From contig DIKL01000070.1 in the NCBI GenBank assembly GCA_002424545.1, positions 1 through 33,671 of the forward strand: a DNA stretch of 33,671 nucleotides, given 5' to 3'. The DNA is from Syntrophaceae bacterium UBA5619 (GTDB lineage Bacteria; Desulfobacterota; Syntrophia; Syntrophales; UBA5619). Both the position numbers and the translations under genes were made by a program. The notes below the pieces were generated by a model. That model had not been told where the DNA came from. It saw only the letters and a list, made by a program, of their open reading frames with translations, and did not search any database. Of this stretch, positions 1 to 33,671 are shown piece after piece (the first letter of the stretch is position 1; every line of letters starts with the position of its first letter).

Positions 1-193
1 GTCGAAGAATACCGTCGGGGCCTCCACTGACGGATCCGCTCCCCTCGAAAAAAAATCACATAATGTTATCTATTCTATGATTATTATTCTTTTGACTTAT
101 ATTGTGAAGCGTATAGATTGGCCACACGATCCATAGAAAAACGATTCCATTGGATCTTGGCAATGACGCTGAGGATTTGACAAGGAGGTGGCC
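1..193. other. Leader region upstream of phnW
   Basis: No gene end is recognisable in the first 60 bases. The AT-rich part from about 50 to 120 stands out against the GC-rich genes and holds the shared 33-bp motif (65-97). The phnW ribosome binding site (AAGGAGG, 182-188) closes the region. A short frame at 150-392 overlaps phnW in another frame and is a shadow. Confidence 0.5.
65..97 (+). promoter_or_regulatory. Shared 33-bp regulatory motif, copy 1 (phnW)
   Basis: Read toward phnW this is GTTATCT, four variable bases, TATGATTATTATT, two variable bases, TTTGACT. It aligns without gaps to copies at 5540-5572 and 15946-15978, which lie in the same orientation to their genes. TTGACT at 92-97 could be a -35 hexamer, but no convincing -10 lies 16-18 bases further; TATAGA occurs at 14. 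The ATC-N8-GAT core is compatible with a LysR-type site, and the AT-rich GATAAT-like repeats also recall Fur-type boxes. The binding protein is unknown. Confidence 0.75.
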
Positions 194-1306
194 ATGGATA
201 CGAAAAATTTACCGGACAACCCCTATCTGCTGCTCACGCCCGGTCCCCTATCGACGACCAAGACCGTCAAGGCCGCGATGCTTCGGGATTGGTGCACCTG
301 GGACGACGATTACAAAATCATCGTTCAGCAGGTGCGCGAGAAGCTGGTCCGGCTCGCTACGGACAAACCGGACCGTTACACCTGCGTTCTGATGCAGGGA
401 AGCGGCACCTTTTCCGTGGAAGCCATTATCAGCACGGCTGTTCCCGAACAGGGAAAGCTCTTGGTTCTGCCCAACGGCGCCTACGGGGACAGGATCGTTC
501 AGATCGCCAAAACGCTGAAGATTCCGGTCGTCTTCAACGACAGCGGCGAGCTGGACCCGCCCGACCTGGAGAAGCTCGATGCGACGCTGAAGGCGGACCG
601 GGCGATCACCCATGTGGCCGTTGTGCACTCCGAAACGACCACCGGCATGTTGAACCCGATCGCCGAAATCGGGAAGATCGTCAAGCGGCACGGAAAAATC
701 TTTATCGTGGATGCGATGAGCAGCTTCGGCGGCATTCCGATGGACATCGAGGCGCTTGATATCGACTTCATCGTCAGCAGCGCCAACAAGTGCATCCAGG
801 GGGTCCCCGGATTCGGCTTCATCATTGCCGACAAGGCCCTTCTGACGACCTGCAAGGGCCGGGCCCGCTCTCTTTCGCTGGATCTCTACGATCAGTGGAA
901 TACCATGGAGAACGACAAGGGAAAGTGGCGTTACACATCGCCGACCCATGTCGTCCGCGCCTTCCATCAGGCTCTGACGGAACTCGAAGAGGAGGGCGGC
1001 ATCGCAAAGCGGGCGGAACGTTACAAGGCCAACCACCGGACCCTGGTCGACGGCATGAGGGGACTCGGCTTCCGCACGCTGTTGCCGGATGCCTACCAGG
1101 GACACTTCATCACCTCTTTCTACAGCCCCGAGAGTCCGAAATATGATTTCAAAACCTTCTATGACCTACTCAAGACAAAGGGTTTCGTGATCTATCCGGG
1201 CAAGGTTTCCAAGGCCAGCGCCTTTCGGATCGGCAACATCGGGGACGTATACCCCGCGGACATGGAGAGGTTGGTGAAAAGCATCGAGACATCGATGTTC
1301 TGGTAG
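194..1306 (+). CDS. phnW: 2-aminoethylphosphonate--pyruvate transaminase
   Basis: PhnW is a PLP enzyme that moves the amino group of 2-AEP to pyruvate, giving phosphonoacetaldehyde and alanine in the cytoplasm. The 370-residue product matches the family's usual length. It opens with the typical [10 protein letters not shown] segment, has the PLP-binding Asp at about 173 ([10 protein letters not shown]) and the Schiff-base lysine at about K199 ([15 protein letters not shown]). A longer GTG start at 188 would begin inside the Shine-Dalgarno sequence AAGGAGG, so ATG at 194, five bases after it, is chosen. It is a single-gene unit with copy 1 of the shared motif upstream and a bidirectional terminator downstream. 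No phnX follows, so the aldehyde product must be used by another enzyme, probably the dehydrogenase at 12351-13745. Confidence 0.95.
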
Positions 1307-1335
1307 CACAACCGACCTTTCCCATCAAAGGAATA

Positions 1336-1371
1336 AAAAAGGCCGCCTTTCGCATGGAAGGCGGCCTTTTT
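1336..1371. terminator. Bidirectional intrinsic terminator between phnW and the ABC operon
   Basis: A perfect 14-bp inverted repeat (AAAAAGGCCGCCTT / AAGGCGGCCTTTTT) with an 8-base loop has an A-run on one side and a T-run on the other. It can therefore end both the rightward phnW transcript and the leftward transporter transcript. Confidence 0.9.
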
Positions 1372-1399
1372 CGATTGCAATGCCCGGGAGCGAGGCGGT

Positions 1400-2529
<1,130 letters not shown>

Positions 2530-2533
<4 letters not shown>

Positions 2534-4224
2534 ACGGCCGCCGACTTTTTCATGCTGCTGCCCAGTCTGGTTTTCCTGCTGATATAATTCAGGATCATCA
2601 TGCAGAGCATGACGATCACGACCAGTTTCATCGTGGTGGCGGAGGCGATGCCGATTTCCCCGTAGACGGCGGCATCAAAGATCTTCACGGCGGCCAGATC
2701 GAACCCCGGGCTGACCAGAAAGACCACGGCGCTCAGGGAAACGATCGCCGTCATGAAGGTATAGAGGAACCCCGCGATAAAGGCGGGAAACATGATCGGC
2801 AGCACAATCTTGTAGAAGGTGGTCAGAAAGCTGGCGCCCAGGTCCGCGGAGGCCTCCTCGATCTCGATATGGATCTGGTGCAGCTTGCTGATCCCCGCCT
2901 CCACGCCGACGGCGAGGAAACGGAAGACGCAGTTCAAGGCCAGGATCATGATTCCGCCCGTCAGTTTGAGCGGCGGCGCGCTGAAGGCCAGCAGATAACC
3001 GATGCCGAGGACGGTCCCCGGGAGCGCGAATCCGGAGAGGGAAACCATCTCGATAAAAGTGCGCCCGAAAAAATTTCCCCGGACGATGACATAGGCCAAA
3101 AGTACGCCGATGACGGCGCCGATGATCGCCGCCACGAAACTCACGCGGATGCTGTTGTAGATCGCCTGGTTGGATGTGAAATCCAAATAATTCGCCAGCG
3201 TGATATTGTGCGTGACCCCAAGGATCTTGTAAAAGGAGGCAACAAAGACAATACCGAAACAGATAAAGATCGCCCCCGCCGCCACCGTCGTGATGATGAC
3301 GAAGGGAACCTTGACCAACGGGGTGATTTTCCTCGGCTCCGAGGCTACGGGTTTGCCGCCGATCGTTGTAAATTTCTTCCCCTCCAGAAGATAGTTGTGG
3401 ATGAAGAAGATCAGGATGCAGGGTGCGATCAGCACGACGGACAGGACGCTCCCCATGTTGAAATCGGACTCCCCGGTAATCATCGTGTAGGTGTCCGGGG
3501 CCAGGAAGGGGGTCCGGCCGCCAAGGATGGCCGCGTTGCCGAACTCGGCGATCGTCATGACAAAGATCAGAAGCCCCGCCTTGAGCAGCCCCGGTGCCAG
3601 CAGCGGGATCGTGATCGTCCGCAGGATGGTCGCCTCCGATGCCCCCATGTCATAGGCGCTCTCCTCGAGATTGGGATTGAGCGACATCAATGTGCTTTCA
3701 ATCATCATGAAGGCCAGCGGAATGAAGGCGAGGGTCTGGGAGATCACGACGCCGCTGAAACCGTAAAGCTGCCAGTGGAGGTCGAACACCCTGGTGATGA
3801 GGCCGTTGCGACCAAAGAGGATGATCAGCGACAGGGCAAACAGATACGGGGGGGCGATCAACGGGATTAGGGAGATGAGTTTCAGCGGCTTTCTCAGGAT
3901 CCACGGACCCCGTGTCGTCATGTAGGCGAGACAGAAACCGATGATGAGGCAGACCGCCGTATTGATCACCCCAAGCAGCAGCGTGTTGTACAGGGATTGA
4001 AAGTAATATTGCTTGCTGAAAAAGACCTGGTAATATTGAAGGGTGAAACCATCGGGCCCCCGAAGGCTCTTGATCAGGACCATGATGATCGGGTAGAGGA
4101 GAAAGAACGCCAGCAGCAGGAACAAAATGGCTGCAAGGATGTTGATCAGATTTGCATTCAGGAAATCCTTGACCCTGCTTCCGCTGCTGGATTGTAACTT
4201 GACGGATAACTCTGCTGTTGCCAT
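2530..4224 (-). CDS. ABC transporter fused permease, 2-aminoethylphosphonate type
   Basis: This integral inner-membrane protein of about 564 residues carries two binding-protein-dependent permease units in tandem, as in FbpB-like permeases. Each half has around six hydrophobic helices and an EAA-type cytoplasmic loop: EESAYDMGASEATILRTI in the first half, EEASADLGASFLTTFYKI in the second. The frame is open from a TTG at 4251, but ATG at 4224 has GGGAGG six bases upstream and is preferred. It lies between the binding protein and the ATPase in one leftward operon, and its stop overlaps the ATPase start. It would form the translocation pore of the 2-AEP importer, with both half-channels on one chain. 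Confidence 0.87.
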
Positions 4225-4251
4225 CCATACCCTCCCGCGGTCATTCAACAA

Positions 4252-4278
4252 CTACCCCGCCGGCCGGCGGCGGGGTAG
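4252..4278 (-). other. Intercistronic GC-rich hairpin between binding protein and permease
   Basis: CTACCCCGCCG and CGGCGGGGTAG form a perfect 11-bp stem with a five-base loop. Reading leftward there is no T-run after it, so it is not a standard terminator. Such hairpins after a binding-protein gene often protect its mRNA, raising binding protein over membrane subunits. Confidence 0.65.
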
Positions 4279-4301
4279 CGACCCTGAAAAACAAAACAAG
4301 C

Positions 4302-5294
4302 TTATTTGAAATCGGTTCTCAGCTTCTGCTTCCAGATGTCGTTGTTCTTCGGTCTGTCGTCCGCCGCCTTGCCCAGATCCAATTTGATGTACTTGGGCAG
4401 GGTCTGACCATAGAGTTTGTTCGGCGCCGGCCGGGGAGCCACATAACCGATCCCCGCCATAAGATCGCTGAACTCTTGAGAACCAAGAACGTCAAGGACC
4501 TTCTTGCAAACGTCGGCCTTTTTTGTGCCCTTGAAAATCAACGCGTAGGTGCCGTCATAACCGGTCCCTTCCTTGGGGATTGACCAGAACAATGGATATC
4601 CGTCGTCGAGACGCTTCTTGACGTTCTCATCGGAAGTAATCCCCAGCATGAATTCGCCGCGGCCGACCAGATCGGTCGGGGCGTTGCCGCTTCGGGTGTA
4701 ATGATGGATGTTCTTGTCAAGCGCCTCGAGGAATTTCCACCCCTCATCATCCCCATAGAGGGCCAGGAAGGAGAAGCGCATCATATTGGCGGTCCCGGAA
4801 CTCAGCGGCGAGGGCATTACGATCTCCCCCTTCCATTTCGGATCCAGCAGATCCTTCCAGCTTTCCGGCATTTTGTATCCCGCCTTGGCGAGGCGGTCCT
4901 TGTTGCCCACGAGGACAAACGAAAAATTACCGATGTTGTACCAATTTCCCGGTGAATCCATGAACACTTCCGGAACCCCTTTCCAGGCAGCGGAAACGTA
5001 GGGGGCGGCCCAACCGTTTTTCTTGGCCATGAACGCCAGCGGCGATCCGCAGCCGATGATCATGTCCGCGTTGAAGTTGGGTGCCTCGGCCTTTGCGCGG
5101 GCCTCGATTTCCCCGAAAGACTGGAAGGTCTGGTTGACGGTGATGCCTGTTTTGTCCTTGATGAATTTGACGATCTTGGCGTTGTTGTCCGGAGATGTGC
5201 CCATATAGGCGTTGATGTCTTCCGCCAAGGCGGTGCCGGCAAGCGTTACGGAAAAGATCCCGGCGACGATGACTGCAATGAACTTTGCTTTCAT
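4302..5294 (-). CDS. Extracellular 2-aminoethylphosphonate-type substrate-binding protein
   Basis: This periplasmic solute-binding protein (about 330 residues) begins with a classical signal peptide: MKAK, a hydrophobic core, then cleavage near TALAE. The mature part resembles the ferric-iron/AfuA/2-AEP binding-protein group (bacterial extracellular binding family 1), including FDDEGWKFLEAL-like and ADVCKKVLDVLGS-like segments in the second lobe. A TTG at 5306 is in frame, but it overlaps the ribosome binding site GGAGGA, which is correctly spaced for ATG at 5294. It is first in the ABC operon. A palindrome (5311-5326) abuts the ribosome binding site and the shared motif (5540-5572) lies about 250 bases upstream. 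2-AEP specificity is inferred from neighbouring phnW and pbfA. Confidence 0.85.
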   Translation of the reverse strand: MKAKFIAVIVAGIFSVTLAGTALAEDINAYMGTSPDNNAKIVKFIKDKTGITVNQTFQSFGEIEARAKAEAPNFNADMIIGCGSPLAFMAKKNGWAAPYVSAAWKGVPEVFMDSPGNWYNIGNFSFVLVGNKDRLAKAGYKMPESWKDLLDPKWKGEIVMPSPLSSGTANMMRFSFLALYGDDEGWKFLEALDKNIHHYTRSGNAPTDLVGRGEFMLGITSDENVKKRLDDGYPLFWSIPKEGTGYDGTYALIFKGTKKADVCKKVLDVLGSQEFSDLMAGIGYVAPRPAPNKLYGQTLPKYIKLDLGKAADDRPKNNDIWKQKLRTDFK

Positions 5295-5310
5295 ATGTTC
5301 CTCCAATTAA

Positions 5311-5326
5311 ATTTAACGGGTTAAAT
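5311..5326. promoter_or_regulatory. 16-bp palindrome just upstream of the binding-protein ribosome binding site
   Basis: ATTTAAC and its exact complement GTTAAAT flank a GG centre, and the symmetry extends imperfectly outward (TTAA on both sides). It ends 16 bases before the ATG at 5294. It could be an operator or a leader element. The rest of 5327-5539 shows no gene with a credible start. Confidence 0.4.
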
Positions 5327-5539
5327 GTTAATTTTCAGAAACGGTACCCCCCTTTGTGTCACCCCCTTTCACATCCCTTTGACCCAAAGACCTCCTTCCC
5401 TGCATTGAACACGAAACCGGCTGATCACTAACAAAATCAAGATCGCCTGTCAAAGAAAAGGTAGAATAAGATTCGGTCAGAGGTCGCAATCCGCGGATTC
5501 CCGCAAAGCCGTGGTCATTCCAATACGATTGCATCTATT

Positions 5540-5572
5540 AGTCAAATTAATAATAATCATATAAAAGATAAT
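5540..5572 (-). promoter_or_regulatory. Shared 33-bp regulatory motif, copy 2 (ABC transporter operon)
   Basis: On the plus strand it runs AGTCAAA, two variable bases, AATAATAATCATA, four variable bases, AGATAA. It faces the ABC operon, with the TTTGACT end nearest the gene, as at phnW. It also lies just after the end of the saccharopine-dehydrogenase-like gene (stop at 5587), in the only AT-rich patch of this area. Confidence 0.75.
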
Positions 5573-5586
5573 CAGAGGTTATTGCC

Positions 5587-6753
5587 TCACCGGTTCGTAA
5601 CGTCGATATGGATCAAGATCCTCCGCTTCTCCAGCTCCCGGAAGATCTCCTCCGGGTCAAAAGCGAATTCGGGCATGACGATGCCGGTGCGCTTCACCTT
5701 TCCCCGGGCAATGATCTGCGTCGCGATCCCCATCGGGATTCCCACGCATCGGGTGTATGCCCGGAGCCCTTCCCATCCCTCAACCGAACCGTCCGACGCG
5801 GGGTGCGTGTGCGTCAGGAGATACCTGAGCTTTTTGCCGTCCTTCGTTCCCGTCACATCGATATGCAGCGCGTACCCGTAGAGTTTGGTCTCCTGCCCGA
5901 CCGGATACTGCATCAGATAGGCAGACACCGCATCCATGATCCCGATCTCGACGCCGGCGATCTTGATCTTGTCGTTTCGCAGGATCCCCCAGTCGTAGAG
6001 GGCCCGGACCAACTGCATGTTCTGCGGCGGCCAGGTCCCGCGAACCTCGATCAGACGGGCCTGCTTCCCCTGCTCTTCGAGATAGGCCGCCACCGTCTTG
6101 GTCTCCGAGTGGGGAATGATGTACTGGGGATGCGTCCCGTATGGTCCGGGCAGCGCCACATCCAGCGGCCTCGCGAATGGCGGGACCTGGATGAACTGAC
6201 CATTTTCATAAACGACGCGCCCAGGCAACTTCGGATCGTACTCGTAGCTGGTCGTTTCCGTGATCGAGGTCGAAAAGGCGATGGGCCGGAAGGCGCCGTG
6301 GCTGATCCGGACCGTGTCGATCGTGTCGAGGCGGTCGATCGCATACTTCGCCATCATGTCGGTGGTCCCCGGCGTCATCCCGAACCCGGGGACATGGGTC
6401 CTGCCGTGCGCCTTGAAGACCGGGTCCTGCGGATACTCTTCACCGAAGCCGTTCAGGTTGATCCCGTGGCAGCCCGCCTCCGCGATGCAAGCCGTAGAGA
6501 AACCGTTCAGCGTGATCGTCGTTCCGTCCATGACGATGTCGTAGCCCTTCATGGCCGCAACCGCCGACGCCTTGTCCTTCACATTGACCTTCTTGAAATT
6601 GACGCGGGGATCGTTCAGCCAGTTCACCACCTCCCGGCCCGCTTTTTCGTCGTAATCCCCGATCGTGATCTCGTCGAAATCGGAGAACTGCACCAGATCG
6701 AGCGCCGCTTCGCGGCAGATCTTCCCCGCACCGCCCAGGCACAATACCTTCAT
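5587..6753 (-). CDS. Saccharopine dehydrogenase-like NAD(P)-binding oxidoreductase
   Basis: The 388-residue product starts with a Rossmann fold typical of the saccharopine dehydrogenase family (MKVLCLGGAGKICREAALDL), followed by IGDYDEKAG where NAD(P) specificity is set. The C-terminal catalytic-type domain contains SYEYDPKLPGRVVYENG and the H-x-H-P-A-S segment near residue 315. It is not the lysine-biosynthesis enzyme by context. It lies 18 bases after the class III PLP enzyme at 6772-8160, with ribosome binding site GGAAAGG, so the two form an operon. A plausible role is reducing an imine or oxidising an amine in aminophosphonate turnover, but the substrate is unknown. Confidence 0.75.
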   Translation of the reverse strand: MKVLCLGGAGKICREAALDLVQFSDFDEITIGDYDEKAGREVVNWLNDPRVNFKKVNVKDKASAVAAMKGYDIVMDGTTITLNGFSTACIAEAGCHGINLNGFGEEYPQDPVFKAHGRTHVPGFGMTPGTTDMMAKYAIDRLDTIDTVRISHGAFRPIAFSTSITETTSYEYDPKLPGRVVYENGQFIQVPPFARPLDVALPGPYGTHPQYIIPHSETKTVAAYLEEQGKQARLIEVRGTWPPQNMQLVRALYDWGILRNDKIKIAGVEIGIMDAVSAYLMQYPVGQETKLYGYALHIDVTGTKDGKKLRYLLTHTHPASDGSVEGWEGLRAYTRCVGIPMGIATQIIARGKVKRTGIVMPEFAFDPEEIFRELEKRRILIHIDVTNR

Positions 6754-6771
6754 GATTCGTTTCCTTTCCGG

Positions 6772-8160
6772 TTAAAAGTTCAGTCCCCGCTCCACCTCGC
6801 CGATCGCCTCTTCGATCACATCGAGCGCCCCGTCCATCTCTTCCTGCGTGATCACGAGGGCCGGCCGCAGCGTGATCATGTTGCCGTTGATCGTTTTAAA
6901 GGCAACCCCCTTTCCCATGCACTTGAACATGACCGCTTCCGCCTCACGCGTCGCCTTTTCCTTGGTTTTCCGGTCCCGGACGAGATCGATCCCGATATGA
7001 AGTCCGATTCCCATGACGCAACCGATCAACGGATGCCGTTCCGCCATCTCCCGCAGGCGTTCCAGCGCGCGGGCGCCCAGGCGTTCCGCATGGGCGCAGA
7101 GATTCTCCCTCTCGATCACTTCGATCGCCGCCAGACCGGCGGCGGCGGAAAGGGCGTTCTTCTCGTGCGTGTAGTGGCCGATGGAACGATCCCCGAAGGT
7201 GTTGAACTCCTCCCGGGTAACGATTCCCGCCAGCGGGATGATTCCGCCCCCCAGCGACTTGCCGAGGACCAGGATGTCCGGCGTCAGGTAATGTTCGCTC
7301 GCGAACATCTTTCCGGTTCGGCCGAACCCCTCGATAATCTCGTCGAAAATCAAAAGCGCGCCGTACCGGCGGCACAGATCCCGGACCCCCTCCCAGTACC
7401 GCTTGCTGGGAATGACCGGATCGGCGGAGACCGGCTCGCCGATCACCGCCGCCATCTCCGGCTCGCGCCGAAGAACCAGTTCGATCTGCCGGAGGCATTC
7501 GGCATCGACGTCATCGGGGTTCGTGAATCCCCAGGGGTTGCGGTAGTAATTGGGGAACTCCACATGAAAGGCGCCGGGAAGCAGCGGGCCGATGCCGCCG
7601 TGGAAGTGCTCCTCGCCCCCGACGGACGCCGCCCCGAAACCGGCCCCGTGGAAGGAGTCCCAGAAGGAGATCGTCTTGAAACGGCCCGTCGCCAGCTTCG
7701 CCAGTTTCAGGGCCATCTCGATCGCGTCCGTCCCGCCGGGGCAGAAGAGTACGCGGTTGAGATCCCCCGGGGCGATCTCCGCCAGCTTCCCGGCCAGACG
7801 GACCGCCGGGATGTTCGTGTAACGTCTGGGGCAGAACGTGAGGGATGCGTCCAACTGTTTCCGGACCGCCTCGACCACCGCGGGGTGGTTGAAGCCGGTG
7901 TTGTGGACGCCGTTGCCGTGCATGTCCAAATAGCGCCGGCCGGCAAGATCCTCGATCCGGGCCCCTTCGGCCTTGGCGATGACGTTGAGAACGGGGGTGG
8001 AGAGGCTCTGGTGGAGAAAATGGAGAGCGTCCTCCTCAAACCACCGTTTCGACTCGCCGGTCAGGTTCCGCTCCCAGTATCTTCGTCTGGCCGGCGTGGT
8101 GTTGACGTCCCCCTGCTCCGCCTCCGGTCTCCCGGTCGATTCACTGTCCTTCCCGGCCAT
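6772..8160 (-). CDS. Class III PLP enzyme, paralogue of the PbfA-like protein
   Basis: The 462 residues show the fold-type I class III architecture, with PLP Asp about 273 (LIFDEIIEGFGRTGK) and Schiff-base lysine about K301 (LVLGKSLGGG). The N-terminal GDVNTTP segment and the RRYTN, RVLFCPGG and WDSFHGA blocks are shared with the PbfA-like protein at 8400-9764, so they are clear paralogues. It differs in lacking that protein's four-cysteine insertion: the equivalent stretch reads FPNYYRNPWGFTNPDD. It may be a second aminophosphonate ammonia-lyase or a true aminotransferase acting on a related substrate with the downstream saccharopine-dehydrogenase-like protein. It is divergent from pbfA across a 239-base region. 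Confidence 0.8.
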   Translation of the reverse strand: MAGKDSESTGRPEAEQGDVNTTPARRRYWERNLTGESKRWFEEDALHFLHQSLSTPVLNVIAKAEGARIEDLAGRRYLDMHGNGVHNTGFNHPAVVEAVRKQLDASLTFCPRRYTNIPAVRLAGKLAEIAPGDLNRVLFCPGGTDAIEMALKLAKLATGRFKTISFWDSFHGAGFGAASVGGEEHFHGGIGPLLPGAFHVEFPNYYRNPWGFTNPDDVDAECLRQIELVLRREPEMAAVIGEPVSADPVIPSKRYWEGVRDLCRRYGALLIFDEIIEGFGRTGKMFASEHYLTPDILVLGKSLGGGIIPLAGIVTREEFNTFGDRSIGHYTHEKNALSAAAGLAAIEVIERENLCAHAERLGARALERLREMAERHPLIGCVMGIGLHIGIDLVRDRKTKEKATREAEAVMFKCMGKGVAFKTINGNMITLRPALVITQEEMDGALDVIEEAIGEVERGLNF

Positions 8161-8330
8161 GCAAGTCCCTCCTTATGCTCATCCACCCATCCCTTTGGAA
8201 GACGATTCCGTCTCCACCCGGCGATCCCTCCCGGATCGACCATTCGGCCTGAGTTTCCGGGTGGATTATCCCCGGCGAGCTCCGCCGGATCAAGGGAAAA
8301 AAAGTGATCCAACCCATAACAAAAGAGGAT

Positions 8331-8359
8331 TTGACTTCATTGGGATGGGGATGTTACGG
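8331..8359 (+). promoter_or_regulatory. Probable promoter of the pbfA-like gene
   Basis: TTGACT (8331-8336), 17 bases, then TTACGG (8354-8359), placed 41 bases before the ATG at 8400. The TTGACT-N17-TTACG arrangement recurs at copy 3 of the shared motif (15946 region, minus strand). The -10 is weak, which would fit activator dependence. Confidence 0.4.
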
Positions 8360-8399
8360 AAAACAGGTACAAATTCATTTCCGAGGGAGGATCGACCCC

Positions 8400-9764
8400 A
8401 TGGAAAAGCTGCACCGGTCGGAAGGGGATATCAACATTTCGCCACGGCGGAAGAAATGGCAGCAGGAAAATCTCGATCGGCAGACGCGCGAGCTGCTCGC
8501 GGAAGATGAGAAATATTTCCTCAAGCAGTCGCTCTCGACCCCCTGCCTGAACGCAATTCGTGCCTGCGACGGGATCTGGATCGAAGACCTCCAGGGACGC
8601 CGTTACATGGATTTCCACGGAAACAACGTCCATCAGGTCGGCTTCGCCAACCCCGCCATCATTGCCGCCGTCAAGGAACAGCTCGATCAGCTCCCCTTCT
8701 GCACCCGACGCTACACCAACCGGATCGCCGTCGAGCTGGCGAAGAAGCTCGCCGAAATCGCCCCCGGCGATCTCAACCGCGTCCTCTTCTGCCCCGGCGG
8801 CGCCGAGGCGATCGGCATGGCCCTGAAACTCGCCCGGATCGTGACCGGCCGCCACAAGACGATCTCGATGTGGGATTCCTTTCACGGGGCGTCGCTGGAC
8901 GCGATCTCCATCGGCGGGGAGGCGATCTTCCGCCAGGACATGGGACCGCTCCTGCCCGGCACGGAACACGTCCCGCCTCCCGATGAGTACCATTGCATCT
9001 ACAATTGTCGCGGCCGCGGCGGCTGCGACATGATGTGCGCCCGTTACGTGGAGTACGTCCTGGAGAAGGAGGGGGATATTGCCGCGGTAATCGCCGAACC
9101 GATCCGGAGCACGCCCTACATCCCGAAGCCGGAATACTGGCGGATCATCCGCGCGGCCTGCGACCGGCACGGGGCGCTGCTGATCTTCGACGAAATCCCG
9201 CACGCCCTCGGCCGGACGGGCCGGATGTTCACCTGCGAAAATTTCTCCGTTGTCCCCGACATGCTGGTCATCGGCAAGGGACTGGGCGGGGGGATTTTCC
9301 CGCTGGCGGCGCTGATCGCCCGGGAGGGGCTCGACGTGGCCGGAAACCGCGCATTGGGCCACTACACCCACGAGAAAAGTCCGGTGGCATGCGCCGCGGC
9401 GCTGGCGACAATCCGCTTCATCGAAGAAAATCACTTGGCGGAACATGCCCGCAAACTCGGAGAGTACGCCCTCGGACGGATGGCGGAAATGATGGAACAC
9501 CATCCGCTGATCGGCGATGTGCGGGGGCTGGGACTTTTCCTCGGCATCGAACTGGTGAAGGACCGCAAGACCGGCGAACGGGCCACCGACGAGGCTGAGG
9601 CCGTCATGTACGCCGCCCTCAGCCGGGGACTGAGTTTCAAACTGACGATGGGGAACATCCTGACGCTGACGCCCGCGCTGACGATCACGCGGGAAGAGCT
9701 GGACCGGGCGCTGGATATCATTGATGCCTGCCTGGACGAGGCCGAAAAGGGTCTCAGGCGGTAA
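8400..9764 (+). CDS. pbfA: (R)-1-hydroxy-2-aminoethylphosphonate ammonia-lyase-like PLP enzyme
   Basis: PbfA converts (R)-1-hydroxy-2-aminoethylphosphonate to phosphonoacetaldehyde and ammonia, letting hydroxylated 2-AEP enter the PhnW pathway. This 454-residue protein has the family's LHRSEGDINISPRR start, the PLP Asp about 264 (LIFDEIPHALGRTGR) and the Schiff-base lysine about K293 (VIGKGLGGG). The DEIPHALG segment replaces the usual aminotransferase DEV-x-T/S-G. A C-x3-C-x5-C-x3-C cluster lies at about 199-213. A GTG at 8304 would precede the promoter, so ATG at 8400 with GGAGG nine bases upstream is chosen. It is the only plus-strand gene between phnW and the TRAP operon, and its stop overlaps the convergent phnA stop. 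Assignment rests on resemblance and the phnW context. Confidence 0.78.
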   Translation: MEKLHRSEGDINISPRRKKWQQENLDRQTRELLAEDEKYFLKQSLSTPCLNAIRACDGIWIEDLQGRRYMDFHGNNVHQVGFANPAIIAAVKEQLDQLPFCTRRYTNRIAVELAKKLAEIAPGDLNRVLFCPGGAEAIGMALKLARIVTGRHKTISMWDSFHGASLDAISIGGEAIFRQDMGPLLPGTEHVPPPDEYHCIYNCRGRGGCDMMCARYVEYVLEKEGDIAAVIAEPIRSTPYIPKPEYWRIIRAACDRHGALLIFDEIPHALGRTGRMFTCENFSVVPDMLVIGKGLGGGIFPLAALIAREGLDVAGNRALGHYTHEKSPVACAAALATIRFIEENHLAEHARKLGEYALGRMAEMMEHHPLIGDVRGLGLFLGIELVKDRKTGERATDEAEAVMYAALSRGLSFKLTMGNILTLTPALTITREELDRALDIIDACLDEAEKGLRR

Positions 9765-10845
9765 AGATCCAGGAGACCACCTCCGCGTTGGTCCGCGGTT
9801 TGACGGCCAGCGGCCCCGCTCCCATAGCGTAGATGGGAATATCCCGTTCGTGAAGCGAACCGTGGGAACGGACGCTGAGCTCTTCGCGCGGCCCCGACAG
9901 ATCGCCGAAGACCGTTTCCCGGTCGGCGAGCAGAAAAAGGTGGCCGATCCGTCCGGGATGGAGACGGTAGAGGCGGGCGGCGGTTTCGCGGGGCAGCACG
10001 GCCTCGATCCCCTTCTCTTCCCGCAAGACGGCCGCGGCCTCCCGCTCCGTCGCGGGATCGTTCAGGTAGACGTAGGCGGCCCCCCCCAGGTTCCGGTGAT
10101 GGACCACGTGGCGGTCCTTGATGATCGGGATTGCCCGTGCCGCGATCCCCTCGGCGGCCAGGATGGCCTCCGGACTGAGCCCTCGCGATTTATCGTTCAT
10201 TCCGTGGTCGGCGGTGACCACCATTTCGAGATCCGGAATCGCATCGACGATGTCGCCGATCAGGCGGTCGATCCCCCGGATGTGGCGCCGGGCCTCCTCC
10301 GACCCCGGCGCAAAGGCGTGGTGCACGTAATCGGTGGTGGAAACGTACACGAAATCGGGACTCTCCTGCCGGAGAATGTCCAGCGCCGCCTTGAGAAGCC
10401 AGTGGTTCACCTCGATCGTGTAGATCCCCGGCGCCGCGCCGATCCTTTCCACAATCTGCGTCGACGGCCTCTCCGCCGACTCCGCAATGGTCGCGCCGTC
10501 CCGGATCAGACTCTTGAGCTTGTCCTTGGCCGTCAGCAGGCAGCTCTTCATGCCCCGCCCGGCAAGATGGCGAAAAGCGGTCGACGCCAGCAGATACTCC
10601 GCCGATTCCATGTAACACTCTTGACCGCTCGCGGGATCGAGCAGGTAGTTGGTCGTAATCCCGTGGGTCTCGGGGAAGCTCGCCGTGATGATGGAGGTGT
10701 TGTTGACATTGGTCACCGTAGGGACGACGGCTTCGCCGATTCCGTGGAACCCCTCCCGGGCGATCGCATCGAGGTTCGGCGTCTCGCCGTCTGCGAGGTA
10801 GTCCGGGGAACAGCCGTCCAGACAGATGATCACCCTGGTCGTCAT
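9754..10845 (-). CDS. phnA: Phosphonoacetate hydrolase
   Basis: PhnA cleaves the C-P bond of phosphonoacetate to acetate and phosphate with two zinc ions, and belongs to the alkaline phosphatase/NPP superfamily. In the 363-residue product the first metal ligand is D10 (ICLDGCSPDYL). A Thr in VPTVTNVNNTS (T45) lies 35 residues further, the spacing between D29 and the nucleophile T64 of the characterised Sinorhizobium enzyme. Other metal-site segments are STTDYVHHAF, VTADHGMND and RSHGSLHE. Its start overlaps the upstream HAD stop by four bases (ATGA) and its stop overlaps convergent pbfA by 11 bases. It is last in the HAD-HAD-phnA unit. A phosphonoacetate hydrolase implies that phosphonoacetaldehyde is oxidised here rather than split by PhnX. 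Confidence 0.88.
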   Translation of the reverse strand: MTTRVIICLDGCSPDYLADGETPNLDAIAREGFHGIGEAVVPTVTNVNNTSIITASFPETHGITTNYLLDPASGQECYMESAEYLLASTAFRHLAGRGMKSCLLTAKDKLKSLIRDGATIAESAERPSTQIVERIGAAPGIYTIEVNHWLLKAALDILRQESPDFVYVSTTDYVHHAFAPGSEEARRHIRGIDRLIGDIVDAIPDLEMVVTADHGMNDKSRGLSPEAILAAEGIAARAIPIIKDRHVVHHRNLGGAAYVYLNDPATEREAAAVLREEKGIEAVLPRETAARLYRLHPGRIGHLFLLADRETVFGDLSGPREELSVRSHGSLHERDIPIYAMGAGPLAVKPRTNAEVVSWIFTA

Positions 10846-11558
10846 TGATCCCTCCCGGAAACCAATCGTTCCACGTCGAGCAGACCCTCCAGGGAGTCGA
10901 CCACCGGCGCCGCAGTCTCCACCTGCGGCCAGTTGCGCCGCAGGGTCCGGTGTTTGAGCCAGACGGGGTGCATCCCCACGGCCTGCGAACCGCAGACGTC
11001 GATCCGCCAGTCGTCCCCCACATAGACCGCATCGTCGGCTTCGATCCCCAACCGGGCAAGGCAGAGATGAAAAGGTATCGGATCGGGCTTCGCGGGCACG
11101 CCCCCTTCACCGGCCACGACGATCACCTCAAAGAATCTCATCAGTCCCGGATAGTTGCCAAGGCGGTGGTTCCCCTCCTCCGTCTGTCCCTGGGCATTGG
11201 TGATCAGCGCCAGACGATGTCGATCCTTCAGGGCCGTCAGCACCGTTTCCGACTCGGGGAAGATGCGGGTCATCGCCTTGATCCTGTCCCAATACTCGGT
11301 TTCCCAACGTTCCAGCAGGGCAGAATCGGGTCGTCGGCCGTAATGGCGGAAGAGTTCTTCCAGAATTCTCTTCCGGGAAAAATCGGAACGGGCGTGGAAA
11401 CGGGAGCGGATCTCCCGATACACCTCCAGAAACTTCTCTTCCCCGGTCAGTCCCAAGGCCTCGCCGGCCTTACGCTGCGCTTCCTTTTCCGCGGCACGGA
11501 AGCCGTCCGCCGAATCAACCAGCGTCTGGCCGAAATCAAACACAATCGCCCGGATCAT
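10842..11558 (-). CDS. HAD-superfamily hydrolase, nucleophile motif DFGQT
   Basis: This 238-residue haloacid dehalogenase-superfamily protein has nucleophile D8 in DFGQTL, motif II ITNAQG, the motif III lysine in PAKPDP and motif IV in YVGDDWRID. An alpha-helical C1-type cap lies at about residues 15-90. The residue two after the nucleophile is Gly, not the acid/base Asp of ordinary HAD phosphatases. Phosphonatase PhnX (DWAGT) and haloacid dehalogenases also lack that Asp, although DFGGT-type HADs of other function exist. Genes on both sides overlap or nearly touch it (phnA by four bases, the second HAD ten bases away). It may act on a phosphonate or phosphate intermediate, but no substrate can be assigned. 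Confidence 0.75.
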   Translation of the reverse strand: MIRAIVFDFGQTLVDSADGFRAAEKEAQRKAGEALGLTGEEKFLEVYREIRSRFHARSDFSRKRILEELFRHYGRRPDSALLERWETEYWDRIKAMTRIFPESETVLTALKDRHRLALITNAQGQTEEGNHRLGNYPGLMRFFEVIVVAGEGGVPAKPDPIPFHLCLARLGIEADDAVYVGDDWRIDVCGSQAVGMHPVWLKHRTLRRNWPQVETAAPVVDSLEGLLDVERLVSGRDQ

Positions 11559-11568
11559 CCGTTCACTC

Positions 11569-12219
11569 TCACTTTCCGTTTATTCGTTCAATCTCTCCGG
11601 GGATCTCCCGGCAGGACGGCAAAACCCGCCAGGCCCCCGCAAACTCGCCGCCCCGCGTCAGGTCGTTTGGAACGACGATGCAGCGGATGCCGGCTGCGAA
11701 AGCCGCCCGTAAACCTCGTTCCGAATCCTCCACAACGAGGCATTCCTCAGGGCGGAAACCGCTCCGCGTCACGGCCAGACGATAGGGCTCCGGATCAGGC
11801 TTGGAGAGGAGATAATCCTCCCGGGTCAGGATGAAATCAAAATGGGAACGGAGCCCCGTTCCGGCGTGGATCGCATCAAAATGGGAACGCCGGGAACTCG
11901 TAACGATCGCCTGGAGCACCCTTCCGCTGAGTTTCGCCAGCGTCTCCTCAACACCGTCCAGAATGCGGACGCCTTCTTCGACCAGTTCCGTGTAACGCCG
12001 GTTTCTCTCCTCGTGCAGACGGTCGATCTGCCGCTGTGAAACACCTTTTTCCAGGGCCAGATCGAAGGCGCTCCGCCCTTCCTGGAGAGAGATCCGCCGG
12101 AAGAGCGCTTCCGTCAACGTGACCCCGGCCCTTTGGAGCAGTTCCCGCGTCGCCTGAAAATAGAGTTTCTCCGTATCCACGAGGACGCCGTCGTTGTCCC
12201 AGAATATCGCCCGGATCAT
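11569..12219 (-). CDS. HAD-superfamily hydrolase, beta-phosphoglucomutase-like
   Basis: The 216-residue protein has a complete HAD-IA active site: D8 and D10 in WDNDGVLVDTE, motif II VTSSRR, the motif III lysine in LLSKPDPEPY and motif IV VVEDSERGL. A small helical cap occupies about residues 18-80. This is the phosphatase/mutase pattern with the acid/base Asp present, unlike its neighbour. Ribosome binding site GAGG precedes the ATG. It is the first gene after the terminator at 12274-12312 and heads the HAD-HAD-phnA unit. I see no strong promoter between the terminator and the start, so partial readthrough from the dehydrogenase gene is likely. The substrate is unknown. Confidence 0.75.
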   Translation of the reverse strand: MIRAIFWDNDGVLVDTEKLYFQATRELLQRAGVTLTEALFRRISLQEGRSAFDLALEKGVSQRQIDRLHEERNRRYTELVEEGVRILDGVEETLAKLSGRVLQAIVTSSRRSHFDAIHAGTGLRSHFDFILTREDYLLSKPDPEPYRLAVTRSGFRPEECLVVEDSERGLRAAFAAGIRCIVVPNDLTRGGEFAGAWRVLPSCREIPGEIERINGK

Positions 12220-12273
12220 TGGATAACCTCAGCACGGTCTGAAAACGGGTCCCGAAAACCGCGCGCCTCTCAT

Positions 12274-12312
12274 CATAATAAAAGGACGGCCGCGCATTTC
12301 CGTCGGCCGTCC
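12274..12312 (-). terminator. Intrinsic terminator after the aldehyde dehydrogenase gene
   Basis: On the minus strand GGACGGCCG and CGGCCGTCC form a perfect 9-bp stem around an 11-base loop, followed directly by TTTTATTAT. It splits the citrate-synthase-like/dehydrogenase transcript from the HAD-HAD-phnA unit. Confidence 0.85.
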
Positions 12313-12350
12313 CTCCCTACCGTATTTTCCGCTGATCCGCAACAGGCGGA

Positions 12351-13745
12351 TCAGTCTTTGCCGTATTTCTTGAAGTAGGTGCCGAAGAGTTCCTCGTCCG
12401 TGGGCTCGTAATCCGCAACGGGCACCGCCACACGCGTGTACATGATGAACTGTTTCCAGTTGATGTTTTCACAACTGATGTTCCCGGCCCAGGTCCCGCA
12501 GCCCAAGGTGTCCGTAAAGCCCAGGTGGCTCGTCCAGCCTCCGCTGTTGGCCGCCGTATGACCCATGTTGCAGACGACGCGGCCGACGTTCGCCCGGAGG
12601 CCGATCTTGTGCATCCGCTCGTCGAGGCGCGTCTGGATGTTGACCGAGTGGCCCTCGCCGGAGAACTTCAGGATCTTCTCCATCCGGTCCAGCATCTCGT
12701 CGAAATCGGTCCACTTCCAGACGGTCAGCACCGGGGATAGCTTCTCGCCGGAGAATCGGTCCTCCTTGCCGATCTTCTCGCCCATAACCATCAGCATCGT
12801 CGTGTTCTTGGGAACCTTCAGTCCGGCCAATTCGGCGATGAAGGTCGCCGATTTCGCGACGATCTCCCGGTTCAGCGTATGACCGTCCGGCCACATCGTC
12901 TTCCGGAGGATTTCGCGCTCCTCGGTGCTGCACAGGTAGCCCCCTTCGGTCTTGAGGGCCGCGATCATCTTGCCGAAGATCTTCTCCTCGATCGCCACGG
13001 CATTTTCCGAAGAACAGGAGGCCGCGTTGTTGGCTGTTTTGGATTTCCGCAGACGAAAGGCGATCCCGGGAATATCATCCTCGACCGTCGCGTCGACGAT
13101 CGAGATCACGTTCCCGGCACCCACGGTTTGAGCGGGAACCCCAGCGGCATAGACGACCTTCACCAGCGCCGCGCCGCCGGTCGCCACCGCGTAGTCGCAG
13201 TTCGCCATCAGCTCCTGGGTCTTCTCGTTGCTCGTCTTCCGGATGCACTGGACCAGATCCACCGGCGCGCCGACCTTCGCGAGCGCCTTGCGGATGTGGT
13301 CCACCGTTGCGTTCGTCGCCAGCTCCGTGCGGGGATGGGGCGAACAGATGATCGCATTGCGCGTCTTCAACGTCGAAAGCGCGATGCAGCAAACCGTCGA
13401 CTCGGGGTTCGTACAGGGAACCACGTTCGCGATCACGCCGATCGGCTTGGCGTAAGTCCGGATCCCCTTCGCCTTGTCCTCGCTCACCAGACCGCACGTC
13501 TTGATGCCGATCTGATCGTAAAGCGTCCCGCGAACCTTCGTGCCGATCTTGTGCACCTTGTCTTCGTAGACGCCGAGGCCCGACTTCTCCACGGCCAGGC
13601 GCGCCAGTTCATCCGCCGTCTCCGCCTTCTGCAGCTCCCAACCCACGGCCAGCACCATTTCGTCGACCTTCTCCTGCGGCCAGTACTCGACCGTTTTGAA
13701 CGCTGCCCGCGCCTTTTCGTACATTTCCTGAATATTGTCTTCCAT
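12351..13745 (-). CDS. CoA-acylating aldehyde dehydrogenase, sulfoacetaldehyde dehydrogenase (SauS)-like
   Basis: The 464-residue product is an aldehyde dehydrogenase of the CoA-acylating branch. The catalytic cysteine is about C244 in KTANNAASCSSEN. The Glu-Leu-Gly-Gly general-base motif of non-acylating enzymes is replaced by VGAGNVISIVD, and the N-terminal YAKPIGVIANVVPCTNPES block is typical of the acylating group. SauS makes sulfoacetyl-CoA from sulfoacetaldehyde. Here phnW, pbfA and phnA point to phosphonoacetaldehyde, so the product would be phosphonoacetyl-CoA, an inference. An in-frame GTG at 13760 contains the ribosome binding site, so ATG at 13745 is used. It follows the two citrate-synthase-like genes and is closed by a terminator. 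A sulfonate substrate is the main alternative. Confidence 0.82.
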   Translation of the reverse strand: MEDNIQEMYEKARAAFKTVEYWPQEKVDEMVLAVGWELQKAETADELARLAVEKSGLGVYEDKVHKIGTKVRGTLYDQIGIKTCGLVSEDKAKGIRTYAKPIGVIANVVPCTNPESTVCCIALSTLKTRNAIICSPHPRTELATNATVDHIRKALAKVGAPVDLVQCIRKTSNEKTQELMANCDYAVATGGAALVKVVYAAGVPAQTVGAGNVISIVDATVEDDIPGIAFRLRKSKTANNAASCSSENAVAIEEKIFGKMIAALKTEGGYLCSTEEREILRKTMWPDGHTLNREIVAKSATFIAELAGLKVPKNTTMLMVMGEKIGKEDRFSGEKLSPVLTVWKWTDFDEMLDRMEKILKFSGEGHSVNIQTRLDERMHKIGLRANVGRVVCNMGHTAANSGGWTSHLGFTDTLGCGTWAGNISCENINWKQFIMYTRVAVPVADYEPTDEELFGTYFKKYGKD

Positions 13746-13800
13746 GACGAACCCCCTCACATTTAAAAAGAAAAAACTTCAGTTGCAATGAGCTGATCCG

Positions 13801-13861
13801 TACCCTGCCCATGCCGGAAGATCTGGATGGGCAGGGTATCCCGAAATCATCAGATCTTCCG
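13801..13861 (-). other. Two mutually exclusive perfect hairpins between citrate-synthase-like gene and dehydrogenase gene
   Basis: TACCCTGCCCAT (13801-13812) pairs exactly with ATGGGCAGGGTA (13827-13838). The loop sequence CGGAAGATCTG (13815-13825) is exactly complementary to CAGATCTTCCG (13851-13861), which covers the stop of the upstream gene. The connectors are too short (one and two bases) for both long stems to form as one pseudoknot, so they should compete. There is no T-run, so it is not a plain terminator. Confidence 0.6.
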
Positions 13862-14845
13862 TTTGGGATCGTCGATTTCTTCCACGATCGCCCATCCGGA
13901 ACCCTTGATCTTCTGCCGCTCGAGGAAGATCTTCTTCCACTCCTCGGGCGTCTGCGCCTCCATCGCCTTGGCAACCTTCTTTCTCTCTTCCAGCGTCGGA
14001 ACCTGCCGGTCCGCCGGTCCGTCGTACCACTCCTTCGGTGTCAGCGTCTGACCGAGGCCAACGGGCGCCTCCCGTTCGATCTCCTCGCAGTAGTGGGCGC
14101 CCGTGGCGAAGGCCCGGGTCACCGCCAGAATCCCCCAAGCGGCCTCCGGGGTGAAGCCGAGGTCGAACATCACCGCCCCCGTGGCGCCCAGAAGATCGAT
14201 GTCCACCGGCGACTGGCTCAGCTTCTGCGCCGCCTTCACGATCTCCTTCATCAGGGAAACATACTTGCCCGCCACCCCCAGCTTCTCGGCACGGGCGATC
14301 ATCCGCTTCGCCATCGGATCCTTCAGCATCAGGCCGGAAACACCCAACGCGGGGTCGTTCAGTTTCGTTCCGACCACCGCTTCGACCAGTTCCGCCAGCG
14401 GTTTCCCTTCCTTTTTCTGACGGGCCAGAATGCCGTCCATCATCTTCCCGATTTCCTGGTAAGCGCCGTAGGCATGGCCGAAGGCGAGGATGGACGAACC
14501 GGCGGCCTGGGTCAGGATGGTCTTGCCGCTCGCCACGATCCGGGCGATGTTCGCCGGGGAGGAGAGGCCATCCTCCAACATGCAGACCATGACGTAGTTG
14601 AGCATCCGGTCTTCCTCAACGAGGGGAATCCTCGCCTGAAAGTCGACGAAAAGAACATCGGTCAGACCATACCCCTGCTCCACCAACTCCGTGGTATCGT
14701 AGCCGCGGGACACAATGCGGTGGACGTTCTTGTAGGCCACCTCGGACACCCACTGGAAGCGGGCACGCTTGTCGTCGAAAGGAACCGTTCCCCGCTCACG
14801 GGTCCGGTAATTGAAATTAAGTCTCGGATCGTCTAGATTATCCAT
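13850..14845 (-). CDS. Citryl-CoA lyase/citrate-synthase-like protein, subunit B
   Basis: This 331-residue protein has the citrate-synthase superfamily fold pattern: GYDTTELVEQGYGLTDVLFVDF near 48-70, SSILAFGHAYGAYQ (118-129), a DP pair at 176-177 and LGATGAVMFDLGFTPEAAW (219-237). It ends with a charged tail beyond a WYDGPADR-x-VPTLEER segment that subunit A also has. Only the first classical histidine (H124) appears kept. The second His position aligns to V169 and the Asp position to L219, by manual alignment to family motifs. It overlaps the upstream paralogue by 13 bases, suggesting co-translation and a heteromeric complex. It may act on phosphonoacetyl-CoA or another acyl-CoA made by the downstream dehydrogenase. 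It is shorter than citrate synthase, close to citryl-CoA lyase. Confidence 0.72.
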   Translation of the reverse strand: MDNLDDPRLNFNYRTRERGTVPFDDKRARFQWVSEVAYKNVHRIVSRGYDTTELVEQGYGLTDVLFVDFQARIPLVEEDRMLNYVMVCMLEDGLSSPANIARIVASGKTILTQAAGSSILAFGHAYGAYQEIGKMMDGILARQKKEGKPLAELVEAVVGTKLNDPALGVSGLMLKDPMAKRMIARAEKLGVAGKYVSLMKEIVKAAQKLSQSPVDIDLLGATGAVMFDLGFTPEAAWGILAVTRAFATGAHYCEEIEREAPVGLGQTLTPKEWYDGPADRQVPTLEERKKVAKAMEAQTPEEWKKIFLERQKIKGSGWAIVEEIDDPKRKI

Positions 14846-15726
14846 TTTTTATATTCTCCTTCCTCTTTCTGCTTGCGGGCGTATTCCTGTCTCTCGGCCT
14901 GGCTCGGAACTTCACGATCGGCGGGCCCGGTGTATTTGATCATGGAAAGATCCAGCATCTGGACCATGGGTTCGCGCCGCGAGGCTGCCCAGGCGCGCCC
15001 CTTCTTCATGGTGAAGGTGGCATGGGCCGCGCAACTGAAACCGCGGCAGACACAGCCGATGCACCAGGCCGCGTTGGGGGAAAACCCCAGCTCCGCCAGC
15101 GCCGTGTTGCCGGCGCCGATCATGTTCACCGATACGTAGTCCTTCCCTTCCTTCTTCCGGCGGGCATTGAAGTGCTTCTCGATGGAGCGCTGAAGGGCGA
15201 GATAAACGCCGCTGCAGAGCTGCTCGTGCTTGATGTGCGTTGGTTCCGCCCGCGGGTCCCCGTCCAGATGCTGCGGCTGACCCATCCCCATGACGGCCAG
15301 TCCCGCATCCATGTACTCGTCCACAAGGATCTTGCCCATCTCCTCGATGGTCTTTCCCTCCACGCGGGCACGCTCGATGTACTTGTGCATCATGTAACCG
15401 TGCGCGGCCCCCGGACCGTGGGCCGACCCGAAGGTCATCACCGCCGCCGAGATCGCCGCGGGAAGGTTCGGCCGGCCGCCCATTACCGCGATCGCCGACG
15501 CCGCCGACGGTGACATGGAGTGCTCCAGAAACTCCCCCGTCTCATACCGCAGCATATCCGCCTCATTTTCCGCCGGAATTCGGTTCTGGAAGAGGATGAA
15601 GAGCATGTCGTAGAACGTGTAGCCCGCCTCGGCCAGATCGCTCACGTTATAGCCCCTCACGACGGTCTTCTCTTCCGTCTTGTAGGAAATGGCTGTCTTC
15701 CTTTTTAACAACGGTTGTCTATCCAT
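14833..15726 (-). CDS. Citryl-CoA lyase/citrate-synthase-like protein, subunit A
   Basis: The 297-residue product opens the leftward operon, with ribosome binding site GGGAGGA seven bases before the ATG. Superfamily landmarks are GYNVSDLAEAGYTFYDMLFILF (25-46), MTFGSAHGPGAAHGYM (97-112), VMGMGQPQHLDGDPR (145-159) and GAGNTALAELGFSPNAAW (204-221). In citrate synthases these hold His, His and Asp. Here H103 is kept, the second position is Q150 (with H153 nearby) and the Asp position aligns to I203. It shares the GPADREVPS end segment with subunit B, so the two are paralogues from a duplication. Four cysteines near 222-232 are unusual for the fold. It likely binds a CoA thioester, but the reaction is unproven. 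Confidence 0.72.
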   Translation of the reverse strand: MDRQPLLKRKTAISYKTEEKTVVRGYNVSDLAEAGYTFYDMLFILFQNRIPAENEADMLRYETGEFLEHSMSPSAASAIAVMGGRPNLPAAISAAVMTFGSAHGPGAAHGYMMHKYIERARVEGKTIEEMGKILVDEYMDAGLAVMGMGQPQHLDGDPRAEPTHIKHEQLCSGVYLALQRSIEKHFNARRKKEGKDYVSVNMIGAGNTALAELGFSPNAAWCIGCVCRGFSCAAHATFTMKKGRAWAASRREPMVQMLDLSMIKYTGPADREVPSQAERQEYARKQKEEGEYKKWII

Positions 15727-15945
15727 TCTTAATTCCTCCCATATCGTCCTTTAACTTCGCCCTGTTCCTTAACCATCGCTCCGTCCACGACACCCAAGAC
15801 GGCCTCCCGGCAAAATCCTAAAGCTCACCAGCCAGAAAGCCTCTGTCGCTGGTAGCCAATTGCGTCACCCGCTCATATCCATCGGAACGTGATGCACGAC
15901 GTTCCGAGGTATTTCGACATGATCGTAAAAGAGACGTCCATCATA

Positions 15946-15978
15946 AGTCAAAATAATAATAATCATATTTTAGATAAC
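15946..15978 (-). promoter_or_regulatory. Shared 33-bp regulatory motif, copy 3 (citrate-synthase-like operon)
   Basis: AGTCAAA, two variable bases, AATAATAATCATA, four variable bases, AGATAAC on the plus strand. Read leftward, TTGACT is followed after 17 bases by TTACGA, a possible -35/-10 pair. It lies 220 bases upstream of the subunit A gene and has the same orientation to its gene as copies 1 and 2. Confidence 0.75.
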
Positions 15979-16064
15979 AATCATTATTCGTTTTTTTCCT
16001 TCTCCTTCCGTCCCTCCCGAAGGGAAACCGCATGGCAGACATCATAGAGAATGTTCAAACCGAA

Positions 16065-16100
16065 AGTCAAACTGATAATAATTATAATAGTATTGTAAAT
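16065..16100 (-). promoter_or_regulatory. Partial copy of the shared motif plus a possible promoter
   Basis: The first half matches the motif closely (AGTCAAAC, then GATAATAAT and ATA), while the AGATAA end is degenerate. Read leftward it gives TTGACT, 18 bases, TATGAT, a good sigma70-like pair pointing toward the citrate-synthase-like operon, about 310 bases away. It may be an auxiliary operator or an upstream promoter. Confidence 0.45.
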
Positions 16101-16485
16101 TCCTATATCGACCGTTCCGACCCGGATACGGAAAGCTTCATTCGCTCGGAACTTGCGGGCGCAATCTCCTGTTCGGGATCAGGTATTGTTTTTTACAATG
16201 CCTCTATCAATATTTTCTACTTGACTACTCTTTTTGAATAGGGTGATGTTACGATACCTTGGTTACCATTTGATTAGCGTGCGTTTTTTGCGCGTCTCGG
16301 TACCGGGGGGAAAGGAGGTGATGGGCCAAAACATCATCCGACATGGTGCCGTGAAACCCGCTGTTGGCAGCGGCCATGATCGCAGATGAACTTTTCACCA
16401 AAGCAGCCTTGCCCAGCCATCAGGGTCGAGTCAAGGTTGAGAGGTTGAGAGATTTTCTAAATTCCCAAGTTGAGGAGGAGAAGCT

Positions 16486-17601
16486 ATGAAGAAAGCAGTC
16501 GGATTTTTGGTTATCGCAGCATTTTTGGTTGTGTTCGGTCTGGCGGACCTGTCGTCGGCGGCGCTGGCGCCTTCAGGACCGATCAAGTGGAAGCTCCAGA
16601 GCGCAAACCCCGCCGGGGCACCGCAAATTGAGTTGTTGAACAAATTGGCCTCCAACATCGACAAGATGTCGGCCGGAAGGCTAAAGATTGAGGTCCTCGC
16701 GAGCGGCGCGATCGTGAACCCCTTTGAAATCCTCGATGGCGTCAACAAGGGCATCATCGAGTGCGGCCAGTGGTGGACCCACTATTCAATGGGCAAAAAC
16801 CCCAGCGGCAGTCTCTTCAGCTCCCCGCTCGGCGGCGCCGGCAGCGGTCTGGACCTGATGAACCACCTTTCCTGGTACATGAACGGGGGCGGACGGGAGC
16901 TCTACGTGGAATATTACACGAAGATCCTCAAGGCCGACGTCATGCCCTTCCTGATCGCGCCGGACGGCCCCGAGGCTTTCGGGTGGTCCAAGAAGCAGCC
17001 CAAGACGCTCAATGATTACCTGAAAATGAGGTACCGCATGTCCTCCGGCCTGTCGTCGGATGTTTTGAAGGACATGGGCGGCATCCCGGTGAACGTGGCC
17101 GGCCAGGAGCTCATCCCGGCGTTGGAGAGGGGCGTCATCGACGGCGGCGAGTGGATCAACACGGCCAGCGACCTTAAGATCGGGCTCTACGACGTAGCCA
17201 AATTCTACTCCCTCCAGGGGCTCCACCAGGCCATCGGCATCATGGACATCATGATCAACGGCCAGGCCTGGCGCGCACTCTCCCCGGATCTCCAGGCGAT
17301 CGTCGCAACCGCATGCACGCAGTCGATCCTCGACGGCATGATGTACTTCGTGGAGGAAAACGCCAAAGCCCTCAATATCCTGGTCAAGGAAAAGGGCGTC
17401 AAGGTCTTCGACGCCCCCAAGGGCTACTCGGAGGCCTTCATCAAATCTTCAAAGAAGGTGCTCGCCAAATTCGAGGAGAAGGATCCCTTCTTCAAGAAGG
17501 TGCTCGATTCACAGCGCAGTTATGCCAAGCTGGTGGTCCCCTTCACCAAAGAGACCAACAAGCTGATGCAGTTGATCTCCGGGGCGGCGGAGGTGAAATA
17601 A
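16486..17601 (+). CDS. dctP: TRAP transporter periplasmic substrate-binding protein
   Basis: DctP-family proteins bind organic acids in the periplasm and deliver them to the DctQM membrane pair, driven by a sodium gradient. The 371-residue product starts with a signal peptide (MKKA, hydrophobic stretch, cleavage near SSAALA). The mature part shows WKLQSANPAG, MSAGRLKIEVLASGAI and the family's IPALERGVIDGGEWI segment near 210. Ribosome binding site GAGGAGG lies five to six bases upstream. It heads a rightward operon with DctQ, DctM and an alcohol dehydrogenase, divergent from the citrate-synthase-like operon. The ligand cannot be read from sequence. Placement suggests a phosphonate or a carboxylated relative such as phosphonoacetate, or a sulfonate. 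Confidence 0.88.
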   Translation: MKKAVGFLVIAAFLVVFGLADLSSAALAPSGPIKWKLQSANPAGAPQIELLNKLASNIDKMSAGRLKIEVLASGAIVNPFEILDGVNKGIIECGQWWTHYSMGKNPSGSLFSSPLGGAGSGLDLMNHLSWYMNGGGRELYVEYYTKILKADVMPFLIAPDGPEAFGWSKKQPKTLNDYLKMRYRMSSGLSSDVLKDMGGIPVNVAGQELIPALERGVIDGGEWINTASDLKIGLYDVAKFYSLQGLHQAIGIMDIMINGQAWRALSPDLQAIVATACTQSILDGMMYFVEENAKALNILVKEKGVKVFDAPKGYSEAFIKSSKKVLAKFEEKDPFFKKVLDSQRSYAKLVVPFTKETNKLMQLISGAAEVK

Positions 17602-17766
17602 ACACCATGCAACCTGATGGGCACGTCGGATGACGGCCCTGATGATTACCCATAACTTGTCTTGGCTGGCCGGTCCTCCGGACCTCCGGGGATGGATCGG
17701 CCGGCCGGACAGTTTTAAAGACGGTTGTATCAACCGGAAGTTCGACAAACGGTCCTTTGAAGATCT

Positions 17767-17783
17767 CCGCGGCCGGGCCGCGG
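17767..17783 (+). other. Hairpin in the 261-bp dctP-dctQ gap
   Basis: CCGCGGC and GCCGCGG form a perfect 7-bp stem with a three-base loop. A second small inverted repeat (GGACGG / CCGTCC) lies near 17818-17841. The gap is long for a TRAP operon and holds no credible gene. The hairpins probably lower dctQM relative to dctP or stabilise the dctP message. Confidence 0.4.
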
Positions 17784-17862
17784 ACAATGCGCTCACGGGC
17801 GGATACAACCCCCAAAGGGACGGCTCCGGATGAACCGTCCTGAATAATTGGAGTATCTCAAT

Positions 17863-18402
17863 ATGAACAACATTGATCGGATAACAAAGGTCATCGACAA
17901 GATCAGCGTTTTGTCGGGAAAAGCCATATCCTGGCTGATCATCCCGATGGCGGGCGTGCTGGTCTGGGAGGTGTTCATCCGCTATGCCTACAAGCCCACG
18001 CTCTGGGCGGTGGACATGGCCACCATTTTCTATGGCACCCATTTTTTCATCGCCGGTGCCATGACCCTCTATCTGGGAAAGCACATCCGGACTGATTTCT
18101 TCTATGGGAACTGGTCCATGAAGACGCAATGCTGGGTGGATGTGATTTGCTATCTCTTTCTCTTCCTCCCCGGGATGGTTCTGTTCGTCTGGCTGAGCTG
18201 GGACTTTTTCTCCGAATCCTGGGCGCTGAGGGAAGAACTGATGACGACCTGGAGACCGCCGGCCTACCCGTATAAATTGGTGATCCCCTTGAGCGGCTTC
18301 CTGATTGTTCTTCAGGGGATCTCGGAACTGCTGAAATGCATCCAGACATTAAAGACGGGAGTGGATCACCGTTATAAACCGGAAGCTCGCGAGCTGACCT
18401 GA
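17863..18402 (+). CDS. dctQ: TRAP transporter small permease
   Basis: The 179-residue membrane protein has four predicted transmembrane helices, as in DctQ: about 20-42, 55-72, 90-113 and 141-160. It carries the conserved W-x2-E-V-F-x-R-Y segment (VLVWEVFIRYAYKPTLWAVD) in the first part. A TTG at 17848 is in frame, but ATG at 17863 with GGAG nine bases upstream fits better. It pairs with the large permease that starts 77 bases later. Weak similarity across the family makes context the stronger argument. Confidence 0.87.
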   Translation: MNNIDRITKVIDKISVLSGKAISWLIIPMAGVLVWEVFIRYAYKPTLWAVDMATIFYGTHFFIAGAMTLYLGKHIRTDFFYGNWSMKTQCWVDVICYLFLFLPGMVLFVWLSWDFFSESWALREELMTTWRPPAYPYKLVIPLSGFLIVLQGISELLKCIQTLKTGVDHRYKPEARELT

Positions 18403-18479
18403 TCCGGACATTCCCCTGGAACGGCATGCCTCTTGGATCTTAAGCAATGGAAATGCACGATCTTGTGCGGGAGGAATAA

Positions 18480-19796
18480 ATGACTTTGGAAACGTACGGC
18501 CTGATTCTCCTGGTAGGCCTCTTCTTCTTTATATGCGTGGGGTTCCCCATATCCTTCACGCTGATCACCCTCGGCGCGATCTTCGGTTATATCGGATTGG
18601 GGCCCAAGGTGTTTCACCTGATGACCTTCTCCTTTTTCGGAACCATGATGGACACCGTCCTCGCCGCGGTGGCCCTTTTCACGTTCATGGGCTGCATCCT
18701 GGAGAGCGCCGGACTCATGGAACGGCTGTTCCATGCGGTGCAGCTCATCTCCGGCCGACTCAGGGGCTCCCTCTACCTGGGAACCATCTTCTCGGCGACA
18801 CTGTTCGCCGCGGCCACGGGCATCGTCGGCGCATCGGTCACCATCATCGGTTTGATGGCCGCCCCGGTCATGAAAAAGGCGGGGTACGATCAGGGGCTGT
18901 CCGCCGGAACGATCTGCGCCGGCGGGACGCTGGGAATTCTGATCCCCCCGAGTGTCATGCTCGTGGTCATGGGACCGGTGTTCCAGGTTTCCGTCGCGCG
19001 GCTTTACGCAGCCGCCATCATCCCGGGCATGATGCTCGCCGGATTGTATATTTTTTACACGATGGTACGGGTGATGATCAAACCCGAGCTGGGTCCGCCC
19101 CTCTCCGATGAGGACCTCGATGTTACCAAGAGCTTCATCATCCGTGAATTCTTCGTTGGTCTGGTGCCGCCGGCTGTTCTGATCCTCGTCACCCTGGGCA
19201 CCATTCTCACCGGCTTGGCCACGCCCACGGAAGGGGCGGCCCTCGGCTGCCTGGGCGCGGTGGTGGTCACGGCGGCCAACAAACGCCTCACCTTCAAACT
19301 CATCAAGGAATCGGCCTATCGAACCGCCGAAACCACAAGCATGGTGATGATCCTCCTGGCGGCCTCCACCTTCATGGGGGCGGTCTTCTCCTCCATGGGA
19401 ACGCCCAAATTCATTGCCGATACGTTGCTGTCCTGGAACATGCCGCCCTGGGTCTTTATCGTCGGGATCCTGATCGTCTGCTTCATCCTGGGGTGGCCCC
19501 TGGAATGGGTCCCGATTGTGGTGGTTATTGTCCCGATCTTCCTTCCGGTTCTCAACGGGCTTAAAGTGGATATGATCTGGTTTGCCATCGTTCTGGCCGT
19601 TACTTTGCAGACCTGCTGGCTCTCACCGCCGGTCGCCCTCTCGGCCTACTACCTCAAGGCGATCATGCCGGAATGGGAGCTGAAGGACATCTATCTGGGG
19701 ATGATGCCTTTCATGGCATTGCAGGGATTGGGCGTGTTCTTCATCTACAATTTCCCGCAGATTACCCTGTGGCTGCCCAAGTTTCTATTCGGATAG
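18480..19796 (+). CDS. dctM: TRAP transporter large permease
   Basis: DctM forms the transport channel of the TRAP system in the inner membrane. The 438-residue protein is almost entirely hydrophobic, with about 12 helices. It contains family landmarks such as FTFMGCILE, ATGIVGASVTIIGLMAAPVMKK-like and AGTICAGGTLGILIPPSVM segments, and LTGLATPTEGAALG in the second half. ATG at 18480 has GGGAGGA upstream. It ends 15 bases before the alcohol dehydrogenase ATG, so transporter and enzyme are co-transcribed. Confidence 0.92.
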   Translation: MTLETYGLILLVGLFFFICVGFPISFTLITLGAIFGYIGLGPKVFHLMTFSFFGTMMDTVLAAVALFTFMGCILESAGLMERLFHAVQLISGRLRGSLYLGTIFSATLFAAATGIVGASVTIIGLMAAPVMKKAGYDQGLSAGTICAGGTLGILIPPSVMLVVMGPVFQVSVARLYAAAIIPGMMLAGLYIFYTMVRVMIKPELGPPLSDEDLDVTKSFIIREFFVGLVPPAVLILVTLGTILTGLATPTEGAALGCLGAVVVTAANKRLTFKLIKESAYRTAETTSMVMILLAASTFMGAVFSSMGTPKFIADTLLSWNMPPWVFIVGILIVCFILGWPLEWVPIVVVIVPIFLPVLNGLKVDMIWFAIVLAVTLQTCWLSPPVALSAYYLKAIMPEWELKDIYLGMMPFMALQGLGVFFIYNFPQITLWLPKFLFG

Positions 19797-19811
19797 GATG
19801 GAGGTGTCCAG

Positions 19812-20906
19812 ATGAGCAAGACAGGAAGGGCCGCCGTCATGACGGCGGCCAAAACAGAGCTGGAAATCCGGGAGTATCCTCTCCCGGACGTGGGTTCCGG
19901 CTGCATTCTGGTCCGGATCACCTGCTGTACGATCTGCGGCTCGGACCTCCACACGTGGACGGGCCGCAGAAAATCGCCGCTGCCGATCATTCTGGGTCAT
20001 GAGATCGTCGGCAACATTGTGGAACTCGGATCCGGCGTCACCATGGATTCGGGAAACAATCCCCTGCGGGTGGGTGACCGCATCACCTGGACCATCATGG
20101 ACAACTGCGGGAAATGTTACTACTGCCGCGAAAAGGGGCTGATGATGAAGTGCAGCCACCTGAAGAAGTACGGCCACGATAGTTGCGCCGACTGGCCCCA
20201 TTTCGTGGGGGGATTTGCGGAATACTGCTACATCACCCCGGGAACCTGCGTCATCCGTGTTCCCGCGGAACTGACCGACGAACAGGTCGCCCCGGCGAAC
20301 TGCGCCTTGTCGACGGTGGTGGCCGGCTGGGACGCGATCGAACTCCGGCCCTTCGAAAACGTTCTCATCCAGGGCGCCGGGGCGCTCGGCGTCTACGCGG
20401 CGGCCCTGGCAGCCCACTATGGGTGCCGCCGGATCATCGTGACCGACATCATGGAACACAGGCTCGATTTCGTGAAGAATTTCGGCGCCACCGATACGAT
20501 CAATTCGAAGGAACTCACCGACAACGAAGTGATCGACACGGTCAGGGAGCTGACGGGCGGATTCGGCGTCGATGCCGTCATGGAGTCGGCCGGCTTTCCG
20601 GCCCTCCTGCCGCTGGGCCTCAAGTGTCTGCGTACGGGCGGCCGTTTCGTTGAAATCGGCAATGCCTTCGCCGGCGCCAATTTCAACTGCGACGCTTCGG
20701 ACATCGTCTTCAAATGCCTCACCATCCGGGGCGTCCACAACTACGATACGGTCCATCTGCAGAAGGCGGTCGATTTCCTGCAGCTGACGCGGAACCGTTT
20801 TCCCTTCGACGAAATCGTCGGGGAAAGGGTGTCGCTGGATGATATCAATGCCGGATTGAAGATCGCCGAATCCGGAAGGGCGATTCGCGTGGCTGTAAAA
20901 CCCTGA
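19812..20906 (+). CDS. Zinc-dependent alcohol dehydrogenase, phosphonate-catabolism-associated type
   Basis: This 364-residue medium-chain dehydrogenase has catalytic zinc ligands C42 and H63-E64 (TICGSDLHTW, ILGHEIVG). The structural zinc site C99, C102, C105, C114 follows, then a Rossmann segment (LIQGAGALGVYAAALA) for NAD(P). It resembles a subgroup I recall as alcohol dehydrogenases associated with phosphonate catabolism, which keep the GRRKSPLPIILGHEIVG-like block. Likely reactions are oxidation of hydroxyethylphosphonate to phosphonoacetaldehyde, or the reverse. That would link the TRAP substrate to the same aldehyde pool as PhnW and PbfA. Ribosome binding site GGAGG precedes the ATG, and a strong terminator follows 72 bases after the stop. 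Confidence 0.82.
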   Translation: MSKTGRAAVMTAAKTELEIREYPLPDVGSGCILVRITCCTICGSDLHTWTGRRKSPLPIILGHEIVGNIVELGSGVTMDSGNNPLRVGDRITWTIMDNCGKCYYCREKGLMMKCSHLKKYGHDSCADWPHFVGGFAEYCYITPGTCVIRVPAELTDEQVAPANCALSTVVAGWDAIELRPFENVLIQGAGALGVYAAALAAHYGCRRIIVTDIMEHRLDFVKNFGATDTINSKELTDNEVIDTVRELTGGFGVDAVMESAGFPALLPLGLKCLRTGGRFVEIGNAFAGANFNCDASDIVFKCLTIRGVHNYDTVHLQKAVDFLQLTRNRFPFDEIVGERVSLDDINAGLKIAESGRAIRVAVKP

Positions 20907-20978
20907 CCCCGGGGACAGGCCTTTTCCCACGGCCAGAGATGTTGCGGCCGGTCACCGGTCGACAGATCGTTCCCTCAT

Positions 20979-21021
20979 AAAAAAGCCTCTTTACGCATAA
21001 AAGCGTTCAAGAGGCTTTTTT
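20979..21021. terminator. Bidirectional intrinsic terminator after the TRAP/alcohol dehydrogenase operon
   Basis: AAAAAAGCCTCTT and AAGAGGCTTTTTT form a perfect 13-bp stem around a 17-base loop that itself contains ACGC/GCGT. A- and T-runs flank the GC core. The rest of 20907-21308 shows no gene; its right part holds the LysR promoter. Confidence 0.9.
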
Positions 21022-21130
21022 ATGACCGTCGGTCCAACACGAATCCATCCGGAACAGAAACGGCTGCCGATGCCGGCCACATCACGACCCTCTCCGCGTC
21101 CTGTCATACCCGGTGGTGCATCATATTTGG

Positions 21131-21159
21131 TTGACAATCCACCCCCGTCAAAGTATGAA
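21131..21159 (+). promoter_or_regulatory. Promoter of the LysR-family gene
   Basis: TTGACA (21131-21136), 17 bases, TATGAA (21154-21159) is close to the sigma70 consensus, and gives a leader of about 145 bases before the ATG at 21309. The 33-bp shared motif is not present here. Confidence 0.6.
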
Positions 21160-21308
21160 GGGTTGATTTCTCAGGACAGACCTCCTGAACAGCCGTGCGG
21201 GATTGCCCCCTGAAGTTCCTTCATCTCATTCTAAGATGTTCCCGGGAAGCCAAAGGTCGGACGGATTCAAGAATTTATTTTCATTTAGAATTCTGGAGTA
21301 CAGACCGC

Positions 21309-22181
21309 ATGAATGTGAACCATCTAAAGGCCTTTTTCGAGGTGGCCAAGGCAAAGAGTTTCACGCGTGCCGCGAAACAGTTGAACGTTTCTCAGCCGAC
21401 CCTCAGCATGCAGGTAAAGTTGCTGGAGAAGCGATTCGCCGTCCCGCTGATCAAACGAAACAAGAAAACATTCGAGTTGACCAAAGAGGGGAGCATCGTT
21501 TTCGGTCATGCGGAAAAGATCTTTTTTCTCATCCACGAGCTGAAAAAGGAACTGGAAAATTTCGAAACTTCCAACATGATCATCGGTTCCACGCCGTACA
21601 TCTCTAATCATGTTCTGCCGGATGTTCTGCTCGCCATGCACGAGAAACACAGCGACGTGAAGGTCCAGATCTACACCGGTTTGTCCCAGGAGGGCCTCGA
21701 CAAAGTCGTGGATTACGAATACCACTTGGCCGTCATCGGAAGGTTGCCCTACCCGGACAATATCGTCTTCATCCCCATCCTGAAGTCGAAATTGTGCTTC
21801 ATTTCGAAAGAGGATATGGGCCAGCGGGTCAGCCTTCACCAATTGGCGGACTACCCGATCATTCTGCCCGAAGAGGGATCGGCGACGCGAGATTACATCA
21901 TCCGCCAGTTCGCCGCACGGAATCTGACCATCACCAACAGCATCACCTGCGAAAATCCGCCGGCGATCGGTCACATGGTGCAATTGGGGATGGGCGGGGC
22001 GTTCTTTCACCTGTTCACCATCCAGCGGGATGTCCAGGAGGGGCTGTATCACATGGCCGAAATCGAGGAGGAGCTTTACGTGGATTACGATCTGGTCTTT
22101 TTGAAAGACCGCAGAAGCTCCGACATGGTGCGGATGTTCACATCCACCCTGAAGAAGCTGCAGCGGACCCTTTCGAAATAG
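21309..22181 (+). CDS. LysR-family transcriptional regulator
   Basis: The 290-residue protein begins with a LysR winged helix-turn-helix (residues 1-60; MNVNHLKAFFEVAKAKSFTRAA, then LNVSQPTLSMQVKLLE). A periplasmic-binding-protein-like effector domain follows from about residue 90 (IIGSTPYISNHVLPDVLLAM). The frame is open from 21195, but the conserved LysR start and GGAG upstream place translation at ATG 21309. It has its own promoter. LysR proteins usually activate a neighbouring operon on binding a pathway metabolite. It is the only DNA-binding regulator in the phosphonate island, so it is the best candidate to recognise the 33-bp motif, an inference. Confidence 0.9.
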   Translation: MNVNHLKAFFEVAKAKSFTRAAKQLNVSQPTLSMQVKLLEKRFAVPLIKRNKKTFELTKEGSIVFGHAEKIFFLIHELKKELENFETSNMIIGSTPYISNHVLPDVLLAMHEKHSDVKVQIYTGLSQEGLDKVVDYEYHLAVIGRLPYPDNIVFIPILKSKLCFISKEDMGQRVSLHQLADYPIILPEEGSATRDYIIRQFAARNLTITNSITCENPPAIGHMVQLGMGGAFFHLFTIQRDVQEGLYHMAEIEEELYVDYDLVFLKDRRSSDMVRMFTSTLKKLQRTLSK

Positions 22182-22240
22182 CGATTCTCCCGGCCACAAG
22201 GCAGGGCTTCCCGGTTGTGCTCCTAGCCAAAATCACGCTC

Positions 22241-23113
22241 CTACCGGCTCAGGCCGATCGCGATCACCCCCAGGCAGATCAGCACGGCGCCCACCAGTTT
22301 CTGCCGCCCATGTTTTTCTCCGAGATAAGCGATGCCGCAATAGGCCGACAGGACGATGCTAACCTCCCGGACCGCCGCCACGTAACTGACCTTGCTGATC
22401 GTCAGGGCGAAGAGGATCATCAGATAAGTAAATCCGCTGAGGAATCCGACGGCCATGATGGAGCCCTTGTGGCGCCGCCATTCCGACATCAGCTCACCCT
22501 TCTCGCGGATCAGCACCCACGGGGTGAGGAGCACCCAGGTGATCAGCATCATGATGTAGATGTAGACAGGCGGGGAGACCTGCCCCACGCCGACCTTGTC
22601 CACCAGGGTATAGGCGGCGATGGCCAGCCCCGTGAAGAAAGCCCATAGGGAAGCTCCACCCTTCAGGGCGGCAAAAGGCTCCCAAAAGGCGGCGCCGGAG
22701 AAGGAGCGCAGATGGATGCAGTGGATGCCGCAGACGATGAAGAATATTCCGATCCCGCCGAGCAGGGCGACCTCTTCCCCCAGGAGGAGCACGGCCAGGA
22801 GCGGGACGAACAGGGGGCCCGATCCCCGGGCCAGCGGATAGACCAGCGAAAGATCGCCACGCTGGTAGGCGGACCCCATGCAGATGAAATAGGCCGCGTG
22901 GATGACGGCGCTGGCGATGATGCAGAACCATCCTTTCAGCGGTATGGAAACATCCGGCAGGAAGTACAGCAGCATGGGAATGAAGATGACGGCGCCCACC
23001 AGTTCGAACCACCAGATGAAGACGATCTTCCGGTCGCTTTTTTTGAGGAGAAAGTTCCAGCCCGCATGCAGAAAGGCGGAGGCGAGGACGATGGCCAAGG
23101 CGATGCCGCTCAA
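22241..23113 (-). CDS. DMT-superfamily (EamA) transporter
   Basis: About 290 residues form ten predicted transmembrane helices arranged as two EamA repeats. The first begins LASAFLHAGWNFLLKK, and the second contains GFLSGFTYLMILFALTISK and ends GAVLICLGVIAIGLSR. The long upstream frame is charged and unlike a transporter; TTG at 23113 with GAGGTG six bases upstream gives a normal N-terminus. It converges on the LysR gene with 60 bases between. EamA proteins export metabolites or amino-acid-like compounds. Export of a phosphonate intermediate is possible but unsupported. Confidence 0.8.
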   Translation of the reverse strand: MSGIALAIVLASAFLHAGWNFLLKKSDRKIVFIWWFELVGAVIFIPMLLYFLPDVSIPLKGWFCIIASAVIHAAYFICMGSAYQRGDLSLVYPLARGSGPLFVPLLAVLLLGEEVALLGGIGIFFIVCGIHCIHLRSFSGAAFWEPFAALKGGASLWAFFTGLAIAAYTLVDKVGVGQVSPPVYIYIMMLITWVLLTPWVLIREKGELMSEWRRHKGSIMAVGFLSGFTYLMILFALTISKVSYVAAVREVSIVLSAYCGIAYLGEKHGRQKLVGAVLICLGVIAIGLSR

Positions 23114-23201
23114 TTCAACACCTCGAACTCCCCGTTCCCAGGACAAATTCCGATCCCTTCGGGCTTCCGGACCAAGCCCCCTCTCCCGGTTCCATGGTCC
23201 G

Positions 23202-23639
23202 TCACAGGATCTCCTCCAGGATCTCCGCGGCATCGCGGACAAAGCGGGGGCAGCGCTCAGTGAAGAGCCCCCTGCTTCTGGCCGTTTCCATTCCCTCCGC
23301 CGTGGACAGATCGCAGCCAAGGAGTTCCCGGCAGATCAGGGAACCGTTGCGCGACCGAAAGCGGCCGGTGAAATCGCGGACAAGGGCATAATTTTTCTCC
23401 TTCGTCTCCTTGTCCTTCGCTTCCGTACGGCCGTGTTTCAAACCGATCACGATCAGCGCGCCCGTCACGGCCCCGCAGACCTCCCCGAGGCCTCCCATCC
23501 CTGCTCCCAGCGAAGAGGCAACCCGCAACGCCGTCTCCCTTTCGAGACCGAACTCCCCGCTCCAAGTGGAAAGAACGGCCTGCGAACAATTGAACCCCTC
23601 CCGGAAACAGGCCAATGCCGCATCGACCTTCTCGCTCAT
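23202..23639 (-). CDS. C_GCAxxG_C_C family (redox-type cysteine) protein
   Basis: The 145-residue product carries the family's cysteine pattern: FNCSQAVL near residue 18, LGAGMGGLGEVCGAVTGA near 43-60, then later cysteines in SLICRELLGCDLS and ERCPRFV. The family is frequent in anaerobes and is thought to bind a metal or take part in redox chemistry, but its function is not settled. ATG at 23639 has a G-rich ribosome binding site (GGAAGGGGG). It lies between the SMR exporter and the DMT transporter on the same strand, spaced so that one transcript is possible. Confidence 0.8.
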   Translation of the reverse strand: MSEKVDAALACFREGFNCSQAVLSTWSGEFGLERETALRVASSLGAGMGGLGEVCGAVTGALIVIGLKHGRTEAKDKETKEKNYALVRDFTGRFRSRNGSLICRELLGCDLSTAEGMETARSRGLFTERCPRFVRDAAEILEEIL

Positions 23640-23745
23640 GATACCCCCCCCTTCCGTCCGTTCTCCGGCATGAACACGCAACGCAACGAACATTCCGAAT
23701 CTTCCGGATACCCCACCGCAGGATCGCCGGTCTTTCATGGATCCA

Positions 23746-24063
23746 TCAAGAAACCGTCAGGCGCAGACCGGCAATCCCCGCAACGATGAGCAGGATGCTC
23801 GCGATCCGCATCGGGGCATGCGACTCCCCGAAGAGGAACATCCCCAAGACCGCCGCCCCCACGGCTCCGATGCCGGTCCAGACCGCATAGGCGGTTCCCA
23901 GGGGGAGCGTTTTGAGGGCCAGCGAGAGGAAATAGAGGCTCAGCGCCATCGCCACCACGGTGATTCCGGAGGGCAAGAGCCGGGAGAATCCCTCGGCCTG
24001 TTTCAGGGCAACGGCCCAGACCGTTTCGAAAACACCCGCAACCGCCAGATAAACCCACGACAT
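23746..24063 (-). CDS. SMR-family exporter, SugE/Gdx type
   Basis: This 105-residue protein has the four helices of small multidrug resistance transporters and the conserved membrane glutamate at residue 13 ([10 protein letters not shown]). The segment [19 protein letters not shown] and the pairing W-A-V-A-L-K with GFSRL-like residues place it in the SugE/Gdx branch, whose characterised members export guanidinium. It works as a dual-topology homodimer. GAGG precedes the ATG, but CCTC just upstream can pair with it. The short leader contains a complete terminator hairpin, so expression is probably attenuated. Confidence 0.88.
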
Positions 24064-24099
24064 CTCTCAACCTCATGGAGGCGGGGAAATTCCCCAAAC

Positions 24100-24140
24100 A
24101 AAAAATCCCCCTTTGCCGTCACCCAAGCCAGGCAAAGGGG
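24100..24140 (-). terminator. Terminator hairpin in the SMR gene leader (candidate attenuator)
   Basis: On the minus strand CCCCTTTGCC and GGCAAAGGGG form a perfect 10-bp stem with a 13-base loop, followed by GATTTTTTG. It lies about 10 bases after the predicted transcript start and 36 before the SMR ATG, so it must be read through for expression. A second small hairpin (GGGGA/TCCCC, 24083-24095) lies next to the ribosome binding site. I could not match known guanidine riboswitch motifs with confidence. Confidence 0.7.
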
Positions 24141-24156
24141 CCCTTTTTTCGCGGCG

Positions 24157-24185
24157 AATATAGTACGATCGGGATGCTTCGTCAA
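24157..24185 (-). promoter_or_regulatory. Promoter of the SMR exporter gene
   Basis: Read leftward, TTGACG (24180-24185), 17 bases, TATATT (24157-24162) is near the sigma70 consensus and would start transcription near 24150, just before the terminator hairpin. Confidence 0.65.
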
Positions 24186-24265
24186 ATGTAAATCCGCACC
24201 CGTCCCGGCGTCCCGGGAACGCCGCGGATGAAATCCGCGGGCCCTGTCGGAACCGGATCGCTCAT

Positions 24266-24294
24266 TTGACATTTGCCCGGCCATCCATTATAGA
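24266..24294 (+). promoter_or_regulatory. Promoter of the polyprenyl diphosphate synthase gene
   Basis: TTGACA (24266-24271), exactly 17 bases, TATAGA (24289-24294) is a near-consensus sigma70 promoter. The in-frame ATG at 24294 lies within the -10, which rules it out as the start. Between the two divergent promoters lies an 8-bp hairpin (CCGCGGAT / ATCCGCGG, near 24222-24240). Confidence 0.75.
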
Positions 24295-24365
24295 TGCATG
24301 CGTGGGAAGCACCGGACCGACATGATTTTTTCCACGGACCCGGCTTTCTGGAAACGGGGGGCGCC

Positions 24366-25334
24366 ATGCAGATACAGGACGTATTTCAGTACTATGGAAA
24401 CGACCTTAAGCGGGTCGAGGAACACATGGAGATGTACCTCCGTTCGGAGGTCCGCCTCATTCCGGAGATCATCAACCACCTGATCGGCAGCGGCGGCAAA
24501 CGTTTCCGGCCCCTGCTGCTGCTGGCCTCCGCGGACCTCTGCGGCTATCGGGGCGAGCGCCGCTATCCTCTGTCGGCAATCATCGAGTTCATCCACACGG
24601 CGAGCCTCCTCCACGACGACGTGATCGACGAGGCGGAAACCCGCCGGGGCAAGGTCTCGGCAAATCACGTCTGGGGAAACGCGGCCAGCGTCCTGGTTGG
24701 AGACTTCCTCTATTCCAAATCCTTCAAACTGATGACCGACGATGGAACCCCGGCCATCCTCAAGTTGATCTCCACGACGACGAATACCATGTCCGAGGGC
24801 GAGGTCTTTCAACTGATGAAGGCCGGCGACACGAATCTCACCGAAAAGGAGTACCTTCTCATCGTGGAGAAGAAGACGTCGATCCTGATTTCGGCGGCCT
24901 GCGCGATCGGCGGCATCCTCGGAAACGCCACGGAGAGCCAGATCGAGGCGCTGACCCGCTTCGGAATGAGGCTCGGCACCGCCTTCCAGATCACGGACGA
25001 CACCCTCGACTATGTGGCCCGGGAGGAGGAGTTCGGCAAGGCAATCGGACAGGACCTGAGCGAGGGGAAACTGACGCTTCCGCTCATCCGGACCATGCGG
25101 AAGTGCAACCCGGAGGAGAGGGCCTTTATCCGGACGGGAATCGAAACCAAGAATGCGGAAGCAAAGGATGCGATCATGGCCCTCATCCACCGCTACGACG
25201 GCATCCCCTACGCGCTGGGCAAGGCCAAGAACTGCATCGAAGAGGCGCGGGGGGTTCTGGCCCCGTTTCCCGACTCGGAGGCCAAAGCCGCGTTGCTGAC
25301 GATCGCGGACTATATCATCGAAAGACGGCTGTAA
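24366..25334 (+). CDS. Polyprenyl (octaprenyl-type) diphosphate synthase
   Basis: This trans-isoprenyl diphosphate synthase elongates farnesyl or geranyl diphosphate with isopentenyl diphosphate to make the quinone side chain. The 322-residue protein has GSGGKRFRP near 42-50, the first Asp-rich motif DDVIDEAETRRG (84-95) and the second, QITDDTLDY, near 209-217. The IspB-like layout and the bulky residues before the first motif suggest long-chain products for menaquinone or ubiquinone. ATG at 24366 is chosen because the promoter excludes the longer frame. It ends seven bases from the convergent RsbW-like gene. Confidence 0.9.
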   Translation: MQIQDVFQYYGNDLKRVEEHMEMYLRSEVRLIPEIINHLIGSGGKRFRPLLLLASADLCGYRGERRYPLSAIIEFIHTASLLHDDVIDEAETRRGKVSANHVWGNAASVLVGDFLYSKSFKLMTDDGTPAILKLISTTTNTMSEGEVFQLMKAGDTNLTEKEYLLIVEKKTSILISAACAIGGILGNATESQIEALTRFGMRLGTAFQITDDTLDYVAREEEFGKAIGQDLSEGKLTLPLIRTMRKCNPEERAFIRTGIETKNAEAKDAIMALIHRYDGIPYALGKAKNCIEEARGVLAPFPDSEAKAALLTIADYIIERRL

Positions 25335-25341
25335 TCCTTCA

Positions 25342-25770
25342 TCAAAGCATCGGATCGGCATCAATCGGCAGGGTGAGGATATTTCTTTCGCCTTCCCGCC
25401 GGTAACGGACGGCGGGAACCAGCTGTTTCACGAAGAATACCCCCAATCCGCCGATTTTTCTCTCTTCAATCCCGGCCCGCAGATCGGGATCCTGATGGGA
25501 AAGGGGATCGAACGGGGTCCCTCGATCGGCGACTTCAACCAGCACCCGGCCGCCGTCCTCGAGCCGGCAGGCAACCTCCACTTCACCGTCCCGGCCCGCA
25601 TAGGCATAGCGGAAGATGTTTACGAGGATCTCCTCCATCGCCAGCTCGACCTCGCGGAGCCTCGCCTCTCCGATGCCCTGCGACGCCAGGCAGGACCGCA
25701 CGAACGCCAGCGAAGTTTGCAGAGACCCCATGGAGGCGGGAACCCGGATATGCGCGGGAATTTGTTTCAT
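25342..25770 (-). CDS. RsbW-like anti-sigma/serine kinase ATPase
   Basis: The 142-residue protein is a GHKL-type ATPase of the RsbW/SpoIIAB group. The N box ELAMEEILVNIFRYAY lies at about 42-57, ADRGTPFDP near 85, and the glycine-rich lid GGLGVFFVKQL near 108. Such proteins phosphorylate a STAS-domain antagonist, bind a sigma factor, or both. Its ATG directly follows the stop of the STAS gene, so the two are a coupled pair. No sigma factor or PP2C phosphatase gene is in view, so the final target is unknown. Confidence 0.85.
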   Translation of the reverse strand: MKQIPAHIRVPASMGSLQTSLAFVRSCLASQGIGEARLREVELAMEEILVNIFRYAYAGRDGEVEVACRLEDGGRVLVEVADRGTPFDPLSHQDPDLRAGIEERKIGGLGVFFVKQLVPAVRYRREGERNILTLPIDADPML

Positions 25771-26103
25771 TCAGGGCTGACGGAGGGCTTCTTCCTCCGT
25801 ATCGAAAATCTTGAATATCGAACCGAATCCGGAGATCTTGAAAACGTCCTTGACCGGACCCTGTAGCCCGGCGAAGATCATCTCCCCCCCCTTCGCCTTG
25901 AGTTGCTTCGCCGTGGACAGGATGCTCCTCAGCCCGGCGCTGCTGATATACTCGAGGCCCTTGAAATCAACAACCAGCTTATAATTCCCGCCTGCCATCA
26001 ACGCGGCCAGACCCTTCTCGAACTCGCCCGCCGTCAGCGCGTCGATCCGGCCCTTCACGGAAACCACAGAGGCGCTTCCTTCCTTTTTTACGGTAATCTC
26101 CAT
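25771..26103 (-). CDS. STAS-domain anti-sigma factor antagonist (RsbV-like)
   Basis: The 110-residue product is a single STAS domain. The phosphorylatable serine lies in LEYISSAGLRSIL (about 50-62), and VVSVKGRIDALTAGEFEKGL forms the first strand-helix. In the partner-switching scheme the unphosphorylated form binds the RsbW-like kinase and frees its target. The frame is open from 26193, but the ATG at 26103 with AGGGGGG upstream is the natural start. Region 26104-26394 upstream holds no gene; I see only weak promoter-like sequence in it. Confidence 0.88.
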   Translation of the reverse strand: MEITVKKEGSASVVSVKGRIDALTAGEFEKGLAALMAGGNYKLVVDFKGLEYISSAGLRSILSTAKQLKAKGGEMIFAGLQGPVKDVFKISGFGSIFKIFDTEEEALRQP

Positions 26104-26394
26104 TTTCCCCCCCTTCAGACCCTTCCCAACACGGTTGAAACGGCAACTTCCAAGATACCCGTTCCGCCGTCGGCCATTTTGAATCGGCGGCAAACAGGAC
26201 GATGAAACAACGTCGTCGGTTCATGGCATATTTTTGATGCGATGTCAAAATCAGATCCATTTTCACCGGAAATCGGGTAAATGTCCGGAACGGAGCAGGA
26301 TCATTCCCGAGGCCGGGGAATTCGGCAGATTTTCGTTGAATTTTGCATGGGCCTATGCGCATAGAGATAAAAAATACATCCTCGGAAAGTGATT

Positions 26395-27108
26395 ATGAAA
26401 TTCCTGAAATGCGTCGCAACGATTTTCGTGGTTCTATCCATCCTTTCCGCCGCCGAACTCGTAATGGCGGCCTCGCCGGAAGAATCCTTCCGGAAGAGCT
26501 TCCCCAAAGTCCGTGCGGACGCCATCCGTCCCGCCGCCGTCCCGGGCCTCTACGAGGTGGTCTCGGGAAGCCGGGTTATCTACTACGCCCCGGGTTCCGA
26601 ACACCTTCTCTACGGACCGATGATAAACCGGGAGGGGAAGAACTTGACGGAAGAGCGCGAACTGGAAATTCTGGGACAGGGATTGAAACGGGTCCCCCTG
26701 GAAAAGGCCGTCCGGATCGGCGACGGTCCCCATCAGGTGATCGAAATCACCGACCCGGACTGCACGTACTGCCGAAAGGCGTCGGCCTATCTCTCCGGAA
26801 GAAAAGAGGTGACCCGGCATATCTTTTTCTTTCCGCTGGCCATGCACCCCAATGCCGAGGCGAAGGTCCGGCACATCTTCTGCTCCGAGAACCGCGCCAA
26901 AGTCTATGAAGAGGCGATGGCCGGAAAGTTGGACGATATGAAATTTACCCCCTGCAAGACGGCCGCGGTGGAGGACCTGCTCAAGGCCCACCGGGAGATC
27001 GGCGACCGTGTCGGGGTCACGGGAACACCCCTCTTCCTGATCGACGGCCAGGTTGTTTTCGGGGCGGACATCCCGCGGATGGAAAAGATCCTGAGCGGCA
27101 AGAAATGA
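26395..27108 (+). CDS. DsbC-like periplasmic thiol:disulfide interchange protein
   Basis: The 237-residue precursor starts with a signal peptide (MKFLKCVATIFVV, cleavage near VMAAS). A short DsbC-type N-terminal dimerisation region follows, then a thioredoxin fold with active site C123-T-Y-C126 (ITDPDCTYCRKA) and cis-proline in GVTGTPLFLIDG. Family members reshuffle wrong disulfides in periplasmic proteins. A GTG six bases earlier is less likely than ATG at 26395. The next gene overlaps it by four bases, and a VKOR-DsbA fusion lies one gene further, making a small oxidative folding cluster. Confidence 0.88.
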   Translation: MKFLKCVATIFVVLSILSAAELVMAASPEESFRKSFPKVRADAIRPAAVPGLYEVVSGSRVIYYAPGSEHLLYGPMINREGKNLTEERELEILGQGLKRVPLEKAVRIGDGPHQVIEITDPDCTYCRKASAYLSGRKEVTRHIFFFPLAMHPNAEAKVRHIFCSENRAKVYEEAMAGKLDDMKFTPCKTAAVEDLLKAHREIGDRVGVTGTPLFLIDGQVVFGADIPRMEKILSGKK

Positions 27109-28322
27109 CCGGGACAACGGCCATGCTGAACGAAACCGATCTGGAGCGATACGCCGAAGTGCTGCTCTGGGGCCTTCATACGGCCAGGCGCGGACGTTTC
27201 CGGAAAGGAAACGTGATCCTCGTCCAGTACGACCAAGCCGCTTTGCGGCTGGCCGAGATTCTCTATGACCGGATCATCGCCGCCGGCATGAACCCGCTGC
27301 AACGGATGGGGCTCACGGCCGGCATGGAACGTTCCTTCTTCGGAAGGTCCGGTGTACGCCAGCTCGTTTTCCAGCCCCCGGGCGAAAAAGAACTCTGTGG
27401 AAACCTCCACGGCCGGATCTACCTCCATGCCCCTGATTCCCTGACCCACCTCCGGGAGATTGACCCGGCCCGGATCGGCAAGGCGCTGGTCGCCCGCAAG
27501 CCGCTCCGCGACATCCTGGAGCGGCGGGAGCGGGAGGGATTCTACGGCTGGACCCTCTGCACGCTGCCGACGGCGGAACTCGCCCGGCAGGCCCGGACGA
27601 CGCAGGAACTCTACTCGGAACAGATCATTCGGGCCTGTTATCTGGATCGGGAGAACCCGGCCGGGAAATGGGAGGAGATCAGACGGGACGCCCATACCCT
27701 CAAGCGATGGCTGGAAAGCCTGGATGCATCCTTTTTCCATATCGAATCCGCCCGGTGCGACCTTCGAATCACGCCGGGGATGCAGCGGAAATGGGCGGGA
27801 ATCTCCGGCCACAACATTCCGAGTTTCGAACTGTTCGTCTCCCCGGACTGGCGCGGCAGCGAGGGGACCTATTACGCGAACCTCCCCTCCTACCGGAGCG
27901 GCAATTATGTCGAGGGGGTAAGATTGACCTTTGAACGGGGGAATGCCGTCCGGATCCACGCCGAAACCGGCGAGGCGTTCACCGTCCAACAACTCGGGAT
28001 GGATCGGGGGGCGAAACGGATCGGCGAGTTTGCGCTGACCGACCGGCGCTTCTCGCGGATCGACCGGTTCATGGCCGACACCCTGTTCGATGAAAATTTC
28101 GGCGGGGAGCATGGAAGCTGCCACATCGCCGTCGGGGCCTCGTACGCCGACACCTTCGCCGGCGATCCCGCCGCCCTGAACGGCGCGCTGAAAAAAAGGC
28201 TGGGCTTCAACGAGTCTTCCCTCCACTGGGACCTGGTGAACACGGAGGACAAAACGGTCACCGCGCATCTCACCACCGGGAAAAGGGTCGTCATCTATGA
28301 AAACGGGCGTTTCCGGCACTGA
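27105..28322 (+). CDS. M29-family metallo-aminopeptidase (AmpS/AmpT-like)
   Basis: The 405-residue protein fits the M29 aminopeptidases, cytoplasmic two-metal enzymes that remove N-terminal residues from short peptides. Candidate metal and catalytic residues are E242 (NIPSFELFVSPD), E308 (RIGEFALTD), H340 and Y347 (CHIAVGASYADTF), and H374 and D376 (SSLHWDLV). Their spacing closely follows the known set of the family. No signal peptide is visible. It starts inside the dsbC-like stop (ATGA); a second ATG at 27123 is possible. Placement between two disulfide genes looks like a transcriptional convenience. Confidence 0.85.
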   Translation: MTGTTAMLNETDLERYAEVLLWGLHTARRGRFRKGNVILVQYDQAALRLAEILYDRIIAAGMNPLQRMGLTAGMERSFFGRSGVRQLVFQPPGEKELCGNLHGRIYLHAPDSLTHLREIDPARIGKALVARKPLRDILERREREGFYGWTLCTLPTAELARQARTTQELYSEQIIRACYLDRENPAGKWEEIRRDAHTLKRWLESLDASFFHIESARCDLRITPGMQRKWAGISGHNIPSFELFVSPDWRGSEGTYYANLPSYRSGNYVEGVRLTFERGNAVRIHAETGEAFTVQQLGMDRGAKRIGEFALTDRRFSRIDRFMADTLFDENFGGEHGSCHIAVGASYADTFAGDPAALNGALKKRLGFNESSLHWDLVNTEDKTVTAHLTTGKRVVIYENGRFRH

Positions 28323-28423
28323 AGACCGGCCCGCGGAGGACGGATCTGAAAATCCTTGACCCTGACGGGGTGAAAAGGGTAAGAAACCGTCGTTTTCAAT
28401 CCTGAGGGAGGACTTCGAATTTC

Positions 28424-29350
28424 ATGAAAAAGCTTCTGTCCCGGAAGAGGCGTTTTCTGACCATCCTGCTGGCGCTGATCGGCATTGCCGTCACGGTCGC
28501 CTATGCCCTCTGCCTGGGCGCCTGCAGTTATTTGAAGGGCGATATCCTGGGGATCGACCTCAAATACCTGGGCATCTTCTACATGGCCGTTGTTCTGCTT
28601 CTCGCTTGGTTCAGAAAACCCGTTCTCTCTCTCCTGCTCCTGGCCTTCGGCGCGGGCGGAGAGATCTTCCTGGTCGGCTACCAGATCCATACCGGCATCT
28701 TCTGCCCCTATTGCCTCGCCTTCGGCGCAACGATCCTGCTGGCGTTTGCCGTGAATTTCGAGCGGACCCGGAAGGCGTTGGCCGCGCTGGCCGCCGCCGC
28801 GGGACTTCTCTTCTTTCTTCTGTTTTTCTCCGGTTCCGCAACGCCCGTCTATGCCGCCGAGCCGGTCCTGTCCGCCTTCGGCACGGGCCCCGTGGAGGTG
28901 CGCCTGTATACGGATTACTTCTGCGCACCCTGCGCGGCCGAGGAGGCGGAGGTTATCTCCCTCGTTACCGAACTCATCGACAAGAGCCGCGTCCGGGTTC
29001 TCTTTATCGACACGCCGGTCCACCCGGAAACGGTCCTCTACGCCGATTATTTCCTCGCGGCGCTGAACGCAAGGAAAGATTTCCGGCAGGCGGTCGCGGC
29101 CCGTGGCGCCCTCTTCGAGGCCGCGGGCCAGAAAATCAAGGGGAAGGAGGCGCTGGAGGCTTTTCTGAAAGCCAAGGGGCTGGATATCCGGCCGTTCAAC
29201 ACGGCGCCGCTCTTCAAGACATTCGCCAACTACCTGAAAGAAGACAAGATCAACGCGACACCCACCTGCGTCATCATCGGTCCGACGGGGAAAAGTATCC
29301 TGGTCGGACAGGACAAGATCGCGAAAGGGCTTCGCGGCCTGCCCAGGTAG
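28424..29350 (+). CDS. VKOR-DsbA fusion, periplasmic disulfide-generating protein
   Basis: The first 140 residues are a VKOR-like membrane domain with about five helices. It has a loop cysteine pair C30/C34 (ALCLGACSYL) and the redox pair C94-P-Y-C97 next to the quinone site. From about residue 155 a thioredoxin/DsbA-like domain follows, with active site C167-A-P-C170 and cis-proline in INATPTCVII. VKOR passes electrons from DsbA to quinone, so the fusion makes new disulfides on one chain, replacing DsbA plus DsbB. ATG at 28424 has GGGAGGA nine bases upstream. It lies about 100 bases after the aminopeptidase gene and complements the DsbC-like isomerase. Confidence 0.87.
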   Translation: MKKLLSRKRRFLTILLALIGIAVTVAYALCLGACSYLKGDILGIDLKYLGIFYMAVVLLLAWFRKPVLSLLLLAFGAGGEIFLVGYQIHTGIFCPYCLAFGATILLAFAVNFERTRKALAALAAAAGLLFFLLFFSGSATPVYAAEPVLSAFGTGPVEVRLYTDYFCAPCAAEEAEVISLVTELIDKSRVRVLFIDTPVHPETVLYADYFLAALNARKDFRQAVAARGALFEAAGQKIKGKEALEAFLKAKGLDIRPFNTAPLFKTFANYLKEDKINATPTCVIIGPTGKSILVGQDKIAKGLRGLPR

Positions 29351-29430
29351 ATCCGGAACAGACACGGAAAGACGGCGGCAAGGCGCCGGCCGGAAGCCTG
29401 AAATTGGAAACGGGAGCATGGGAGCGGACC

Positions 29431-30444
29431 GTGATTTTGCATGCCTCTGAGCCGGAGAAAGGACCCTCGGTGGGCAACCCGGATGATTTTGTAAGGGCTT
29501 TTCTGTTCGGAACTTCCGGCATCCTGAAGGATGGACAGGCCCTTCGTTCGACGCTGCGGATGGACGACAAAACCCAGGGGTGGGTCGGGATTCCGCACGG
29601 GGGCGTCGCGATGGGCGCCATGGCCGACCTCGCCTTTGCCCTGATGGGGGAAGCCGACGGCCCGTTCGGCCCGTACCCTTTCTCGATCGATTATCGCATG
29701 GGCGGCGCGAGCGCCCGTCTGGGCGACAAGCTTCAGATCGAGCTGACCGCAACGGAAGGCGGGGCGAGAGGCGTCATGGTCAAGGACCCCAAAGCGGCTC
29801 CCTACCTGTCGGCGACGTTTCGCTTTGCGCACGATGATCCATCGCAACGGGAAACCTTCCAGTCCTATCTGCCCGCCCATGCCGGCGATATCGAAAACCG
29901 GATGCTCCCGCTGCCTTCCTACCGGAATTGCTTTGTCTGCGGGTTCGCGCGCCGGGAACCCGGCCTCGAACGGCGATTCTACGTTCTGGACACGCCGGAC
30001 CGGCAAAAAATCGTGGTCTCCCCGGTCGGATGCGCCGGCAACAGCGGAGAGGCCTTCTACCGGTTTCAGCGGCGCGGACGCCTGCACCCCTTGCCATTGC
30101 TGGCCCTTCTCGATGAGATCATCGGCTGGGGCGGGTTTCTGCTCGCCGCGAGCGGCGGCGTGACGGTGAAAGCGAGTTACACCTTCTATCGGGATATTCG
30201 GGCCGGGGAACCTCTTTTGGTTTTCGGGCGGGGAGAGAAGATCCGGGGCCATAACGCATCGCGGCTGCTGTTCTGGGCCTCCGGCGGCGCGGCGGCGGTT
30301 TGCGGCAATGGCATCCTGGAACCCGTGGTGGTTGCCTCCGGCCAGTACCTGGGCGTCGGCGCGCTGACGGAACAGATGAGACGAGAACTACTGCCGGCGG
30401 ATCTGACCCATCGCGCTTTTCAACTTGCGGGCGCAGGAGAATGA
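29431..30444 (+). CDS. Double hot-dog-fold protein, thioesterase-like
   Basis: The 337-residue product appears to hold two hot-dog domains. The first has IPHGGVAMGAMADLAFALMG (54-73), like the HGG motif of PaaI-type thioesterases. The second has LPLLALLDEIIGWGGFLLA (about 221-239) followed by VTVKASYTFYRDIRAGEPL. NCFVCGFARREPGLERRF (166-183) precedes the second domain, a Cys-x2-Cys segment seen in some hot-dog proteins. The frame is open far upstream, in antisense-like low-quality sequence overlapping the VKOR gene, so GTG 29431 with GGAG seven bases earlier is chosen; the exact start is uncertain. An acyl-CoA thioesterase or dehydratase role is possible, but the substrate is unknown. Confidence 0.65.
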   Translation: MILHASEPEKGPSVGNPDDFVRAFLFGTSGILKDGQALRSTLRMDDKTQGWVGIPHGGVAMGAMADLAFALMGEADGPFGPYPFSIDYRMGGASARLGDKLQIELTATEGGARGVMVKDPKAAPYLSATFRFAHDDPSQRETFQSYLPAHAGDIENRMLPLPSYRNCFVCGFARREPGLERRFYVLDTPDRQKIVVSPVGCAGNSGEAFYRFQRRGRLHPLPLLALLDEIIGWGGFLLAASGGVTVKASYTFYRDIRAGEPLLVFGRGEKIRGHNASRLLFWASGGAAAVCGNGILEPVVVASGQYLGVGALTEQMRRELLPADLTHRAFQLAGAGE

Positions 30445-30512
30445 GGTCATAATTCATCAATACATCACGGCGTTATCCGTACGTATCGGAAAAACAGGGA
30501 TAGAACCAAATC

Positions 30513-30546
30513 AAAAGGGCAGGGGCGCAAAGGTCCCTGCCCTTTT
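30513..30546. terminator. Bidirectional intrinsic terminator
   Basis: AAAAGGGCAGGG and CCCTGCCCTTTT form a perfect 12-bp stem with a 10-base loop between the convergent hot-dog gene and the NAD(P)HX repair gene, serving both. Confidence 0.88.
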
Positions 30547-30590
30547 CGTGAACGTTCGATCGCCCTGAACGGGATCGCCAAGTCCCGAAT

Positions 30591-32165
30591 TCAGGCGATC
30601 AGCGGAACGTCATACCGGCCGGCAATCTGCTCGTCGAGGCCTTCCCGATCCTGTTTCAGCGCATAGGGGAGGTAGTTGAGGATGTCCTGGGCCGTGATCC
30701 CGTCCTCCCCCTTGTCGGCGGCCGCCAGATCCCCGGCAAAGCCGTGAAGGAAGACCCCTTTGCGCACCGCCGCCTCCAACGGGAGGCCGAGGCCCGACAT
30801 CGCGGCAATCGTCCCGGTCAGCACATCTCCGGCCCCCGCCGTCGCCATCCCCGGATTACCGCTCAGATTGATGAAAACCCGTCCATCCGGCGTCCCGATC
30901 AGCGAATGGGCGCCCTTCAGCACGATCCAGGCCTTCAGGTCGGCGCAGGCGCCCCGGAGGATTGGAATCCGCCCGTTTTCGATTTCGGAGACGGACTGAT
31001 CGGTGAGGCGGGACATCTCCCCCGGATGGGGGGTCAGAATCGTCGGCGCGCAGCGCCCCTGGAGGATCTCCGGTCGATCCGCCAACGCGGTGATTCCATC
31101 GCCGTCCACTAGAAGCGGCCTCTCGATCCCGGCGGCCAGTTCCCGGACGAGTTCCTGCGTCTCTTCCGCCAGGGAGAGACCGGGACCGATGACGACCATA
31201 TCCGCCCGCCGGGCGCATGCAAGGAGCGTATCCTTGTTCTTCAAAGAGAGACTTCCTTCCGTGGTTTCCGCCTGCGGAACGAAGACGATCTCGCTCCCGC
31301 GCGTCGCGAGGAAGGGGGTCATCGACCAGGGAGCGGCGAGGCGGGCATACCCCCCGCCCGCCTTCAGCAACGACATGGCGGAGAAATAGGGGGCGCCGAA
31401 ATAACCGGCGGCGCCGGCAATGAACAGGACATCTCCCACGGAACCCTTATGGGCCGTCGGCTCCCGCTGCGGCAGCGGGATAGATGCGTTCGTCTCGACC
31501 GGGATTGCCTCGTCGTCGTACAGGGAGGGAGGGAAGGAGATGTGCGAAACATGGAGCCGGCCGCAGAGACCGAAGCCCGGGTAGAGCATATTGCCGATTT
31601 TGGGAAGGCCGAAGGCAACCGTATGGTCCGCCCGGACCGCCGCCCCGAGGATTTCGCCGGTATCGCCGTGGACGCCGGAGGGAATATCCAGGCTGAGTAC
31701 CGGACGGCCGCTTGCATTGATCAGATCGATCGCTTTCCGGCAGAGACCGTCCACGTCGCGGTCGAGACCCGTCCCGAACAGCGCGTCGATAATCCCGTCC
31801 GCATGGAGAATCGCCGAGCGGATTGCGACGGCATCGGAAACCCTGTTCACCTCCACCGGGAGCTTCGAGAGGATCGCAAAATTGGTTTTTGCCGCCCCCC
31901 GGAAACGATCGGGATCGCCGAACAGGAAGACCCGGGGGATCCCTCCTCCCGAAAGGATGTGGCGCGCCGCAACGAATCCATCGCCGCCGTTGTTCCCGGC
32001 CCCGCAACACAGGACGTAGCGTCTCCCCGCGACCCCCCATTCCCGGGAAAGAACCTCATAAGCCGCCCGCCCTGCATTTTCCATGAGGAGCTCCTCCGAA
32101 ATTCCGAACTCTTCAATGGCCCGGCGATCCATCGCCCTCATCTCACCGACGCTGCTGACCTTCAT
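30591..32165 (-). CDS. nnr: Bifunctional NAD(P)H-hydrate epimerase / ADP-dependent NAD(P)H-hydrate dehydratase
   Basis: This metabolite-repair enzyme restores NADH and NADPH from their damaged hydrates. The 524-residue protein has the full two-domain form. An N-terminal YjeF-type epimerase domain (about 1-215) carries CGAGNNGGDGFVAARHI near 55 and SLDIPSGVHGDTG near 155. A C-terminal ribokinase-like dehydratase domain follows, with LTPHPGEMSRL near 378 and the nucleotide/catalytic loop NPGMATAGAGDVLTGTIAAM near 440. It sits alone between a terminator and an AT-rich region and is unrelated to the phosphonate genes. Confidence 0.93.
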   Translation of the reverse strand: MKVSSVGEMRAMDRRAIEEFGISEELLMENAGRAAYEVLSREWGVAGRRYVLCCGAGNNGGDGFVAARHILSGGGIPRVFLFGDPDRFRGAAKTNFAILSKLPVEVNRVSDAVAIRSAILHADGIIDALFGTGLDRDVDGLCRKAIDLINASGRPVLSLDIPSGVHGDTGEILGAAVRADHTVAFGLPKIGNMLYPGFGLCGRLHVSHISFPPSLYDDEAIPVETNASIPLPQREPTAHKGSVGDVLFIAGAAGYFGAPYFSAMSLLKAGGGYARLAAPWSMTPFLATRGSEIVFVPQAETTEGSLSLKNKDTLLACARRADMVVIGPGLSLAEETQELVRELAAGIERPLLVDGDGITALADRPEILQGRCAPTILTPHPGEMSRLTDQSVSEIENGRIPILRGACADLKAWIVLKGAHSLIGTPDGRVFINLSGNPGMATAGAGDVLTGTIAAMSGLGLPLEAAVRKGVFLHGFAGDLAAADKGEDGITAQDILNYLPYALKQDREGLDEQIAGRYDVPLIA

Positions 32166-32589
32166 CTTTCACCCCCGTTGCCGGCTTTCTCTCTGCCGCG
32201 GAAATCCCGTGATCCCTGGCCCGGGAATGGTCCGCGCCTCCCCGGGATGTGTCGTAAAAGGGAATATCTTTTCATAATCCGCCCCTGGATTGTCTTCGCC
32301 TGGATTATATGCCAAACAGAAAACTTTGCAACACGCTTCCGTCAGTGATGAGAGGGCAGTTAGGCTCCGGTGAGGTTTTGGGAGATGTCATGAACTGAGT
32401 TATACTGCGAGATTTTTGACTGCCTTTCTCTTGGTCAGCATCGAAATGTATATCAAGGGGAAGGCTGATTTGGCTAAATATGATAGCACCTACCTATACG
32501 TAACATAATCCATATTTGCTATTGATATTAATATATTAGCTTGTATTTACATTTTCATAAATTCCATGCCCCGTCAAGGATTATTTGTT
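32166..32589. other. 424-bp AT-rich intergenic region
   Basis: I see no gene, tRNA or clear terminator. Base composition falls sharply after about 32260 compared with the GC-rich block to the left, coinciding with the start of the orphan-gene/recombinase segment. This may mark the border of acquired DNA; no attachment-site repeat could be recognised. Confidence 0.45.
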
Positions 32590-32841
32590 CTATTTGTGCC
32601 TGTGCCTCAATTGCCCTGCTTTTTTCTGGTCATAACCGATATCAGCTCTCGAGATACCATAGATCCTGAATGGTAACTTAAAACCGAATTCGCTGATCAG
32701 GATATCCCCGTCAAAATCCGTTATCATGGATATGTCGCAGGCATTCCTGTAGTTACTGAACCAGGTCGTATTGTCATTCGTGAACTCTACTTCAACCGTT
32801 TCGATCCTGCCTTTTTGAGGATTATAAACACTCTTTTCCAT
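32590..32841 (-). CDS. Small protein of unknown function
   Basis: The 83-residue product is not recognised. It has no signal peptide, membrane segment or cysteines, and contains an aromatic, acidic middle (NTTWFSNYRNACDISMITDFDGDILISEFGFKL region) and a basic end (QLRHRHK). AAGGAGA lies about nine bases before the ATG, supporting translation. It follows the recombinase gene on the same strand, 32 bases away, so it may be cargo of, or a helper to, the same element. Its codon use is more AT-rich than that of the left-hand genes. Confidence 0.55.
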   Translation of the reverse strand: MEKSVYNPQKGRIETVEVEFTNDNTTWFSNYRNACDISMITDFDGDILISEFGFKLPFRIYGISRADIGYDQKKAGQLRHRHK

Positions 32842-32873
32842 ATGCTGTGTCTCCTTTCATCCACATTTTTCTT

Positions 32874-33671
32874 TTACAAGGGCGGAAGTGTCTCGTTTAC
32901 ATCGGCAAAGATGGCGCCGGCTGTTCGTTGCATGATGACCTCCATGGCCTTGAAGTAATCCCTTCGTACTTTCGGGTTCGATATCCGGCAGTAACGTTGC
33001 GTGGTTCTGATGGAGTTGTGCCCCAGAAGATCCTGGATCGTAGAGAGATCGGTGTCGGCATTCAACATCTGTGTGGCCATCGTATGGCGAAGATGGTGAC
33101 AGGAGATTTTCAGGTTTGTTCTGCGGGCATAATATTCCATCCGTTTCTGGATGCCGCGAATGGATATGGGCTGTCCGGTAAGAGGCCCTTTCTCTACCAG
33201 AAAGACCTTTTTCACTTTGTTCGTTGGTCTCACCCGGAGGTACTCCAGGAGGGCATGAAGGGCGTCGTTGCTGATATAGACAATCCGATCCTTGGCGCCC
33301 TTGCCGTCCTGGATAAACAGGATTCTGCGTTTAAGATCAATGTTACCGAGGGAAAGATGGGCAACTTCTTCCACCCGTAATCCGCATCGGAGCATAATCA
33401 TAAACATGGCTCGATCCCTTGGCCCTTTCAGATTCTTGAAAAGGGTTTCTATCTGCTCCTCTTTGAGATGCTTGGGAAGCCCCCTGGGGAGCTTCATAAT
33501 ATTCGGCTTCTTCACCGGGTTCACGATCGGGACTTCCTCATCTTCCGCGAGGTAGTGATAAAACTGACATACGCTGTTGAGATAACAGTTTATCGTTTTT
33601 GGCTTTAACCGTTTGCCGAGGAGTGTCAACGGTCTTTTCAAAGTGAGCCATTTTCGGTCGTGAAAAGTGAG
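32874..33671 (-). CDS. Tyrosine recombinase/integrase, 5' end beyond the window
   Basis: Phage-integrase-family protein that cuts and rejoins DNA through a tyrosine. The catalytic set is complete: Arg in MLRCGLRVEEVAHL, Lys in QDGKGAKDRIV, His-x2-Arg in CHHLRHTMA, His in LLGHNSIRTT and the nucleophile Tyr in TTQRYCRI. The N-terminal SAM-like DNA-binding domain begins in LKPKTINCYLNSVCQFYHYLAE. A TTG at 33641 is the first start-like codon, but the frame stays open and domain-like (HDRKWLTL) to the last base, so the gene most likely continues past the window. It resembles site-specific integrases of mobile elements more than XerC/D. Confidence 0.88.
   Translation of the reverse strand, partial: LTFHDRKWLTLKRPLTLLGKRLKPKTINCYLNSVCQFYHYLAEDEEVPIVNPVKKPNIMKLPRGLPKHLKEEQIETLFKNLKGPRDRAMFMIMLRCGLRVEEVAHLSLGNIDLKRRILFIQDGKGAKDRIVYISNDALHALLEYLRVRPTNKVKKVFLVEKGPLTGQPISIRGIQKRMEYYARRTNLKISCHHLRHTMATQMLNADTDLSTIQDLLGHNSIRTTQRYCRISNPKVRRDYFKAMEVIMQRTAGAIFADVNETLPPL

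Follow-up and report, generated by a model that had tools for sequence, protein, structure and literature searches.

A conserved gene unit of Syntrophaceae bacterium UBA5619 suggests phosphonate degradation through a CoA-linked intermediate

The window, which is the whole stretch of 33,671 nucleotides analysed from Syntrophaceae bacterium UBA5619, contained a 2-aminoethylphosphonate (AEP) cluster with phnW, an AEP-type transporter, two pbfA genes, a phnA-like gene, a SauS-like aldehyde dehydrogenase (ALDH) and two citrate-synthase-like genes, here named CSA and CSB. The cluster probably degrades natural phosphonates via a CoA-linked key intermediate, yielding usable energy and phosphate. We give about an even chance to the fuller reading, in which it encodes a CoA-dependent hydrolytic phosphonate pathway and the C-P bond would be broken at the thioester by CSA and CSB together with HAD1, one of two HAD genes (HAD1 and HAD2) in the same minus-strand run. 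Gene content, synteny, co-occurrence and residue conservation were observed, and from them we infer the C-P-breaking enzyme, the reaction order and every reaction. The features of the window are as follows.

188..1306 (+) phnW, 2-aminoethylphosphonate:pyruvate transaminase (TIGR02326, 591 bits, above cut-off 401)
1400..2533 (-) ABC ATPase, AEP transporter PhnT2-like (TIGR03265, 363 bits, below cut-off 458)
2530..4251 (-) ABC permease, PhnU2-like (TIGR03262, 291 bits, below cut-off 593)
4302..5306 (-) ABC substrate-binding protein, PhnS2-like (TIGR03261, 156 bits, below cut-off 393)
5587..6753 (-) saccharopine-dehydrogenase-fold oxidoreductase, no role assigned (PF16653, PF03435)
6772..8160 (-) pbfA-like lyase 1 (NF049939, 655 bits, above cut-off 525)
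8304..9764 (+) pbfA-like lyase 2 (NF049939, 722 bits, above cut-off 525)
9754..10845 (-) phnA-like phosphonoacetate hydrolase, optional partner (TIGR02335, 223 bits, below cut-off 408)
10842..11558 (-) HAD1, C1-capped HAD hydrolase, candidate C-P hydrolase and core partner of CSA/CSB (motifs, co-occurrence)
11569..12219 (-) HAD2, beta-phosphoglucomutase-like HAD with a normal DxD motif (family matches)
12351..13760 (-) SauS-like CoA-acylating ALDH (NF047625, SauS, 483 bits, below cut-off 600)
13850..14845 (-) CSB, degenerate citrate-synthase-like subunit (family-profile matches)
14833..15726 (-) CSA, degenerate citrate-synthase-like subunit (keeps H69, H103, R159, R228)
16486..17601 (+) TRAP transporter DctP-type binding protein (PF03480)
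17848..18402 (+) TRAP small permease in DctQ position (ORF between dctP and dctM; position only)
18480..19796 (+) TRAP large permease DctM (PF06808)
19812..20906 (+) HpnZ-type zinc alcohol dehydrogenase linked to phosphonate catabolism (TIGR03366, 317 bits, slightly under cut-off 328)
21195..22181 (+) LysR regulator (NF040786, 162 bits, and TIGR03339, 133 bits, both below cut-off)
22241..23320 (-) phn_DUF6 membrane protein (TIGR03340, 164 bits, below cut-off 288)

The minus-strand run reads CSA, CSB, SauS-like ALDH, HAD2, HAD1 and phnA-like gene from 15726 to 9754, with reading frames overlapping by 13 bp between CSA and CSB and by 4 bp between the phnA-like gene and HAD1. The gene identities which a preliminary description had given for 9754..15726 were borne out by family-profile and PDB comparisons. 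It had left the two HAD genes unnamed, of which HAD1, the most telling gene of the cluster, is part of a conserved unit; HAD2 occurred in the window and in 3 of 60 related loci. For the ABC ATPase the PotA model scored slightly higher (377 bits, likewise below cut-off). Relatives of the saccharopine-dehydrogenase-fold oxidoreductase were present in related loci L016, L023, L039 and L098, and the TRAP small permease ORF was kept in 6 loci, window included.

Phosphonoacetaldehyde could be produced from AEP by PhnW, from hydroxy-AEP by PbfA and probably from 2-hydroxyethylphosphonate by HpnZ. The SauS-like enzyme is the proposed candidate for the next step, in which phosphonoacetaldehyde, NAD(P)+ and CoA would give phosphonoacetyl-CoA. 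Its best family was SauS, the next two were CoA-acylating acetaldehyde dehydrogenases, acylating SSADH and AdhE chains ranked first in the PDB, and the catalytic Cys249 was invariant (38/38 sequences); the earlier assignment to a CoA-acylating, SauS-like type stands, with a score under the SauS cut-off. Hydrolytic AEP breakdown is described in the available parts of two papers as PhnWX or PhnWYA (PMC8154272, PMC10590968). The statement that neither PhnX nor PhnY is present held in the window's MAG, where none was found above cut-off: PhnX (TIGR01422) reached at best 28 bits against 220, and PhnY (TIGR03250) 170 bits against 636, by an ALDH elsewhere in the MAG. Since this MAG is 88.5% complete with 7.6% contamination, the absence is no proof.

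For comparison, 60 related loci from many phyla, 49 genomes with CSA and a phylum sample of 297 genomes were used. The unit recurring in the related loci was CSA-CSB-SauS with HAD1, while phnA was optional. Among loci with enough downstream DNA, CSB followed CSA in 49/50, SauS in 35/39 and HAD1 in 22/30, and this gene order is more than chance. The distance matrices of CSA, CSB, SauS and HAD1 correlated (r 0.56 to 0.87). HAD1 is the closest companion of CSA/CSB, being found in 40 of the 49 CSA genomes (1e-20), and in the phylum sample HAD1 and CSA matched the same two genomes, one of them the window's own, with none in the other 295 at limits of 1e-40 and 1e-60; some genomes carried CSA/CSB and SauS without HAD1. 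PhnW-AepZ was above cut-off in 34/49 CSA genomes versus 11/297 in the phylum sample (window's own included), and 28 of 42 loci had one or more phosphonate markers around CSA (phnW, pbfA, hpnZ, phn_DUF6, AEP-type transporter or phnA). No CSA genome had PhnX above cut-off (0/49), one had PhnY, and PhnA was above cut-off in 7 (13 at 88 bits or more). The proposed co-occurrence of the acylating ALDH, CSA and CSB was common with phnW and uncommon with phnA, and phnA as the defining exit of the route was not supported.

The CoA-thioester branch put forward earlier gains from its recurrence in genomes of many phyla, most of these genomes having neither PhnX nor PhnY above cut-off. Its reaction order stays inferential, and genomic context supports a thioester as the probable intermediate. 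The second of the two phylum-sample genomes with HAD1 and CSA (G328) carried a locus of hpnZ, a ferredoxin-like protein, aldehyde:ferredoxin oxidoreductase (AOR), HAD1, CSA, CSB and CoA-transferase A/B, with no SauS match in this genome at 1e-10. This genome apparently makes the same thioester with AOR and CoA-transferase, enzymes not homologous to SauS, and such a replacement points to phosphonoacetyl-CoA as the common product.

The nearest families of CSA and CSB were citryl-CoA lyase and citrate synthase. The CSA alignment had 57 rows, of which one (L059, a stray CSB) was left out. In all 56 remaining sequences His69, His103, Arg159 and Arg228 were conserved, which we take to correspond to His238, His274, Arg329 and Arg401 of citrate synthase (pig numbering), while Gln150 stood in place of the ketone-binding His and Ile/Val203 in place of Asp, leaving CSA without equivalents of His320 and Asp375 (pig numbering). 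Only His103 thus remained of the catalytic His, His, Asp triad (56/56). His103 is assumed to be enolate-stabilising and Arg159/Arg228 anion-binding, the lost Asp having been proton-abstracting and the lost His ketone-binding. In CSB the general-base Asp and the ketone-binding His were replaced in 48/48 sequences. Neither CSA nor CSB showed a recognisable metal or nucleophile site.

In HAD1, Asp8, Thr12, Lys157, Asp182 and Asp183 were invariant in 32/32 sequences, residue 120 was Ser/Thr in 31 and Cys in one, and the phosphatase acid position was Gly in 27. No cap-domain column had an invariant Lys (best K25, 25/32), and HAD1 was not matched by the PhnX model. Phosphonatase motifs are given, in the part of the source available, as Asp and Thr (1), Ser/Thr (2), Lys/Arg (3) and two Asp/Glu (4) (PMC12632274). 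HAD1 carries motifs 1 to 4 but lacks the cap Lys.

The core trio HAD1-CSA-CSB would convert phosphonoacetyl-CoA into acetyl-CoA and phosphate. Within it, Asp8 of HAD1 may attack phosphorus while CSA/CSB hold the CoA ester. In CSA, His103 would stabilise the enolate and Arg159/Arg228 would bind the phosphonate. PhnX uses a Schiff base and PhnA a zinc site; as a leaving group, acetate is far inferior to the enolate of acetyl-CoA, so that with the thioester neither device would be needed. The energy of oxidation would be conserved as acetyl-CoA, and the PhnA-like enzyme in this window may be an accessory for free phosphonoacetate.

That enzyme could instead be the one that cleaves, if CSA/CSB turned phosphonoacetyl-CoA into free phosphonoacetate (as thioesterase or by CoA recycling) and HAD1 were accessory. 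The phnA-like gene lies in the operon, touching HAD1 here and adjoining it in L013, L035, L097 and L098, and its product aligned nearly end to end with solved phosphonoacetate hydrolases, its top PDB matches (1ei6, 3e-53), motifs TTDYVxH, TADHGM and RSHG included. We consider this unlikely, because PhnA is much rarer than HAD1 among CSA genomes, and because AOR and CoA-transferase of G328 would make a thioester merely to be undone. Similarly unlikely, though a near alternative to attack by HAD1, is that CSA/CSB on their own hydrolyse the C-P bond or transfer the phosphonyl group, with HAD1 employed elsewhere, e.g. in clearing a phosphorylated by-product. CSA has kept the enolate-stabilising His and anion-binding Arg without the residues for deprotonation and ketone activation, and genomes lacking HAD1 fit such a role, but the lack of an identified metal or nucleophile site and the close co-occurrence of HAD1 speak against it.

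The citrate-synthase fold and the CoA context could also suit a condensation of phosphonoacetyl-CoA with a keto acid before C-P cleavage, e.g. a biological counterpart of phosphonate olefination. Carbon condensation by the pair had been considered in the preliminary description, and the replaced Asp and ketone-binding His in every CSA and CSB sequence make it very unlikely. A role of CSA/CSB in phosphonate biosynthesis or tailoring is suggested by L020, where CSA is fused to a nucleotidyltransferase domain and occurs with CSB, a PEP-mutase/phosphonopyruvate-hydrolase-like gene (315 bits, just below the PEP mutase cut-off of 320) and AepZ, and by at least three further fused proteins among the 120 CSA homologues listed. 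It appears highly improbable, as PEP mutase was above cut-off in only 1/49 CSA genomes and the recognised neighbours are usually uptake and degradation genes. Hardly probable at all is action on sulfoacetaldehyde or another aldehyde by a unit merely located near phosphonate genes: SauS is the nearest named family of the ALDH and a TRAP transporter is adjacent, but the ALDH falls short of the SauS cut-off, two thirds of the CSA loci examined hold phosphonate markers, and among the matches listed for 30 window ORFs no sulfonate family reached cut-off.

The HAD1-CSA-CSB proposal shares with PhnW-PhnY-PhnA the entry at phosphonoacetaldehyde, oxidation of the aldehyde before C-P cleavage and a PhnA-like gene in the window, but differs in lacking PhnY above cut-off, in oxidation by a CoA-acylating enzyme, and in that HAD1-CSA-CSB, not PhnA, recurs across related genomes. 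With PhnW-PhnX (phosphonatase) it shares a HAD-fold hydrolase and the phosphonoacetaldehyde hub, whereas HAD1 escapes the PhnX model, has no invariant cap Lys and would act after oxidation to the thioester. The substrate of SauS is a sulfonate analogue of the proposed phosphonate, whereas the window ALDH is below the family cut-off and in phosphonate context. CSA has the fold family and four active-site residues of citryl-CoA lyase/citrate synthase but has a still more degenerate partner subunit, CSB. A biosynthesis study predicted phosphonoacetyl-CoA as a product; in the available part of that study the assay lacked the expected by-product (PMC12871164). No description of a CoA-thioester phosphonate route occurred in titles and abstract openings among the matches listed, most subscription journals and bioRxiv being uncovered.

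Somewhat more tentatively, HAD1-CSA-CSB may be a new three-part, energy-conserving C-P-cleaving system, whose citrate-synthase-like subunit, deprived of its condensing residues, would stabilise the enolate of acetyl-CoA as leaving group. Hydrolytic C-P cleavage would then have a fourth chemical solution besides PhnX, PhnA and PalA, one that gene transfer would have carried between uncultured and probably mostly anaerobic lineages. Phosphonate surveys of sediments gain further gene families from the module, which also makes it possible to test whether a citrate-synthase fold has been recruited for C-P chemistry. If true, the CoA-thioester route would explain phosphonate use by genomes with phnW but without PhnX, PhnY and PhnA, and anaerobes would gain acetyl-CoA besides phosphate and nitrogen.

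A densely packed 2-aminoethylphosphonate (AEP) gene cluster was found in the window, in which the run from the citrate-synthase-like gene CSA to phnA lies on a single strand with gene overlaps at its two ends. Besides the genes named in the preliminary description, two pbfA genes, a TRAP transporter, an HpnZ-type alcohol dehydrogenase and two HAD hydrolases were present, together with the following features (L numbers denote loci with CSA relatives from other genomes):

AEP-type ABC transporter, in the window; all 3 of its 3 parts below family cut-offs
5587-6753, saccharopine-dehydrogenase-fold gene adjoining pbfA; relatives in L016, L023, L039 and L098
6772-8160 and 8304-9764, a pair of PbfA paralogues, each exceeding the family cut-off; pbfA pairs again in L023 and L058

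The two paralogues may each serve different stereoisomers or substrates. The saccharopine-dehydrogenase-fold gene might take the place of the HAEP racemase PbfF without being homologous to it, since PbfF belongs to a different Pfam family according to the sections of the source used here (PMC12366243). Neither PhnX nor PhnY was found above cut-off in the MAG of the window, which is 88.5% complete, so absence is unproven.

Scanning of genome contigs with the CSA alignment gave at least 60 CSA loci with 58-96% identity over the best segment, hosted by deltaproteobacterial, planctomycete, chloroflexote, spirochaete, verrucomicrobial, Bacteroidota, gemmatimonadote and alphaproteobacterial MAGs and one nanoarchaeal-binned MAG. 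Where sufficient DNA was available downstream of CSA, the second citrate-synthase-like gene, CSB, was present in 49/50 loci, the CoA-acylating SauS-like dehydrogenase in 35/39, and the candidate C-P hydrolase HAD1 on the same strand in 22/30; HAD1 was also present in L038, but on the opposite strand, and in the L018 genome it adjoins phnA on a contig of equal length. When loci with 8 kb or more of total flank were counted, one or more phosphonate markers (phnW, pbfA, hpnZ, phn_DUF6, AEP-type transporter or phnA) were present in 28 of 42 and none in the other 14. Distance matrices of CSA, CSB, SauS and HAD1 were correlated with r of 0.56 to 0.87, three near-copies of a rumen spirochaete locus being left out, while r was 0.42 to 0.65 for phnW, overlapping the core-gene range, and 0.14 to 0.39 for hpnZ. 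Thus the four core genes tend to move as a group, with hpnZ, and less clearly phnW, being exchanged.

Genome-wide searches covered 50 of the 60 loci, equal to 49 genomes. PhnX was above cut-off in 0/49, with weaker matches at 1e-20 in nine; the single one of these scanned, in L038, belonged to the PhnX-like family TIGR03351, its score of 170 bits falling short of that family's cut-off of 218.9. This PhnX-like HAD gene (L038 4844-5590) adjoins hpnZ, as does a member of the same cluster in L041 (2-622). PhnY was above cut-off in 1/49; a full PhnY (755 bits) adjoins the module at L047 976-2412, so that this genome holds the two kinds of aldehyde dehydrogenase side by side. PhnA was above cut-off in 7/49, with a match of at least 88 bits in 13/49 as read off the list, and HAD1 had a match at 1e-20 in 40/49. 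PhnW-AepZ exceeded the cut-off in 34/49 CSA genomes versus 11/297 in the sample of the window's phylum (the window's own genome included), a contrast which is indicative, since the first set spans many phyla and the second a single one. CSA (1e-60) was found in 2/297 genomes of this sample and HAD1 (1e-40) in the same two, the MAG of the window among them.

The other one, G328, is 95% complete and holds an 8.5 kb contig with hpnZ, a ferredoxin-like protein, an aldehyde:ferredoxin oxidoreductase, HAD1, CSA, CSB and both CoA-transferase halves; neither a SauS-like enzyme (1e-10) nor PhnW-AepZ (1e-100) was found in this genome. Phosphonoacetaldehyde could here be oxidized to phosphonoacetate and then charged with CoA, which would give the same thioester as the one-step SauS reaction. 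In L016, CSA-CSB-SauS is accompanied by an adjoining CoA-transferase pair that shares 59-60% identity with the G328 pair. The G328 arrangement, one MAG contig with family-level names, is the strongest single argument for phosphonoacetyl-CoA.

Gene content, synteny, co-occurrence and residues are observed here, and from the enzyme families AEP, hydroxy-AEP and hydroxyethylphosphonate would converge on phosphonoacetaldehyde, from which the SauS-like enzyme would make phosphonoacetyl-CoA. On chemical grounds either HAD1 together with CSA/CSB, or CSA/CSB alone, would cut the C-P bond at the thioester stage with the acetyl-CoA enolate leaving. The phnA-like gene is a direct neighbour of HAD1 in the window and in L013, L035, L097 and L098; the role of PhnA is uncertain, and it may act on free phosphonoacetate.

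HAD1 was confidently predicted as a capped HAD (pLDDT 94.4). Asp8, Gln11, Thr12, Asn121, Lys157, Asp182, Asp183 and Asp187 were invariant in 32/32 sequences, as were Arg48 and Arg51, and residue 120 was Thr/Ser in 31 and Cys in one. The general-acid position of phosphatases was Gly in 27, Asp in two, Val in two and Tyr in one, and no invariant cap Lys was seen among the 32. In phosphonatase the cap Lys forms a Schiff base with the aldehyde substrate; a thioester substrate would need no Schiff base. All other catalytic residues of phosphonatase were present, as far as listed in the part of the source used (PMC12632274).

In CSA, aligned with citrate synthases, His69, His103 and Arg159 correspond to active-site residues, whereas Gln150 replaces the ketone-binding His and Ile or Val203 the aspartate. 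The same five positions in CSB (48 sequences) hold Asp; Tyr/Phe (His in one); Val/Ile/Ala; Met/Ala/Ser/Thr; and Leu/Met/Ile, with Arg244 in 48/48. Arg228 of CSA is a counterpart from ungapped reading of the aligned stretch, and a recount found all these CSA assignments in 56/56 sequences. By the residue numbers and roles of pig citrate synthase, these losses make condensation by CSA/CSB unlikely, while stabilization of an enolate by CSA is still possible.

Some genomes stand against the scheme. No HAD1 match was found in 9/49, including the SauS-bearing MAGs L024, L026 and L055, and incomplete bins may lie behind part of these absences; in the chromosome-level record L043 no HAD1 was found and the SauS ORF is shortened. 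PhnW-AepZ was not above cut-off in 15/49; in several of these (L028, L033, L035, L042, L057, L061, L063) an hpnZ-like gene takes its place within the locus, while in others (L031, L044, L066) no entry gene was found at the limits used for the marker count. In the nanoarchaeal-binned MAG L020 (1969-11898), CSA/CSB stand beside a PEP-mutase/phosphonopyruvate-hydrolase (PalA)-like gene, AepZ and a threonine-phosphate-decarboxylase-like gene, with neither SauS nor HAD1 found; its CSA is fused to a nucleotidyltransferase domain, as in 4/120 CSA homologues among the matches listed. Unusual phosphonate biosynthesis is possible for this cluster.

Several accessory genes were also observed. An alanine dehydrogenase gene lies directly 3' of phnW in L018 (16932-18041, above cut-off) and L023 (7470-8585, same cluster), fitting pyruvate regeneration. 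A PiT/CysP-type anion permease family, which could export surplus phosphate, occurs in L022, L023, L025 and L048; the one member scanned, that of L025, scored under the cut-off of a sulfate permease model. Paired MtmB-like corrinoid methyltransferase genes lie near phnW-pbfA-CSA in L038 (7154-9955) and L043 (525-4858), assigned by Pfam for L038:7154-8524 and by clustering for the remaining ones, with an MttB-like gene (below cut-off) accompanying the L043 pair; an anaerobic entry for N-methylated AEP is possible.

In the portions of the literature searched, phosphonoacetyl-CoA appeared in one paper, in a different setting (PMC12871164), and the AEP-cluster papers, in the sections used, give no routes for AEP other than PhnWX, PhnWYA and the oxidative one (PMC8154272, PMC10590968). 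The cluster is therefore taken as a new form of hydrolytic phosphonate catabolism, which may include a new C-P cleaving enzyme.
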